A stretch of 64,000 nt of DNA from Phycisphaeraceae bacterium. Its GTDB lineage: Bacteria; Planctomycetota; Phycisphaerae; Phycisphaerales; Zrk34. Where the stretch lies: positions 1-64,000 of the forward strand of contig JANQQT010000292.1 of assembly GCA_028284925.1 (NCBI GenBank), in the 5' to 3' direction. How positions within the stretch are numbered: position 1 is the stretch's first letter; each line of letters starts with the position of its first letter. The translations under genes and the position numbers were made by a program. The notes under the pieces are model-generated. The model was not told the origin of the DNA and ran no database searches. It saw nothing but the letters and a program-made list of their open reading frames with translations. This document shows positions 1-64,000 of this stretch, in pieces.

Positions 1-177
1 ACGCCGAGGCTGTTTTCTCGGCGCTTTCAATCCCTGCTCCCGCCAAATGCGTTCCACACGTTTGTGATTCACTTGCCAGCCTTCTCTGTTCAAAATGGCT
101 GTGATCCGTGGCGTGCCATACCGCCCCTAGATTGCCGCCAACTCAATGATTCGTTGAGTCAACGGATCAGGCGTAGG
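1..177 (-). pseudogene. IS3-family transposase (OrfB) fragment
   Basis: Read on the minus strand this piece translates to a typical IS3 OrfB N-terminal stretch: QRIIELAAI, a stop, then GRYGTPRITAILNREGW and RVERIWREQGLKAPRKQ. The family normally has a YGRYGxRRIT segment here, so the in-frame TAG at 129-127 is an inactivating mutation. The frame runs off the left edge of the window and no upstream OrfA is visible, so the copy is both truncated and interrupted. It lies just past the terminator of the neighbouring tRNA gene, a common landing place for mobile elements. The 36.4 kb fragment shares the PRKQ segment but covers a later part of OrfB. Confidence 0.75.
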
Positions 178-203
178 GGGAAAGGGCACATAAATGGTCG
201 CAA

Positions 204-241
204 ACAAAAAAAGGGTTTACGTCGGATTGACGTAAACCCTT
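204..241 (-). terminator. Rho-independent terminator of tRNA-Gly
   Basis: A perfect 13-bp inverted repeat (AAGGGTTTACGTC at 211-223 and its complement at 229-241) has a 5-base loop. On the minus strand a T run follows it. It lies about 10 bases past the 3' end of tRNA-Gly and is in the right orientation to end that transcript. Confidence 0.85.
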
Positions 242-251
242 GTCAACCAAG

Positions 252-324
252 AGCGGGCGATCGGGCTCGAACCGACGACATTCAGCATGGAAGGCTGACA
301 CTCTACCAACTGAGTTACGCCCGC
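252..324 (-). tRNA. tRNA-Gly (anticodon UCC)
   Basis: The 73-base minus-strand sequence folds as a full cloverleaf. The acceptor pair is GCGGGCG/CGCCCGC, the D arm has ACTC/GAGT, the anticodon stem is TCAGC/GCTGA around loop CTTCCAT, and the T arm is GTCGG-TTCGAGC-CCGAT. The anticodon at loop positions 34-36 is TCC, so the tRNA reads GGA and probably GGG. The discriminator is T, usual for bacterial tRNA-Gly. CCA is not encoded. A strong terminator follows directly. Confidence 0.95.
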
Positions 325-991
325 GTTGAAATAATACAATGTATTGTATTGCTCTTGAAGGATCGTTTTCCACAGGAAGGATGAACATCATTAGGGTTCG
401 AGCTCACCGAGATCTACCGATTGACAGCGACATGCCTGCAAAATAATTCCGGCCTTAATTTTCCCTTAATAGGCTCGCAACGGATAACCTTCTCCATCAG
501 ACTCTGAGGCAGATAGTAATCGTGATTGGATACATAAAACCCGATAGGGAAAACGCGCCGCGCCAGTCACCAAAGTAAGCCATCGGGATAAGGGTTTTGC
601 CCTGGCATTCATGAGCGGATCGCCGTAGATTCCGAAATAGAATATCTACCTCAACCGGTCGTCATCGCTTGCTCTTGCTTTGAGCACTGGAGGTTTGCGT
701 CAGCCGGTATTTTGGTGAGTCGTCCAATAAACGTAAGCTAAGCGGGTCGTCTCCAACAGTCCACAGTTGCTCCAGATGATTACGTGAAGGCGACTCGGGA
801 AGTCGGGTGTTGCGATAGGTTTCGGGCTAGCCCCTACAGGCAACTCTACCCGATCCGCAAGAGCCAATGAACCAAGTGTCATAGTGAATACGATCTAGAA
901 CACCAACACCCTGATTGGTAAGTGCACGTCGTTTTCCTTAACAGGTTCCGGCCCCAATACTCTTTCCGGTAACAGCATTTGCACGTCCTTG
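325..991. other. Intergenic stretch without recognisable gene
   Basis: About 670 bases separate tRNA-Gly from the end of the Tm-1-like gene. Only short frames without family-like sequence are present, and I see no convincing hairpin, RNA fold or repeat. It presumably holds the tRNA promoter on its left side. Confidence 0.5.
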
Positions 992-2203
992 CTAACTCTT
1001 GATCATATCGATCAAAGTTTTTGCTGCGGTTTCCGCAAACCGCTTATTATTCAGGTGTGCATCCAACTCCAGGACTTCGACGTCTCCCGATGTCTCGCGA
1101 ATACCTTCAAACAATGCCTTCCGCGCGGATGGATCATCGAAGGGTTGGCCTGTATGGTCAATAGCACTAACCCCCCTGCCAGGCAGTATGATGACCGCGT
1201 TACCCGCGGACCTGGCCACCTTCCCACCGATTTCTCTGCCGATAAGTTCGCACTCCTCAGGCATCGTGCGCATCAGGGTGACATTGGCGTTGTGCGCGTA
1301 CAGATTTCTATTGGCGAACTGTGTCGGGACCGTTTTCATGCCGTGAAAATTGACCATATCAGTGGCGCCAACACTCACCACTTGCGGTATGCCGCAGGCC
1401 GCCGCCGCGGTAAGCCGATCCGGACCGGCCGAAAGAACTCCGCCTACCACCTCGTCCGCAATTTCAGTTGTCGTGATATCCAACACGCCGACGATGGCGC
1501 CTTCTCGTATCAGGGATTCCATGGCTTCGCCGCCCGTCCCGGTTGCGTGGAAAACCAGGACTTCATAGCCCGCCTCTTCCATGATTTTCTTGGCATGTTC
1601 CACACAGCCAGTCGTGACGCCAAACATCGTCGCAGCGATCAAAGGCTTGTCATCATGCGTGGTTACATCCCGACTAAACTTAACCATGCCCGCCATCGCC
1701 CATGCCGCCTCAGCAAGAATGGCCCGACTGATTCGATTCAACCCCAAAATGTCCACCACGGAATTAACCATGATGATGTCCTTGTCTCCTACAAATTGAC
1801 GTACATTTCCGGAAGCAAGCGTGCTGACCATGACTTTGGGAATACCGAAGGGCAACGTCTGCATGGCCGTTGTGCCGATGGTTGTGCCGGCAGATCCCCC
1901 GATGGCCAGGACGCCGGACACTTTTCCTTCATCGAAAGCTAAACGAATGAGTATTGCTGCACCTTCCGCCGCCCGGGTCACGGCCTCGCCGCGATCTCCT
2001 TGCTCCTTCATTTCCCTCAAAGACGTACCCGCAGCCTCGAACACGGCTTCCCGTGATATGTCCGCAATCTCACTTGGCGGCTCACCGACACACCCGGTAT
2101 CCATGATCACAGTCTCGACTCCGACATCTGCCAGGAGATCCCTCACATAACCAATCTCCCGTCCTTTGGTATCCAGTGTCGCAAGCAAATAAACGCACTT
2201 CAC
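992..2203 (-). CDS. Tm-1-like ATP-binding domain protein (UPF0261)
   Basis: The 403-residue product has the UPF0261/Tm-1-like layout. It opens with the strand-turn MKCVYLLATLDTKGREIGYV, followed by VIMDTGCVGEP, a glycine-rich segment GVLAIGGSAGTTIGTTAM, and a central KVMVSTLASGN element. The second half carries VLDITTTEIADEVVGGVLSAG and the closing VILPGRGVSAID segment. Family members bind ATP in the N-terminal half; the bacterial reaction is not established. In the tomato virus-resistance protein Tm-1 this domain is followed by a TIM-barrel domain, and the gene encoding such a barrel is immediately upstream here (76 bases apart, same strand), so the two probably form an operon and act together. 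Cytoplasmic, with no signal peptide. The family is certain and the function unknown. Confidence 0.88.
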   Translation of the reverse strand: MKCVYLLATLDTKGREIGYVRDLLADVGVETVIMDTGCVGEPPSEIADISREAVFEAAGTSLREMKEQGDRGEAVTRAAEGAAILIRLAFDEGKVSGVLAIGGSAGTTIGTTAMQTLPFGIPKVMVSTLASGNVRQFVGDKDIIMVNSVVDILGLNRISRAILAEAAWAMAGMVKFSRDVTTHDDKPLIAATMFGVTTGCVEHAKKIMEEAGYEVLVFHATGTGGEAMESLIREGAIVGVLDITTTEIADEVVGGVLSAGPDRLTAAAACGIPQVVSVGATDMVNFHGMKTVPTQFANRNLYAHNANVTLMRTMPEECELIGREIGGKVARSAGNAVIILPGRGVSAIDHTGQPFDDPSARKALFEGIRETSGDVEVLELDAHLNNKRFAETAAKTLIDMIKS

Positions 2204-2279
2204 GTTTCACCACCTACTGTCGTTTTAGCCAATCAGCCCGAGAAAATTCAACGTAAGCAATTCACCCGCCAGACATACC

Positions 2280-3149
2280 TCAATCCAATCGATTTGACGA
2301 AAGAGATTTGAACTCTCTGGTGATACTGACCAGCGATTCCTCGACGGCAATGCGTTCGAGGCTCGATGCGCCTACAAATCCCACCGCATCCGTACGTTCG
2401 ATTACATACTTCGCATCGTCAGGAGCAAGCACGGGTCCGCCATGTGTCAAGAAAACCACATCATCTCGTACCTTTCGCCCGGCATCCACGACCGCCTGGG
2501 TTCGAGTAACAGCATCATCCAAACTACATGTCGCTTCCGTTACGCCTATTGATCCACCAATGGTCGTACCCACATGTGCAATAATCGCGTCCGCTCCGGC
2601 TTCCGCCATCGCGCGGGATTCCTCAGGTGTGGACACATACACGATACTAAAAAGCTCCATCTTTCGGGCAAGTCCGATCATCTCTATTTCCTTTTCAAAG
2701 CTCATGCCGGTCTCTTCCAGAATCTGACGAAATTGGCCGTCTACGATGCAATGCGTCGGAAAATTGTTCACCCCTGAAAAACCCATGTCCTTGACCTTGA
2801 GCAAATGATGCCACATACGACGACGCGGATCACTGCCGTGGACGCCGCAAATCACCGGGACCTCTTCCACCACGGGCAACACTTCGAATTCGCCTATCTC
2901 CATGGCAACCGCATTCGCATCGTCGTAGGCCATTAAACCTGCGGTTGAACCGTGCCCCGCCATGCGAAAGCGCCCAGAGTTATAGATAATGATCAGGTCG
3001 GCCCCACCCTTTTCGATGAACTTGGCGCTAATGCCCGTTCCGGCGCCGGCCGCAATAACCGCCTGGTGCTTCTTGAGAGTATCCTGCAGCTGCTGAATGA
3101 CTTCTTCTCGTGTATAAGGATTCCCTTTTCCTGTCCAGATATTTGGCAT
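2280..3149 (-). CDS. PEP-hydrolase-like TIM-barrel protein
   Basis: This 289-residue protein belongs to the phosphoenolpyruvate hydrolase-like TIM-barrel family found alone in bacteria and as the C-terminal half of plant Tm-1-type proteins. Visible family segments are AAGAGTGISAKFIEKGGADL, IIYNSGRFRMAGHGSTAGLM, EEVPVICGVHGSDPRR, GFSGVNNFPTHCIVDGQFR and the late VFLTHGGPVLAPDDA and GFVGASSLERIAVE. Length is normal and the alternating strand/helix pattern fits a complete barrel. It starts with ATG and is first of a two-gene minus-strand unit with the UPF0261 gene. The enzymatic reaction of this subgroup is unproven, so the name should be read as a fold assignment. The divergent neighbour is the DtxR-type regulator, but I see no metal-related feature that ties it to this pair. 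Confidence 0.85.
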   Translation of the reverse strand: MPNIWTGKGNPYTREEVIQQLQDTLKKHQAVIAAGAGTGISAKFIEKGGADLIIIYNSGRFRMAGHGSTAGLMAYDDANAVAMEIGEFEVLPVVEEVPVICGVHGSDPRRRMWHHLLKVKDMGFSGVNNFPTHCIVDGQFRQILEETGMSFEKEIEMIGLARKMELFSIVYVSTPEESRAMAEAGADAIIAHVGTTIGGSIGVTEATCSLDDAVTRTQAVVDAGRKVRDDVVFLTHGGPVLAPDDAKYVIERTDAVGFVGASSLERIAVEESLVSITREFKSLSSNRLD

Positions 3150-3332
3150 TGATCATTCCTGGTATTGAATTCCAATCTATCGCCTGTCAGTAGCGACCCC
3201 ATCACTTGAGTTCGTACATCACTTTCGTCCATCACAAGCCACAAGGGTCCGCCTATCATAACGTCTATCGTTAAAACCGTCTTTGTGGTTTCGTGTCACT
3301 TTCAGACCGAAGAGTTTGCCCAGGGATCGCCA

Positions 3333-3995
3333 ATGCCGAGCATAACCGTCGAGAATTATCTGAAAAGGCTCTATGCGCTTCAACAGGAGCACGAGGACTC
3401 GCTCGTTCCGCTGGGCAAGCTTGCGGATTCGATGGGACTGGCGCCCGGTACGGTAACCACCATGATTAAGCGTTTAGCATCAGCGGGGCAGGTTGAGTAT
3501 GAGCCTCGTTCAGGGACGCGTCTTTCACAAGCCGGCGAGTCCGAAGCATTGCGTGTCATTCGCCGACATCGCCTGATCGAGCTGTTTCTCGTCGAGGTAT
3601 TAGGTTACGACTGGACGGAAGTTCACGATGAAGCCGAGGAGTTGGAGCACGCCGTATCGGACAAACTCATCACGCGGATCGACGAGATGCTGGGACATCC
3701 CGGGTTTGACCCGCATGGCGATCCCATTCCCGCGGCATCGGGAAAAATCACACGACTCAAAATGGTCAGTATGGGAGATTGCGAGCCGGGCCGCTACCGT
3801 GTCGCACGTATTCTCGATCACGATTCATCCTTTCTGAATTTTGTTACAGGCCATCTCCTGGTACCTGGCGCCGATGTACACATTCTCTCCAGTGATCCCG
3901 CCGCAGAAGTGGTTACGATCAAGGTTGAAAACGCGAAGACATCGCATATAGGCAAAGGGGCGGCAATGAAAATTCTAGTTACAGCGCTGAAGTAA
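3333..3995 (+). CDS. DtxR/MntR-family metal-dependent transcriptional regulator
   Basis: The 220-residue protein has the three-part DtxR layout. An N-terminal winged helix (about 1-70) opens with MPSITVENYLKRLYALQQ and contains LADSMGLAPGTVTTMIKRL. The dimerisation and metal-binding domain (about 70-140) contains RHRLIELFL, then VHDEAEELEHAVSD and FDPHGDPIP. A C-terminal SH3/FeoA-like domain starts near RLKMVSMGD. Ligands equivalent to DtxR His79, His98, Glu105 and His106 are present, and Cys102 is Glu as in Mn-sensing members. The MntR Asp8 and Glu11 positions appear as Asn and Lys, so one metal site is probably altered. I chose the ATG with AGGGAT about seven bases upstream over an upstream in-frame GTG with no such site. 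The gene converges on the metal transport operon, which it probably regulates with Mn or Fe as co-repressor. Confidence 0.88.
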   Translation: MPSITVENYLKRLYALQQEHEDSLVPLGKLADSMGLAPGTVTTMIKRLASAGQVEYEPRSGTRLSQAGESEALRVIRRHRLIELFLVEVLGYDWTEVHDEAEELEHAVSDKLITRIDEMLGHPGFDPHGDPIPAASGKITRLKMVSMGDCEPGRYRVARILDHDSSFLNFVTGHLLVPGADVHILSSDPAAEVVTIKVENAKTSHIGKGAAMKILVTALK

Positions 3996-4053
3996 CGGCT
4001 TGATGGCTCTTCAAGACGGTTACGGACGTCCTGCAACAATATCATTGCTTCAG

Positions 4054-5370
4054 TTACGAGTTGGTCGTGGGAGGAATCACCTTGCCGTGTGGATCACTCG
4101 TCGGCGTTGACGTTTCAAGAGCAAGATCATCCTGCATCTGCTGGTCGATAAAGTGTTCGACGCGCTCGGCCGGCGCATGAATGTGATCCAGCGGAAGTGC
4201 AAAGTGCTCGGCGAGGTAAGTTTCCCACAATCGATGCGAACGGATAATCTGCTGCGCCCGTTTTCGGCCTGGCTCCTCCAGTTCGTAGCCTCGGGAGGTC
4301 ACTTTCAGTCGACCCGACCGCCGCAAACGACGCAAAGCAAGTTGGAGTTGAATCGGACCGGTGTTCAAGGCCTCACGTAGTTGCCTATACGTCATTGCAG
4401 GTCGATCTACCAATTTAAGCTCATCCACGCGATAAAGAAGCCCCAGGATGTCTTCGCGAAGAATCCGGAGATTTAGTGCCAGACGATGAAGAGCCTTGCT
4501 GAGAATTCCGTACCGTGGAGCCAGGATCACCACGAACGCAAACAAGACGCCCGACATCGTTGCGATCATTCCCGCCGTGTTCGTGTCCTCAAATCCGATG
4601 ATACGCGGTAGGGTAATGGCGGAAAGGTGTCCCAATCCCGCTGAGATCGCGGCAAACACGGCACTCGCCAGAATCATGTGTAATAATCGGTCGGTCAGCA
4701 GATGGGCTGCCGCGGCAGGTACGATCAACATGGCAATGACCAGAATACTCCCAATCGCTTCAAATGCAGCCACCGTAGTAATTGCCACCATAGCCATGAG
4801 AAGATAATGCATTAGTTGTGCATTAATCCCAAGTGTTGTCGCAAGATCGGGATCAAAGGAACTGATTCTAAGCTCCTTGAAAAAAACTCCAACAAACACC
4901 ATGTTCAGAATCAGGATAAGCCCCATGACAAACGCCGCTCGCGGCAAATCCCAACCGAGAATCTGAATCTTGTCCAACGGCGCTAGCTCGATAGATCCGT
5001 ACAGCACGCAATTGGCGTCCAGATCAACGTGGTCCGCGCCCGCCTTGATAAGGATCAATCCGATCGCAAAGAGTGATGTGAATACCACTCCCATCGCTGC
5101 CCCCCCATCCACCTTCCCGAACGAGTGAACCCATTGCGTAAACAGAGCGGTAAGCAATCCGACGATCGCAGCGCCCACAAACATGGTAAAGCTCGCGCGC
5201 GTTTCGGTCAGGATGAACGCTACAGCCAGCCCGGGGAGAACCGCATGAGAGATGGCATCGCCCATCATGCTCATTTTTCTCAATACCAGGAAATTACCCA
5301 ACAAGCTGCAACTAACCGCACAGAGTATGGCAATGACCACGATCCACGTATCTATTTCCAACCAGGTCAT
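4054..5370 (-). CDS. Metal ABC transporter permease with C-terminal DtxR-like domain (second subunit)
   Basis: Residues 1-285 form a TroC/TroD-type ABC-3 family permease with about eight hydrophobic segments and the hallmark N-terminal run GNFLVLRKMSMMGDAISHAV. From about residue 300 to the end (438) the protein changes to a soluble winged helix (MTYRQLREAL, LRRLRRSGRLKVTSRGYEL) followed by a DtxR dimerisation segment (IRSHRLWETYL, AERVEHFIDQQ, DPHGKVIPP). The His, Glu and Glu-His residues that bind metal in DtxR are kept. Permeases of this family are usually under 300 residues, so the tail is an addition that would lie in the cytoplasm. The start overlaps the end of the preceding permease by ATGA, indicating translational coupling. 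It transports Mn, Fe or Zn across the inner membrane; Mn or Fe is favoured by the DtxR context. Confidence 0.87.
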   Translation of the reverse strand: MTWLEIDTWIVVIAILCAVSCSLLGNFLVLRKMSMMGDAISHAVLPGLAVAFILTETRASFTMFVGAAIVGLLTALFTQWVHSFGKVDGGAAMGVVFTSLFAIGLILIKAGADHVDLDANCVLYGSIELAPLDKIQILGWDLPRAAFVMGLILILNMVFVGVFFKELRISSFDPDLATTLGINAQLMHYLLMAMVAITTVAAFEAIGSILVIAMLIVPAAAAHLLTDRLLHMILASAVFAAISAGLGHLSAITLPRIIGFEDTNTAGMIATMSGVLFAFVVILAPRYGILSKALHRLALNLRILREDILGLLYRVDELKLVDRPAMTYRQLREALNTGPIQLQLALRRLRRSGRLKVTSRGYELEEPGRKRAQQIIRSHRLWETYLAEHFALPLDHIHAPAERVEHFIDQQMQDDLALETSTPTSDPHGKVIPPTTNS

Positions 5371-6905
5371 GATACCGCCCCCCCATTCAGTTCATGCGGA
5401 CTCGCAGGTACCGACTTGGCGGCCCCATGCGTATCCAGAAGTTGCTCCAATCGTTCGATGAGATCCGAATCCAGAACGTGTTCAATCTGGTCGGCATCGC
5501 GATCCACATGGCTTGGAGCAATATCCGCATGGGTAATCAGATAAATCTCCCACAATCGATGGTTGCGTACCAACCTCGCGCCTTCCCGGAGTCCCTGTGA
5601 CGTCAACCGAATCTCATTTTCCGTCGACGGATGGGAGGTAACATCACCACTCTTGGTTGAGCGTTGAATAAGCCGCCTTAACTGCTTCGGCGACCATGAG
5701 CGTTTGCTGAGTAGCGAATCAAACGTAACTGAACTGCCTTTTGAAAGAAAAACTTCGTCTGCCACAGACTCAATACGAGATTCCAGGCTCTCGTAGCATG
5801 CGCGCAGCAGATGCTGATGGCCTATCTTTCGCCGTAGTCGGTATTGGCCCATCGCCTGTTTCAAAATACCTCGCGACGAACCAAAGATCATACTGAATAG
5901 AAAGATCGTAGTTGCCATTAACACGATTACGGCGCCTGCCGGCAGGCTCGTTGCCATGGCACTAATCACCGCTCCAAACCAGCCGCTTAATGCACCGATA
6001 ACCGCCGATCCAATCATCATCGGCTTCAGTTTTTCCGTCCAGAATCTTGCGGCCGCCGGGGGAATGATCAACATCGCAATAACCAGAATGAGGCCAACCG
6101 CCTGAAGACCGATCACCAATACAGCAGTCGCCAGAGCCAGCATGGACGCATCCAGCCTCGTAATCGGCCAACCCTGCGCCGAAGCGAAGCACTCGTCAAA
6201 ACACAGCAACGCCAATTCCTTGAAAAGCAACGTGCAAACGATGGTCACCGCCAATGCCACACCCGCAATCAAATACAGATCTTCAATAATGACGGTGGAG
6301 GGTTTGCCGTAAATAAAACTGTTAAGGCCCGCGGCGCTACCTGTTGGCATTTGTTGAATGATTCCCAGAAGCGCAACCCCCAGCCCGAAATAGACGCTTA
6401 ACACGATGCCCAGGGCCGCATCACTCTTCAACCTTGTATTTCGCGTGATAAACAAAACACTTCCTGCTCCGACCAATCCAAAAACCGCCGCCCCGATAAG
6501 AAGGCCCGGCATGTTCTTGCCACTTCCGCCGAAAGCCACCATCACCATAAACGCAATTCCGATCCCCGGTAGTGTCGCGTGCGAAAGCGCATCTCCCATT
6601 AGAGACTGCTTACGCAACAAAAGGAATGTCCCGATCATTCCCGCCGCAGCGCCCAGAATCAATGTACTCAACACCACCAACATCGTGTGAAATTCCGGAA
6701 CAAACGCAATCTCCAGGAATTCCTGAATGGCGCCCTCGGCCTCAGATGCTGTCCCGACGAAACCGCCAGCCATCTCGTTGTTAACATGAATATGAGGCGA
6801 ACCGTGAGCCGTCCCCATCGCAACCCTGCACAATGACATAAAAACAAACGCTACCGCAATGGCGGTAAAGAATGGGATGAATTTGCCAAATGTAGGAAGT
6901 CGCAT
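5367..6905 (-). CDS. Metal ABC transporter permease with C-terminal DtxR-like domain (first subunit)
   Basis: This is the paralogous partner permease, 512 residues. An N-terminal hydrophobic segment and a short extracytoplasmic loop precede the ABC-3 permease core, which begins near GTFLLLRKQSLMGDALSHAT and carries VGLILVIAMLIIPPAAARFW. After the last membrane segment (about residue 355) comes a winged-helix region (VTFDSLLSKRSWSPKQLRRL, ENEIRLTSQGLREGARLV) and a DtxR-type dimerisation domain (RNHRLWEIYL, HVDRDADQIEHVLDSDLIER). The DtxR ligand positions His79, Glu83, His98, Glu105 and His106 can be matched; position 102 is Asp. Two different permeases form the heterodimeric channel of TroCD/MntBC-type importers. 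The presence of the same extra domain in both suggests a paired cytoplasmic sensor; that is inference. Confidence 0.87.
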   Translation of the reverse strand: MRLPTFGKFIPFFTAIAVAFVFMSLCRVAMGTAHGSPHIHVNNEMAGGFVGTASEAEGAIQEFLEIAFVPEFHTMLVVLSTLILGAAAGMIGTFLLLRKQSLMGDALSHATLPGIGIAFMVMVAFGGSGKNMPGLLIGAAVFGLVGAGSVLFITRNTRLKSDAALGIVLSVYFGLGVALLGIIQQMPTGSAAGLNSFIYGKPSTVIIEDLYLIAGVALAVTIVCTLLFKELALLCFDECFASAQGWPITRLDASMLALATAVLVIGLQAVGLILVIAMLIIPPAAARFWTEKLKPMMIGSAVIGALSGWFGAVISAMATSLPAGAVIVLMATTIFLFSMIFGSSRGILKQAMGQYRLRRKIGHQHLLRACYESLESRIESVADEVFLSKGSSVTFDSLLSKRSWSPKQLRRLIQRSTKSGDVTSHPSTENEIRLTSQGLREGARLVRNHRLWEIYLITHADIAPSHVDRDADQIEHVLDSDLIERLEQLLDTHGAAKSVPASPHELNGGAVS

Positions 6906-6944
6906 GAGTTTGTCAGGTTCTCCCCAGCTCGATCTCGATAGGAC

Positions 6945-7811
6945 CTATTGTTTGATTCCCGCCATAGCCTGCGCCGCCTGATCCAGAAGCGTCAGTTTAC
7001 CACCGTATGTTTTCTGGAGGTTCTCTTGGGAAAAGACTTCCTCGACCGGCCCCGCCGCGACAATACGCATGTTGAGAAGCACCACCCAGTCAAAATACTC
7101 CCTGACGGTCTGTAGATCATGATGAACCACAAGAGTGGTTCGACCCGTGGATTTCAGGTCATGCAAAATCTGGACGATCGCTTTTTCCGTCGCGGCATCC
7201 ACAGCAGCAAACGGTTCGTCCATGAAATAAACTTTCGCTTCCTGTGCCAAGGCGCGCGCCAGGAATACTCTCTGTTGCTGACCGCCCGACAGTTGACTGA
7301 TTTGCCTCTTGGCATAATCAGCAAGTCCAACCCGATCCAAAGCATCAAAAGCCGCCTTCTTGTGCGCTTTGGAGACCGGACGGCACCATCCGATTTTCCC
7401 ATAACGCCCCATCGCCACCACATCCAGCGCACTCACAGGAAAGTCCCAATCCACCGACTCGCGCTGCGGGACATATCCCACCAAACCACGTTGCTTGGAG
7501 TAAGGCTTGCCGTAATAACTTACCAGTCCGGACGCCTTAGGGATCAGGTCAAGACAAGCTTTGATCAGAGTACTTTTTCCAGCGCCGTTTGGCCCGACAA
7601 TACCGATGAGCTTTCCCTCTGGCATATCCAGGTCAATATCCCAAAGGACAGGTTTCCGATGATACGCGACAGTCATATCGTGTATCGACAACGGACAGAC
7701 AGGATGCTCATCCCCCGTTGCAATTCTTCGCGACATATCGGGGGCCGGGGCAAGCGACGACGCATTCAGTTGTACCGGTACATCTTCCTTGTCTGAATCA
7801 ATTTTTGCCAT
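6945..7811 (-). CDS. Metal ABC transporter ATP-binding protein
   Basis: The 288-residue ATPase drives the importer encoded around it. Walker A is GPNGAGKST (from [20 protein letters not shown]), the Q-loop region is [20 protein letters not shown], the ABC signature is [15 protein letters not shown], and Walker B is [12 protein letters not shown], followed by LVVHHDL with the switch histidine. VGYVPQR and the downstream DWDFP are typical of TroB/MntA-type Mn/Zn/Fe ATPases. An N-terminal extension of about 40 residues precedes the domain and has no recognisable feature. The start codon lies inside the end of the binding-protein gene (14-base overlap), and 39 bases separate it from the first permease gene. 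Cytoplasmic, at the inner membrane. Confidence 0.92.
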
Positions 7812-8790
7812 AACTCAACTTTCCATTCAGCCCTTTTTCCGGAGCATCCCCACCCAGTGCCCGCGCGATGATCGTGGCATTGTGATCGATCATGCCAATA
7901 TAGGTTCCTTCGTAAGTTCCAGCCGCACCCATCGCATCAGAGAACAGTTTTCCACCAATGATGACCTTATGAGGCGGTGTACCGTTCGCACACGCCTGAA
8001 TAATACTCCGTGCAGCCTTGTCATTAACGCTTGTCTCAACAAAAATCGCTTTGATCTGGTTGGTAACAATGAACTTGATCAACTCACGCATATGCGCTTC
8101 ACTCGCTTCAGATTCGGTTGAAACCCCCTGAATCCCCTTGACCTGAATCCCATACGCCCGCCCCATATATCCGAACGCATCATGGGCAGTCACCAGAACA
8201 CGTTGTTTCTCTGGAATAGAGCCGATCACTTTTTTGGCATAGGCATCCAGCTTCTCCAACTCTTTCACATACTTCGAAGCATTCGTCTCGAACTCCTTCT
8301 TGTGTGACGGATCAAATTCTCCCAGTTTCTCCGCAACCAGCTTCACCGCCTTAATCCAACCATTGACATCCATCCAGATATGAGGGTCAAAATGATCCTC
8401 CTCGTCCATAATCACATATGACTCGTCGCTTGCGACGTTCTCGCTGACAGCATGGACTTTCCTTCCATCGCTTGCCATCTTCGTCAGCGTGTCCGCCATC
8501 TTGCCTTCCAACGACATACCATTGTAAAAAATAACATCCGCCGCCTGAAGTTTCGCCACATCACTGCGGGTCGGACGGTAAGTATGCGGATCGACACCCT
8601 CCGGGATGATTCCCGTAACCTCCACATACTCGCCACCGACCTGCTTGACAATGTCGCCAATCATCCCAACGGTTGCGGTGACCTTTATCTTTCCTGATGT
8701 GTCTCCAGTTTCACTCTTTCCACAACCGACGCCTAACCCCACCAGCATCAACACGGTGGAAATTCCTATACCTCTGATTATGTTGTTCAC
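7798..8790 (-). CDS. Metal ABC transporter substrate-binding lipoprotein (TroA/ZnuA family)
   Basis: The 330-residue product is a cluster A-I solute-binding protein that delivers metal to the permeases. It has a lipoprotein signal (hydrophobic residues 8-20, then GLGVGC with the lipidated Cys at about 23). The mature part shows the family segments [31 protein letters not shown] (first His ligand), [13 protein letters not shown] (second His), [15 protein letters not shown] (third His region), [11 protein letters not shown] and [11 protein letters not shown]. The loop before the second ligand is short and acidic ([10 protein letters not shown]) instead of the His-rich stretch of many ZnuA proteins, which points to Mn or Fe over Zn. 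The start is GTG, with AGGATG upstream. The gene sits between the porin and the ATPase genes. Confidence 0.9.
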
Positions 8791-8837
8791 AATTACATCC
8801 TACATCTTGTTTTCAAAAGGTTTAGTCTCGCATCCCC

Positions 8838-10109
8838 CTAAAACGATATCTCAATTCTTAAGGTGCCTACCACAGCATCCCCCACCCCGCTGCCCCCGGG
8901 ATTCACGATGTACTGAATATCCGGCTTAATGCTCAGGTTCTCCCCCAATTGAATCTTATAAAACACTTCAACCGCCGTTTCATGATCACTCACAAAACCC
9001 ATATCATCGTCATCGCGAAATTCCTCAGACAATCGCGCATAGGACACCATCACGCCTGACACATCTTCGTTTCGCCCCTCAATCATCCCCACCCATTGAA
9101 TGCCCACGCCCACATGATGGACGACTTCAGAGACTTCCTTATCCGAATAGCCGTATTGAAAGAACAGTCCGATCCCGCGCCCATCTTTCTCATTTCCACG
9201 CTCCTTCTTCCAAATCAACTGATCGAATACGAGAAAAAAGCCCGTTGTGCCATGCCTATCCCCCCCGTCAAACTCATCAATCCTTCCTGTGTGATGCCAG
9301 ACGCCGACGCCCAGTCGTCCGGGCAGCCCCCCCGTCAACTCCCAGGTGATCCCAACCTCTCCGATCAAAAACAAATCAGCAGGCGATTCAATGAAAGTGC
9401 CAAACCCCCTCCTTCCGGTCGGAAAACCTTCCTGCGCTGCTCCGTCATAAAGCCCGAATCCCAGATACAAATTCTCACTGGGATGCACAAACACATTGAT
9501 ACTCAATGCCGAGTCCGGATAGGTTGGCAATATGAATATCGTTGGACTGAATCCGGGAGATGAATGAATAAACTCTCCACCGTATTCCACATAGGCGAAC
9601 TCAGAGTTGGCATCGACTTTTCCAATCTTGATACGCAAACGCCCGTCCAGAAGGACTTGTTCGTACCAGAATTCGAAGAGGGCTGTAAAATCCGCCTCGT
9701 CGATATTCGAATAGGCCTGGAGATCTCCCACATCCTCCGACCCGTCTTCCCCTTCCTGGGTCTGGAAGTCCAGGGAAACAAGTCCACCTTTCAAAAGCCC
9801 CATCACCTCCAGATCAAAGTTCAGACGCACATCAAGCAAATGCCGAAACGACGACCCACGGGTATTAACACCGCCTTTGAAGTTCGACGACCAATCGGAA
9901 ATCAATACGCCTTCAAATGCAATTCCTTTATGCTCCAGACGCTTCCGGGTATTCGCCACCCGTTCGATCACAGGATTCAAGCTATCGACTGACGTGCCAT
10001 TTTCGTAGCCCGACGCATTGGATACCAATACACCTATACAAACAAAAATTAGTGCAAATACAAAATCTGACTTTCCTGACCCGATGAGTTGAAGTGCCTG
10101 CTTAATCAT
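8838..10109 (-). CDS. OprB-family outer-membrane porin
   Basis: The product (423 residues from the chosen ATG) has a hydrophobic signal segment (FVFALIFVCIGVLVSNASG) and then a beta-rich chain typical of OprB carbohydrate-selective porins: GIAFEGVLISDWSSNFKGG, FRHLLDVRLNFDLEVMGL, LRIKIGKVDANSEFAY, ENLYLGFGLYDGAAQEGFP, FLIGEVGITWEL and GVGVWHHTGRIDEFDG. It ends with an aromatic residue (RIEISF), as outer-membrane barrels do. A longer frame exists upstream, but the ATG at MIKQALQLIG directly precedes the signal sequence. It is the first gene of the metal uptake operon (47 bases before the binding protein), so it may be the outer-membrane entry route for that metal complex; the family itself is usually associated with sugars. 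Confidence 0.85.
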   Translation of the reverse strand: MIKQALQLIGSGKSDFVFALIFVCIGVLVSNASGYENGTSVDSLNPVIERVANTRKRLEHKGIAFEGVLISDWSSNFKGGVNTRGSSFRHLLDVRLNFDLEVMGLLKGGLVSLDFQTQEGEDGSEDVGDLQAYSNIDEADFTALFEFWYEQVLLDGRLRIKIGKVDANSEFAYVEYGGEFIHSSPGFSPTIFILPTYPDSALSINVFVHPSENLYLGFGLYDGAAQEGFPTGRRGFGTFIESPADLFLIGEVGITWELTGGLPGRLGVGVWHHTGRIDEFDGGDRHGTTGFFLVFDQLIWKKERGNEKDGRGIGLFFQYGYSDKEVSEVVHHVGVGIQWVGMIEGRNEDVSGVMVSYARLSEEFRDDDDMGFVSDHETAVEVFYKIQLGENLSIKPDIQYIVNPGGSGVGDAVVGTLRIEISF

Positions 10110-10209
10110 TCTGGTATTCCAAAAAACGGTCCAAGGTGCTGCATCCCATAAGTCGCCTGATCCAGCCACGCGTAACACATGAAAACTTTAACCACCACAA
10201 CTGTAGGCG

Positions 10210-10235
10210 ATATATTTTGATTAGTCAAAATATAT
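10210..10235. promoter_or_regulatory. Palindromic operator candidate upstream of the porin/metal-uptake operon
   Basis: Two perfect 11-base arms (ATATATTTTGA and TCAAAATATAT) flank a 4-base centre TTAG. The site lies about 100 bases upstream of the porin start, where the operon promoter is expected. Size and symmetry fit a DtxR/MntR- or Fur-type metalloregulator. Binding by the DtxR-type protein encoded at the other end of the operon is inference. Confidence 0.5.
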
Positions 10236-10445
10236 TATTTGATAAATAACTCAGGCGTGCCGAACTCAATCAGTCCGAAACGGCTCGTATATCCAGACCC
10301 GGCTACCTTGTCTCGTAATCCTAATAGAACAAGGAAAAACGCTGAACGCTCGCCCTCCATCCTTAAAAAACTCTGCCTAAAGAAACACCAAGCATTCCCC
10401 ACCCCTGAACCTGCACGTTTAAGCGCTCTGGTACACCAGCCACAC

Positions 10446-10482
10446 AAAAAAGAAGCCGGTCGCGATTCTGCTGACCGGCTTC
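10446..10482 (-). terminator. Strong Rho-independent terminator
   Basis: Inverted repeat GAAGCCGGTC (10452-10461) and GACCGGCTTC (10473-10482) is followed on the minus strand by six T. It ends a minus-strand transcript coming from the right. The nearest gene in that direction is phoU, about 760 bases away, so it may end an RNA made in the gap. Confidence 0.7.
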
Positions 10483-11245
10483 CCATTTGCCCCGGATGCG
10501 GAGGGTGTCAACCCATTTCAAGCCGGCCTGGACGAAAAACGCCTAGACCAGCGTAGCCATTTCCCGAGCCATCCAAGTAACCCGGTACAACATTACATAA
10601 GCACGAAAAAAGCAACTTGTGCATAACATGCAAAAATACACCGACCCAAGATCTGGGAGAATCTTGAGCCGGCGGAGTTCAAAAGACAAAAACAAGAAGC
10701 ATCCCTGGTCTGGGAGCCTAAGATCAACAGGAAACCCGGGGATCGATATGTTCTACTCACCTGTACGCAGCCAAATCGCATATCGTGCACTCGCCTTCAG
10801 AAAGATATCCCTCACAACAACCTCGCCGAGTGATGACTCGTTCGCCAACACCCTTGGCCTGAACTCTCCGGGGCTCAACGAACTTGCCGATCCACGGAAT
10901 TCCACATCGCTCAGCAGAGTGTTTCAAGCCAACAGTGACGAAATCGCACGAGCACACACCCAACAAATTGTCAATTTTTCCTTTACGGATATGTCCGGAA
11001 CCATCTCAATATACGGTCGCCAAGCCTTTCCTCGTCAGCTCACGCTCCCAATCAAAAACACGTGATGCGACCATTGACCAATCAAAATCATCGAAACGGC
11101 AGTCAAGAAATTTGACGAGGCGATGAACACAGAGGAGATGTAAACACGAAATCTCAGGTGTGGTATGCCAATCGGAGTTGTCTCTGGGTTTCCAACAAAC
11201 AGCCCCGCGACTTAGAAGATTAGCAACCAACGACTCACTGAACCC
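10483..11245. other. Gap between the porin promoter region and phoU
   Basis: No frame here resembles a protein family; the longest (plus strand, about 10619-11065) has no recognisable domain and no clear ribosome site. A strong minus-strand terminator closes the gap on its left. An untranslated phoU tail or a small RNA could explain that terminator. Confidence 0.4.
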
Positions 11246-11920
11246 TCAGGATGATTGCGGAGCGGGATCATCCGCATGACGAGCAATAAAACCTTTGGCG
11301 ATGTAAATGACATCTTCAGCAATATTGACCGCAAGGTCCGCGATACGCTCAAGTTGGCGGGAGATGTTGATAAGGTCCACCAAAGCAGGGACGCGACTCG
11401 GATCTTTCTGCATATCGTCCTCGACACGCTGATACATCGCTGAGTGTGCCGCGTCCACTTCATCATCCGATCGACGAACAAACTCCGCCTTATCCGGATC
11501 CATCTCAACCAGACTCTCAATGGACCACCGAAGCATCTTAACCACTTTCTCCGGCATCGAGTTGATGTAGGACGATAGAACCAGATCATCTTCTTTGGCC
11601 AGGAGAATCGCCTGTTCACAGATATTGACAGCCATGTCTGCAATACGCTCCAAATCATTATTGATCTTGAGTACAGATACCACAAAACGAAGATCATGCG
11701 CCACAGGCTGATAACACGCAAGCGTATGCAGACACTCCTCCTCGATATCAATTTCCATGCGATTGATCACCCGGTCATTGTTGATAATCCGCTCCGCCAG
11801 AGAAACGTTTCGATCATCAGCCGCACGAATCGCATCCGCAACCGTCTTGGACACCACGTCGGCCTGATTCAGAATCATTTTCTTGATGTGCGAAAGTTGA
11901 CGTTCGAGGTGAGCAGACAT
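11246..11920 (-). CDS. phoU: Phosphate signalling protein PhoU
   Basis: The 224-residue all-helical protein has two PhoU repeats. The first opens with MSAHLERQLSHIKKMILNQA and contains INRMEIDIEEECLHTLACYQP and the metal-binding signature DLERIADMAVNICEQAILL. The second contains VDAAHSAMYQRVEDDMQKD and the matching ISRQLERIADLAVNIAEDVIYI. PhoU couples the Pst transporter to PhoR/PhoB-type signalling and limits phosphate uptake. I chose the ATG with AAGGATA upstream; the frame extends eleven codons further without support. It is the last gene of the pst block and is separated from the preceding lipoprotein gene by a terminator-like hairpin. No phoB/phoR gene is visible in the window. Confidence 0.95.
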   Translation of the reverse strand: MSAHLERQLSHIKKMILNQADVVSKTVADAIRAADDRNVSLAERIINNDRVINRMEIDIEEECLHTLACYQPVAHDLRFVVSVLKINNDLERIADMAVNICEQAILLAKEDDLVLSSYINSMPEKVVKMLRWSIESLVEMDPDKAEFVRRSDDEVDAAHSAMYQRVEDDMQKDPSRVPALVDLINISRQLERIADLAVNIAEDVIYIAKGFIARHADDPAPQSS

Positions 11921-11960
11921 GATGGAGTATCCTTGGGTTGACTTAGGCGTCACTACGACC

Positions 11961-12012
11961 GTAAATAAATCAAATAGAGCGCCCTGCCGTGCACATCGAC
12001 AGGGCGCCCTAT
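11961..12012 (-). terminator. Terminator between repeat lipoprotein gene and phoU
   Basis: GCGCCCTG (11979-11986) pairs with CAGGGCGC (12000-12007), extended by ATAG/CTAT at the base. On the minus strand the hairpin is followed by a T-rich run. It begins 20 bases past the lipoprotein stop codon, so phoU is either expressed by read-through or from its own promoter. Confidence 0.7.
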
Positions 12013-12032
12013 CGATAGATGGATGATCCTTA

Positions 12033-13445
12033 TTACTTCACCGCGAGATATGCATCGAGCGTGTCACGGTCCAACCCCTTAAGAGTCGTACCGCGTGGGC
12101 CGACACCCACCAGCGTCACATGTTTTTCCTGTTTCTCAGCGTCCGATCCGGCTCGAAAAACCCAGATACGTCCGTCATCGTCAATCTTGGTCACAAAACC
12201 AGCCCTCGCCGCAAGATAGGAAAGCGCCGTCTTCCTATCCAAAGCCTTCAGCGTGACGCCGCCAGGCCCCGCACCAATAAGGGAAATATGCTTCTCTGCT
12301 TTCTCAGTGACACTGCCGGCCTCAAAGACCCACAGTCGCCCGTCTTCCAACTGGGTGACAAATCCCGGTTTGGTCGCCAGGAATTCGATTGCCGTCGCAC
12401 GATCAACCGCCTTGATCGTGCGACGATGCGGCCCGACCCCAATCATCGTAATGTGCTTTTCACTCTTCTCAGTCGACTGTCCTTTGCGAAAAACCCAAAT
12501 GCGACCATCCTCAAGTTCAGCAATGAAACCGGGCTTGTTCGCCGGTTCGACAAAAACCCGCTCGGTCTCCTTCGTTGGATCTGCCTCAACAATCTTATGA
12601 TCTGACGAAGCGGAAGATACAGATCGGACGCGACGAGGCGGAGCACTGATATAGGCGTTCGCAGTATCACGGTCGACGGCTTTGACCGTCATACCGCGAG
12701 GACCGGCTCCAACCATTGTCACGTGCTTCTCGCTCATTTCTTTTTTATCACCCGCGCGAAAAACCCAGATGCGACCGTCAACAATCTTAACGTCAAACCC
12801 TTCCTTCGTGGCGATATACGCCAGGGCCGTCTCCTTATCAATCGCCTTAATCGTCATGCCGCGAGGACCGGCGCCCACAAACGTGATGTGCTTCTCGGCC
12901 TTCTCAATCGCAGACCCGGCCCTGAACACCCAAAGACGACCGTCCTCAGCGTGAACACTGAATCCGCGTTTGGCCGCAATGTACTCAAGTGCGGTATTCT
13001 TATCCAGCGCCTTAATCGTCATACCACGCGGTCCTGCTCCCACAAGCGTAATGTGTTTCTCCGCTTTCTTGGCCGGACCTCCCGCCTTAAAAACCCAAAG
13101 ACGACCGTCTTCGATTTCCACGTTAAACCCTTCACGCGTCGCAATATAAGCCAGCGCCGTTTCCTTATTCAGAGCCTTAACCGTCATCCCCGCAGGACCG
13201 GCCCCAATAAGTGAAATATGCTTCTCGGCTTTTTCATGTTTGTCATTCGCGCGAAACACCCAGAGACGACCATCTTCTATTTGCGTCACAAACCCTGGTT
13301 TCGAATACGGCCCCGCGGCTTTGGCGACGGTAGGAGTAGTCGACTTCCCTTCCATGAATTCCACCAGGCCGGATCCACTGCATGCGCCCAGTGCCATACC
13401 CGCCATAGCCGTGAAAGATAAAGTCAGTTTCTTCATTCGCTTCAT
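12033..13445 (-). CDS. Lipoprotein with seven tandem ~55-residue repeats, inside the pst operon
   Basis: The 470-residue product has a lipoprotein signal (MKRMKKLTLSFTAMAGMALG then Cys) and seven copies of a module with consensus GF-x3-EDGRLWVFRAG, then KAEKHIT-x-VGAGP-x-GMT-x-KALD-x2-TA-x2-Y. Four copies come first. A linker of about 40 residues rich in Ser, Arg and charged residues follows, then three more. The repeats contain no Cys and no obvious catalytic residues; the predicted pattern of short strands plus one helix suggests a small alpha/beta binding module. I do not recognise the family. AAGGAG nine bases before the chosen ATG fixes the start. Its place between pstB and phoU, in the same orientation, suggests a periplasm-facing or surface role in phosphate acquisition or sensing; that is inference from context only. 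Confidence 0.85.
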   Translation of the reverse strand: MKRMKKLTLSFTAMAGMALGACSGSGLVEFMEGKSTTPTVAKAAGPYSKPGFVTQIEDGRLWVFRANDKHEKAEKHISLIGAGPAGMTVKALNKETALAYIATREGFNVEIEDGRLWVFKAGGPAKKAEKHITLVGAGPRGMTIKALDKNTALEYIAAKRGFSVHAEDGRLWVFRAGSAIEKAEKHITFVGAGPRGMTIKAIDKETALAYIATKEGFDVKIVDGRIWVFRAGDKKEMSEKHVTMVGAGPRGMTVKAVDRDTANAYISAPPRRVRSVSSASSDHKIVEADPTKETERVFVEPANKPGFIAELEDGRIWVFRKGQSTEKSEKHITMIGVGPHRRTIKAVDRATAIEFLATKPGFVTQLEDGRLWVFEAGSVTEKAEKHISLIGAGPGGVTLKALDRKTALSYLAARAGFVTKIDDDGRIWVFRAGSDAEKQEKHVTLVGVGPRGTTLKGLDRDTLDAYLAVK

Positions 13446-13515
13446 GATGTTTGCTCCTTGTCGACGTCCATACGCCGCCTTTCGTGTTTCACTTCGCAAC
13501 TCTCAGCGCTATCAA

Positions 13516-14451
13516 TTATCCAAATCGACCGGTGATGTAATCCTCCGTCTCCTTGAGATGCGGAGTATGGAAAAGATCACTGGTCGGACCATATTCAACG
13601 AGCTGGCCAAGATACATAAACGCACAATAGTCGCTCGTACGCGCGGCCTGCTGCATGTTGTGTGTGACGATGAGTATGGTGTACTCACCCTTGAGGTCTT
13701 CGATAAGATCCTCAATCTTGCCGGTAGCAATCGGATCCAGCGCGCTGCAAGGCTCGTCCATAAGCAGAACCTCCGGCTCAGCCGCAATCGCCCGAGCAAT
13801 GCAGAGCCGCTGCTGCTGACCGCCTGAAAGACCCAACGCCGAATCGTGAATACGATCCTTAACCTCATCCCACAACGCCGCGCCATTCAGCGAGCGCTCA
13901 CAAACCTCATCAAGCGTCTTCTTATTGCGCTCACCATCAATACGAAGTGGATAGACCACGTTCTCATAGATCGACATCGGGAACGGGTTCGGCTTCTGGA
14001 ACACCATACCCATTCGCTTTCGAAGCTCGATGACATCCACCGAAGGATGATAAATAGACTCACCGTTAAGCAGCATGTCTCCATCAATTCGAAGCGAATC
14101 AATAAGGTCATTAATCCGATTCACAGAACGAAGGAGCGTGGACTTGCCGCAACCGCTCGGCCCGATCAGTGCCGTAACCTTACCGTGTGGCACAACCATG
14201 TTGATGTCAAAAAGAGCCTGCTTCGCCCCATACCACAGATCAAAATCGGTCACATGGAGAACCGGATCCTCCGTAGCAACCACATCGTGAACCTCGGTTG
14301 GAACAAGTTCACCACGAACAATCTTCTCAAGGCGACCGTCATCAATCGGCTGTTGGGTAATAGCCGTTTGTGCCGGGTCCACCTCCACCACTGGCGTACC
14401 CGATGTCAGGCCTGCCGCATCCGAAGGGTTTAAACTTTGTGCATCCATCAT
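13516..14451 (-). CDS. pstB: Phosphate ABC transporter ATP-binding protein PstB
   Basis: The 311-residue ATPase has Walker [20 protein letters not shown], the PstB-typical [14 protein letters not shown] after the Q-loop, signature [19 protein letters not shown], Walker [14 protein letters not shown] and the His-switch LIVTHNM. The ending [14 protein letters not shown] and DYITGRFG is diagnostic of PstB. The N-terminal extension of about 65 residues is longer than usual and has no recognised domain. GGAG lies seven bases before the chosen ATG. It follows pstA closely (21-base gap) and completes the transporter. Confidence 0.96.
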
Positions 14452-14472
14452 AAAAATACTCCATCCATCGAT

Positions 14473-16791
14473 CTAGAACTGATTGGCGACGAACTTCCGT
14501 CGCAATCGGGACCGTATATAGATCGCAGCGATGTTCAACGTCGCCACGATAAGGATCAGCAAAAGCGTCGTGGTATAAACCAGGGGTTTGGCCGCTTCAG
14601 AGTTCTGCGACTGGAATCCAAGATCATAAATATGGAAGCCCAGGTGCATAAACGTACGTTCCGGGTGCAAATACGGGAATATCCCGTCAATAGGTAGGTG
14701 AGGCGCAAGTTTGACAGCCCCAACCAACATCAGCGGCGCGACTTCTCCCGCGCCTCGGGCCATCGCAAGAATTGTCCCCGTCATGATGCCCGGCATGGCA
14801 CGGGGCAACACGATGCGTTTGATCGTCTGCCATTTCGAAGCCCCACACGCATAAGAACCCTCTCGCATCGAACCGGGAACCGCCGCAAGAGCCTCTTCCG
14901 TCGCAACAATAACGACCGGAAGCGTCAGCAGTGCAAGCGTAAGCGATGCCCAAAGCAAACCACCCGTCCCATACGTAGCCTTACCTTCCGTATAAAGACG
15001 AGCACGATGAAAACCGTCAAAGAACGGAACCTTGACGAGAAGAATAATGATCATAATGGAACTGCTTATCCACAGAATCATCGCAAGCGACTTGAATATC
15101 TTCTTCTTGATGGGACTGGCCGTCTTATTACCCGCCATGCGCATGGACGTGATCCAGACAAAGAATGCCGCCACCGAGGTAATCACCAGCGCAAGAAACA
15201 AAAGCCACCAACCCAATGGCGCCATAGGCGGAATCTTGATCGATTCAGGCCCCCCATCAATAAATCCGCCAACCATGTAGCAGAAAAACCCGAGACCGAA
15301 CACGCCAAACACGATCGACGGAACACCCGCAAGATTATTAACCGCGATCCGTACCGTAGAGACAATCACACCCGCCTTGGCATACTCCCGAAGATACAAT
15401 GCCGCCAGCACACCGAACGGAACAACCGCCAGAGACATCCCCACCGTCATCACCACCGTTCCGAAAATCGCAGGCCACACGCCCCCTTCACTGTTCGCTT
15501 CACGTGGCTCGTCAAACAAAAACTCCCACCAACGCGAAAGATAAACCCCAAACTTGTCCGAGAAACCCATGGTATTCGGACGATAAGCCCGCACAATATC
15601 GTCCATACGCAAAAGCGCGAATTGAGAAGCGTTCTTCGCCTCACCGGAGGTTCGCATCAGAATTCGATAGCGACCGTTCTCTTCGTTGATCTTATCGATC
15701 TCGCCCTTGATCTTGGCGAATTCTTTACTGGCCCACGCATCCGTCTCCTCACGTTCCTTCTTCGCGACTTCAAGCGCCTTCGCAGCCTCCTTCGCCTCCT
15801 CCGAATCCTTACCATGCGACTCAATGGCGTCCTGCAATTCAAGCTCATGGTCCGCAACATTCAGCTGCGCCGACATTTGCTTATGGTTCACATGGCCGAC
15901 GTCAAACTTCTCCAGATCGCGTCGCTCTTCCCAACGCGCGCGTATCTTCGCATGGTGCTCGTTGAACGAATCCCACGCCTGCTCGCGACCTTCATGCACC
16001 TCCGCCACACCCAGGACACGCGTAGCCTTGTTGATATCCTCCAGACTCAAAAGATCTTCAAACGTCACTTCCTCCTTACCAATCTTCTCTCGGCGTTCGG
16101 CAATGATCCGAATCTTACTCTCATCACCAAATTGGCGGACCACCTTCGACGCCGCCTGTTTCGCTTCATCACGCTGCTGCTCAATGGTCTTCTTCGCCGC
16201 TGCTCCCTTGTCCCGCAAATGGACCACATGGTGCACATACACACGGGCGTGCGGGAACCCATAAAATCGACCCCATTCAAGACGCTCAATCACCACCGCC
16301 CAATCGGGAGTCTCGCGCTCCGCAACCGCAAAATCATTGATGTACGCATAATGGATCTGCGTCAACTTAAAGTTACCCGTACGCATCAGGCGCCGCGTCA
16401 GTTTCCCGCCGTCCTCTTCCGCAAATTCATCCGCCTTCCTACGAAGCTCTGGCGACAAATCTTCAAGGTACGTAGGCTCAGGACGATAATCCTCATCACG
16501 CGTGAACTCACCCATATACGTCCGACCATCATGGGTCTTCACCTGAACCACATCACCCGGCCAAAACGTCGTCATACCAAACCCAAGGACCAGCAGCAAA
16601 AGGCCGATCACCATAACGATCGAAACAACAAGTGCGCCCCCCGTAAGCCACACCATCGGCTCGCCCGCCGCAAGCATGGAAGAACCAACCTTCAGCCGGC
16701 GGGGACGACGGTTACCATTACTGGAAGAAGCATCCGAACGTGAATCCGAAGATGATGCATCACTCTGGTGGTTGTTATTGTTCTCACTCAT
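14473..16791 (-). CDS. pstA: Phosphate ABC transporter permease PstA with large extracytoplasmic insert
   Basis: At 772 residues this is far larger than the usual ~300. A Ser/Asn/Arg-rich cytoplasmic start is followed by one membrane segment (about 45-75), then a hydrophilic region of about 350 residues. This is strongly charged and heptad-like between about 200 and 370 (LELQDAIESHGKDSEEAKEA, KEREETDAWASKEFAKIKGE), so a coiled coil is likely. The permease core occupies about 440-772, with the EAA motif region around AVPGSMREGSYACGASKWQT and MARGAGEVAPLMLVGAV typical of PstA. It overlaps pstC by ATGA. The extra domain would face the periplasm, next to the equally large PstC insert. Confidence 0.93.
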   Translation of the reverse strand: MSENNNNHQSDASSSDSRSDASSSNGNRRPRRLKVGSSMLAAGEPMVWLTGGALVVSIVMVIGLLLLVLGFGMTTFWPGDVVQVKTHDGRTYMGEFTRDEDYRPEPTYLEDLSPELRRKADEFAEEDGGKLTRRLMRTGNFKLTQIHYAYINDFAVAERETPDWAVVIERLEWGRFYGFPHARVYVHHVVHLRDKGAAAKKTIEQQRDEAKQAASKVVRQFGDESKIRIIAERREKIGKEEVTFEDLLSLEDINKATRVLGVAEVHEGREQAWDSFNEHHAKIRARWEERRDLEKFDVGHVNHKQMSAQLNVADHELELQDAIESHGKDSEEAKEAAKALEVAKKEREETDAWASKEFAKIKGEIDKINEENGRYRILMRTSGEAKNASQFALLRMDDIVRAYRPNTMGFSDKFGVYLSRWWEFLFDEPREANSEGGVWPAIFGTVVMTVGMSLAVVPFGVLAALYLREYAKAGVIVSTVRIAVNNLAGVPSIVFGVFGLGFFCYMVGGFIDGGPESIKIPPMAPLGWWLLFLALVITSVAAFFVWITSMRMAGNKTASPIKKKIFKSLAMILWISSSIMIIILLVKVPFFDGFHRARLYTEGKATYGTGGLLWASLTLALLTLPVVIVATEEALAAVPGSMREGSYACGASKWQTIKRIVLPRAMPGIMTGTILAMARGAGEVAPLMLVGAVKLAPHLPIDGIFPYLHPERTFMHLGFHIYDLGFQSQNSEAAKPLVYTTTLLLILIVATLNIAAIYIRSRLRRKFVANQF

Positions 16792-19745
16792 AACTGAACC
16801 GCCTTCTTCCTGAACCGAAGACGAACAGCCTCCGCAATGGTGTTGATGATGAATGTCATGACGAAAAGAACGAGCCCGACGAGGAACAGTATCCGGTAAT
16901 GCGTCGAGCCAACTTCAGCTTCCGGCAGCTCCACGGCAATGTTCGCCGAAAGAGTTCGCAAACCATTGAAAATATTGAATTCAAGGATCGGCGTATTCCC
17001 CGTCGCCATAAGCACAATCATGGTCTCACCCACCGCACGCCCCAAACCAATCATCAGGGCCGAAAACAACCCGCTCATGGCCGTGGGAACCACAATACGA
17101 ACCGCCGTCTGCCACGGAGTCGCCCCCGCACCAAGCGAGGCGCTGCGTAAATGCTCTGGAACTGCCGTAAGGGCGTCATCCGCAATCGTGTAGATCAACG
17201 GGATAATGGCAAAACCCATGACAAATCCCAGAATCATCGAGTTACCCTGAATATACGTTCCCGCCGGAGCAAAATTAATCCCCCAGAAACTCAGTTCCCC
17301 CCGAGGATCCAAACCCATCCCGTCAAACGAAAAACCGAAGAGCACGGCGAGCAAAATCGTCAACACGATGGCCGAACCAAACTTAATCAGATCAAGAAAC
17401 GCAACCTGAGATCGCCGCGTCAGCTTCTCCGAATAGCGAATAATCGGATTCACAAAACGACTCACAAGAAACGCCGCAATCAACGCCGACACAGGAAGCA
17501 TAAGAAGAACCCACCCGCCAACCGCACTGGCGTACGTCTTATCCTCCGGCGGATCAAGGGGATCAAACGAAACCCAGTCTCGAATGGAACCCGCAAACAT
17601 AAGTTCCTCCGCCAATGGCCCAATCACCCACGCAAGCAGAACACCCACCGCGAGCGGAATGAACATGATCAGCGGACGCCAGTTGCCCAGTGGCAGGGAT
17701 ATCCCCGTCGGAAGCATTTGCCATATCTGGGCAAAGAGCAAAAACGTTACCGGAATCAACAGAAAACTCGCCACGGCGACAGGCACAAACTCATTCACGA
17801 CCGGAGCCAGTACGAGCGCGGCGATAAACCCAAGAACGACGGATGGCAGCGAGGCCATCAGTTCGATCGTGGGTTTGATGACGGACTTGGCACGCTTGGT
17901 CAGGAACTCACTTGAGAAAATCGCGGCAAAGAGCGCGATGGGAGCTCCGAAGAGCATGGCATAAAAGGTAGCCTTGAGTGTACCGAATACGAGTGGAATT
18001 AGGCCATACTTTGGCTCGGCATCGTTGGCGCCGGAGGAAGACTGCCAGGTATGGGTGGGCGAATCGTAACCTTCATACCAGACGCGAGTGAAAAGAGCAC
18101 CCATCGACGCTTCGGGGTGAAGCGGATCCACGCCCGCTTTGAATACGCTGGAATCGGCGATCGCGATGACGCCATCCTGCTTCGGTGCGAAGACGATATG
18201 ATCAATGGGCTTGCCTTTGACGATCTGTGTGTAACCGAGTTCGCTTTCGCTGGTTGGATTAAACAGCCGGACGTGACCGTCGCCGAATCCGCAAAAGACG
18301 AGACGTGATCGCATGGACGGTGAAACACTCGTGAGAGGAGAGCCCGAAGTTCTGAGTGTCTTGGTCCGCGCGAAAACATGGTCGGCCTCTTCTTCGATAT
18401 TGCGATCAAACAGAAGCTTGTCTTTGACATCCTCGTTGAAATGAGCAAACTTGTCATCGCCTTCCTTGAGACGATATCGCACGGACCGTTTGACGAGGTC
18501 GTCAATGCGAAGCGCGAAGCCGCCAAACACCCCACCTTGATCGTCGCCCCACAGAAGCGTATTGCTGCCGAGCACCCAAGCCACTTTGGTGAGCCTTCGA
18601 TCTTTGGGGATAAGACGACCTGTTTCCGCGATGAACGGCTTTTCCTTGTTCTGAAAGTTCACCCTCAGCAACTCACCCGATTCCCACGCCGCGTAAATGT
18701 GAGAACCGGGGCCGTTGACGCCCAGAAACATTGGAGCGCCCGCCGCAAGAGGCTTGAACGGCAACTCAACGGGATCTTCATCGAAACTGACAGTCTTACC
18801 CCCTGTAAGAAAGTCATCCGTTTCCGTACCGCGCATCGCGGAGAGTTTAAGCCCATCCTTCTCATCGCCATGCACGGCGACGATCATCATGTTCGCGTCC
18901 TGCTGAATATGTCCGAGAGAAAGTACAGGCTTATCACCCAAACTGACATCGGTTACCGCTTCGACGTTAAGCCTAAGAAGTCGGTATTGGCCCTGAGCCA
19001 CATCGAGCGAGCCTTCCTGATACGGGATGGCCACCGCGGGAATTCGTTCCTTGTCCTCGAAACGTTCAGGATGATCCTCCCTGAACTTCTTCGTTTTGGC
19101 ATCCAGCTTGGCCAGAACCTCTTCAGGTACGGCTTCCTTGTTAATGTACTGGCCCTTGATGTCGTATTCGATCTTGATAAGGTGAACGGATCCGTCGTTC
19201 AATCCGAAAGCGGCGATCCGCGATTGCGTGGCGAATGAAGTGGATCGGATCTGGCCCGGCTCAAACAGTTTGTACTCCTTGATGAGCGTGCCGTCATCCA
19301 GCGCGTGCAATCGAATACGACCGTCTTTAAACAAGGCCCAGGACGTCTTCCTATATTCATCGACTTCGACGTGGACCGGTCCGGCCGAAACCCACGTGGC
19401 CGCTGTTTTGATGGGTGCGTCAAACTTCGCGGGATAGAAGAGCGGGATGACGACGGCTACCAAAAAGATACAAACACCCATCACCGCGATAATCGTTCCG
19501 ATCCCCCCAAAACTGATGAAGATGCGTGCCAGAATATCCGCAATCGCAACGCTCTTTTTGGTGGTTCGCCTTCTTGCGCGACCGGTAAACGCCCCGCCTT
19601 CAACCTTACCGGTCCCATTCGATTTCGAATCGATCCCCTTCTCAGGATGATCCGAATCACCGTGGCCCTGATCCTCTTGCATGCTCTCAGACGGACCGGA
19701 TGACTTTTGAAGTTCGTGTTCGGGTTGATCTGATATTCGACTCAT
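16788..19745 (-). CDS. pstC: Phosphate ABC transporter permease PstC with beta-propeller-like insert
   Basis: The 985-residue protein has an N-terminal cytoplasmic tail, a membrane segment (IISFG to VVIPLFYPAKF region, about 75-105) and a hydrophilic region of roughly 480 residues. That region has recurring four-strand patterns (SWALFKDGRIRLHALDDGT, AAFGLNDGSVHLIKI, LVFCGFGDGHVRLFNP) resembling a WD/PQQ-type propeller. The permease core (about 600-985) contains GFIAALVLAPVVNEF, AVPEHLRSASLGAGATPWQT and GLGRAVGETMIVLMATGNTP, the PstC EAA region. Ordinary PstC proteins have about 320 residues; propeller-bearing forms exist in other Gram-negative bacteria. A terminator-like hairpin precedes the gene, after pstS. 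Confidence 0.94.
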   Translation of the reverse strand: MSRISDQPEHELQKSSGPSESMQEDQGHGDSDHPEKGIDSKSNGTGKVEGGAFTGRARRRTTKKSVAIADILARIFISFGGIGTIIAVMGVCIFLVAVVIPLFYPAKFDAPIKTAATWVSAGPVHVEVDEYRKTSWALFKDGRIRLHALDDGTLIKEYKLFEPGQIRSTSFATQSRIAAFGLNDGSVHLIKIEYDIKGQYINKEAVPEEVLAKLDAKTKKFREDHPERFEDKERIPAVAIPYQEGSLDVAQGQYRLLRLNVEAVTDVSLGDKPVLSLGHIQQDANMMIVAVHGDEKDGLKLSAMRGTETDDFLTGGKTVSFDEDPVELPFKPLAAGAPMFLGVNGPGSHIYAAWESGELLRVNFQNKEKPFIAETGRLIPKDRRLTKVAWVLGSNTLLWGDDQGGVFGGFALRIDDLVKRSVRYRLKEGDDKFAHFNEDVKDKLLFDRNIEEEADHVFARTKTLRTSGSPLTSVSPSMRSRLVFCGFGDGHVRLFNPTSESELGYTQIVKGKPIDHIVFAPKQDGVIAIADSSVFKAGVDPLHPEASMGALFTRVWYEGYDSPTHTWQSSSGANDAEPKYGLIPLVFGTLKATFYAMLFGAPIALFAAIFSSEFLTKRAKSVIKPTIELMASLPSVVLGFIAALVLAPVVNEFVPVAVASFLLIPVTFLLFAQIWQMLPTGISLPLGNWRPLIMFIPLAVGVLLAWVIGPLAEELMFAGSIRDWVSFDPLDPPEDKTYASAVGGWVLLMLPVSALIAAFLVSRFVNPIIRYSEKLTRRSQVAFLDLIKFGSAIVLTILLAVLFGFSFDGMGLDPRGELSFWGINFAPAGTYIQGNSMILGFVMGFAIIPLIYTIADDALTAVPEHLRSASLGAGATPWQTAVRIVVPTAMSGLFSALMIGLGRAVGETMIVLMATGNTPILEFNIFNGLRTLSANIAVELPEAEVGSTHYRILFLVGLVLFVMTFIINTIAEAVRLRFRKKAVQL

Positions 19746-19779
19746 ACTCGCTTCGCTTCTTTCGAGCTTCTGCCGGGAG

Positions 19780-19811
19780 AAAAGTGGGTGACGCGGTTAG
19801 GCGTCACCCAC
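19780..19811 (-). terminator. Attenuator-like hairpin between pstS and pstC
   Basis: Perfect 11-base stem GTGGGTGACGC (19784-19794) and its complement (19801-19811) with a 6-base loop, followed by TTTT on the minus strand. It would let pstS be made in excess of the permease genes, a common layout for binding-protein genes. Confidence 0.65.
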
Positions 19812-19905
19812 CGAGTGTTTTCCTTGGCCAACCTCAATTCTGTTGGCATTCGCTTGTTAGAGATCGGGGCATGAAACATGAACCCGATCCTTGGTAAAAC
19901 GCTTC

Positions 19906-20895
19906 CTACTCAAGCTTCAAACCGACCTGTCCCAACTCGCGAGCAGCGAGCTTGGCGGATACGGGAAGGTAACCGTCCTTAACAACAACTTCTTGACCGG
20001 CTCGGGAGTACACGAGCTTCAGAAACTCAGCGCGAAGCGGCTCAAGCTTCTTGCCCGGTCGGTAATTGATGTAGAACTGGAGGAAACGGGACAGCGGGTA
20101 TTTACCGGCATTGGCGGGAGTGGCCGAAACAGGCTTGCCCTTCGCCGTCTTCGAGAGCGGAACAACCGCGACGTCTGCCGTCTTGTAACCAATACCGCTG
20201 TAACCCATCCCGAACTTGTCCTTGGCAACGCCTTGGACGACCGCGGACGAACCGGGCTGCTCCTTAACCGAGTCCTTAAAGTCACCCTTGTAAAGAGCGT
20301 TCTTCTTGAAATAACCATAAGTACCCGATGCCGAGTTACGACCATAAAGAGAAATCGGCTTGCTCGCCCATTCACCCGTCAAACCAAGGTCGCCCCACGT
20401 CTTGATGTCCTTCGAAAAACCACCCTTACGCGTCTTGGAGAAAATCGCATCGACCTGTGCGAGCGAAAGACCCTTCTTCGCAATCGGGTTATCCTTGTGA
20501 ACATACACCGCAAGCATGTCAATGCCCGTGCGGAACATCGTGGGCTTATAGCCGAATCGCTTCTCAAACGCATCCACTTCAGCACTCTTCATCGCACGAC
20601 TCATGGGACCAAAGTTCGCCGCTCCCTTGATTAACGCCGGAGGTGCCGTCGAAGAACCCTTACCCTCAATCTCAACAGGCACATTCGGGTACATCGAAAC
20701 AAACTTCTCAGCCCAAAGCGTCATCAGGTTGTTCATGGTATCGGACCCGATACTCTTGATTTGTCCCGAGACACCTTGGCTTGGCGAATACGCCGGAAGC
20801 TTCGAGTCTACTTGAACCTGAGCAAACGCCGATGACGAAATCGTCAGTGCAATCACTCCCAAAACTGCTACCATTACCGACTTGATGCGTGACAT
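19906..20895 (-). CDS. pstS: Phosphate ABC transporter substrate-binding protein PstS
   Basis: The 329-residue product has a Sec signal peptide (MSRIKSVMVAVLGVIALTI, cleavage after SSAFA) and the PstS fold: IKSIGSDTMNNLMTLWAEKF with the phosphate-contacting Ser/Asp, EIEGKGSSTAPPALIKGAAN, FGPMSRAMKSAE, then YGRNSASGTYGYFKKNALY. It binds periplasmic phosphate and hands it to PstCA. AAGGAG lies eight bases before the chosen ATG; another ATG two codons upstream is only two bases from the site and is unlikely. It is the first gene of the pst block. I could not identify a convincing PhoB box upstream. Confidence 0.95.
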   Translation of the reverse strand: MSRIKSVMVAVLGVIALTISSSAFAQVQVDSKLPAYSPSQGVSGQIKSIGSDTMNNLMTLWAEKFVSMYPNVPVEIEGKGSSTAPPALIKGAANFGPMSRAMKSAEVDAFEKRFGYKPTMFRTGIDMLAVYVHKDNPIAKKGLSLAQVDAIFSKTRKGGFSKDIKTWGDLGLTGEWASKPISLYGRNSASGTYGYFKKNALYKGDFKDSVKEQPGSSAVVQGVAKDKFGMGYSGIGYKTADVAVVPLSKTAKGKPVSATPANAGKYPLSRFLQFYINYRPGKKLEPLRAEFLKLVYSRAGQEVVVKDGYLPVSAKLAARELGQVGLKLE

Positions 20896-21162
20896 AAACA
20901 TGTCTCCTTTGCTTGTTTGAATCTGCCACCGTTAACTGTGTGATTAAGAATAGAGACCGCGCATTAGTCGATTACTAAACATTTATGAGGTTAGTGTGAA
21001 CATTTGGACGAATATGAGCGGAATGTTATCTGACGGTTCAGCTCACGTTTGAAACCGGGGGGTGGCCTTAACAAATCCTCATCCCAATGGCCATAACACC
21101 CCGATTTTGCCCCGCCATCCACATAAACAAACTCTCCGGAATGAAAAGTCTGATATCGTTGG

Positions 21163-24100
21163 TTACTTCTTGGCCTTAGCCTCATATTCAAGGATCAAAT
21201 GAGGAATATATTCGGACGTTCGGCTCCACGGCAACTGCGACTTATTCCAGAATGCGACCACCCCATTGTCCTTCCCCCGAACCACAAAGCGTAACCGCGT
21301 CTTCCCATCAAACGACCCCGGCAATTCCGCCTCCATGATCGAAGGATCCTCCTGACTCGCCGAAAGAATAACCTCCGCCTTCGAACGACCAGGCAACTTG
21401 TCAATCTTAATCCTCCTGACATCACTCACCTCACCCTCAACGCGGGAAACCACCGCATAATCACGCACCTCAGCGTCCTTCCCTGCCACACCTCCCCCAT
21501 GAATCGCCCGGTGAATCCCCTCGCCGACCACAGACCTGCGCAAGCGCAACCTGATGCGCTTAATCTTGCCGATATCACCAACCGTTCCAAAATCAAGATA
21601 CGTCAACGCCTCACCGCCATCCCCCTCCGCAAGCATACCCCTGGATGCCAGGAGTGTTTCATTGACAATATGGTAAGACTTAACCCGTTGGCGCCAAACC
21701 TCCTGACCACGCCGCACAACATGGGTCGTACACCCCTTAAGCGTCCGCCGCTTATACTTACCCAGCCATTCAAGCCTCACGCGACGAGAATCAACCTCAC
21801 GACCATCCGCACCCAGCAACTTCACCGTCAACGCATGCGAAGAAGGATCATCCGATTCAAGATTGACATTCTCAACCCGAAACACCTGCTCCACACGCTC
21901 GCCCGCCTTCACATGGAAACGATCCTCGCTAACAGGTGTCACCTTCACATGCTTCGAGCCTGAAACCACCAGACGCCCCTTCAACTCCCCATCCCGCATA
22001 TTCGCAACCTTCACCGTAACCCGCGCCTCCTTCTCATCCTTCGATAAAAATACATCCTGACTCACATCCAGCCCCACCGATGTCATACTCTGACGAATAA
22101 CCTCCACCGCATTCAGAATCGGCATCTGCGATGCCCCAGGTGACCCCTTCGAACCAACAAGATCCACCACAAGATTACGCGATACCGAAACCGCAAACTC
22201 CTTCCACACCGCACGTTGAATGCCGCCCGCCGCCACATACGGATCAAACCCCTTCACCACCGTCTTGCCATTCAAACGAATATCAAACACCCTGCTACCC
22301 GCCTTATCTCCCTCAAGCGCGGCAAAACCCAGCCTCACCCTGAATACCCCCGCGCCATCCGCCGGCGTCGTAACCGGAATCACCAGTCGCTTCAATCCCA
22401 GCTCACATGTCGCAAACAAAAAGTCCGCATCAGTACCTTCAATCGAGGTAAACGCAGCACTCCTTCGCACAGAACGACCCCCATCATAAAACACACGAGG
22501 CGTCGAGAAATTCAACTGCAACCAGTGAGCCCCGCCACGCGGCGAAATCCAAAGACCACCCTTCCCATCCCGCCGATCACCACTACCACCCAGGTTCAGA
22601 CGTAAATGCTTGACCGGCAACATCCGACCACGCTGCCCGAAAAACGGCGCAGCAGCCGGCGGAGTATCAACCTGACCCATCGCAACCGTAAATGGCAACG
22701 ACCACTGACAACCACAGTAAATAGCCTGCGGAGGCTTAATCATCAGCCCCCCCCCACTCACATGATCCACAAAACAATTGGATCGACTATGCCAAAACGT
22801 ATAAAGACCGTCATCCTTCGTCAGATCGTGATACCCAAAACCTTTGTTTCGACCAAAAAGAAAGTTCGAACTGGCTGAAAAAATCCCACACTGTTTATCC
22901 GAACGACACCACGACCAGTCTTCCTCCTTTCCCGTAATCGGATGCATACGCTTCTGCTTCTTCCCGGTCCGCAAATCAAACGCCCACGGCTCCGCATGCA
23001 AAGTATTATTAATAATCACAGGCCGCGTACGATGATTGGTAAATTGATACCACAGCAGCTTACCGCTCTTCCCGTCATACGCGGTAATCGCCCGCGCCGC
23101 ATATCCCCCCCCGCGCCACATCGACCACCCCTTATCCGCACGACTCTCGGACGCAATCACCACCGTGTTGTTTCGCGAATACAAACCAATGTTCACATAG
23201 GGATTGTAATGCCGCTTCCCTCCATAACCCCGACCCTGCGCCCGAAGCCACTTCCCTCCGCAATTCGAAACATCCACACCGCGCTGATACAGAATCTTAC
23301 CCGTCGCCGCATCAATCGCCGTAAGCTGGCGAATGTCCCGCTCCTTAATCTGACTCTCAAACTCCTCACGCAGCTTTGCAGGTTGCGATGCAAACCACCT
23401 GCGCAAATCCTTCAGAACGTCCTCACGCTGAGCAGCCGTCGCCGCGTGGCCAAGAACATAGATCCGCCCGTCGCTCATCGCCATCAGACCATGAATCTGA
23501 TCCTCCTTCTTCGCCTCCGGCCCCCCAACCTTCCACTTCACATTCCCCTTGCCCGACTCCATCTCCGTGGCAAACACCCCGCCACCCGCCGCTCCATACA
23601 CCGTCTTCCCATCCGCACTAACCGCAAACCAGCCCCAACCATGCTTCTTGCCAAACGCCGTAAGATACGTCGCCTTCTCCTTACCCGTCATCAGGTCCAA
23701 CTGAATCAGCACATGCGCAACCCTCGAATACACGTGCTTCCCACTCGCCGCCACACTCACCCCAATACTCCCGAAATTCAATCGCCATAACTGCCGCCCC
23801 GTATATTGATCACAAGCCGTCAACGCATTCGGCTCCGGCATGACCAAAACACCATTCGTAATCAACGAAGTGTGCGTGCCCGGCTGCTGAACATGAGGCG
23901 GACCATACCACGCAACACCCAAAGGCCCCTTAAGCACCGAGTCATGACTACACGCCGTATTCCCCGCATCACCAAAAAAGTGCGTCCAACCGCCGCCATT
24001 CTTAAGCGCGCCGCGCTTTGCCATAATCCATGCATCGCCCTCCTCCAGCGCCTTCCAGCTCAGATCCTTCACTTTCCTCGACCACGACTTCAGCTTCTCC

Positions 24101-25815
24101 ACACTCTGCTTACCACCCATCACAATCACACCACGATTAGGCTTCTGCACCCGCTTCAATTCAGCAACGTCTATCGGTAGAGAACCACCCCCAACTGCCT
24201 CCTCGGAAACAACAAGATCCGCAAAATACGATGGCAAAGGAAGCCGCTGCCCGCGCTTCACAACCACCGCCACAATACGATCAAGATGCAAACCCGCTTT
24301 CACATATCGCCTACGCGCAGCATCCGCCGCCTTCTCATCCCCGAACACCGCAACAACATAAAGCTTCGACCGCTGCGCCAATTCCGCCGCAAGTGCACCG
24401 CCCCTGGAATCAAGAACCAGCGCATGCCCCTCACTCTTCTTGGATATGTTTAGAATACGCTCCGCCGCCTTCGCCCACGCCCCATCACCCCCGCTCTTGA
24501 ATTCTGCCTTCTCTTCAACAAGACCAACCGCCTTTACCTTCTTCTTCTCCGGCGCAAAGCAATAAATCGTTCCGCGACGAGTACCCACAAACAACCGCCC
24601 TCCCGCAACCATCAACTGATTCGCACGATCCGGAATCTCAGCCGACCACACAATCTCCCCATCCTGAACGCGACGCGCATAAATCCCCGACCCCACCCCC
24701 TTCTTCACATCACTGTCAAACGCACTGTGATACACCACCTCGCCCGCCAGAATCACCGAACACAAATCCGGATCATACCGAAACACCGTATCACGCTTAC
24801 CCCGCACGCCCACCGCCGAATCAAAATCCACCCAACGCCCCTCAACCGATTTCCGCCAGACCGTTTGCCTCCCCTTCTCTTCCTTCTCCACCTTCCACGC
24901 CAGATCACCCGCATAACGAACCCCATCGCGCTCCACACCAAAAAGCGGCCAGAACACCATGTTGTCCGTCTTCGGTCGCTCAGAATCCTCATCCTTCCTG
25001 CTCCCCCAACCGTTCACAAACCGACCATCCTCCCGCAGAAACGGCGTCGGCGAACCATACCCATACTTGCTATACCCACGAAAATCCTTTGGAACCCAGA
25101 TATCGCGCGACGTCACATACAAATGTCCCCCCGGCGCCAAACTCAACTGATGACCATCCTCACACTGCGTCCCGTTTCGCCAAAGCAACTTCCCCGTATT
25201 CGCATCAAGCGCATACACAAACGTACCGTCATGCGGAAACACACCCGCAGCAAAATACGCAACCCCTTTATCCACCAGAACATCCGTACGCACAGGCCAC
25301 GCAGATATCATCTTCCCATAACCGATCAACCGACGCCCCGTCGGCGCAGCCTGGAACTTCCACTTCACCTCGCCATTCGCCGCATCCAGACAATAAACAA
25401 ACCCATCATCACTCCCCACATAAATCCGACCCTTCCAGTACATCGGCGAACGATTCACCGCCGCACCCGCCACAAACGTCCACTTCGTCTTCGCCGTCTT
25501 CGCATCAAGACACACCACACGCCCGTCATACGCACTGCTGAAAAACACACATCCGTTCGCCGCAATCATCGGAAGGTTATGCAGAATACCATAAGGATAA
25601 GGCGTACGCGTCGGCCCCTCCTTCGGTACCGGCGAAGCACGATGAACATGAGACTTAAACGTCCACACCCGCTTCAAAGGCAGATCCAGCGACTCACTCG
25701 TCACCGCCCTCCTCAACCGATCCCCCCGCCAGGTCGGCCAATCCGCCGCCCCCGCAGACGCCTCCAAACCAACCCATATCCCTATTACACCGATCAAAAA
25801 TAAACAAATTCGCAT
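21163..25815 (-). CDS. Secreted PQQ-like beta-propeller protein, 1550 residues
   Basis: A cleavable signal peptide (MRICLFLIGVIGIWVGLEAS, then AGAADWPTWRGD) leads into PQQ-type propeller repeats: RVVCLDAKTAKTKWTF, GFVYCLDAANGEVKWKF, TFVYALDANTGKLLWRNG, and after residue 640 LTACDQYTGRQLWRLNF and YDGKSGKLLWYQF. Between about 445 and 610 is a Rossmann-like segment (HALVLDSRGGALAAELAQRS, LYVVAVFGDEKAAD, DRIVAVVV) resembling a methyltransferase nucleotide fold. The C-terminal part is beta-sandwich-like and carries no repeat. No PQQ-dehydrogenase catalytic motif is evident, so it is more likely a structural or binding protein than an enzyme. GGAG precedes the ATG by seven bases. It stands alone, downstream of nothing obvious, and its substrate is unknown. 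Confidence 0.85.
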   Translation of the reverse strand: MRICLFLIGVIGIWVGLEASAGAADWPTWRGDRLRRAVTSESLDLPLKRVWTFKSHVHRASPVPKEGPTRTPYPYGILHNLPMIAANGCVFFSSAYDGRVVCLDAKTAKTKWTFVAGAAVNRSPMYWKGRIYVGSDDGFVYCLDAANGEVKWKFQAAPTGRRLIGYGKMISAWPVRTDVLVDKGVAYFAAGVFPHDGTFVYALDANTGKLLWRNGTQCEDGHQLSLAPGGHLYVTSRDIWVPKDFRGYSKYGYGSPTPFLREDGRFVNGWGSRKDEDSERPKTDNMVFWPLFGVERDGVRYAGDLAWKVEKEEKGRQTVWRKSVEGRWVDFDSAVGVRGKRDTVFRYDPDLCSVILAGEVVYHSAFDSDVKKGVGSGIYARRVQDGEIVWSAEIPDRANQLMVAGGRLFVGTRRGTIYCFAPEKKKVKAVGLVEEKAEFKSGGDGAWAKAAERILNISKKSEGHALVLDSRGGALAAELAQRSKLYVVAVFGDEKAADAARRRYVKAGLHLDRIVAVVVKRGQRLPLPSYFADLVVSEEAVGGGSLPIDVAELKRVQKPNRGVIVMGGKQSVEKLKSWSRKVKDLSWKALEEGDAWIMAKRGALKNGGGWTHFFGDAGNTACSHDSVLKGPLGVAWYGPPHVQQPGTHTSLITNGVLVMPEPNALTACDQYTGRQLWRLNFGSIGVSVAASGKHVYSRVAHVLIQLDLMTGKEKATYLTAFGKKHGWGWFAVSADGKTVYGAAGGGVFATEMESGKGNVKWKVGGPEAKKEDQIHGLMAMSDGRIYVLGHAATAAQREDVLKDLRRWFASQPAKLREEFESQIKERDIRQLTAIDAATGKILYQRGVDVSNCGGKWLRAQGRGYGGKRHYNPYVNIGLYSRNNTVVIASESRADKGWSMWRGGGYAARAITAYDGKSGKLLWYQFTNHRTRPVIINNTLHAEPWAFDLRTGKKQKRMHPITGKEEDWSWCRSDKQCGIFSASSNFLFGRNKGFGYHDLTKDDGLYTFWHSRSNCFVDHVSGGGLMIKPPQAIYCGCQWSLPFTVAMGQVDTPPAAAPFFGQRGRMLPVKHLRLNLGGSGDRRDGKGGLWISPRGGAHWLQLNFSTPRVFYDGGRSVRRSAAFTSIEGTDADFLFATCELGLKRLVIPVTTPADGAGVFRVRLGFAALEGDKAGSRVFDIRLNGKTVVKGFDPYVAAGGIQRAVWKEFAVSVSRNLVVDLVGSKGSPGASQMPILNAVEVIRQSMTSVGLDVSQDVFLSKDEKEARVTVKVANMRDGELKGRLVVSGSKHVKVTPVSEDRFHVKAGERVEQVFRVENVNLESDDPSSHALTVKLLGADGREVDSRRVRLEWLGKYKRRTLKGCTTHVVRRGQEVWRQRVKSYHIVNETLLASRGMLAEGDGGEALTYLDFGTVGDIGKIKRIRLRLRRSVVGEGIHRAIHGGGVAGKDAEVRDYAVVSRVEGEVSDVRRIKIDKLPGRSKAEVILSASQEDPSIMEAELPGSFDGKTRLRFVVRGKDNGVVAFWNKSQLPWSRTSEYIPHLILEYEAKAKK

Positions 25816-26156
25816 ATGTCACTCCAGAATTACCGAAACGGCCTTACTCAATCAGAGCCCCCTCCGATTCACCCCTATTCTACATGACAAACGCTATAAC
25901 ACCAGGCACATTCTCCAATCTGAACAAAATTCCCCAACACGTGACACGCAAACCTAAACCAGAGAAACAAACTGATTATCCATCACCCCTCATTAACGGA
26001 CAAGGCTCCACCCCCAAAACCTCCACCGCTCCCGCAAACAAACGTGCCGCCGGCCCAAATCAAATCCCAATCATACCAATCAGCAAAACTCCCGCTACCT
26101 CAGCGACCAAAACGAACGGATAGGCCTAATTAAACTCAATCCCAGCGCCTGGCAGC
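25816..26156. other. Intergenic stretch, nothing recognised
   Basis: About 340 bases between the beta-propeller gene and the patatin-like gene. The right end of this gap follows the stop of the patatin-like gene, and the left end must hold the propeller gene's promoter. I see no hairpin with a T run, repeat or plausible small gene. Confidence 0.4.
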
Positions 26157-28499
26157 TCAGCATGACTTCGCCTTTTCCGCTAATTCGGCCGCCTCACAAA
26201 AGGCAGGCAACCACGACGAGTCGACTTTACCTTTCTTAGCCGCTTCAGACCTTCGTATGTTGTCCACAAGGAATCTTTCTCCGATACGATAACCAAGCTC
26301 CCGGTAAGCTTCAAACTGCTGTTCATCAAAGAACTGATCGCCCGTTGACTGATCCGGAAACTGTGGGTTTGCCGATCGATATCCATACAAATCGGCAGGT
26401 AGATTGTCGGTAAGCGTCGTCTTCAGGTAGATCAATATGCCGTGCTTTTCACCAGCACGATCGGATGTACGGCTCGAATCACCCGCAACATCCGCTTTAT
26501 TCCCCGCCGGATAGTAGATGTCGGCAATGGCATACCCACGCTTGGCAAGCTGAAACCGCGTGACGAACACGTTGTCCTTGCCGGGATGCGAACCCGGCAA
26601 CATCCCTTCAATATCCTCATCGTCATCCGTACGAAAGCGAATCACAACACCAAAATCAACGCGCACACGCTGCACCAGATTGGACAAATCTGAGAATTTA
26701 AACTCATTATCCTGACCGGCATCAGACACCACAATCGTCTTCACCCTTCGACGGATCAATTCGTACGCCGCCAGGTTCTCAAAATGACCTCCATCCGACA
26801 ACTCGACAATATCTGAATCTTCACGGTGCTTTGACCCAAGGACCCCTCCGCACAATCCTGCGTTAAACTGGTTTGGGCGAATCCTATTCGCCCGCCCGTC
26901 ATAGTTGCGAGGGCTCGGCGCCCAATATCCCAACCGAATGTTCAACAAAGTCATAAGCAAAGATACCACACGATTGCGGGTAACGCCCCGCCCCGCCCCG
27001 CCGCTATGAGCGTTAACCGCAGCGCCTGATATCGCCATGGCCGTCGGAAGCGTCATGCCACGCCCCTTACCCTCCTTGTTCTTCATGAATGTCTCGGTCC
27101 TCACCCATCCGGTTGCATCTGAACCGCAGTAAAGTGGTGACAACACAAACGAATCACCGCCACGATCACGGAACTTCGCATCGTTCGAATCCACAAGATT
27201 AACACTGGTATTGATTAAGTGATATGGCACATATGGCCCCCTGGGCACAACATTTTCAAGCTTGGTTGTATCCGCCGTCTTCGCAAGACTCCATCTCTGT
27301 GAAAGCACATTCTGATCATCTGCCATGAACAACTCCATCAGCCTGTCTCGATACATCCGATGGTGCCCAAAATAATTCGCGCTCACTTTAGATACAAATA
27401 GAATCAACACGCCATATCCCAGCAGCAGCGCACCTTTCAACACAAAACCAAGCATCGATTCACTTTCCAACACCCACACAGCAACCGCATATGCCAACAG
27501 CATTGACCCGAGAATGACGACCGCAGAAATGACGGTGGCTTTCGACTTCTCCATGAGTGAACGAAACGCTCCCATCTCTTGCGTGTTTTGTGCTTGACGA
27601 TACTGATGAACACCCAATGCGGAACCGATAGCCGTTACGATACCGGCAATGCCCACTCCTCCTTCAATCTCGCTATATATATAGAGAACAAGCCCCAGAC
27701 TCGCTGAAACAAGTAGACAAATCAACGCATAGCCTAGCCTTCGTTGAAACTTTACGCGAAGTTGGTAGGGATTTAGTTTGCGACGACTCCTGATCAAGTC
27801 ATACACCGTCGCAAGAACAACATACACGATACAACCGAATCCCAGAATAATGGGTGTGTTCAGGTGATCCCTATCGTAGATCCCAACCCAAAAGTATGCC
27901 TCCCTACGATCAGCGAGTAGCAAACCCATCCCCCAATTCACCCTGTATACAACAAGCATAATGAACAGGAGAAAACCAAAGAAGAATAACAACGACGCCA
28001 ACGTCCCACGGAGCGTCGTTCCAACAAGTGCGAACAAACCCATTTTTCGACTGGGAATTAGATACTGACCATGCTGGCGAATGAAGTCCAGTATGCCATT
28101 GGCCTTGGTATCAGCCCGCCTGTTACCCGTGGCTCGCTTGCCAAACGGGAAATTTTCACTCGTCGTATCGGCTTCCACGCTCCTGCCTTCAGCGACAGGT
28201 CGACCCCGATGAATCCAATAAGTCAAGGAGGAACCAATATACCCTCCGCCTGACACCGTCGAAAGATAATCAATCTGTCTCAGCAGATCATAACGAGCAA
28301 GACTTTGCAGTACGCCAAGGCCAAAAGAAGCCGAGCGAATGCCGCCACCTGAAAGCGCAAGACCAATACGATCCCTTGCATCTCGCTTTGTATCACGAAA
28401 CATCTGTTCTTCAGCTTCGACTATCTCCTCAAAGTCATCCGTATAACTTCGCTCAGGTTCTGGCAGGGCTTCATCCGATGAGATTTTCTGGTCGACCAT
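26157..28499 (-). CDS. Membrane-bound patatin-like phospholipase
   Basis: The 780-residue protein begins with an acidic leader and then a patatin domain: the oxyanion-hole loop LALSGGGIRSASFGLGVLQ, the nucleophile elbow STVSGGGYIGSSLTYW, and, after a long insertion, the catalytic-Asp loop ELSDGGHFENLAAYELI. The insertion (about 145-385) has several hydrophobic segments (LLFFFGFLLFIMLVVYRV, YALICLLVSASLGLVLYIYS, VVILGSMLLAYAVAVWVL, GALLLGYGVLILFVS), so the enzyme is anchored in the membrane with the two halves of the active site on the same side. Such proteins hydrolyse acyl esters of phospholipids. I start at the second ATG because AAAGGA lies eight bases before it. No partner gene is adjacent. 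Confidence 0.85.
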   Translation of the reverse strand: MVDQKISSDEALPEPERSYTDDFEEIVEAEEQMFRDTKRDARDRIGLALSGGGIRSASFGLGVLQSLARYDLLRQIDYLSTVSGGGYIGSSLTYWIHRGRPVAEGRSVEADTTSENFPFGKRATGNRRADTKANGILDFIRQHGQYLIPSRKMGLFALVGTTLRGTLASLLFFFGFLLFIMLVVYRVNWGMGLLLADRREAYFWVGIYDRDHLNTPIILGFGCIVYVVLATVYDLIRSRRKLNPYQLRVKFQRRLGYALICLLVSASLGLVLYIYSEIEGGVGIAGIVTAIGSALGVHQYRQAQNTQEMGAFRSLMEKSKATVISAVVILGSMLLAYAVAVWVLESESMLGFVLKGALLLGYGVLILFVSKVSANYFGHHRMYRDRLMELFMADDQNVLSQRWSLAKTADTTKLENVVPRGPYVPYHLINTSVNLVDSNDAKFRDRGGDSFVLSPLYCGSDATGWVRTETFMKNKEGKGRGMTLPTAMAISGAAVNAHSGGAGRGVTRNRVVSLLMTLLNIRLGYWAPSPRNYDGRANRIRPNQFNAGLCGGVLGSKHREDSDIVELSDGGHFENLAAYELIRRRVKTIVVSDAGQDNEFKFSDLSNLVQRVRVDFGVVIRFRTDDDEDIEGMLPGSHPGKDNVFVTRFQLAKRGYAIADIYYPAGNKADVAGDSSRTSDRAGEKHGILIYLKTTLTDNLPADLYGYRSANPQFPDQSTGDQFFDEQQFEAYRELGYRIGERFLVDNIRRSEAAKKGKVDSSWLPAFCEAAELAEKAKSC

Positions 28500-29452
28500 G
28501 ACGTCCATCCTTTCATTGAATTAAGCACCACGAATACCCCGATTTCGCCCGGGAAATCACACACTCCGCTCTTACCCGCCCAGGAACCGGAGAACTTTCG
28601 CCTAACGAAATTGACAGTTCAGAGAATTCCATCACTACCTGCATCATCCATACGAACCCTTTATTGGAATTTGGACAACGCGATCAACAAAAAAATCATG
28701 CCTATTCCAGACTCATCTAAAACATCTAAGCAAGTTGGTGCACTGAATTGCTATACCTTTCGCGCCATGAATTGCATTGAAATCCACACCGAAATCATTG
28801 AGGGTTTCCGTCACAGTTGCCTCAGCCAATCCACCTGGTGTACGCAAAACTACAGAGACCAACCTGAATAGGCGCATGCTTCTTATAGAATAATTCATTC
28901 TGAACCTTGCCGTGTTACAAAATCCAAACAGACCCGCCTAGCCCTGCGCTGGCCGCGGACTAGGCGAACTTATATATTTGTCTTTTCATTTCAACACAAA
29001 TTCTGAAGATTTTCTTATTGTGTTTTTCAATAGTACTTATTTTGCATATCAATTTTCCAATCATCTTCACGATGATAGCTTGAAGAAGAGTTGTTGTTCA
29101 TATCTGCCCACTGCAGGAAGCAACCTCAACTTAGGCCATCACAAAAACCGTCTCCCAATCCCTGTGCCCTCTCGATAAGTTGCGAAGACAATCTGCCTTT
29201 TCTTGAAACATCAATCGATTCCAACATTATTCATCACCCGCCGTTAACCTTTCTTGACCGTGTCGCTGATATCGCCTCGCACCGTTGAAGACAAAATACC
29301 CCACCTCCCTTGTTTCATAAAAAACACAACCTGCCAAAGATGCCACGTTATCGCGCGGATAGGTGTGAAAGACGCATTAAGGTGTCAAACCTGGATACGC
29401 CGGTCACACCAGAACTCCCAATCTATTCAGAAAACTTGACACCCACAATATA
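28500..29452. other. AT-rich intergenic stretch before the NAD operon
   Basis: About 950 bases with only short frames lacking family-like sequence. The sole structure I see is a GC-rich hairpin at 28935-28966 (CGCCTAG pairing with CTAGGCG), followed on the plus strand by an AT-rich run; it could be a weak terminator. The right end leads into the pncB promoter and its NrtR-type site. Confidence 0.4.
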
Positions 29453-29471
29453 TAGTGTATTATTTACACTA
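29453..29471. promoter_or_regulatory. NrtR-type operator upstream of pncB-nadE
   Basis: The 19-base sequence TAGTGTATTATTTACACTA is a perfect palindrome of TAGTGT and ACACTA around seven bases. It ends 17 bases before the pncB start, where a bound repressor would block transcription. The same TAGTGT-N7-ACACTA design occurs upstream of nrtR at 33011-33029. Confidence 0.75.
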
Positions 29472-29488
29472 ACTTGCGGAGATTTCCA

Positions 29489-30982
29489 ATGGACTGTTCA
29501 CAAGGCATATTTCGAGCGCCACCCGCCATCATGACCGACCTCTATCAGTTGACCATGGCCCAGGCATACTGGAAGCTCCACCGAGCCGACACCGAGGCCG
29601 TATTTCACCTCTTCTTTCGCTCCGCCCCCTTTAATGGCCGATATGCCATCGCCGCGGGACTCGACCACGCAATCGATTTTCTACGCCACTTCAATTTCGA
29701 TCAATCTGACCTGGATTATCTCGCAACGCTAACGGGAAACGATAACAACCCCCTCTTTCACCAGGACTATCTTCACTATCTCAGCAACCTCAAATTCTCA
29801 TGCGATCTAGACGCCGTTCCGGAAGGGACTGTAGTATTTGCGAACGAACCACTCATCCGAGTCCGCGGACCAATTCTTCAATGCCAGCTACTCGAGTCCA
29901 TGCTCCTGAACCTCATCAACTTTCAAACCCTGATTGCCACAAAGGCCTCCCGTATCGCCGCCGCAGCAGCCCCGGATCCCGTACTCGAATTCGGCCTACG
30001 CAGGGCACAGGGACTCGATGGCGCACTCTCCGCCTCCCGCGCAGCCTACATCGGCGGATGTGCCGCAACATCAAACGTCCTGGCAGGCAAGATCTACGAC
30101 ATACCCGTAAAGGGGACTCATGCCCATAGCTGGATAATGTCTTTCGATGATGAATCAGTCGCCTTCGAAGCGTACGCCGATGCCATGCCAAACAACTGCG
30201 TGTTCTTGGTCGATACGTACGACACACTGACAGGCGTGGAGCGTGCAATTGATGTCGGTCTTCGACTGCGAGCACGCGGCCATGAAATGGTCGGCATTCG
30301 TCTGGACTCCGGCGACCTCGCCTTCCTCAGCATCCACGCCCGAAGATTGCTGGACGACGCAGGCTTCGAAAAAGCAGCTATCGTCGCTTCAAACGACCTG
30401 GACGAATATCTGATTCGCGATCTGAAACAACAGGGCGCCACAATAGCAGTATGGGGCGTGGGCACAAAGCTCGCCACCTCGCACGACCAACCCGCCCTCG
30501 GGGGTGTTTACAAGCTCGGCGCCCTGCGTCAGGCCGATGGCTCCTGGTCCCCTCGCGTGAAACTTTCGGAGAACACCGTCAAAACCTCTATCCCTGGCAT
30601 GTTGCAGGTACGCCGCTTCGAAGACACCAACGATTATGTCGCCGACATGATCTTTGATGAATTGAGCGGCCAAAACGAATCTCGACGAATCGTGGATCCC
30701 AATGATCCAACCCGCTCCAAAGATATCCCCGCCAATGCCGCTTGGCATGACCTGCTCGTTCCGGTCACGCGCAATGGAAAGTTCGTGTACCAAAATGAGT
30801 CTCTCGATGTGATCCGAAATCGCGCACAGAATGAACTCAGCCAATTACATTCAGGCGTTCGTCGGCTGTTGAACCCCCACGAATACCCGGTCGGTCTCGA
30901 GCCTTCCTTACATACCCTTCGAGCTCAAATGATAGAAAAGGCCCGTCAATCCTCAACCAAATCGAGGGAGTGCGAGTTATGA
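29489..30982 (+). CDS. pncB: Nicotinate phosphoribosyltransferase
   Basis: The 497-residue enzyme joins nicotinate to PRPP, giving nicotinate mononucleotide in the Preiss-Handler NAD salvage route. Family segments visible are MTDLYQLTMAQAYWKLHR, EAVFHLFFRSAPFNGRYAI, NEPLIRVRGPILQCQLLES, LEFGLRRAQGLDGALSASRA, YIGGCAATSNVLAGKIYDIP, KGTHAHSWIMSF with the phosphorylated-His region, GIRLDSGDLAFLSIHARRLL and WGVGTKLATSHDQPALGGVYKL. I start at ATG with GGAG eight bases upstream instead of an upstream TTG. It overlaps nadE by ATGA and sits directly behind the NrtR-type palindrome. Confidence 0.93.
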   Translation: MDCSQGIFRAPPAIMTDLYQLTMAQAYWKLHRADTEAVFHLFFRSAPFNGRYAIAAGLDHAIDFLRHFNFDQSDLDYLATLTGNDNNPLFHQDYLHYLSNLKFSCDLDAVPEGTVVFANEPLIRVRGPILQCQLLESMLLNLINFQTLIATKASRIAAAAAPDPVLEFGLRRAQGLDGALSASRAAYIGGCAATSNVLAGKIYDIPVKGTHAHSWIMSFDDESVAFEAYADAMPNNCVFLVDTYDTLTGVERAIDVGLRLRARGHEMVGIRLDSGDLAFLSIHARRLLDDAGFEKAAIVASNDLDEYLIRDLKQQGATIAVWGVGTKLATSHDQPALGGVYKLGALRQADGSWSPRVKLSENTVKTSIPGMLQVRRFEDTNDYVADMIFDELSGQNESRRIVDPNDPTRSKDIPANAAWHDLLVPVTRNGKFVYQNESLDVIRNRAQNELSQLHSGVRRLLNPHEYPVGLEPSLHTLRAQMIEKARQSSTKSRECEL

Positions 30983-32958
30983 AGCTCATACACGTCGGGA
31001 CCGCCGCATTGAATCAGACCCCTCTGGATTGGGATGCTAACGCCGCGAACATTCAGCGAGCAATAGAGATCAGCCGTGACCGCGGTGTGCGACTGCTATG
31101 CATGCCCGAGATGTGCATCACCGGATACGGATGTGAAGACGCCTTCCTATCCCCCGCCGTCCGAAGAATGGCACGACGCATCCTGTTCGAACTCGCGCCA
31201 CACACGCGGGGGATGGCCGTCTCCGTGGGATTACCGGTTTTACATGAAGGCGGATTATTCAACGCCTGCGCCTTCCTTGTCGACGGCAAAGTACTTGGCC
31301 TCGTCGCAAAACAACAATTGGCTGGAGACGGACTTCATTACGAAACCCGCTGGTTCAAGGCATGGCCAACCGGAAAGATTGGCGCCGCAAAGCTCGATGA
31401 TCTGGAACTGCCCATCGGAGATCTCGTCTTTGACCTGGATGGCATCCGCGTCGCATTCGAGATCTGCGAAGATGCATGGACGGCACATCGCCCTGGAACA
31501 AGCCATTCAGAACGTGGCGTTGATCTCGTTCTGAACAGCAGCGCAAGTCACTTCGCATTTGGAAAACAAACCGTGCGACGACAACTCGTCGCCGAAAGCT
31601 CCCGATCACTTGGCGTGGGTTACATCTACAGCAACCTCCTCGGAAATGAAGCAGGGCGGACAATTTACGATGGCGGCTCATTAATCGGATCTGAGGGAAA
31701 AATCATTGCCGAAGGGAAACGGCTTAGTTTTAAACCGTGCCTCGTCACCGACGCCGTTGTCGACATCGATATTCTAAGAATGCAACGCGCCCAACTCGTC
31801 GGACGACAAAACAGCGTCGGCGCGCCCAACCGCTTTGTCTCCACACCATTCGCATTCGACAACGCTAAGATCGATCAGACGATGACCCAGACGGTCGATT
31901 GGGAAAATTCACCACAAATCGAAAAGGAGGAATTCACCCGCGCGATCAGCCTCGCCCTGTTCGACTACATGCGAAAATCCGCATCAAAGGGTTATGTCGT
32001 ATCACTGAGTGGCGGAGCCGATTCCACAGCCGTCGCCTGCCTGGTTCGGCTCATGGTCGATCTTGCAATTACTGAACTCGGTATGGAAACCGTATTAAGA
32101 ACACTTGGGATCGATGCGACCAACATCAGCAACACACGCGAGTTAACGGAAATACTACTCACCACCGTTTACCAGGCAACCGTCAATAGCTCGGACGAGA
32201 CACAACAGACCGCCCAAAATGTTGCCAAAGCCATCGGCGCAAAGCACATTGAATTGGACGTCGACAAACTGCGACAAAACTATACAAGACTTATCGAGCA
32301 AGCCATCGGTCGCGACTTAACCTGGGAAAATGATGACATTGCCCTCCAGAATATTCAAGCCCGCGTCAGGGCGCCCAGTGCCTGGATGCTCGCCAACCTC
32401 GAAGAAAAAATACTCGCCGCAACCAGCAACCGATCCGAAGCAGCCCTTGGTTACGCCACCATGGACGGCGACACATGCGGAGGAATCAGCCCCATTGCTG
32501 GCATCGACAAGGCATTCCTGCGCAATTGGTTGATCTGGTTGGAACGCGAAGGTCCATCGGGCGTTGGAAAAATAGAGGCGGTTGGATGCGCCAACGCCTT
32601 GACACCTACCGCCGAGCTTCGACCGCCAGACCAGTCTCAAACCGATGAGAACGACCTGATGCCCTATGACGTCCTCGACACCATCGAAGATGAAGCCATA
32701 GGACGAAAACGCTCACCCGTCGAGACCCTTCAAGTCTTGATGAGTAAGTTCAGCCGACATTCAAAGCATGATCTGAAAACATGGATCGAACGCTTTTTCA
32801 CCTTGTTCTCGCGCAATCAATGGAAACGCGAACGCTATGCCCCCGCATTCCACGTCGACGACAAAAACCTCGATCCCAAGACATGGTGCCGCTTCCCAAT
32901 TCTATCTGGCGGCTTCAGACGCGAATTGCGTGAAATAAATACAACGAACCCAACCTGA
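30979..32958 (+). CDS. nadE: Glutamine-dependent NAD+ synthetase
   Basis: The 659-residue two-domain enzyme makes NAD+ from deamido-NAD+, ATP and glutamine. The N-terminal nitrilase-type glutaminase (about 1-280) has the catalytic triad as Glu in MPEMCITGYGCED, Lys in GLVAKQQLAGDG and Cys in FEICEDAWTAHR. The synthetase domain has the ATP P-loop VVSLSGGADSTAVACL and the later AATSNRSEAALGYATMDGDTCGG and YDVLDTI segments. The ATG overlaps the pncB stop (ATGA) and has AGGGAG upstream; an in-frame GTG three codons earlier is less likely. Together with pncB it forms the last steps of salvage. Confidence 0.94.
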   Translation: MKLIHVGTAALNQTPLDWDANAANIQRAIEISRDRGVRLLCMPEMCITGYGCEDAFLSPAVRRMARRILFELAPHTRGMAVSVGLPVLHEGGLFNACAFLVDGKVLGLVAKQQLAGDGLHYETRWFKAWPTGKIGAAKLDDLELPIGDLVFDLDGIRVAFEICEDAWTAHRPGTSHSERGVDLVLNSSASHFAFGKQTVRRQLVAESSRSLGVGYIYSNLLGNEAGRTIYDGGSLIGSEGKIIAEGKRLSFKPCLVTDAVVDIDILRMQRAQLVGRQNSVGAPNRFVSTPFAFDNAKIDQTMTQTVDWENSPQIEKEEFTRAISLALFDYMRKSASKGYVVSLSGGADSTAVACLVRLMVDLAITELGMETVLRTLGIDATNISNTRELTEILLTTVYQATVNSSDETQQTAQNVAKAIGAKHIELDVDKLRQNYTRLIEQAIGRDLTWENDDIALQNIQARVRAPSAWMLANLEEKILAATSNRSEAALGYATMDGDTCGGISPIAGIDKAFLRNWLIWLEREGPSGVGKIEAVGCANALTPTAELRPPDQSQTDENDLMPYDVLDTIEDEAIGRKRSPVETLQVLMSKFSRHSKHDLKTWIERFFTLFSRNQWKRERYAPAFHVDDKNLDPKTWCRFPILSGGFRRELREINTTNPT

Positions 32959-33010
32959 TTCCTCGCTTCCATGAAGTGGGTGATCAGATATCTCGTATCA
33001 AAATTGACTT

Positions 33011-33029
33011 AGTGTCTGAAACACACTAT
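33011..33029. promoter_or_regulatory. NrtR-type operator upstream of nrtR operon
   Basis: TAGTGTCTGAAACACACTA has the same TAGTGT-N7-ACACTA symmetry as the site before pncB. It ends 33 bases before the nrtR start and therefore implies autoregulation. A further ACTAAGTGT half-site-like stretch follows at about 33031-33039. Confidence 0.75.
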
Positions 33030-33062
33030 ACTAAGTGTAACTAAAACATTAAGAGATTTCCC

Positions 33063-33752
33063 ATGAACGACCAATACGAATACCCCAGACCCGCATTAAC
33101 CGTCGACATCGTTGTGTTCGCACTCGATGAGAAAGATCTTCAGGTCATGCTGATCCAGCGCGACATCGACCCATTCGAAGGCCGATGGGCCTTGCCCGGC
33201 GGCTTCGTCCGCGTCGATGAAACACTCGAAAACGCAGCCCGTCGCGAACTGGAAGAGGAAACCGGGTTAAAGAATATTTTTCTGGAACAGCTTTATACCT
33301 TTAGCGATCAGGACCGCGACCCACGCGAACGCGTCATCACCGTCGCTTACTTTGCACTCGTCAACCTTCAGGGCCACGAAGTCAAGGCCAGCACCGACGC
33401 CCGCAATGCAGCCTGGTTCTCCATATCCGATCTACCCGAACTTGCATTCGATCATGACCAAATACTCACCGCCGCTCTCGACCGCCTTCACGGCAAGGTC
33501 AGATATCAACCCATCGGTTTCGAATTGCTGCCTGAAAAGTTCCCGCTAAGAAGCCTGCAACACCTCTACGAGGTCATCCTCGATCGCGAACTCGATAAAC
33601 GCAACTTCCGCAAGAAAATTCTGAGCATGGACATTCTCGTCGAACTGAATGAGATCGAAAAGGACGTCGCCCACCGCGCCGCAAGACTATATCGATTCGA
33701 CAAAAAGAAATACGACCGCAAAACCCGAAAGGGCTTCAACTTCGAAGTTTAA
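33063..33752 (+). CDS. nrtR: NrtR-type Nudix-related transcriptional regulator of NAD metabolism
   Basis: The 229-residue protein has an N-terminal Nudix domain (about 10-145: [44 protein letters not shown]) and a C-terminal winged helix (about 150-229: [52 protein letters not shown]) that is the signature of NrtR. The Nudix box matches G-x5-E-x7-REUxEExGU completely, so hydrolase activity may remain; in many NrtR proteins it is degenerate. Characterised NrtR proteins repress NAD genes and are released by ADP-ribose. The palindrome before it and before pncB, and its NAD-salvage neighbours, support that role. It begins a four-gene run. Confidence 0.92.
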
Positions 33753-33766
33753 AGGATCAGACACCC

Positions 33767-34738
33767 ATGATGGAACTTCAACAACGCGTTACGGGTTTCC
33801 TCCTTGGAACAGCGATCGGGGATGCGCTTGGGTTGGCACGCGAAGGCCTCAGTCGACGACGTGCTCGACGGCTCTGCCGCAGCCCACCCCTCGCGCACAC
33901 GCTACTCATGGGACGAGGCATGTGCAGCGACGACACAGAGCACACCGTAATGGTAGCTCACGCTCTATTGCGCTCAGGCGGAGATACAGATACCTTCCGT
34001 CGCGACTTCGCGGCTCGACTCCGATGGTGGCTGTTGCGTGTTCCGGCAGGTATCGGGTCTGGCACATTTCGCGCATGTATAAAGTTGTGGCTCGGCTATT
34101 CCCCTGACCGGAGCGGTGTGCGAAGTACCGGAAACGGGCCTGCCATGCGAAGCGCACGGCTCGGCATTATGGCCGACACGCTTGAACGCATGACCCAATG
34201 GGTGCATACATCAACACAAGTAACCCATCGGGACTCTCGAGCCGAACAAGGCGCACGCATAATAGCGACTGCAACCCATCAGATTGCTCGTGAAGAAATG
34301 GGTGACAGGACATCTGAGCGTATCCTCGATGACCTGATTCCTCTCGCGAACGACAGTAAGCTTCATAACAATCTCGTCATGGCAAAAGAAGCAATCAAGC
34401 AAAGTAAAACGCCTGAACAATACGCAAATCGCCTTGGACTGGAACACGGTGTAACCGGATATACCAATCACGCCGTCCCCGCAGCCATTTATTGCTGGCT
34501 CGCTCATCGTAGATCGTTTCGCAATGCGGTTGATTCGGCAGTATGCCTCGGGGGCGACAGCGATACTGTCGCCGCAATGACCGGCACGCTGGCCGGGACG
34601 GAAATGGGAGCCGACGGTATTCCCGAGGAATTGGTAAATGGGATTTACGAATGGCCGTGTTCTATCGATTGGCTAAGGAGCATCGGCAATGTGCTGGCGA
34701 CAAACGTCGACACCAATCAGTTATCCCCCACGGATTAG
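33767..34738 (+). CDS. ADP-ribosylglycohydrolase family protein (DraG-like)
   Basis: The 323-residue all-helical protein removes ADP-ribose from a protein or other target, judging from its family. The two metal-binding motifs are present: MCSDDTEHTVMVAHALL near residue 50 and CLGGDSDTVAAMTGTLAG near residue 260. The opening VTGFLLGTAIGDALGLAREG and the middle STGNGPAMRSARLG are also typical. It follows nrtR by 14 bases and precedes nicotinamidase, so it is probably NrtR-controlled. The released ADP-ribose would be a signal for NrtR and feed NAD turnover; this link is inference. The true substrate (protein, small molecule or DNA) cannot be told from sequence. Confidence 0.88.
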   Translation: MMELQQRVTGFLLGTAIGDALGLAREGLSRRRARRLCRSPPLAHTLLMGRGMCSDDTEHTVMVAHALLRSGGDTDTFRRDFAARLRWWLLRVPAGIGSGTFRACIKLWLGYSPDRSGVRSTGNGPAMRSARLGIMADTLERMTQWVHTSTQVTHRDSRAEQGARIIATATHQIAREEMGDRTSERILDDLIPLANDSKLHNNLVMAKEAIKQSKTPEQYANRLGLEHGVTGYTNHAVPAAIYCWLAHRRSFRNAVDSAVCLGGDSDTVAAMTGTLAGTEMGADGIPEELVNGIYEWPCSIDWLRSIGNVLATNVDTNQLSPTD

Positions 34739-34838
34739 GAGCAATCCCACTTCTTATTCGTAATCTGGTACTCGCATTGATTGTGTTAACTCATGGCTTT
34801 CGCAGGTTGCTTCCGCCCTATTGAATGAAAGGTGTAAC

Positions 34839-35480
34839 ATGAAAGCCCTTATCCTCGTAGACATCCAAAACGACTTCACCCCCGGCGGAGCGCTCGCCGT
34901 ATCCAATGGCAACGAAGTCATCCCCATCGCCAACAACCTTATGCCCAACTATGACCTCGTCGTCGCAACCCAGGATTGGCATCCCTCCGATCACCTTTCC
35001 TTCGCAAGCCAACACGACGGAGCCAGGATCGGCGACATGATCGAACTCGCCGGCTTGCCTCAAATCCTTTGGCCCGATCACTGCATCCAAAACTCCAACG
35101 GAGCCGCCCTGTGCGACGGCCTCGATATGGCCAAGATCGACCAAATCGTCCACAAGGGAACGGATCGAAACATAGATAGCTACAGCGGTTTCTTCAACAA
35201 CGGCCCGCCCGAAACCCGCCGCAGCACAGGCCTCACCGAACTATTGCAAGACCGCAGCATAAAAGAAGTCCACATCATGGGCCTCGCCACCAATTACTGC
35301 GTCAAATTCACCGCACTCGACGCCGTCGCGTCCGGCTTGGATACCTACGTCATAAAAGACGGCATAAGAGGTGTGGAATTGAATCCCGGTGATTGCGCCG
35401 AAGCAATCAAAGCAATGCGCAAAGCCGGAGTAAAGATCATTGAACCTGCCAGGAGTAAAGAAAGAGAACGTTTGATATGA
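34839..35480 (+). CDS. pncA: Nicotinamidase
   Basis: The 213-residue isochorismatase-fold enzyme deamidates nicotinamide to nicotinate, the substrate of PncB. The catalytic Asp is in KALILVDIQNDFTPGGAL, the metal ligands in TQDWHPSDHLSFAS, the Lys in QIVHKGTDRNIDSYSG and the nucleophilic Cys in MGLATNYCVKFTALDA. GGFxNNGPPExRRSTGL-like sequence between them is usual for the family. The ATG with GAAAGG upstream is preferred over an upstream TTG in frame. It overlaps the next gene by ATGA. Confidence 0.94.
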   Translation: MKALILVDIQNDFTPGGALAVSNGNEVIPIANNLMPNYDLVVATQDWHPSDHLSFASQHDGARIGDMIELAGLPQILWPDHCIQNSNGAALCDGLDMAKIDQIVHKGTDRNIDSYSGFFNNGPPETRRSTGLTELLQDRSIKEVHIMGLATNYCVKFTALDAVASGLDTYVIKDGIRGVELNPGDCAEAIKAMRKAGVKIIEPARSKERERLI

Positions 35481-35983
35481 ATCGAGAAGCAAGAAAAAAA
35501 ATCGCACAAGAGACAGTCGCGATCATTGAGCGAGGCCGGTACGACACCCCTTCAGGCAAACGTATAACAATCGCCGACGACATACAGTTCGTGCTGGAAT
35601 ATACAAGACTCTACACACCCGATGAACTCACCACAATCGTTGACAATACACGAGCCGTCAACAATAAGCAGCTCTCAATGGATGCTTGCAACGAGACCAC
35701 ACTCTCCGCCGCATCCCGACTCATCAATACGCACGCCCGCCAAAAACTACTCTGCCTCAATTTCGCCTCCGCCAAATCCCCTGGCGGAGGATTCCTTGGT
35801 GGAAGCCAGGCCCGGGAGGAGAGTCTCGCCAGATCGTCCGCCCTCTACGCATCCCTGATTAGCCAATCCAGGTACTACGAAACCAACCGCGCCTGCGGTA
35901 CATCCCTGTACACGCATCACATGATCTACAGCCCAAATGTGCCCGCATTCCGGGACGACGGACATCATACACACCCAATCTGA
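35477..35983 (+). CDS. TIGR02452-family PARG-like protein, C-terminally truncated
   Basis: The 168-residue frame carries the first part of a bacterial PARG-like macrodomain protein. It has an N-terminal helical region, the loop LLCLNFASAKSPGGGFLGGS with the GGG run that contacts ADP-ribose, AREESLARSSALYASL with the catalytic Glu pair, and HHMIYSPNVPAFRDDG. Full-length relatives continue for about 100 more residues after the FRDD segment; here the frame ends HHTHPI, so the C-terminal third is missing. The start codon is coupled to pncA (ATGA). The break lies 139 bases before the tRNA-Ser scar, so loss may be linked to island insertion or deletion. It may be inactive. Confidence 0.8.
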   Translation: MNREARKKIAQETVAIIERGRYDTPSGKRITIADDIQFVLEYTRLYTPDELTTIVDNTRAVNNKQLSMDACNETTLSAASRLINTHARQKLLCLNFASAKSPGGGFLGGSQAREESLARSSALYASLISQSRYYETNRACGTSLYTHHMIYSPNVPAFRDDGHHTHPI

Positions 35984-36079
35984 CTCGGCGTCCTGCTTGT
36001 CGGAATCGGGCGCATTTCAACAGAATTCGGCGGACATCAACGGACAATTAAAGAGTGAAACCACCCCTACCCCTGAAGC

Positions 36080-36104
36080 AGAAAACCCCTTGAAAACAAG
36101 GTGT
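36080..36104 (-). terminator. Hairpin downstream of the tRNA-Ser fragment
   Basis: CCTTG (36088-36092) and CAAGG (36097-36101) pair around AAAA, and on the minus strand the stem is followed by a T run. Orientation and distance (about 20 bases past the tRNA-Ser 3' end) fit the original tRNA-Ser terminator. Confidence 0.5.
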
Positions 36105-36121
36105 TTTAGCTCAAAAACAAA

Positions 36122-36182
36122 CGGAGAGGGAGGGATTCGAACCCTCGAACGAGCGAACTCGTTACCGGTTTTCGAGACCGGT
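36122..36182 (-). other. 3' fragment of tRNA-Ser(CGA): island attachment scar
   Basis: On the minus strand this holds the anticodon arm (CCGGT-CTCGAAA-ACCGG, anticodon CGA), a long variable arm as in tRNA-Ser, the T arm (GAGGG-TTCGAAT-CCCTC), the 3' acceptor strand CCTCTCC and discriminator G. The 5' acceptor strand and D arm are absent; the sequence diverges right after the anticodon stem. Displaced 3' tRNA fragments like this form when a tyrosine-recombinase element integrates into a tRNA gene. The polarity means the chromosome lies to the left and the element to the right, with the complete tRNA-Ser expected at the far end. Confidence 0.85.
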
Positions 36183-36398
36183 ACGCAATCGTCGCAAACC
36201 CGTGAAAACAAAGACACTTACGAATCTAACAAATCCTGCTTGTCGCCCAGCTTGGCGCAAATAATCCAAAAACACCCTGAACTGAGTCAACTCATTGAAG
36301 CATGGCCCACACTCACTGACCCCATAAAGGCGGGTATCGCGGCGCTAGTATTTTCCACGTCCCAATGCCTGGGGTCGCCTCGAATCCTCAAACATTAA
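36183..36398 (+). pseudogene. Short coding remnant beside the attachment scar
   Basis: The frame running through the tRNA fragment continues into a protein-like stretch, LAQIIQKHPELSQLIEAWPT then LTDPIKAGIAALV, before ending in unrelated sequence. That helical stretch resembles short tails found next to integrase genes of planctomycete elements (from memory, not searched). I take it as a remnant of the element's integrase region and not as an independent gene. Confidence 0.35.
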
Positions 36399-36445
36399 GC
36401 ACTGCTTGAATCCGTACACTGGCCAAACCGACAAATTCGCGATCG

Positions 36446-36941
36446 AAAGTGCCAAGAAAACAGTCCAAACGTGGTCGTCTTTGGTTGAAAGACGGCTCGT
36501 GTGTTCGATTACGGCCAACTCATAAGGACCATGTCTGGGCGTACGACTTTGTACAGGCGAGAGTGCCTGGCGATTGATGTGAGCCGTCGACTGAACAGCG
36601 ATGATGTTCTGGAACGTTTGAGTTTGCTGATGGCGACGCGGGGCGTGCCGGATCATGTTCGCAGTGATAACGGTCCGGAGTTTACTGCTCAGGTGGTGCG
36701 TGACTGGCTCAGGCGTGTAGGGGTCAAGACGCTGTTCATTGAACCGGGCAGTCCATGGGAGAATGGCTACGTTGAGTCCTTTAACGGGAAGCTGCGTGAT
36801 GAATTATTGAACGGTGAAATCTTCTATACATTGAAGGAGGCGAAAGTCTTAATCGAAGGCTGGCGTCATCATTACAACACGGTTCGACCGCACAGCTCAT
36901 TGGGGTATCGACCGCCGGCCCCGCAAGCCATCGTGATTCCA
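36446..36941 (+). pseudogene. IS3-family transposase (OrfB) remnant with internal deletion
   Basis: The first part (36446-36556) reads KVPRKQSKRGRLWLKDGSCV then VWAYDFVQ in one frame. The second (from 36558) reads RECLAIDVSRRLN, VRSDNGPEFTAQVVRDWL, EPGSPWENGYVESFNGKLRD and HHYNTVRPHSSLGYRPPAP in another. These are consecutive pieces of an IS3 OrfB DDE integrase core; about 20 residues between DFVQ and RECLAI are missing, together with a frame change. The second catalytic Asp (SDNGPE) and the Glu (NGYVESF) remain, but the first Asp is retained only in the other frame. The N-terminus is absent. It is a dead insertion, and its end is fused in frame to an integrase tail. Confidence 0.8.
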
Positions 36942-36944
36942 GTT

Positions 36945-37052
36945 CACCTTGTGCAATCAACCCTTGGGCACGCTAGCGTTGCTACAACCGGCAAATATCT
37001 GCACACTAGGCCCAAGCACAGCTCTTCTTTGTACATAACTGTTAAATATTGA
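36945..37052 (+). pseudogene. C-terminal fragment of a tyrosine recombinase (integrase)
   Basis: Directly after the IS3 piece, in the same frame, comes LVQSTLGHASVATTGKYLHT followed by RPKHSSSLYITV. This is the end of a phage-type integrase, with the GHASVATTGKYLH motif containing the last catalytic residues (His and the nucleophilic Tyr of KYLH). The rest of the integrase is missing, apparently replaced by the IS fragment. Its location next to the tRNA-Ser scar fits the integrase of the element that made the scar. Confidence 0.75.
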
Positions 37053-37295
37053 CAACCGTGACCATTTCATTATTGTTGCGTTACATCAATCTCTACAGTC
37101 TCTATTCCATCCGTTTGAATTAGCGTATCCTCAGGCAGTCAGATTTCCTCTACCTGCGATCTCCAGCTCAGATACAATTTTAATCGCAGTTCAATCACCG
37201 ATAGGAGAATCTTCAAATCAGATTTGCTTGTATTGCAAACGCTCTTCAAGTGTAAGATAAGCTTTAGCCGATTCAAGTAAAAAAGGATCCAAATA

Positions 37296-38765
37296 ATGAC
37301 GAATCGACACCTCACCATGCTGAGCATTTCCTGTATTTTTGTGGGATTGACTTATTCCACGACTACCTTTTCTAAAAACGCTAAGACACCTACCGAGACC
37401 ACAAAGGGGACAAAGCTTACGTACATCAGCACTATTCCCCCCAACAAAGCCGCATTGAACGCAATCCGAGAGTGTATAAAGAAAAATGATACGAGACTGG
37501 CACTCATCGGCTTGAGCCTCAATACATTACCTCGGGAAATCGCACACTTACGTCACGTCACCGAACTTTGCATTACCTGCACTCATCTCACGGCCCTTCC
37601 GCCCGCAATTGCTAAGTTGCAGAAACTGAGGACGCTTTGTCTCGCGACAAATCGACTCACCGTACTTCCACGTGAAATAGGGAAACTTACCAGTCTAACA
37701 ACTTTGGATGTGAATGACAACCACATCCAGACGTTACCGCCTGATGTTGGCAAGCTCATTAATCTGACCAAGCTCCTACTTGCCAACAATCATCTTGTGT
37801 CAATTCCGGGAGAGGTTGGAAATCTCAGACACCTAACGACACTTCTCCTTGACAATAATCGACTTGCTGACATTCCGCCCGAGATCGGAGAACTCGCAGT
37901 TCTACGCACTCTGAGTGTTCGTAACAATCGACTTACCAATCTACCGCCTGAGGTTGGGCGTCTTACGAATTTACAAACATTGCATCTTGATAATAACAGA
38001 CTGGTGACAATTCCACATCGAATCGGAACATTGACTCGTTTGATCACTCTTCATCTGTCCGGCAATCGCCTGACTACACTTCCTCCAAATATCAAACACC
38101 TTAAAAATCTGGATTCCCTTCTATTATCCAACAATGGTATCACAGTGCTTCCCTCTGAGATATGGAGTCTTCAAAATCTGCGACGCTTGGATCTTAGTAG
38201 CAACAAGCTAACTGACATCCCACCCGAAATCTCACAACTAACAAATCTAACTACACTATGGATCGGCCGAAATAAACTCACTTTGCTTCCATCCGAAATC
38301 GGCAAGTTAGCCAATCTAAAACACCTAAATGTAGCCAATAATCGCATCGCCGAGATTCCGTCGGAGGTTGCCAATCTATCCAAGCTATTGTCGCTAACGC
38401 TCGCTAACAACAATATCACTCGATTGCCACGCGGGCTAGACAAACTTACTCAGCTACGGCATCTTGATCTACAGGCCAATCAACTTGTGGCAGTTACATC
38501 AAAGATAACATGCCTGTCGCAGCTGCGAATATTGAACCTCGCAAATAATAACATCGCCTCATTGCCTCCCACATTCAGCAAGCTCACTCGACTCAGGGAA
38601 CTCAATCTCTCAGGAACGTCCATCACCGATAACGATTCAAAGTTATTGAGCCAATTGAAACTATTGACTGTATTAAAGTTGAATAATACCAAGGTGACAC
38701 GAGAGGGCATAAGAAACTTGAAAATCGCAATGCCAAACACAGAAATTATCAGCGATTTTGATTAA
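37296..38765 (+). CDS. Secreted leucine-rich-repeat protein
   Basis: The 489-residue protein starts with a signal-like hydrophobic segment (MLSISCIFVGLTYSTTTFS). After about residue 55 come roughly 16 leucine-rich repeats of 23 residues with consensus LTTLxLxxNRLTxLPPEIGxL. This spacing and the LPxEIGxL core are those of bacterial LRR proteins of the Ras-group/Shoc2-like type. No catalytic or anchoring domain follows the repeats. AAAAGG lies eight bases before the ATG. It is convergent with the Rhs gene and ends 166 bases from it. LRR proteins bind other proteins; a partner in the neighbouring surface or toxin system is possible but unproven. Confidence 0.85.
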   Translation: MTNRHLTMLSISCIFVGLTYSTTTFSKNAKTPTETTKGTKLTYISTIPPNKAALNAIRECIKKNDTRLALIGLSLNTLPREIAHLRHVTELCITCTHLTALPPAIAKLQKLRTLCLATNRLTVLPREIGKLTSLTTLDVNDNHIQTLPPDVGKLINLTKLLLANNHLVSIPGEVGNLRHLTTLLLDNNRLADIPPEIGELAVLRTLSVRNNRLTNLPPEVGRLTNLQTLHLDNNRLVTIPHRIGTLTRLITLHLSGNRLTTLPPNIKHLKNLDSLLLSNNGITVLPSEIWSLQNLRRLDLSSNKLTDIPPEISQLTNLTTLWIGRNKLTLLPSEIGKLANLKHLNVANNRIAEIPSEVANLSKLLSLTLANNNITRLPRGLDKLTQLRHLDLQANQLVAVTSKITCLSQLRILNLANNNIASLPPTFSKLTRLRELNLSGTSITDNDSKLLSQLKLLTVLKLNNTKVTREGIRNLKIAMPNTEIISDFD

Positions 38766-38931
38766 ATGCATTCCTTGTTGTACGGCCAGTTTGAACTCGA
38801 TTCCCTATCTATTCGCTTGTTCCTTTTCAGCAAAAATAAGATTTCAGTTCTCAAGATGATATATAAGCCCTCTCACTTTTCTGACAATCATGGCTCACTA
38901 CTGAGTTCAGAGTTCCGTCCTATTCTCGGTA

Positions 38932-41900
38932 TCAAAATCTTCCAACTGGCTTCATATCCCATTCTGCGTTCTTTGTCAACGGGTGAGGTTTTGCGGAAAT
39001 CCACCAGTAAAAACACTGAATCGCTCTCCTGTTTATTAGTCCAACCGGATTTCCATCCTTCTTGTACAACGTTACTGTTTTGGGGAATGCTGAATCTCTA
39101 TTGTAAATACACGTGGCGAGCTTCCAATTCATTGCAACAAAATTCAACATAATACCTCTGGTCACCGTTACCCAATCTGACGACAACCACTCTTTGCCTT
39201 TACGCTGAAATGGTGTAATCCACTCTGGATTCATTCTAGGTGCATCCACCATGTATCCCCCATTCGTTGTGGCGGGTTGTTTCTTAAAGCCGTACCACTC
39301 ATGAGATTTTGGATGTTCGGCCTTTCCGGTAGCCGGATTCTTCCAAGTAACCGCACCGAATACCCAGCCCACAACTACACAACCACTTGGATCATTACCT
39401 GTAGTCTTGTACGCTAACGGCGTCTTGTGTATATAAATCCGACCGTTTATATTTGTCCAGTCATCCTTAGGAATCTTTCTCGCAACGATAGAATTCTTCA
39501 TGTAAGGGCAGCAGGAAGGTCGATCTCCGGTTGGCGGAAGTTCATTTTGATTGTATTTGCTTTTGTTTATTTCCGTTTGTTTCTTCGAATCCCAAACAGG
39601 ATCTTTGGGTTTGGTGGCCTTCCCTTCGTTTTCACCTGTGGCTTGTACGCCATATGGTTCTAAAAACGTAACCGGATTTCCGGACGCGTATTGATACATG
39701 TTAATTCCGCTTACCACATCTGAGGGGTCTGTCTGCAGCCACCTGCCCAAACCACTATGTAATGTTCTGTTTCGAACCTGATTTAGTTCCGTTTCTAAAT
39801 CAGTCCAGTATCCAGAATAGCGAATCGCCCACTCATAGTTGCCATGACTCTCACTTAGGGGATCATAATTTGCATCGTAAACGGTTGCATTACCGTAAGA
39901 TGTATAACCATACCTTTCTACAACTTGACCGCTTCCCGACATAGGATCAAATATGGCTACGACATTCATATGCACGTCCTGCAACGCGTACATTTCATCG
40001 GAAGAAGATGAACTCGACTCACCAATACGTGTTCTTGATATCAAGTCGCCAATCGTGCGAATACCCCATATGTACTCCTCGAATGCAGCACTTGACATAC
40101 CTACTCGGCGTTCAATTATTTGCCAATCTGTTGTGTAATAGTTGTGATAGGTCGTATCCGTACTTGCTGATGAGCTGTCTAAATCGTGATCAACATCGAC
40201 AATGCGAAATCCCTGACCATCGTACTTGAAGGATGCGACGTTACGTAGGCCCTGCGAGCTGGCCGGATCATCTTCCCGGACCGTTACAAGTCGATTCCAT
40301 GCATCATAGACCGCAGTATAGTTACTTGTTGGGTCAGCGAGCTTGGGGAAAGTTATTGTGTTTCCCGCATCGTCGTATGTAGGCGTGGGCCATTGGGGAT
40401 CGCCAGATTCTTCTGTGATATCGGTAATCTCATTTACCTTACTGTTTGTACGTGCCTGCTGAAGATCCCATCCACTACCATCGTCATCTTGGTCAAAATC
40501 ATTCCAATTCCCAACCTGATCCAACGCCCATGCCTGCTGGAAGGTCTTGCTGGTAATTGCATCTTTGTTTGCATTCAATGTTCCACGTTCGGCATCGAGG
40601 AGCCGTTCCAAACCATCGTATGCAAACAGATGATCGAACCCTGTTCCGACCGAGTTCTTTTGAGTAAGCCGAATAGAGTTTCTGTTGTATGTATACGCAA
40701 GATCAACAAGGTTAGATGAGGCTCCGTAATCATGCCATTTGGTTTCAATTACTCTGTTGAATCGATCAAGACCAGGGTACGTGTTGCTTGCTCCCCAGAG
40801 TTTTAGCCGGACATCAATATCCTCGTAATCAACCTGAGTAAACACTTCTAATCCGAGGTACTTGTAGCTGGCAAGAACAGCTGTGCCGTCTTTAATCGAC
40901 TCGATACGGTTAAGTTCGTCATTAACCTGTCCGGATGTGCCATAATCGTAGGACACTTCGCGTCCATCCGGATAAGTGACTTTTGTCATACGAATCTGAT
41001 TCGAACTGCTTGCTCCATCTGCATAGCTGTATTCGACCTTGGGTGTCGTTGATACATTTACGATTCCGTCATGAGCCTGGTAGACCTTTTCGACCTGATT
41101 AAAGTCGTTATAATTGAATTCGACCTGATTCTGAACCGCATCTCCACTACTGCTTTCGGAAGCCATTGAGTAACTTGTGATCTTGCTTCGCATCCCACGG
41201 ATGAGGTAGTCCGTTGTAATTCGCATCACCGTGTCATCCAGATTTGCTCCCAATGTCGACACGCGATCAGCAATCTGCCGACCAAGCCCATCATAATCAT
41301 ATTCGTGAACAGTGCCACTCTGATCTATTTTCTTGACTTCCTGCAGCTGGCGGTTGTATTCAAATTCGAGAGAACTTTCATTGCTAGAAGTGGAGTTAGC
41401 AAAGACAATTTGGTGAAGCAATAGATTTGAATTGATATATGATTCTGTAGTGGTCACACCATAAATATACGTCGTCACCTGATCTTCGGATGCAGAATCC
41501 ATTTTCGCAGTCAGCGTCTTAATATTGCTGTCAGCGTTGTACGTCCATTCTGTTGTTCGATTGACGCTTGAATCCACATTGGATGATACCCCAGCCTGGT
41601 AATTGTCGATTCGCTTGATCTTTCGATTTGCGTCATCATATTCTTCACGTAATTCAACGCCGGTGGGATCGATAAATCGATACGCCGTTCCAGCGTCATT
41701 GTAGTCTGTTGTTGATACGAGAACGGTATCCGAACGCGTAGGAGTCACAGATGGCCTATCAAATGTAGTCCCTGTAGCACCATAACTGGCTTCCGAAATC
41801 CTACGTCCAATCCCATCATACCAGTAAGCTATGTAACTTGACCGATAAGACGTTGTGGTGTCCGTATCCAAAATCTTCGTCGTAGTAAATAGTTGGTTAT

Positions 41901-44900
41901 TTGCTTTGTCAAACGTTGATTCTGACTCTTCGACAATCACATCAGAGCCCCCAACACTTACGGTACGACAGTATTTCGTCGGTCGACCCAAGTTGTCATA
42001 TTCGTATGTTGAGAACGCACTACCATCCCCTTCAGCAATTGACTTTGTCACGATGCCCACTGCGTCATACCAGGTGTTACCAACCAGAGCGTTTCCGGCG
42101 ACTCCGGACGAGTTCACCGCATATCTCTTGCTGCGATATGTACGTCCTAAGTTATCGAAAAAGGTTTGTTGCTTGCCGATAAGTAGGGGAGTGGAAGGTG
42201 TGGTGTTATCGTACTGCCTATGTTCAATCGTCTGGTCTAGGTTGTTGTAGTCTATTTCTGAATATGTACTCTCTTCGCCTAATTCACTAATTTGACGATT
42301 TCTGAAATCGAACGAATAAATTGACGAACGACTGTCGCTGTCGTCTACAAACTCATTGACCTTCGTAAGATTCAAATCGCCTCCCGACATGCCATTGTCA
42401 TATTCAAATTCAGTGGTTTTTGTCATGTTGGTCCCCGCAGTATTTGTGGGTGACCAATCTTCCCAAGTGCCTCCTGTTGGGACATCATCCGTCCCCACCC
42501 ATTCGCTTTCCGTACGCCCCATTTCGCCGTGGACAATTCTCTTAATGGTGCCACCAGGAGTCTTGATTCGGACTAATTCGTTAGTTTCTGAATCGTAACC
42601 CTTATAGGTTTCCTCGTAATTTGTATTAACGAGTCCCGGGTCCTCGCCAATACCATTCAACCCCTGATCCGGAGATTGACTTGGAATACTGTGATACTCC
42701 CGCTGATAGTCTTCCAAGCCTTCAATACTGTAATGCGAATAAGTCCAACTCGACCAGTCAGCACGCAAGAATGTATCTGAAGACGAGAGCTTTCCACTAC
42801 CAGTGGAGCGGGCAGACGCAACAACATCAGTATTCGCTCCAAGCTTATTAATGAAAGAAATTGAAACTGGATTCACCAGTGTGAATGTATCGAAATCAAG
42901 TGATTCATCGCAATTGGAAGCACTTGAAGTTGCGTATCCCTCGGCTATCCAATTTTGATCGCCCGTTACTGACTCTTTGAATACATTCCAAGTCGTACCA
43001 CGTACGCACACTGCCGTTCCACCGATTTCCACCTGATGTGCCGGTCCCAGTTCCTGAATCTGTCGACCAATATCATCATATTCGTAGTCAGAAATAGCTT
43101 CCTCATGCGTTCCACCAGTAACCGACCAGCCAGGAGGGTTAGGAACAGTACCCACATCAAGTGTTTGTCTTACTACTAGCTGCTCATCGTTATACTCGTA
43201 TCTGTCAACAATCCCCAACTGATTCATCTGCCATGTCAAATTTCCATCAGTATCGTAGTACTCCTTTGCTGTGGCACTTACTCCATTGCCATTTTGCTCT
43301 ACAGGTATCGCAGGAAATGTAGTTGTACGCTGTTTGATTCGAGCAGGACTATCGTACCACTCGTAAGCGTAAGAGGTGGTGATCTTTTCCTCAGCTGACG
43401 AAGAACTTTCAGTATCAGCACTGGGGTACACGCTTGCTTCACCAGTGACATACACTTTCTCACCGATCGAGTTATCAGAGGCGATATACTTTGTTTCCTC
43501 CTGTTTGATCTGCTCACCATTCTGACCTTCCTTGATAGATACGAGATCGCTATACCCCTTTACAGTCCCTGCGGTTGTCGAGGTAGCCGTCGTCGAGTCT
43601 CCGTAACTCATTACGGTGAGCAGGCCTGCGTCGTCCTTCAAATACTGATAACTACCATCGGATTGTTCATCCAATAAGTCAAGCGAATCCTCATCATAAC
43701 CAGTGATCGCAAATGAATCGGTAGTCAAAATTGGCAACCCTGCGTCATGAGCAGATTCGCCATATTTAACAAAACCGAACCATTGACGCAACTCGGCACT
43801 ACTCGATGCCTGCTCTTCTTGCGTGATGACCAACATAATCTGAGACAGATAATTCAGGAATACTATTTGTTTGCTGCCATCCGCAAGATCCGTCTCCACC
43901 TTTGTCTTCCAAGCATTGTAACCGTCGGCATATCCTGACAAGGCATTCTCAGTTCGTGTATATGTATTCCCACTGGCCCCTGTTCGGCAATCGTCACAAC
44001 AGCCACATTGGCCAATTGTAAAGCTCACACGACGTTGATCATCATACTCATAATAATGGTCGGCGTAATCAGGGACAGGATCACTGCCTGAAGAAGAACT
44101 GGATGAAGGCGGATTCAGCGGATCGTAATTTGCTTCCGTCAAGAGATTTGCGTAAGCCTGTGGTCCTACTACGTATTTCAGACCATGTTCAAATCCGTTG
44201 GATTCACCACTTTTGTAGTATCGATAATAAGATATTTCAACATCTTCCCAATCCACGCTCGACATATCCGATGGAACTTGTCGCTTCACGGCCTTCAAGT
44301 CATTCAGGCTACCGTAATCCTCACTACTTTCGTAATACAAATACTCCGCTCGCTGTAACTCCGTCCAATCGCTTGAAGAGCTGACATCAATCGTCTTGCG
44401 AAGCGTTGCATACTGCAAATGGCTTGCGTGATCTCCAGTCGCATAGTGCTCAAACAACAAAGAAAATGTCACCTCTCCAATCGTCTGTTGAATCTCGCCG
44501 ACGTCGCCGGATGCCGTATAACTCATAACTTGGCGGATATGCCCAGATTCATCAATTTGACGGTAAAACATCCCCGCTTCCGTCTGAGACATATCCTTGA
44601 ATTCCGTAGTGATCACACTGCCCGGCAGAACCTGGGTGAGTACAAAAAGACCATTCGCCTCATCATGAACCAACGAATAGTACAAATCATCGCCATATCG
44701 AGCGGTATAAGTTGTGTTCCCTGACGAACTGGCTGATGAACTACTTGCACCATCCTTATCAAACCATAGTGCTTGTGGGCCAAGCAGAACAACAAGCGTA
44801 TCGCCCCCGCCCTGCTCTACGACCTGTGGAAGAAGAGAATCGTACCAATTCCAACCCATTGGATTGTCACAATCCGCCGTCATCAGATTTCGATAATCTC

Positions 44901-45066
44901 GATTAATGCATAATCGGGTCGCTGGAATCGATATATCTTCATTTGAATAGTCCAACATGCCTTGACTTTTAGGCCCATCCTCCGTTTTCTTTGGCTGAGT
45001 ACATTTCTTTTGTCCGTCTTTTGTCAATAATGTCGGAACGGCACAATTCACTGAACTAGATGACAT
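38932..45066 (-). CDS. Rhs/YD-repeat protein with serine tracts and unique C-terminal tail
   Basis: The 2044-residue protein has many YD-type repeats (YEYDDIGRQIQELG, YEYDNLGRPTKY, YDYDGLGRQIADR, YNADSNIKTLTAK) and a typical Rhs core near 1749-1806 (LETELNQVRNRTLHSGLGRW, LQTDPSD, INMYQYASGNP). Beyond it is a tail of about 238 residues with two Cys-pair regions and no family I recognise, the place of toxin domains in polymorphic Rhs proteins. Serine runs recur (residues 2-5, 107-115, 321-326 and others, including one before the core), and CGCCDDC lies near 354. I see no N-terminal signal peptide. AGGAG lies nine bases before the ATG. No immunity-type gene follows; the next gene downstream is the convergent LRR gene. 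It may be a secreted adhesin or toxin. Confidence 0.9.
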   Translation of the reverse strand: MSSSSVNCAVPTLLTKDGQKKCTQPKKTEDGPKSQGMLDYSNEDISIPATRLCINRDYRNLMTADCDNPMGWNWYDSLLPQVVEQGGGDTLVVLLGPQALWFDKDGASSSSASSSGNTTYTARYGDDLYYSLVHDEANGLFVLTQVLPGSVITTEFKDMSQTEAGMFYRQIDESGHIRQVMSYTASGDVGEIQQTIGEVTFSLLFEHYATGDHASHLQYATLRKTIDVSSSSDWTELQRAEYLYYESSEDYGSLNDLKAVKRQVPSDMSSVDWEDVEISYYRYYKSGESNGFEHGLKYVVGPQAYANLLTEANYDPLNPPSSSSSSGSDPVPDYADHYYEYDDQRRVSFTIGQCGCCDDCRTGASGNTYTRTENALSGYADGYNAWKTKVETDLADGSKQIVFLNYLSQIMLVITQEEQASSSAELRQWFGFVKYGESAHDAGLPILTTDSFAITGYDEDSLDLLDEQSDGSYQYLKDDAGLLTVMSYGDSTTATSTTAGTVKGYSDLVSIKEGQNGEQIKQEETKYIASDNSIGEKVYVTGEASVYPSADTESSSSAEEKITTSYAYEWYDSPARIKQRTTTFPAIPVEQNGNGVSATAKEYYDTDGNLTWQMNQLGIVDRYEYNDEQLVVRQTLDVGTVPNPPGWSVTGGTHEEAISDYEYDDIGRQIQELGPAHQVEIGGTAVCVRGTTWNVFKESVTGDQNWIAEGYATSSASNCDESLDFDTFTLVNPVSISFINKLGANTDVVASARSTGSGKLSSSDTFLRADWSSWTYSHYSIEGLEDYQREYHSIPSQSPDQGLNGIGEDPGLVNTNYEETYKGYDSETNELVRIKTPGGTIKRIVHGEMGRTESEWVGTDDVPTGGTWEDWSPTNTAGTNMTKTTEFEYDNGMSGGDLNLTKVNEFVDDSDSRSSIYSFDFRNRQISELGEESTYSEIDYNNLDQTIEHRQYDNTTPSTPLLIGKQQTFFDNLGRTYRSKRYAVNSSGVAGNALVGNTWYDAVGIVTKSIAEGDGSAFSTYEYDNLGRPTKYCRTVSVGGSDVIVEESESTFDKANNQLFTTTKILDTDTTTSYRSSYIAYWYDGIGRRISEASYGATGTTFDRPSVTPTRSDTVLVSTTDYNDAGTAYRFIDPTGVELREEYDDANRKIKRIDNYQAGVSSNVDSSVNRTTEWTYNADSNIKTLTAKMDSASEDQVTTYIYGVTTTESYINSNLLLHQIVFANSTSSNESSLEFEYNRQLQEVKKIDQSGTVHEYDYDGLGRQIADRVSTLGANLDDTVMRITTDYLIRGMRSKITSYSMASESSSGDAVQNQVEFNYNDFNQVEKVYQAHDGIVNVSTTPKVEYSYADGASSSNQIRMTKVTYPDGREVSYDYGTSGQVNDELNRIESIKDGTAVLASYKYLGLEVFTQVDYEDIDVRLKLWGASNTYPGLDRFNRVIETKWHDYGASSNLVDLAYTYNRNSIRLTQKNSVGTGFDHLFAYDGLERLLDAERGTLNANKDAITSKTFQQAWALDQVGNWNDFDQDDDGSGWDLQQARTNSKVNEITDITEESGDPQWPTPTYDDAGNTITFPKLADPTSNYTAVYDAWNRLVTVREDDPASSQGLRNVASFKYDGQGFRIVDVDHDLDSSSASTDTTYHNYYTTDWQIIERRVGMSSAAFEEYIWGIRTIGDLISRTRIGESSSSSSDEMYALQDVHMNVVAIFDPMSGSGQVVERYGYTSYGNATVYDANYDPLSESHGNYEWAIRYSGYWTDLETELNQVRNRTLHSGLGRWLQTDPSDVVSGINMYQYASGNPVTFLEPYGVQATGENEGKATKPKDPVWDSKKQTEINKSKYNQNELPPTGDRPSCCPYMKNSIVARKIPKDDWTNINGRIYIHKTPLAYKTTGNDPSGCVVVGWVFGAVTWKNPATGKAEHPKSHEWYGFKKQPATTNGGYMVDAPRMNPEWITPFQRKGKEWLSSDWVTVTRGIMLNFVAMNWKLATCIYNRDSAFPKTVTLYKKDGNPVGLINRRAIQCFYWWISAKPHPLTKNAEWDMKPVGRF

Positions 45067-45430
45067 GACACTACTCCTGGAAGATCAATTGCTTCAAAAA
45101 CCACATCAGTGTCACAGACAGACCGGATCAATAGAAATGCCGGAAAACAATCAGATCAATTTAGCTCGGATCAATAGACCATGCGGACATTTGCAAGACT
45201 CCGAATCTTTGTGAACACCAATACGCTAAGCTGCTTTTAACTCGAATAGAATTGCCTGTCAAGTCGATCGTGGACAAAACTCAAAAAATTTGCGAATTAT
45301 CTACGCCCAAGAGATCATATCTTGTCCGCATCCTTTTTCTGGTGCGACAATGTAGCGGCAACAGTCTTCTATCTACAATTCAATTAAGCCCATCCGAGAA
45401 CAGATTGGCCCGTGTTGAAGGATGAAAATT
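45067..45430. other. Intergenic stretch upstream of the Rhs gene
   Basis: About 360 AT-rich bases between the Rhs gene and the glycosyltransferase-like gene, both transcribed leftwards. It should hold the Rhs promoter. I see no tRNA, repeat or strong hairpin. Confidence 0.4.
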
Positions 45431-46681
45431 CTAGACATGATTCAAAAATGCTTGATAATGTTCAATGTCGCCTGCAATAAACTGACGTAATACTTCAAAA
45501 CTCGCATCAGCCTTCCAGATTGAACCGTGTTTCGGTCTCCATCCCATTGTTTGGCCGGGCCTTCCAGGCAATCCTTTGATGCCTAGGGCAATCGGTCCAG
45601 GCGACGAAACAAATACCTTCCTCTTTCCGACAAAGTATTTCCAAAGACGTAAATCGACAAACTTGTCGGTACTCTCGCAAACTGAATTCAGACTCTGCAA
45701 TACCGCCGATCGTCGAAATCCGGTCTGGCAAAGGGACGCGTGTCGCTCATTACCACATGGGCGGTAAAGCCGTTCACCGAGATGGTAGTAGAACGAGTGG
45801 CCTTCTCCGACTAACTCAAATCGATCCAAATGTTGACTCATCACTTCAAGATAATTCGGTGCATACCAGTCATCATCTTCGATGATGAGTACTTTCTCCG
45901 AAGCGACATGCGGAATCGCTTTCTTCAGATTGAGTGCCAGGGTGTGGGGCGGATCATCGGATCGAGGCAAACGACGAATGCGTTGCTGCCCCATTCGCAA
46001 TTCAGTTTCAGTTTTGCCGTCATCGACAACAATCCATTGAATCGTGCCTCGGAATGTCTGACGAGAAATCCATCTCTCACATAAACGCATAGGAAGCGGG
46101 CGGTCACCCGTTGGTGTGATTAGGGTCAAATCGACTGGCTCAGCGGTAATGAAGCGTAGTTGCGATTGGCGAGAACTTACAGAAGGCTTCCACTGACGCT
46201 CTTTAGGAATTGTACGATCCTCCACTCCTCTCGAACAAGCTCTCTTAGGCGTGGTAGGTTGATTCAAGCTAAGACGTGGCTTGCCATGTCGAGATGTTCT
46301 TTTCATTGCTGTGGTTTGTAAATTCTGTGGCCATTTCCGAAGACGACATGAATCCTTTGAAAAAATAATGGCTCGACGAGTTAAACTGCAATCCACATGA
46401 TGTTTGCCAATGCCAAGCCGTTTATCGCATTGCATGCAAATCCTTTTGCGATACTCCTCAATAGAGAGTAATCTCGACGATTGGTCTTCAGTTGTACACG
46501 GGATTTGATCGGTCCATTTTTTGAGAACACACCTTCCGCTCGCGAGCAAAATCATAGACTTTCGGTTCAAAGCACATCGCACATAATCATCTGAAGAACG
46601 ACGACAATGATCGCATTGCCGACATATTGACAGTCTAGCCTTAATAGCTTGCGACGAATGGTGAGAGTTTTTGACTTCCAT
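45431..46681 (-). CDS. Glycosyltransferase-like protein with two N-terminal Cys4 modules
   Basis: The 416-residue protein has two copies of a Cys4 module in its first 110 residues. Each is C-x2-C-x12-C-x13/14-C followed by VLKKW or RLRKW, with partial sequences ICRQCDHC, VRCALNRK, ICMQCDKR and VDCSLTRR. A basic linker leads to a GT-A-type domain from about 185: DLTLITPTGDRPLPMRLCE, IQWIVVDDGKT, EKVLIIEDDDWYAPNYLEVM (DxD-like EDDDW), then GHSFYYHLGERLYRPCGNER. That pattern is of family-2-like glycosyltransferases. The Cys modules look zinc-binding. The start is uncertain: a GTG four codons earlier is also possible. The gene is three bases past the next module protein and is surely co-transcribed with it. 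Confidence 0.78.
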   Translation of the reverse strand: MEVKNSHHSSQAIKARLSICRQCDHCRRSSDDYVRCALNRKSMILLASGRCVLKKWTDQIPCTTEDQSSRLLSIEEYRKRICMQCDKRLGIGKHHVDCSLTRRAIIFSKDSCRLRKWPQNLQTTAMKRTSRHGKPRLSLNQPTTPKRACSRGVEDRTIPKERQWKPSVSSRQSQLRFITAEPVDLTLITPTGDRPLPMRLCERWISRQTFRGTIQWIVVDDGKTETELRMGQQRIRRLPRSDDPPHTLALNLKKAIPHVASEKVLIIEDDDWYAPNYLEVMSQHLDRFELVGEGHSFYYHLGERLYRPCGNERHASLCQTGFRRSAVLQSLNSVCESTDKFVDLRLWKYFVGKRKVFVSSPGPIALGIKGLPGRPGQTMGWRPKHGSIWKADASFEVLRQFIAGDIEHYQAFLNHV

Positions 46682-46696
46682 ACTCACTTTCACTTT

Positions 46697-48247
46697 TTAC
46701 CGGCCGGGCTTTCGCTCGTCATACAGCCCCTGAGTTCTCTCATTTACCAAATCAATCATTCCCCACTCATCTTGAATCTTGGAAACCGCCTCCTCAAGGG
46801 GAATAAAGTCAAACGCCGTCAGAGCTGAATCAGGATTACAGTTGTGAACAAAAAACTCTTCTGATTCAAAGATCGGTCGCAGCTCAGTAAACCATTGCTG
46901 GAGTTTTCGGTACGTCGAATTATTGCCACGGAGAGAGCCGGATTTACGCTTCTGCTCGAAGTGATAGGTGTAATCTGATGACATCTTGAAATCCGCACCA
47001 AGTAGATACACGTTTCGGAAACCAAGGTAAAACAGAAGTCGCATCGCAACCAGCATCACAGATCGACCGCCACCCGCACTCGCCGAATTACCCCAGTTAA
47101 AAGAGTCCTCATACAACCACTGTTTTAGTCTGAAACGAGCATTTCTTCGATAAAAGAATACTGCTGGACAATCGCGAGCTCGTGTTTTTATAAATCGCCA
47201 TTGATCGGAATCAAAAATGAATTTGTCAGCATTTCCGATAGGGCAGAATTTAGTGATCAACGGATCGAGCCAAATGGATCTCAAAAAGTTTGCCGGTTTG
47301 TCTACGCACACCCACAAATGAGGACGAAATGTCTTCACTGAATTATTGATCCCCATCGTCAGAATGCCTGGATTTCGCAATAAGTCATGATCCACTCTCG
47401 CAAAACTCGGACCGCCGCAGATCAAGAATGCACTCCGCCCTTGGTATAGATTTTCCATTGCGACCGGCGTTGAGTCCGCTGTCATTATCAGGCGAGGCAT
47501 ACTTTTGCCTTGCCCCAATACAGCGACTTCCGCACCAAATTGATCTGCGTTGAATCGTGCTTCGTCCGTTTCATCCAATTGCTCGGAAATCGGATGACGC
47601 CTTCCAACTCCCATACTGCCACGACTCTGTAATCGCTCTGCATTTAGCAGCGTGTTCGGCCACTTTCTGAGAGGACATCTCCTACCATCCAGTCTTAACC
47701 ACTTTGATCTGGCGGCATCGCAACAAACCCGTTCACCCTCTAACCCCCTCTGATTATCGCAATTTCGACAAACCTCGCGTTTCAATATGCGAAGTTGATG
47801 GCTTGACCTAGATTCGGTTCGCCTCCTTCGAATTCCTTGAGGTCTGCGAGCCCGAATAAGGGCGTTCTCTGTACGATTTGAAGGGGTGCCATTGCCTGGC
47901 CATTTTCTCAGACTACACGTCCCAAATTCAATGGAAACGACGCCTTCACTGGTCGCGGAACAGAATACCGATCCATTATCATCGCCTCGAAATGAATCGC
48001 ATACTCGACAGATGTTTCGCCGAAATTCTTGACGAAGTCTCTCGTTTTGAATGTTGGTAATCTGACTCAATTCCAGAGATGATGACCATTTACGAAGAGG
48101 ACAGACATCATTCAGAAAGGAAATTGATCTGCCTCGAATGACCGCACATCGTACTTCTGTCGATGACTTATCGATAAAATTATCGCAAGTCTCGCATACA
48201 AGACGCCTGATCGACTGGACATTTGCGTTTTCCAGTTTGCTCTTCAT
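46697..48247 (-). CDS. Three Cys4 modules fused to a DUF115/sialyltransferase-like domain
   Basis: The 516-residue product begins with three copies of the same Cys4 module as its neighbour (LVCETCDNF, NICRVCDSF and EVCRNCDNQ, each closing with PLRKW or SLRKW). After a basic linker and residue 230 comes a Rossmann-like domain: SAFLICGGPSFARVDHDLLR, ILTMGINNSVKTFRPHLWVC, FNWGNSASAGGGRSVMLVAM and NVYLLGADFKMSSDYTYHF. GGPSF, NNS and GADF are shared with DUF115-like glycan enzymes and phage sugar-transfer proteins; the assignment is tentative. A longer start 21 codons upstream also has a ribosome site, but the chosen ATG gives the same distance to the first Cys as in the neighbour. Function unknown, probably glycan transfer. 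Confidence 0.75.
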   Translation of the reverse strand: MKSKLENANVQSIRRLVCETCDNFIDKSSTEVRCAVIRGRSISFLNDVCPLRKWSSSLELSQITNIQNERLRQEFRRNICRVCDSFRGDDNGSVFCSATSEGVVSIEFGTCSLRKWPGNGTPSNRTENALIRARRPQGIRRRRTESRSSHQLRILKREVCRNCDNQRGLEGERVCCDAARSKWLRLDGRRCPLRKWPNTLLNAERLQSRGSMGVGRRHPISEQLDETDEARFNADQFGAEVAVLGQGKSMPRLIMTADSTPVAMENLYQGRSAFLICGGPSFARVDHDLLRNPGILTMGINNSVKTFRPHLWVCVDKPANFLRSIWLDPLITKFCPIGNADKFIFDSDQWRFIKTRARDCPAVFFYRRNARFRLKQWLYEDSFNWGNSASAGGGRSVMLVAMRLLFYLGFRNVYLLGADFKMSSDYTYHFEQKRKSGSLRGNNSTYRKLQQWFTELRPIFESEEFFVHNCNPDSALTAFDFIPLEEAVSKIQDEWGMIDLVNERTQGLYDERKPGR

Positions 48248-48399
48248 GATCCCGATTCCGGTTAAAATACAAACGGCTTTATGCCCGATCAAAGAATGCC
48301 ACATTCTCACTCACCCCTATAAAGCATAATGGGAATTCAAGAATCTCGCAATACGTCGCCTACAGTGAAAAATGGCACTCACTGCACCTCGGCAATACC

Positions 48400-49050
48400 T
48401 CATACACCCCTCATCTCATGTCGCGGCCTTTCAGTCGGTCTCTTTTCGATAACCAGTACACTGTCATAGTAATGCAGGGAGTGGGTCGACCTTGTAAATT
48501 CCGACACGGAAAGTCGCTCCGGATCATGCGAGTGCCACGCATTGATATAGTCAATGAAATGCTTGCTGTACTCGATAAACGACTGATTATTGTTTACACC
48601 CCCACCATGACTTTTCCAGTAAGAAGTATGCAAATCCTCGCAAAGATAAACCCCGCAATCGTCGATATGCGGGAACAACTCCTCGAACGTAGCTATCTGC
48701 TGCGACATCCTGTGACCACCGTCATCGATAAGGATGTCAATGCGTGGCATTGTTTCAGCAAAGGACCGGAGAAACGCACGGTCTCCCTGATCGCCAATGA
48801 ATATTTTGATCTGAGGCTCTTCCAATTGTTTGCAGGCAGGGTCGATGTCAATACCAAATACCCTTGCCTGCTCCCCAAAATAGTGTTTCCACATCTGTAA
48901 CGAGCCACCATTCTGTACGCCGATCTCAACGACATTTACCGGCGTATGACGGAATCTGGAAAAGTGTCGCTCATAAATCTCAAAGTAATGCATCCACTTG
49001 TGAATGACGCGACCCGTGTTATTTTGAAAATAGTCTAGCAGTTCATTCAT
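48400..49050 (-). CDS. Class I SAM-dependent methyltransferase (CmcI-like)
   Basis: The 216-residue protein has the class I methyltransferase motifs NVVEIGVQNGGSLQMWKHYF (motif I), VFGIDIDPACKQL (motif II acidic residue), IDILIDDGGHRMSQQIATF (the DDGGH segment typical of the CmcI/rhamnosyl-O-methyltransferase group) and GVYLCEDLHTSYW. Family members methylate hydroxyl groups on sugars or antibiotics. GAGG lies eight bases before the ATG. It lies upstream of the Cys4-module genes on the same strand (152 bases), so it probably belongs to the same glycan-modifying cluster. Confidence 0.85.
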   Translation of the reverse strand: MNELLDYFQNNTGRVIHKWMHYFEIYERHFSRFRHTPVNVVEIGVQNGGSLQMWKHYFGEQARVFGIDIDPACKQLEEPQIKIFIGDQGDRAFLRSFAETMPRIDILIDDGGHRMSQQIATFEELFPHIDDCGVYLCEDLHTSYWKSHGGGVNNNQSFIEYSKHFIDYINAWHSHDPERLSVSEFTRSTHSLHYYDSVLVIEKRPTERPRHEMRGV

Positions 49051-49521
49051 TGCACGACCTCGGCGAGCATCTCATCTCCCAGTGTTGCAATCAACTCCAG
49101 AGAATTGTTCGGCAAATTCGGGAGCAAGAGGGATTTGGGGCACTTAACAAACTCCTCCTACAAAACGGCACATCGCATACGATCAGCCGTTGTTTCCATT
49201 GAGAGATTATCCCGACCTTCCAAATTCCAGTCAACTATTAACGCTATTGGATCGCTCCGACCATCTTGTCGTGCAATGCACTGGCTCTATTAGGTCTTTG
49301 ACATTACCAAATTGATCGATTATTTTTCTATTTGCTGGTCGTCACGCTCTTTTGGAAAAATCAAACCGATGAGCTCTTGCCGCTGAAATGGGGGAATCGC
49401 CCGCTGGATTGGGAGCCAATAGTGGCATACAAGAATTGGCATTCGGAGAACAAAATGCCCGTCATCATCACGGCAAGCTAGCTAGCAAGGTGAATAGTCC
49501 GTAGTTGTATAGGGATCACAA
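49051..49521. other. Divergent promoter region of the glycan cluster
   Basis: About 470 bases between the divergently transcribed methyltransferase and glycosyltransferase genes. It must contain both promoters. I see no small gene, tRNA or clear palindrome. Confidence 0.4.
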
Positions 49522-50724
49522 ATGGCTGAAATCGGTAATTTTGTGGTAGGAGTTGCGACTTACAAGCGGCATCAACTCGCATCAGAATGTATCGCAAGCA
49601 TCTTGAACAGTGAGTTCCTGCCAGTCGAAATCTCCGTAGTAGACAATAGTGGGAAGTATGACCTTCCTTTTCGCAATCAGCGAATACCAATCACGGTCCA
49701 TCGACCGGGCCACAATAGCGGACGTGCTGCTACATGGAATTATCACCATCGATCATATGCACCAAGAGATGTTGTTCTGTTGGACGACGATCTGATCTTA
49801 AATCGAGATGTACTTGGGGCACTCGTAAATGATGCACGACCGTTCACGTGTGCAATGGCAGATCGGGTATGGTCGTGTTTTCGCCAGAAAGAGTCGATAT
49901 GGAAAGACGTCGGTGAGTATGACGAAGGGTTTTGGCCAACATTCTGGGATGATACCGACTATGAAGAACGTATGAAGCGTGCAGGATATGACGTGTGTGG
50001 CCAAAAGCTGGTTGTACAACATGCCGGCGTTCAGCGTCAGGCGTCTACGGCGACGAAAGATAATCCAGAGAAGACTCGATTTGAATTCAATCGAGCACGT
50101 TTTCAACGGAAGTGGGGTGAAGACAAAGAGTACGCAAATGCCTGGAATAGTAAGCAATACAACGAATTGGAATGGTACTACACTTGGGAATGCAACTCTC
50201 GGAGTGACATCAATGAACACCTACCCACGCTTCGACGGCTTTCATCGGAGTGTTCGCATGTAACAGAGTTTGGTGCGAGAACAGGCCGGTCGACAACGGC
50301 GTTGCTCTCCGCCCAGCCCGATCATTTGATCACCTATGACATCTCGCCACATCCCGATCTTGATAATCTATTTCATATGCGGGGCCAAACGCAGCTCACC
50401 GTCATTATTGCAGATACGGCGTTCAGCACAATTGATTCCACGGACATGCTGTTTATCGATACCCACCATTCCCATGAGCAGTTGAAACTTGAGCTCCATC
50501 ACAATCATGATCGCGTCCGAAAATACATAGTGATGCATGACACTGTAAAGTTCGGGGATGTCGCCGAAACGCCGCACAGATGGTTTGACAGTGGAGCAGG
50601 GCTCAATAAGGCCGTTAAGGAGTTTCTTGAGGAATTCCCGCAATGGAAGGTTGTGGAGCATCATAAAAACAATAACGGGTTGACTGTCATGTCACGAAGC
50701 CATCGTCCGGTTCGAGAATCCTAA
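49522..50724 (+). CDS. Family 2-type glycosyltransferase fused to a methyltransferase-like domain
   Basis: The 400-residue protein joins two domains. Residues 1-220 form a GT2-type domain: FVVGVATYKRHQLASECIAS, VEISVVDNSGKYD, PRDVVLLDDDLILNRDVLGA (DDD metal motif), AMADRVWSCFRQKESIWKDV, GYDVCGQKLVVQHAGVQRQ. Residues 245-400 resemble the CmcI-like methyltransferase group: CSHVTEFGARTGRSTTALLS (motif I), HLITYDISPHPDLDNL, DSTDMLFIDTHHSHEQLKLE and KYIVMHDTVKFGDVAETPHR. The fused domain keeps the FGARTGRST loop, so SAM binding is plausible. A ribosome site AGGGAT precedes the ATG. It is divergent from the methyltransferase and Cys4-module genes and may add and methylate a sugar on the same target. 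Confidence 0.82.
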   Translation: MAEIGNFVVGVATYKRHQLASECIASILNSEFLPVEISVVDNSGKYDLPFRNQRIPITVHRPGHNSGRAATWNYHHRSYAPRDVVLLDDDLILNRDVLGALVNDARPFTCAMADRVWSCFRQKESIWKDVGEYDEGFWPTFWDDTDYEERMKRAGYDVCGQKLVVQHAGVQRQASTATKDNPEKTRFEFNRARFQRKWGEDKEYANAWNSKQYNELEWYYTWECNSRSDINEHLPTLRRLSSECSHVTEFGARTGRSTTALLSAQPDHLITYDISPHPDLDNLFHMRGQTQLTVIIADTAFSTIDSTDMLFIDTHHSHEQLKLELHHNHDRVRKYIVMHDTVKFGDVAETPHRWFDSGAGLNKAVKEFLEEFPQWKVVEHHKNNNGLTVMSRSHRPVRES

Positions 50725-51204
50725 CAAATCAGAAGACACTCATTTGACCTACCCTTGCGCTTAGACCCGAATCCTGATCCATGTGTGGTGGGTATTTGAG
50801 CGATAATCCGGTCTTCAGATTGAAGACCCTTTCATGAAGAAGTCACGGTACCCGCCAAGCGTGTTTGGGTTTGACCGCGTCGCCATTTTTGGTACGTTAT
50901 TGTGTGAGAAATATGGAAGCTCGAGTAGTGCTCTCACGAGGGGGAGTTTTCGCTCAGAATTACAGATTTGGTACCGTATTCGGCAATGAACCGCAAAGCC
51001 GTTTTCTGACGTGTAGCGGAGAACGCCGCTTAGAGTTGTAAAACACACTTGTCGCGTAAGCTATGTCTTGACTTTCTTCTTGGAAGGCTTTTCCGCTGGT
51101 CGCTCCATCCGCCTTAGCGCGGTCGCATCCGCCGATACATTAACCAAGCAATGGCGAACTTTGATCAGGATGAACTTCTGTAGACCATCGATATCACATT
51201 CCAG
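50725..51204. other. Intergenic stretch with hairpin and reading-frame remnant
   Basis: A perfect hairpin at 50810-50828 (GGTCTTCA-GAT-TGAAGACC) lies about 85 bases past the glycosyltransferase gene and could end its transcript, although the following T run is poor. At 51061-51204 the minus strand continues the metallopeptidase frame for 47 codons beyond its stop. That stretch ends ERPAEKPSKKKVKT and looks like a protein tail of unknown origin. Confidence 0.4.
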
Positions 51205-51921
51205 TCAATATCGCCAGTTCTCATGCCGCACGGGCAGGCGGTTTAGCACCAGTCTTCGTTGTTCCCAGTCGGGCATAAACTGATGCATCAACGCCTGAAA
51301 ACATTCATTGTGCGTCGGCTCCAAGATGTGAATCATCTCGTGAACCAATATGTACTCCAAGCACAAGGGCGGCTTTTTCGCAAGATCAGTATTCAGCCGA
51401 ATAGTCCTCGCCTGCGCGTTGCAACTTCCCCAGCGTGTTTTCATCCGTCGTACGTAAACGCCTGCGACCTCTACACCGACCCTCGGTACCCATCTTTCAA
51501 TTAACTCGCTCACAGCCATCTTAATTTGATTGCGATACCAACCTTCAACGATTTGCATACGTTTGGTCTCTTCGGAATCGGGACGGACCTGCAACACGAT
51601 GCGATTATGGCTCAATTCCACCGAAGGCGGCTTATCCAACTCAACCACTGATAACAGGTATCGCTTACCCCATACGTAATGGCTCTCTCTCTCCAAAAAC
51701 TCTCGTGGAGTTTCACGATCCTGACCCTGTAGTTTTCGTTGCTGTTGTTTGATCCAACCCAGCTTGGAGATTGCAAACAGGCGAATCGCATCCATATTCA
51801 TCCGTTGGGGGGCGGCGATACGAATACGACCCGTCGGCGGATGAACGCTCAAGTGGACGTTTTTAATGTCTTTCAACACAACGTCAACGGATACGTCACC
51901 AAGAAAAAGCTGCGAAGTCAT
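51205..51921 (-). CDS. YgjP/SprT-like M48-type metallopeptidase
   Basis: The 238-residue protein belongs to the YgjP (DUF45) family of small zinc hydrolases. The N-terminal half has KNVHLSVHPPTGRIRIAAPQ and GWIKQQQRKL; the catalytic part has RMKTRWGSCNAQARTIRLN and the zinc motif YILVHEMIHILEPTHNE (HExxH plus a third His ligand nearby), ending LMHQFMPDWEQRR. Its ATG overlaps the hsdR stop by one base (TGATG), so it is translated with the restriction operon. YgjP-like genes are recurrent neighbours of type I restriction genes; their role there is unclear. The frame continues past the stop for 47 codons without another stop. Confidence 0.88.
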   Translation of the reverse strand: MTSQLFLGDVSVDVVLKDIKNVHLSVHPPTGRIRIAAPQRMNMDAIRLFAISKLGWIKQQQRKLQGQDRETPREFLERESHYVWGKRYLLSVVELDKPPSVELSHNRIVLQVRPDSEETKRMQIVEGWYRNQIKMAVSELIERWVPRVGVEVAGVYVRRMKTRWGSCNAQARTIRLNTDLAKKPPLCLEYILVHEMIHILEPTHNECFQALMHQFMPDWEQRRLVLNRLPVRHENWRY

Positions 51922-54900
51922 CAATATTCACACCGACCCTTTATGACCAAGAAAAGCTCTTCCACACGCGCCTCATCATCTAGGATTTCGAAAAGAGCGG
52001 CCTTAATCTCTTCCTCTTTCGCTTGTACACCCCGCCACGCATCTGGCCGAACTGATTTCACGGTCTCATCTACCTTCAGCGCAAGTTCAACGAGTCGTTC
52101 GTCATCCATTTCATCCCTATCCATCTGCGCTAATTTGTTGTAGATGGCTCGACGTTCGGGCAAATCAAGACTTTCCGGTGTATCGTCCGTTTTCCCCAAA
52201 TCCAATGTTCTAGCGAGTTCGGCGATACGTTTCAAATACTCCTCATACTCTATCGCTCTGGCCTTACGATCCGCAATAACTTCATTCAGCAGTGTGGACA
52301 TCCTCTCGTAAAATGCGGGATCGCTCATACGTTCCTTGATGATCGTGCTGCGAATGTTATTCTCAATCGTCTCAGCTACAGCCTGCTCATTTCCCATTAA
52401 CCCACCCAGCCTCGCGGCGATGGCGTCGGCAATACCAGTCTTGACAATGAGGTCGAGGAGACTTACCCCGTCGAACGGCGATATCTTTCGCGGTTCGTCC
52501 GCCTCAATGTATGTATCAATTAAATGCCGCATGTCCGCTTCGTACGCCTTTGCATCCAATGTCTCACCTGCGGCATTGCGAATCGTGTCCCTAAGCTTCA
52601 CATAATGATCGAGAAGCTTCCTAATTCGCGTCACATCGTCTTCGCTATACCCTACTCCTTCCATTTCATCTGAGATATTCGCAAACGCCCGCACGAACGA
52701 AACAACCGCCTTATACAAAGATGCCCGTTGCGGTTCTCGCTCTTGAAGGTCCGTAGGGATTTCAGTGTTTCCACAAAAATAATGAATATGTTGCAACTCC
52801 TGTTTCGGCGGTTCAACCGGCTCGCAAATCAAGGCGAGCGTTTCAATCGCAGTGTCCAACCGTTCCCGACCTTTGCGTAACCGGTTTTGCAACAACACTT
52901 CAGGACACGGCCCTTCGGCGGAATCATCCAACTCCGATGTATATACCGCGATAGCATTCTCCACCTTCTTAAACAAATCCTTGTAATCGACGATATAGCC
53001 AAAATCCTTGTCTTCGCCGTCCAGACGATTGGTACGGCAGATTGCCTGAAACAGCCCATGATCCTGCATCGACTTGTCAATGTACAAATATGTACAGGAT
53101 GGCGCATCGAAACCGGTCAGCAACTTGTCCACTACAACCAGGAGCTGCATGTTGGCCGGCTCCTTCGTAAACAACTCTTTTGCTTCCTCCTCATAAACCT
53201 CCGTTCGCGTCATGCCCGGTCGAGCCTCAACACTCTCCAGCAACGCCGCATACGTCTTATATATGAACTGCTTGTCCGTTTCCGTATTTGCACCAACCTC
53301 TTCAAGCGTGACATCACCCGCCTGCGGGTTATATGAAGTCACCAAAGCACACTTACCCTTGAACGGGGTTTTCTGGAGCAAATCAAAATACTTGCACGCT
53401 TCGTAGATACTCCGCGCCACAAGAATTGCGTTACCACGCTCGCTGGATAATCGCGGCTTGACACTAAAATCAAAAATAATATCAGCGATTACACGATCCA
53501 TGCGTGACCGTGAACTCAGCACTGTTTGTAATGTGCCCCACTTTTTTCTAAGTTCATCCCTCTGCCAGTCATTCAGCCCGGCCGTCTTTGCCTCAAACCA
53601 CGCATCAATCTTATCCTGGGAGCCAAGCCGCTGATCGATATCACGGGCCTCATACACCAAATCCAATATCACGTTGTCCTCGACGCCCTCGCTGAATTTG
53701 TACGTGTGAATGTACTTGCCAAAGACCTCCAGACTCGTCCGTCTGTCCCTTCTGAGGAGAGGAGTGCCAGTAAAACCGATGAATACGGCGTTGGGCATCA
53801 TCGCTGTCATCAGCTTGTGGAGTCGCCCGCTTTGTGTTCTGTGGCATTCATCGACGAAGACGAAGATTTCACCAACGGTATTAGTGGGTTGGGATTCCAG
53901 TTCCTTGATATAAGCGGCAAACGCCTGATCGCTCATCGCTGTTTCAGCATTTCGGAGGCCGAACTTTTGAACCAATGAACAAAGTAATCGCGGAGCAGGT
54001 TCAGCCAGATGCCTCATCAGTTCGTCGCGACTGCCGCACCGCTCAATGTTCTCACCTGAATCAGTAAACACACGCTGGATCTGCTTATCCAGCGCATCAC
54101 GGTCGGTGATAATCGCGACACGGGCCGTGGGATTGTTCTCTAGAATCCACTTCGCCAGCAACACCATCACGATACTCTTGCCGCTACCCTGCGTGTGCCA
54201 GATAATCCCGCCGCGCTTTTCGCGGACGTGTTGCTGGGCGGCTTTGATACCGAAGTATTGATGCACGCGCGGTAACTTCTTCACGCCGCCATCAAACAAC
54301 ACAAAATCGTGCATCAGCTCAATGAGGCGTCGCTTTTCGCACATTTTCAGGAGGTATTTATCCAGCTTCGAGCGCGTGTTGTCGTGGATATCCTCTTTCC
54401 ATGTAAGAAAGTATTTTTCCTCCGTGCCGATCGTACCATAGCGGAGGCCTTCCGAATCATTCCCGGCAAAAATGAACTGAATCGTACTGAAAAACCACGC
54501 GTTAAATTCAGGCTGCTGATTGGAAAGATTCTGCCGAATACCCTCGGCGATGCTGACGCGACTGTTTTTTAACTCGATAACTCCGATGGCAATCCCGTTA
54601 ACGTATATCACCAGATCAGGCCGTCGATTGTGTGCGCCCTTCAAGGTGACCTCCTCGGCAATAGCAAAGTTGTTTTCCTCCGGTTCGTCCCAGTTGATCA
54701 GGAACACCTGCTCGGTGGACCTTCCCGCTTCGACCTTAACGGGAATACCGTAGCGGAGGAGTTTGTAGACCTCATGGTTATTGGCATAAAGGCCCCGGTT
54801 GCCGTTGTTGGCCTCTGTGGTCAGTTTATAGATCGCCGCGTTGATTTGGGCAGGTGAATAACCGCCCTTGTCGCGGAGGTAGTCTGTGAGCAGGTTTTGT

Positions 54901-55019
54901 TCAATATTGGAGTTGTCGTGGTCGCTGCGATCGCCGAGGAAGCGATATCCGAGTTCGGCGCAAAACAGCTCTACTATTCGACGCTGTGTTTCCCGCTCTG
55001 ATTGACCTATTTCGTTCAT
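51921..55019 (-). CDS. hsdR: Type I restriction enzyme R subunit
   Basis: The 1032-residue motor subunit cuts unmodified DNA after translocation. The N-terminal nuclease domain has a PD-(D/E)xK-type core: HNRRPDLVIYVNGIAIGVIE, ending in ELKNS. The helicase domain follows with GGIIWHTQGSGKSIVMVLLA (Walker A, about residue 290), IFVFVDECHRTQSGRLHKLM (DECH box), FIGFTGTPLL and later LLVVVDKLLTGFDAPSCTYL and FQAICRTNRL (motif VI). The C-terminal region is helical and charged, as in HsdR proteins that bind the modification enzyme. Full length with all motifs visible. It follows the small ORF by three bases and overlaps the metallopeptidase gene. Confidence 0.95.
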   Translation of the reverse strand: MNEIGQSERETQRRIVELFCAELGYRFLGDRSDHDNSNIEQNLLTDYLRDKGGYSPAQINAAIYKLTTEANNGNRGLYANNHEVYKLLRYGIPVKVEAGRSTEQVFLINWDEPEENNFAIAEEVTLKGAHNRRPDLVIYVNGIAIGVIELKNSRVSIAEGIRQNLSNQQPEFNAWFFSTIQFIFAGNDSEGLRYGTIGTEEKYFLTWKEDIHDNTRSKLDKYLLKMCEKRRLIELMHDFVLFDGGVKKLPRVHQYFGIKAAQQHVREKRGGIIWHTQGSGKSIVMVLLAKWILENNPTARVAIITDRDALDKQIQRVFTDSGENIERCGSRDELMRHLAEPAPRLLCSLVQKFGLRNAETAMSDQAFAAYIKELESQPTNTVGEIFVFVDECHRTQSGRLHKLMTAMMPNAVFIGFTGTPLLRRDRRTSLEVFGKYIHTYKFSEGVEDNVILDLVYEARDIDQRLGSQDKIDAWFEAKTAGLNDWQRDELRKKWGTLQTVLSSRSRMDRVIADIIFDFSVKPRLSSERGNAILVARSIYEACKYFDLLQKTPFKGKCALVTSYNPQAGDVTLEEVGANTETDKQFIYKTYAALLESVEARPGMTRTEVYEEEAKELFTKEPANMQLLVVVDKLLTGFDAPSCTYLYIDKSMQDHGLFQAICRTNRLDGEDKDFGYIVDYKDLFKKVENAIAVYTSELDDSAEGPCPEVLLQNRLRKGRERLDTAIETLALICEPVEPPKQELQHIHYFCGNTEIPTDLQEREPQRASLYKAVVSFVRAFANISDEMEGVGYSEDDVTRIRKLLDHYVKLRDTIRNAAGETLDAKAYEADMRHLIDTYIEADEPRKISPFDGVSLLDLIVKTGIADAIAARLGGLMGNEQAVAETIENNIRSTIIKERMSDPAFYERMSTLLNEVIADRKARAIEYEEYLKRIAELARTLDLGKTDDTPESLDLPERRAIYNKLAQMDRDEMDDERLVELALKVDETVKSVRPDAWRGVQAKEEEIKAALFEILDDEARVEELFLVIKGRCEY

Positions 55020-55022
55020 GGA

Positions 55023-55472
55023 CTAATCCCGAACACAAGCAACCTCGATATATGTGCGAATACGTCGATTCGACCAATTCCCGGCCTCGCGATATACATA
55101 CTCCCGCGCAATATAATTGATGATGTCAGCGGCGTACATCGGGTTCGGCTCACGATTTTCAGATTCCTCACATTGCCAGTCCGTACCTTCGCCGGTCTGA
55201 AGCCAGATCGCCTGGGCCTCATGTTCGGCCAGCTTTTCCACTTGCTCCGCTACACTGCGGTGAATCACATCCTCGTAAGCATCCCAGTAAACAGTTTGGT
55301 CATATTGAATCTGCACGCAGACCTCATCCCACGCAGTCTTCAGGCCGGAATCATCTCCCAGCAACCCCGCCGGTAGTTTCAACATCTCACGCATGACCTT
55401 GCGCGCAATGCGCTCCCCGACCTCTTTCGCCACCGCCCGCACAATCGATAATGCGCTTAGCCTGTCGGTCAT
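55023..55472 (-). CDS. Small unknown ORF between hsdS and hsdR
   Basis: The 149-residue protein is translationally coupled to hsdS (ATGA overlap) and ends three bases before hsdR, so it is made with the restriction complex. It is hydrophilic and mostly helical (VAKEVGERIARKVMREMLKL, DSGLKTAWDEVCVQIQYDQT, EDVIHRSVAEQVEKLAEHEA), with a C-terminal YINYIAREYV-like part and VACVRD end. No catalytic motif or membrane segment is visible, and I do not recognise the family. A longer frame extends 52 codons into hsdS but has no initiation signal. A regulatory or assembly role is possible; similar small genes in restriction operons include antirestriction-like or stability factors. Confidence 0.75.
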   Translation of the reverse strand: MTDRLSALSIVRAVAKEVGERIARKVMREMLKLPAGLLGDDSGLKTAWDEVCVQIQYDQTVYWDAYEDVIHRSVAEQVEKLAEHEAQAIWLQTGEGTDWQCEESENREPNPMYAADIINYIAREYVYREAGNWSNRRIRTYIEVACVRD

Positions 55473-56731
55473 ACCAATCGAATCCTGCCGGTGAGGAGTT
55501 GCTGCATCATGCCTTGTTTGATAGCGCGGGCTTTGGTCAGTTTGGTTTGGAGCGCAGTGATTTCGGTGTCCATATCGGAGAGGACTTCGGCGATGGCAAC
55601 CTGTTCCGGATATGGCGGAAGTGTGCACTCTAAACTACCCAAAGCTTGCGCACCAATATGAACTATCGCGTCCCCTTGTCCCTTGCTTGCTTTCTGGGCG
55701 TTGATACTCGCCGTGTTGAGGTAATAACCTAAAAACAAAGCGCTCGCCGATCGAGGTCGCAGAACGACAATGTCACCGCCTGCGTAGGCCTCGCAATCAT
55801 GCACAAAAGCAATACATTTTCCAATCTCGTCACGAGTTTCACCTGATCCTGCAAAGAGAAGGTCACCTCTTTTTAACAAAGTAGCCGTCATCGCTACCTC
55901 TCGGGAAATCCACGAAAAGAAATTCCGAACATAATTGCTGTGCCGTGTATATAGTTCGCCGTATCGAACGCACGGAAGAGAACCACTTCGGGCATCATCT
56001 TTATGTACGCCTCTCCCTTTTAAAAAAGAGCCTATGTCACCGAGTCGCTTCTTCTCCCACTTCTCCTCAAACCTTGGCAGTCTTGTCTCGCCGGTGAGGA
56101 GTTGTTGCATGGCGGCTTGTTTGAGGTGGCGTTTCTTGGCGAGAAGTTGCTCCAGCGATTCGATCCACGCATCCGCATCCCCCAACGCCCCCGCAATCGC
56201 CTCCTGCTCTGCAAGGGTGGGAGGAAGAGGGATTGGGTAGGCCCTGACCTTCTGCCCATTGATATTTGCTTGGCCTACCGCGAGACTAAGCACCTTGGCA
56301 CTATGCCTTTTGGAAAACTCTGTATTCAGAATATAGTTGAGGTATCTGGAATCCAAGACTGAGTTGTCGGCATTAATTCGGATGAGGTATCCGGCAAAAA
56401 TAGCTGGGCGCTCACCATTATAAATTGCACACTTGCCGACGAGATCAATCGTGTTCGTTCTGTTGAATAATACATCTCCTTGATGAAGCTTGTACTTCCT
56501 GATCTCAGAATCGTCGTCTGTATAAACCAAGTCCTTCCAATCAATCATCCCACCTTGAAGGTTCCCCATTCGTAGAACTGGTGTATGACCTTTCGGATTC
56601 GATTTTGCCGAAGTACCATATTCAACAGAAGTGACCAATCGTCCGAGTGGTATCAAAGTCCAATCGCTCGGTATTACACCTATTTCCGTAGATTTGTAAT
56701 CGACCGACATGTCAGGCGAAGCCGCAGTCAT
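55469..56731 (-). CDS. hsdS: Type I restriction enzyme specificity subunit
   Basis: The 420-residue protein has two target-recognition domains, each followed by a conserved helix. TRD1 opens with YKSTEIGVIPSDWTLIPLGR and TRD2 with FEEKWEKKRLGDIGSFLKGR. The two helices are internal repeats: ALGDADAWIESLEQLLAKKR, ending MQQLLTGETRL, and VLSDMDTEITALQTKLTKAR, ending MQQLLTGRIRL. These set the distance between the two half-sites of the DNA target. The sequence specificity cannot be read from the protein. It overlaps hsdM and the small ORF by ATGA at both ends. Confidence 0.94.
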   Translation of the reverse strand: MTAASPDMSVDYKSTEIGVIPSDWTLIPLGRLVTSVEYGTSAKSNPKGHTPVLRMGNLQGGMIDWKDLVYTDDDSEIRKYKLHQGDVLFNRTNTIDLVGKCAIYNGERPAIFAGYLIRINADNSVLDSRYLNYILNTEFSKRHSAKVLSLAVGQANINGQKVRAYPIPLPPTLAEQEAIAGALGDADAWIESLEQLLAKKRHLKQAAMQQLLTGETRLPRFEEKWEKKRLGDIGSFLKGRGVHKDDARSGSLPCVRYGELYTRHSNYVRNFFSWISREVAMTATLLKRGDLLFAGSGETRDEIGKCIAFVHDCEAYAGGDIVVLRPRSASALFLGYYLNTASINAQKASKGQGDAIVHIGAQALGSLECTLPPYPEQVAIAEVLSDMDTEITALQTKLTKARAIKQGMMQQLLTGRIRLV

Positions 56732-59154
56732 TTCACGGCTCCTAGAAGTGTTGACTTTTCAATAACAAATCCCATACGTTCGAGGTGGTCGCTTACCTTC
56801 ACCTCAACTTCTGCCACACGATTTGACAACTCCGGCAACCGCGACTCATACCGCTCGGCCAACTCCTTTACTCGTTGTGTTATCGCCTGACTTATGCGAT
56901 CTATCTCCCCATGAATAGCCCCATCAAGCGTCGCGATCCATTTGTCATCCACGACGAGCGGTTTGATTTCATCCTCACTCAACTCCGCATATTTGGCGTA
57001 GACCTTGCCATCAAGTTCCGCCTCAGCTCTCCTCAGCTCCTTCTTTAACTTCGCCTCTTTCGCGTGGCATTTGAGCCACTGTTTCAGGATTGCGACGTCG
57101 TCCGGTGAATCGAGGTCACCATTGATCTCATCGGAAACGGCGGATTTGTTGATCTTGTCCAATTTCCCGAAGGCTCCATCCTCACCGCTGTGTTCCTCTT
57201 CCAGTTCCATGCGTTGGGCGGCGATTTGCTCTACCTCGGCCTGCAATTGATCGATCGCAGCCTGCTCCTTCGCGAAATACCGAGAGACAATCAATCCTTT
57301 TGGAATCAGATCACACGCCCAACCCTTGTCCTTCTCCTTGCCCTTCTTGTCCTTTACAAGCACGCGATACGTCTCGGCCTTCCAGCCCTCGGCGGCTATC
57401 TGATAAATATCATCCTGCATCACCTCATCCCAGTAGTCCATGAGGTGCTGATACACATCATAATGATTGATCAGGGGCTGCCTGGTGTAATGGGTGAGCA
57501 GGCCCTCGGAAAGTTCTTCGATAATCTGCTTGGGATGACAACCCGCTTCAAGCTCGCGTAATTCTGCTGCTATGCGTGTGCGCCATTTGGCAAAGTGGCG
57601 ATTCATGCGCTTGATAAACGCGGCAAACTCCGAGTGTCCATAAATCGCGGATTTAATGTCAGCCTTGTCGATTGCCAGGTCAACATACCCCGGTCGGTTA
57701 TCCGTAAACAATGCCTCTCGCAATGCGGGGCAAACCTTCCAATAGCGAGAGAGCGAATCGATATCAGAAACGGGAATGCCGCCCTGCAGGTGACCGGCGA
57801 TATCGTGGATATCCTCCGCCTGTCGATTGTCGATGTAGCGGGGAAGGTTCAGGTTAAAGTCATTGGATTCGATTTCATCGACGCTGATGATTCTGGAATA
57901 GCCGGGTATCTCTTCGCGCTTACTAAAGACATCCACGATCTTGTGAATGTCTTGCGCGCGGAGTCGATTTTTAGGACCATCCTTGATGAAGCCCTCGCTG
58001 GCGTCGACCATAAAGATACCGCGCCGTGCGGTGGCGTCTTTCTTATCGACGATGATGATGCAGGCGGGGATGCCTGTACCGTAGAAGAGATTGGCGGGGA
58101 GGCCAATGATGCCTTTGATGTAGTTCTTGCGAATGAGGTTGCGTCGAATGTCCGCTTCGGCGTTGCCCCTGAACAGGACGCCGTGAGGGAGGATACATGC
58201 CCCTGTGCCAGTGCTGCGGAGTGAGCGGACGATGTGGAGTAGGTAGGCGTAATCGCCCTGTTTGGCCGGGGGTACGCCGAAGGAAGTGAAACGAGCGTGG
58301 GGATCGTTGAGCGGATCGAGACCGGTAGTCCAGCGCTTATCGGAGAAGGGAGGATTGGCAACAACATAGTCGAAGGTCTTGACCGTATCGCCGCTGAGAA
58401 ATTTGGGCGAGGAGAGTGTATTACCCTGGACGATGGTGGCGGTCGGATTGTTGTGGAGGATCATATTCATGCGAGCGAGGCCGCTGGTGGTGGCGTCTTT
58501 CTCCTGCCCATATAGAGTAACTTCCGACCGTGCTTCATCCCCTACTTTCAGCAACAATGAGCCCGAACCACACGTAGGGTCATACACTGTGGTCATTCTG
58601 GTGGTTTTTGCCTCGCGGATACCCAAGATTTGCGCCATGATGCGACTAACTTCGGCGGGAGTGTAGAACTGGCCCTTGCTCTTGCCGCTTTCGGTGGCGA
58701 AGTGGCGCATAAGATATTCGTAGGCGTCGCCGAGGATGTCATCGCCTTCAGCGCGGTTTTTGGAGAAGTCCAGCGACTTGCTTTCAAAGATGGCGATGAG
58801 ATCGGTGAGGCGATCGACCTTTTCTTTTCCATCGCCGAGTTTGACGGCATCGTTGAAATCAGGAAAGTCAGATTGGGATAGCTGTTGGTTCGCTGCGGCG
58901 AGGGGGGCAATGATTTTCTTGTTGATTTGATCGCCGATATCAGATTTACCCTTTAGAGCGACCATGGCGTTGAAACTTGCCCCTTTGGGGATTTTGATCG
59001 GCGTGAAGGATTTGCTTTCATATTTGTCGGTGATGTACTTGATGAAAAGGAAGGAGAGGACGTAATCCTTGTACTGGCTGGCATCCATCCCGCCGCGAAG
59101 GGCATCGCAGCCGGACCATAGAGAGGAATAGAGTTCTGATTTCTTTAGAGCCAT
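56728..59154 (-). CDS. hsdM: Type I restriction enzyme methyltransferase subunit
   Basis: The 808-residue N6-adenine methyltransferase has the HsdM N-terminal helical domain (KKSELYSSLWSGCDALRGGM, SFLFIKYITDKYE), SAM motif I VYDPTCGSGSLLLKVGDEAR and catalytic motif IV FDYVVANPPFSDKRWT, followed by CILPHGVLFRGNAEADIR and KGIIGLPANLFYGTGIPACI. The C-terminal 300 residues extend beyond a typical ~500-residue HsdM and are helical and coiled-coil-like (QLQAEVEQIAAQRMELEEEH, KELRRAEAELDGKVYAKYAE); long forms of this kind are known. First gene of the restriction operon. Confidence 0.95.
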   Translation of the reverse strand: MALKKSELYSSLWSGCDALRGGMDASQYKDYVLSFLFIKYITDKYESKSFTPIKIPKGASFNAMVALKGKSDIGDQINKKIIAPLAAANQQLSQSDFPDFNDAVKLGDGKEKVDRLTDLIAIFESKSLDFSKNRAEGDDILGDAYEYLMRHFATESGKSKGQFYTPAEVSRIMAQILGIREAKTTRMTTVYDPTCGSGSLLLKVGDEARSEVTLYGQEKDATTSGLARMNMILHNNPTATIVQGNTLSSPKFLSGDTVKTFDYVVANPPFSDKRWTTGLDPLNDPHARFTSFGVPPAKQGDYAYLLHIVRSLRSTGTGACILPHGVLFRGNAEADIRRNLIRKNYIKGIIGLPANLFYGTGIPACIIIVDKKDATARRGIFMVDASEGFIKDGPKNRLRAQDIHKIVDVFSKREEIPGYSRIISVDEIESNDFNLNLPRYIDNRQAEDIHDIAGHLQGGIPVSDIDSLSRYWKVCPALREALFTDNRPGYVDLAIDKADIKSAIYGHSEFAAFIKRMNRHFAKWRTRIAAELRELEAGCHPKQIIEELSEGLLTHYTRQPLINHYDVYQHLMDYWDEVMQDDIYQIAAEGWKAETYRVLVKDKKGKEKDKGWACDLIPKGLIVSRYFAKEQAAIDQLQAEVEQIAAQRMELEEEHSGEDGAFGKLDKINKSAVSDEINGDLDSPDDVAILKQWLKCHAKEAKLKKELRRAEAELDGKVYAKYAELSEDEIKPLVVDDKWIATLDGAIHGEIDRISQAITQRVKELAERYESRLPELSNRVAEVEVKVSDHLERMGFVIEKSTLLGAVK

Positions 59155-59384
59155 GTGGAGTTCACTTCTCTTTGTAAATGGATGGCAGGATATGGTTGTT
59201 GGACCAGTCGCCTGTTAGCGTAATGAGGTTGAAACGAGACGATAGTCTATCAAGATGCGGACAGGTGAAACAGTCACACCAAGCAATGACCATAAATGAA
59301 ATCGACGTCATGGCGACAATCCGTTCAGATCGGACCTATTATCATTAACTATCCAAATAGTATCCATCATGTACGAGGTATGTC

Positions 59385-59771
59385 ATGGAAATTGGCGAGG
59401 TCACAGTAGAGCTGGATCAGTATGGCGAAACAGATGGACATTGCTGGGTCGAATCGCGGATGCTCCCCGGCCTGGACAAACCCAGCGGTGATACGCATCG
59501 CGTCAGCACATTGGAAGTGAGAAGAACACGACTCGTCAAGGAGGGAGAATCGTTCGAGTCAGTGGCAGGTGATTCGATGGCTTTCTTGCCAAGCGATGTG
59601 CGGCCTCAACCCAAAGACTACATGCACTTTCAAGGATCACTGAAGTCGCTTCCAAGAGGCAATCGTTTCAGCACTTATGTAGAGGAATTTGAAGATGGGA
59701 GTAAGCTGACGAGCGTTTTTAATTATGACCCAGTACCGGCAGATGACGGAAGTGCGACCCCATCTGAATGA
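59385..59771 (+). CDS. Small hypothetical protein
   Basis: The 128-residue soluble protein is rich in charged and beta-forming residues (EIGEVTVELDQYGETDGHCW, LEVRRTRLVKEGESFESVAG, FSTYVEEFEDGSKLTSVFNY) with no signal, membrane segment or recognised motif. GAGG lies seven bases before the ATG. It is the first gene of a plus-strand run next to the restriction operon. Function unknown. Confidence 0.55.
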   Translation: MEIGEVTVELDQYGETDGHCWVESRMLPGLDKPSGDTHRVSTLEVRRTRLVKEGESFESVAGDSMAFLPSDVRPQPKDYMHFQGSLKSLPRGNRFSTYVEEFEDGSKLTSVFNYDPVPADDGSATPSE

Positions 59772-59884
59772 CGCCGCTGCTTGACGAGAATCTTGCTGGA
59801 AATCCGAAAGAATTCGCCGGCGGTTTACAGGTCGATATACGCTCAGACGTCTATGATTTAGGGCTGGCAAAGGAGTGCCAATTC

Positions 59885-60970
59885 ATGATATCCGCCTCCA
59901 AAAGTTCCACGCCTTCTCACATCGTCGAGCGCAATCGGCGCAACGCTCAAAAAAGCACGGGACCGAAGACGGCGAGAGGTAGGGAAATCGTGCGCCACAA
60001 CGCTGTGAAGCATGGCCTGCGTGCGAATCCCGCATCGGGTGTGGTGGAAGACCCTGATCAATTCAACGGCCTCCTCGACGAACTAGCGGAGGTTATCCAG
60101 CCACAAAATGTCATCGAAGAGAACTGTATTCATCGCATCGCTGTTTGTATCTGGCGACTGCAACGTGCGGCGAAGATTGACAGCGGGATTACGACGTTGT
60201 CGATGGTTTCGGTTGCGGACAAGCAAGCCGAGGTTCAGGAGTGGATCGAGCGTATTAATGGGTATTGGAGAATGACAACACGCAAAGAGACGAGAGAAGA
60301 GGTGAAAGCTCGAAGACGGAAGGATTGGGGTTCTCCCGAAAAACCGCAAAACGTCATTGAGCGTTATGCGGTGCATCTTTTGGATTACACGTATGAGTCT
60401 GAAATCTCCCAGTCCTCGGCGGGCCTTTTGGCGATGAGCGTGATGATTAAGGATTTGGGCAACCGACTGGCTCAGTCACCGGAGTGTTTTGGCGACGACG
60501 AAGCGGAGAAGTTAAGCTGGCTAATTCACGGTGATTGTTCCCGGTTTCCCAAAGATTACCGTGAGGCGATGAAGACGCCGCTGCACTTACGGCCGAATGC
60601 ACTTAAACTCGATGGTCAAATCGCGAAGGCCTGGGCAAGACCTGATGGGGCTGAAATGTCCGATGAATTAATTGCGAAGATAAGCAATCGTATGACGACC
60701 CTACGACAATTGCGGAATCACTGTGGTGAATCCTGTGCGTTTGAGCGCGAAGATGCATTGAAGAATGCGTCCATGCTGCCCGATGAGGTAACGCTGAAAC
60801 GCCTCATGGCGTATGAAACGCATGCGGAGCGTTCGCTAAAACGATCAATCGAGACCCTTGCCCAATTACGCGGCGCAACAATTCAACGCATAAACTCGCT
60901 TATTACCTGTCAGCGTGGAAGTAGCACCACCACAGAGGCGTTTGGCGAGTCTCACCAGATTGCGATTTGA
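59885..60970 (+). CDS. Hypothetical protein with NAQKSTGPKT/RHNAVKHGL signature
   Basis: The 361-residue protein opens with a motif typical of a large uncharacterised family in bacterial genomes and mobile elements: RRNAQKSTGPKTARGREIVR, then HNAVKHGLRA. The rest is helical and basic (ENCIHRIAVCIWRLQRAAKI, RKETREEVKARRRKDWG), suggesting nucleic-acid contact, but no catalytic residues are visible. I chose the ATG with AAGGAG upstream; the frame extends 39 codons earlier into the previous gene without support. The opening motif is Lys/Arg-rich and could bind DNA or RNA. Confidence 0.75.
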   Translation: MISASKSSTPSHIVERNRRNAQKSTGPKTARGREIVRHNAVKHGLRANPASGVVEDPDQFNGLLDELAEVIQPQNVIEENCIHRIAVCIWRLQRAAKIDSGITTLSMVSVADKQAEVQEWIERINGYWRMTTRKETREEVKARRRKDWGSPEKPQNVIERYAVHLLDYTYESEISQSSAGLLAMSVMIKDLGNRLAQSPECFGDDEAEKLSWLIHGDCSRFPKDYREAMKTPLHLRPNALKLDGQIAKAWARPDGAEMSDELIAKISNRMTTLRQLRNHCGESCAFEREDALKNASMLPDEVTLKRLMAYETHAERSLKRSIETLAQLRGATIQRINSLITCQRGSSTTTEAFGESHQIAI

Positions 60971-61148
60971 CCATAAACAAAAAACCTGCGAACAAAGCCA
61001 GATTGTGACAATTGAGTATGACACCACCCCATCGCCCACAACGCCTCAATCAATTTGCTGGATTCCAATACAGCGTTGACCAGAATGATTTCGACCAATT
61101 CCTAACTCTACGGCCTGGAATGCTGATTAGATAACCGGAGATTCGTCC

Positions 61149-62216
61149 TTGTCTGACGAAAAAGTAGTAGAGCACTTGAAAAGGTGTCGTGAACAATTCG
61201 ATCACGCGGCCCTAAACGATCCGCCATTATCTCATACATTGGTTGTCCTCAGAGCCCAAAAGAAAAATGCGCTGAGTAGTGAATCTGATCAGGTCGAACT
61301 TCCTTCCAATCTGTCCAAAATTGGACCGAGAGTTCTTTCCAGACAGACCGGCGTAGCCATGTCTCTCGCTGACAGTACATCAGAAGTCAAAACGATATTC
61401 GCCCCTGTATGCGCTAAATTCAAAGGCTACCTCCTTTCTAACAATCCTCAAGACAACCACTTGTACAACCCGAATATCCAGCGATTTTATGAAACATGCG
61501 TTACGACCTGGCACAGTTTGACGCCCGTATTCGAATCGATCCGACCAATCATCAGCGGCGGGACGTACGAATCTGAAATCGGTGGTGTCGCAGATCAGGT
61601 ATGGCTGGGAGACCATCCGCTAAAAACGATCCAAAACTTCAATCAGCATTACAAATCCCCCGCACACATCTCTTGTTCACCAGACCTCCTCTGGATTATG
61701 CTCGTTTACAATCTCGCATGGCGTCGCGATCCCAAATCACTCTTACAAGGATGCCGAGTGGCTTGGGATCGCAATTTTATCGTTCAATTCACGGGCTCGG
61801 CACAATCATTAGCCGCATGTCAAAGACCACTCAGTGATAAGCCCAAAGCTCTGAAATTGGAATTCCCGCTAACTCGTTTTTACTCAACGCTTGCCATGAA
61901 TGTGTCGCGAGCAAGCAGCCATGCAATTGATGTGCTTCTCAGACATCTTAACGCGTCGTCGAAGAAGCCGAATCCCCCACTTCTGACAACTAGAGAAAGA
62001 ACTGTCCTTGAAATAATTACCAAACAGCAACCAGGGAAAGGAGTTACTGGAGGAAAGATTTTGAAAGAACTAAACCGGAACGCCAAACCGAGTCTGGTGA
62101 TATCCCTCAGCACTTTCAGCAGTCATACCCTCGGAAAAAAAGGCAATCTTCGGAAACATTATGGGGTCAAAAACCGTCGAGGAGTCGGATACTACGTCGA
62201 TAACGCCGATTCTTGA
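61149..62216 (+). CDS. Hypothetical protein with possible C-terminal winged helix
   Basis: The 355-residue protein starts at TTG with CGGAG eight bases upstream. The N-terminal part has no recognised domain. The last 75 residues (TTRERTVLEIITKQQPGKGV, GGKILKELNRNAKPSLVISL, then RKHYGVKNRRGVGYYV) have the helix, turn and strand pattern of a winged helix ending in a YYV hairpin, so DNA binding is possible. It lies directly before the AlpA-like gene in the same direction. Function unknown. Confidence 0.65.
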   Translation: MSDEKVVEHLKRCREQFDHAALNDPPLSHTLVVLRAQKKNALSSESDQVELPSNLSKIGPRVLSRQTGVAMSLADSTSEVKTIFAPVCAKFKGYLLSNNPQDNHLYNPNIQRFYETCVTTWHSLTPVFESIRPIISGGTYESEIGGVADQVWLGDHPLKTIQNFNQHYKSPAHISCSPDLLWIMLVYNLAWRRDPKSLLQGCRVAWDRNFIVQFTGSAQSLAACQRPLSDKPKALKLEFPLTRFYSTLAMNVSRASSHAIDVLLRHLNASSKKPNPPLLTTRERTVLEIITKQQPGKGVTGGKILKELNRNAKPSLVISLSTFSSHTLGKKGNLRKHYGVKNRRGVGYYVDNADS

Positions 62217-62282
62217 CCACCGCGCCAAAACCGCGCGATTTCGCGCTGCTGTTAATGCATCCAATCGCACCTTTAGTGCGGC

Positions 62283-62534
62283 ATGGACACTAACAAACGA
62301 CATCGGACGCCTAGCCCCTCTGAGCCACTTGCATGGACCGCGAGCGAAGCGGCGGCGGCTATCGGCGTATCGCGCGCAACATGGTTCAAATTGCGTTCCC
62401 AAGACAAGGTTCCGTCCCCAATCCGCTTGGGTCGATGCGTACGCTGGCGTCGGGCCGAACTAACCGAATGGATGGACGCCGGATGCCCTGATCGGGCGAC
62501 TTGGGAAAAAACCAATTCGGGGGGGCGAAAATGA
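62283..62534 (+). CDS. AlpA-family helix-turn-helix protein
   Basis: The 83-residue protein is a MerR-like/AlpA-type DNA-binding protein: WTASEAAAAIGVSRATWFKL is the helix-turn-helix, and VPSPIRLGRCVRWRRAELTE is the wing with the usual Arg-Trp-Arg contact. Proteins of this kind act as excisionase or integrase regulators in integrative elements. The ATG of the next gene overlaps its stop (ATGA). Confidence 0.88.
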   Translation: MDTNKRHRTPSPSEPLAWTASEAAAAIGVSRATWFKLRSQDKVPSPIRLGRCVRWRRAELTEWMDAGCPDRATWEKTNSGGRK

Positions 62535-63388
62535 CTCAATCCGACGACTGGCTGCGTGTTTCTCGGTCCAAGCCGTGCCCTGTCTGTGGGAAGCCGGATT
62601 GGTGCCTGGTTTCCGAAGATGGCTCCACCGCTATCTGCCCACGTACACCGGAGGGAGCGGTGAAACAAACCAAGGCCAGTGGATACCTTCACAAGCTCAA
62701 TAGGGACACTTCAAGGCTCGCGGCGAGGTCTACACGCATATCAATCGGCAATCGCAAGCAGTTTCGATCCGATCTGATTGAACTGGCTCGTACATACAAA
62801 GACGCGGTTAATCCATGCCAGTTAAATCAGCTTGCTGGTAGTCTTGGCGTTACGACCAATTCCCTGCATCGACTCGACATCGGTTTTGCCGGATGGGGAT
62901 GGACATTCCCCATGACGGACGCGAATGGTGATATTCGTGGAATCCGAATACGAAAACACGACAGCCAAAAGCTCGCAATTAAGGGAAGTCATGAAGGCCT
63001 ATTTATCCCAATCGACCTAACGACCGTTGAACAGCTATTCATTTGCGAAGGCTCGACCGACACCGCTGCGATACTCGATTTAGGATTCGATGCCGTAGGA
63101 CGTCCGAGTTGCCTCGGTGGCGTGAATCTACTGGATGCACTAATCAGAAAACTCCAGCCTAATGATGTCGTCATCGTTGCGGACCACGATAAGCCTGGGC
63201 AACGTGGAGCCTGCAATCTCGCCCAGAAGCTAATCCGGCAATGTCCCGTAAGAGTCATCACTCCTCCCATCGACATCAAAGACGCACGCGCCTGGAAACG
63301 TACGGGCGCATCCAGCTCAGACATCACCACAGCGATTCAAAACGCACGAGTTCATCAAATCAGTATTTCGAAGGAGCTAAAACCATGA
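62531..63388 (+). CDS. Primase/TOPRIM-type protein of the mobile element
   Basis: The 285-residue protein has an N-terminal zinc-ribbon-like segment (SKPCPVCGKPDWCLVSEDGS, then ICPRT) and a C-terminal TOPRIM-type fold: EQLFICEGSTDTAAILDLGF (the catalytic Glu strand), VNLLDALIRKLQPNDVVIVA, then DHDKPGQRGACNLAQKL with the Asp-x-Asp pair. This layout is shared with primase-like proteins of P4-type islands and plasmids; no helicase part is in the same gene. It starts at the ATGA shared with the AlpA-like gene and overlaps the next gene by ATGA. Confidence 0.82.
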   Translation: MTQSDDWLRVSRSKPCPVCGKPDWCLVSEDGSTAICPRTPEGAVKQTKASGYLHKLNRDTSRLAARSTRISIGNRKQFRSDLIELARTYKDAVNPCQLNQLAGSLGVTTNSLHRLDIGFAGWGWTFPMTDANGDIRGIRIRKHDSQKLAIKGSHEGLFIPIDLTTVEQLFICEGSTDTAAILDLGFDAVGRPSCLGGVNLLDALIRKLQPNDVVIVADHDKPGQRGACNLAQKLIRQCPVRVITPPIDIKDARAWKRTGASSSDITTAIQNARVHQISISKELKP

Positions 63389-64000
63389 CCGACATAAACG
63401 ATCAAATCCGTATCGAACACATCCCACCCAGTCGCAAGGGCGGCCTCGATTCCTTAAGGATTTGGCATGGCGACGAAGTCATATACTGCGATGAGCTTAA
63501 ACTGGCGAAGGAAAAGGATCGTCAACGCTTCGCCGAGGCCGTACAAGCCAAAATTCCGGGACAAAACTTAGAGGAACTTGAAACCCGATTACTCGACATC
63601 CTCTCACGCCCGGTCACAGAATCGGCTACCAATACGACGCAAGAAGAACTGAACACTGAAAACATCGTCCGCCCCGAACTCTTCTTTACCACGGATGTAG
63701 CCGGATTGACCATCCCGAAAACTCACCGCAGTGATGACGGCGTAACCGGCATGTGGACCTCTTACATACGCTGCGCCGATGGGACACGCCTGCAACAACC
63801 GCTAACCTATCAAATCGGACTTACCGATGAGCAGGTTCTTCACGTTTTCCCCCTACCACCTGCCCCTGCACCGGGAACTTCACCCATGTGGTCACGTACA
63901 AGTCGTGAGGCGTGGCTTGAAAACGAAACGCACATCGATCCCACAGACCTTCTTGAACAAATCCTGCGTCAACTCGCTTACTTTATCGAATTCCCGAAAA
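63385..64000 (+). CDS. Replication-module protein, cut off by window end
   Basis: The frame starts at ATG with AAGGAG eight bases upstream, overlaps the primase-like gene by ATGA, and stays open for 205 codons to the last base of the window. It begins MTDINDQIRIEHIPP. The visible part is hydrophilic (LAKEKDRQRFAEAVQAKIPG, VAGLTIPKTHRSDDGVTGMW) and shows no Walker motif yet. Its position suggests a replication or helicase-type protein, but that is only context. Confidence 0.7.
   Translation, partial: MTDINDQIRIEHIPPSRKGGLDSLRIWHGDEVIYCDELKLAKEKDRQRFAEAVQAKIPGQNLEELETRLLDILSRPVTESATNTTQEELNTENIVRPELFFTTDVAGLTIPKTHRSDDGVTGMWTSYIRCADGTRLQQPLTYQIGLTDEQVLHVFPLPPAPAPGTSPMWSRTSREAWLENETHIDPTDLLEQILRQLAYFIEFPK

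What the first reader, a model, noticed from the sequence alone, without database searches (positions are those of the whole stretch)
45431..48247. Five copies of an apparently undescribed Cys4 module fused to two different glycan enzymes
Two adjacent genes carry two and three copies of C-x2-C-x12-C-x13/14-C-x-L-[RK]-K-W, always at the N-terminus and followed by a basic linker, then a GT-A-like or DUF115-like domain. The spacing is almost constant and the LRKW tail is invariant, so this is a real domain. I do not recognise it. It is probably a zinc ribbon that recruits both enzymes to the same target.
Basis: partly seen in the sequence, partly recalled or inferred. Interest (0 to 1): 0.7.

Follow-up and report, generated by a model that had tools for sequence, protein, structure and literature searches.

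The report
Phage-type zinc modules on glycan enzymes
Two neighbouring planctomycete genes each join a sugar-transferring enzyme to repeated copies of a small four-cysteine tag; the tag is a stripped-down form of a very common phage domain of unknown function, and phages keep the tag and the same enzymes together in their tail-gene regions, which suggests that the tag aims the enzymes at a tail or surface protein.

Summary
Five Cys4 modules (C-x2-C-x12-C-x13/14-C-x-L-[RK]-K-W) lie in two co-oriented minus-strand genes 3 nt apart: three in P0002 (48310-46697), two in P0001 (46693-45431). None arises in 40,000 shuffled copies.

The module has relatives: it is a divergent, Cys-poor form of the phage module PF19668/DUF6171 = phrog_13558, with the same length and CPLxKW tail but without the CxxCGC hairpin. 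A pattern built from its spacing hits at least 120 viral contigs.

Fusion to glycan enzymes recurs: GT25, GT9, DUF6734, a Stealth-like domain and, in a phage contig, the same GT42-like domain as P0002. Both catalytic domains have over a hundred phage relatives; 61 of 80 fetched P0002 relatives sit in one conserved tail cluster. Module, P0002-type and P0001-type genes occur side by side, unfused, in G087:C81 and viral contig L405.

Best reading: a phage-derived, tail-associated glycosyltransferase cassette whose zinc modules dock the enzymes on a tail, tip or surface protein; in the window probably the adjacent poly-Ser RHS-like protein. Origin and association are shown; zinc, docking and acceptor are inferred.

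The parts
46697..48310 (-). P0002: three Cys4 modules, basic linkers, GT42-like (MptE/DUF115-like) catalytic domain (537 aa; ATG at 48247 is an alternative start)
48086..48196 (-). Cys4 module, copy 1 of P0002 (CETCDNFIDKSSTEVRCAVIRGRSISFLNDVCPLRKW)
   Evidence: 25.5 bits to the HMM of viral modules
47900..48010 (-). Cys4 module, copy 2 of P0002
   Evidence: 21.4 bits
47660..47770 (-). Cys4 module, copy 3 of P0002
   Evidence: 12.5 bits, (within the range of the best shuffles when taken alone)
46697..47533 (-). P0002 catalytic region, GT42-like; phage relatives up to 55% identical
45431..46693 (-). P0001: two Cys4 modules, basic linker, GT2-like (GT-A) catalytic domain (420 aa)
46514..46624 (-). 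Cys4 module, copy 1 of P0001
   Evidence: 22.8 bits
46331..46438 (-). Cys4 module, copy 2 of P0001 (13-residue spacing before the last Cys)
   Evidence: 17.1 bits
45431..46189 (-). P0001 catalytic region with VVDDG and EDDD motifs; 47% identical to the gene in G087:C81
38932..45066 (-). RHS/YD-like 2044-aa protein with 12 runs of three or more Ser, directly downstream: candidate acceptor (inferred)
   Evidence: no Pfam match
48400..49050 (-). Methyltransferase-like gene directly upstream (PF13578; phrog_21658), possibly part of the cassette
   Evidence: a methyltransferase-like gene also precedes the P0002-type gene in prophages of G014, G035 and G061

Best explanation
The pair is a chromosomal derivative of a phage tail-associated glycosyltransferase cassette. 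The Cys4 modules are reduced, probably single-zinc, versions of the phage DUF6171/phrog_13558 module and act as protein-protein docking tags. Two or three tags per enzyme raise avidity and bring a GT42-like transferase (P0002) and a GT2-like transferase (P0001) to one target, where they act in sequence. In phages the target is most likely a tail, tail-tip or fibre protein; in the window it is most likely the adjacent poly-Ser RHS-like protein. Shown here: homology of the module, recurrent fusion to glycan enzymes, phage relatives of both catalytic families, their place in tail-gene regions, and side-by-side versions of the same trio. Inferred: metal binding, docking, order of action, and the identity of the acceptor.
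For: Module homology: spacing pattern hits at least 120 viral contigs; those proteins match PF19668 and phrog_13558; four of five window copies score above, or at least level with, the best of 20,000 shuffles, P0002 as a whole 40.1 bits. Recurrent fusion: GT25, GT9, DUF6734, phrog_7999 Stealth-like, P0002-type in phage contig L298 with two modules, GT-like in L375 (123). Tail setting: 61 of 80 viral P0002 relatives hold the same tape-measure/tail genes; prophages of G035, G014, G061 (78); G048 module-DUF6734 gene at the end of a head-to-tail run; G048 module-Stealth gene beside terminase and portal. Trio: G087:C81, L405; P0001-type and P0002-type domains in one ORF in L315. Ser-rich ORFs near P0002-type genes 51/161 against 11/431 (101).
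Against: No measurement of metal, binding or glycosylation. The Ser-rich enrichment is dominated by one tail lineage and is absent for P0001-type genes. A crude test found no enrichment of large or Ser-rich neighbours for the stand-alone module in viral contigs. Some modules are fused to non-glycan proteins. The window genome has no syntenic tail gene, so the phage link is by descent, not by present context.
Confidence: 0.55

Rival explanations
1. The cassette modifies the host's own surface polysaccharide (as in phage seroconversion or superinfection exclusion), and the module anchors the enzymes to a membrane or glycan-assembly partner rather than to a tail or RHS protein.
For: The G004 module-GT25 gene opens a 12-kb run of glycosyltransferase, methyltransferase, pyruvyl transferase and sulfotransferase-like genes that looks like polysaccharide synthesis. 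In S-SSM7 and Sf-FS3 the stand-alone module gene lies near sugar-nucleotide epimerase genes.
Against: The conserved place of P0002-type genes is inside tail clusters, not among genes acting early or expressed from a prophage in lysogeny; no polymerase or flippase was seen beside the window pair.
Confidence: 0.2
2. The module has no targeting role: it is a small structural cap or a nucleic-acid-binding zinc element that merely accompanies phage enzymes.
For: Basic linkers around the modules could bind nucleic acid; stand-alone copies in Stenotrophomonas and Rhizobium phages lie in regions without tail or glycan genes.
Against: Module-free homologues of the P0002 domain are common and evidently fold without it; the module is joined to at least five unrelated glycan-enzyme families.
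Confidence: 0.15
3. The four cysteines hold an iron-sulphur cluster or form disulphides rather than a zinc site.
For: The best, but insignificant, PDB fold matches of the module model are high-potential iron-sulphur proteins (E 1.4 and above).
Against: The matches are far from significance; the parent phage family has six or more Cys with a CxxCGC hairpin typical of zinc ribbons; the N-termini of P0001 and P0002 show no obvious signal peptide, so an oxidising place is unlikely (read by eye).
Confidence: 0.05

Closest known systems
PF19668 DUF6171 / phrog_13558 (small phage Cys-rich protein, no known function)
   Same: Same 37-residue length from first Cys to Trp, CxxC-[DE] start, CPLxKW tail, preceding Arg; phage and planctomycete distribution
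   Different: Window copies keep only four of the six Cys and lack CxxCGC; tandem copies; fused in front of glycan enzymes; below the Pfam cut-off
GT42 sialyltransferases (CstI/CstII) and MptE-like/DUF115
   Same: Predicted fold of the P0002 catalytic region resembles CstII (Foldseek E 2e-4); GPS motif of the phage family is invariant
   Different: About 14% identity, TM-score 0.41-0.44, below the Pfam cut-offs; donor and acceptor unknown
GT2 / GT-A glycosyltransferases
   Same: P0001 has DDG and EDDD motifs and a weak PF00535 match; a phage homologue (L315) passes the cut-off
   Different: Window protein itself is just below the cut-off; part of a phage subfamily
Phage virion glycosylation (mycobacteriophage Che8 and relatives)
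   Same: Phage-encoded transferases that modify virion proteins
   Different: No DUF6171-type module reported in what I could read; the primary paper is not held and was known only through PMC11256854
Serine-rich repeat glycoprotein loci of Gram-positive bacteria (PMC6973325)
   Same: Works-like model: dedicated transferases encoded beside a Ser-rich surface protein
   Different: No accessory Sec genes seen; different enzymes; planctomycete/phage setting; acceptor not proven

Membership tests
PF19668 DUF6171 | Score above the Pfam cut-off (27 bits) | tested here: not met
   No Pfam hit for the window module or the whole proteins; canonical viral copies reach 25.6-34.8 bits and L405 42.5
PF19668 DUF6171 | Six-Cys pattern with CxxCGC hairpin | tested here: not met
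   Only four Cys in all five copies
PF19668 DUF6171 | CxxC start, CPxxKW tail and overall length | tested here: met
   Gap-free alignment to 26 viral copies, except one single-residue gap in one window copy
phrog_13558 | Profile match | tested here: inconclusive
   P0002 E 0.011 over profile positions 8-69 of 69, P0001 E 0.25; profile also rings in unrelated control genomes at loose E-values
Zinc ribbon | Binds Zn through four Cys | not testable with these tools
   Invariant Cys only; model coordinates not available; no significant fold match
GT42 (P0002 catalytic domain) | Fold and sequence similarity to CstI/CstII | tested here: inconclusive
   Foldseek E 2e-4 but TM 0.41-0.44; profile E 0.0028 to 9c08; CST-I Pfam below cut-off in a homologue
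GT2 (P0001 catalytic domain) | PF00535 above cut-off | tested here: not met
   21.7 bits against 23.3 for the window protein; homologue L315 37.3 bits
GT2 (P0001 catalytic domain) | GT-A acidic motifs | tested here: met
   DDG and EDDD: the second D of DDG, its G and all of EDDD are invariant in four sequences
Virion/tail glycosylation system | Glycan on a tail or virion protein made by these enzymes | not testable with these tools
   Only gene context is available

The most novel reading that the evidence does not exclude
DUF6171-type modules, common small phage proteins without a known function, are a general address tag that brings cytoplasmic glycosyltransferases to phage tail-tip or fibre proteins, encoded either as a separate adaptor or fused to the enzyme; planctomycetes have taken over the tag, reduced it to four cysteines and use it to glycosylate giant poly-Ser RHS-like surface proteins.
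Probability: 0.3. Interest if true: 0.8.

Novelty: new variant of a known kind. Interest (0 to 1): 0.58.

Why it matters
DUF6171/phrog_13558 is widespread in phages and has no assigned function; no paper in the library searched mentions DUF6171. Its fusion to many different glycan enzymes, and its place beside tail genes, give a testable role: an adaptor for targeted glycosylation of tail or surface proteins. It would also link planctomycete Ser-rich RHS-like proteins to a phage-derived modification cassette.

Tried and rejected
Phage GenBank records searched with the full window proteins: nothing informative. First viral scan with P0002 alone: no relatives; a family alignment was needed. PDB by sequence and by fold, and viral fold models, gave no significant relative of the module; the weak factor X hits are cysteine-composition noise. 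A pattern for Cys-poor modules in the genome contigs gave one true hit, a Phycisphaeraceae contig of the same length as G081:C29, and one hit in a Desulfobulbus gene that looks like chance; the single viral hit L212 was not confirmed as a gene. Cys-rich neighbours are not significantly enriched for either catalytic family, so a 'Cys-rich acceptor' rule was dropped. Ser-rich neighbours are not a feature of P0001-type genes. The idea that the window locus is itself a prophage: no syntenic tail gene in this genome and no tail-gene match in the window. At 400 genomes per search only 18 candidates per genome were scored, so the counts are lower bounds.

Full report
WHAT IS THERE. The two genes are on the minus strand: P0002 (48310-46697, 537 aa, three modules) and P0001 (46693-45431, 420 aa, two modules), 3 nt apart. 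The motif C-x2-C-x12-C-x13/14-C-x-L-[RK]-K-W occurs five times in the six frames of the window, always here, and never in 40,000 shuffled copies of the proteins. No other copy of comparable score is in the whole genome.

WHAT THE MODULE IS. PHROGs gives a weak but nearly full-length match to phrog_13558 (E 0.011). Of the 80 loci read, all but one (L128, with a stop inside) encode R-x-x-[IV]-C-x2-C-[DE]-x9-C-x2-C-G-C-x12-C-P-L-x-K-W or close variants. My own estimate of chance matches to the pattern in the collection is below one. These phage proteins match PF19668 DUF6171 (E 2e-8 to 2e-5) and phrog_13558 (E 3e-13 to 9e-17). The window module has the same 37-residue length from first Cys to Trp (36 in one copy) but only four Cys: the CxxCGC hairpin is gone. 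In the alignment its third Cys falls near the hairpin; because relatives in G048 and G081 have shifted hairpins, which hairpin Cys it corresponds to is open. An HMM of 75 viral modules scores the five copies 25.5, 22.8, 21.4, 17.1 and 12.5 bits; the best of 20,000 shuffles scores 14.3, so the fifth copy is identified by its similarity to the other four, not on its own. P0002 as a whole scores 40.1. It is a divergent relative below the Pfam cut-off, and I do not file it as a DUF6171 member. The Cys4-only form is rare: besides the window, one copy in G004 of the same family; an exact pattern over the genome contigs gave no further true Cys4-only copy.

WHAT IT IS FUSED TO. In related genomes the module is joined to GT25 (G004), GT9 (G081), DUF6734 with the module at the C-terminus (G048) and a Stealth-like domain matching phrog_7999 (G048). 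In viral contigs, L298 carries two modules followed by a P0002-type domain (47% identical), a GH130-like stretch and a GT2-like end, and L375 carries a module on a protein that looks like a glycosyltransferase by eye but has no Pfam match, next to a P0001-type gene. There are non-glycan settings too: two G048 proteins join the module to a twin-arginine-like stretch and Cys-rich repeats, and G033 carries many small module proteins.

WHERE THE ENZYMES COME FROM. The P0002 catalytic region has a CstII/GT42-like predicted fold (pLDDT 89.6; Foldseek E 2e-4, TM 0.41-0.44; profile to sialyltransferase 9c08 E 0.0028). Module-free homologues, most about 45% identical, occur in the relatives searched (17 of 101 genomes with a match, the window's own included). 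In G035, G014 and G061 they follow a prophage tail cluster whose genes match those that precede the module gene in G033 (tape measure confirmed by PHROGs). A profile scan found 119 viral relatives, the best at 55% identity; 61 of the 80 fetched hold the same tape-measure and tail genes. The catalytic region of P0001 has 360 viral relatives.

THE SAME TRIO SIDE BY SIDE. G087:C81 has, on one strand and in order, a Ser/Gly/Cys-rich protein, a 166-aa module protein, a P0002-type gene with an added domain, and a P0001-type gene (47% identical), the last three with overlapping ends. Viral contig L405 has a DUF6171 protein (E 9e-11), then P0002-type and P0001-type genes. L315 has P0001-type and P0002-type domains in one ORF. 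So the three parts belong together; the window shows them fused.

TAIL CONTEXT. In G048 the DUF6734-module gene ends a run from a head protease/capsid protein through tape measure and two tail genes to a Cys-rich protein; another module-glycan gene of G048 lies in a cassette with terminase and portal. In annotated phages the stand-alone module gene is next to or near tail fibre, adhesin, lectin-like, tail or baseplate genes in S-SCSM2R, syn9, S-CBS2, ct2os315, S-SRM01, PSS2, S-LBS1, S-CRES3 and Leptospira CZ214; near sugar-nucleotide or 2OG-oxygenase genes in S-SSM7, S-B64 and Sf-FS3; and near neither in Moby and RHph_TM30. This is a reading of 14 records, not a statistic; a crude test in viral contigs gave no enrichment of large or Ser-rich neighbours for the stand-alone module.

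LIKELY TARGET. Ser-rich ORFs (14% Ser or more) lie within 1.5 kb of P0002-type genes in 51 of 161 cases, against 11 of 431 farther away. Most come from one tail lineage, so the p-value is not to be taken at face value, but L291, L297/L300 (an ORF of 1782 aa with 68% Ser in L297), L298 and L343 are other contexts. P0001-type genes show no such neighbours. In the window, the 2044-aa RHS-like protein just downstream has 12 runs of three or more Ser and is the only window ORF of 150 aa or more with runs of four. In G081 a 2199-aa protein with a poly-Ser start lies one small gene away from module-GT9. The acceptor is an inference from position and composition.

MECHANISM. Most likely the modules are zinc-stabilised docking tags that bring two transferases to one tail, tip or surface protein; copy number would raise avidity. 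Zinc is inferred from the invariant cysteines and the parent family; the module model (pLDDT 85.9; the five models range from 45.8 to 85.9) has no significant fold match. Rivals: modification of host surface glycans, a structural or nucleic-acid role, and an iron-sulphur cluster.

COMPARISON WITH THE KNOWN. Virion glycosylation by phage enzymes is known for mycobacteriophage capsids (as cited in PMC11256854; the primary paper is not held). Dedicated transferases beside Ser-rich adhesins are known in Gram-positive bacteria (PMC6973325, abstract). I found neither linked to this module; the library holds no paper that mentions DUF6171.

Noticed in passing
L405:267-2984, L375:4624-7383, L392:4759-6738 (viral contigs): Phage glycosyltransferases of the P0001 neighbourhood carry another Cys-containing N-terminal stretch (GPGTxL..LL...G....CPC......MD..G...C), different from the Cys4 module: possibly a second kind of docking domain.
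   Followed up: no
L297:2-5350 (viral contig): ORF of 1782 aa with 68% Ser directly upstream of a P0002-type gene.
   Followed up: partly
L047:3002-5014 and 16587-18101 (G048): Two proteins with the module followed by a twin-arginine-like stretch (LTRRHFIS) in mid-protein and then Cys-rich repeats.
   Followed up: no
G033 (L050, L051, L056, L057, L074): 16 matches to phrog_13558 in one genome; the copies read repeat a pair of a Cys-rich gene and a small module gene, one of them at the end of a tail cluster.
   Followed up: partly
L278:10080-11516 (G014 prophage): The Ser/Gly-rich protein after the P0002-type gene continues into a stretch that resembles a Hint/intein start (NCLLFGTLVRLADGRVTPIENL).
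   Followed up: no
window 49522-50724: Plus-strand gene with a GT2 domain and a methyltransferase-like domain, divergent from the pair; may belong to the same cassette.
   Followed up: no
window 51205-59154: Run of minus-strand genes that looks like a type I restriction-modification locus by eye (HsdR-like 1032 aa, HsdS-like 420 aa, HsdM-like 808 aa) with a small metallopeptidase-like gene; not checked against a library.
   Followed up: no
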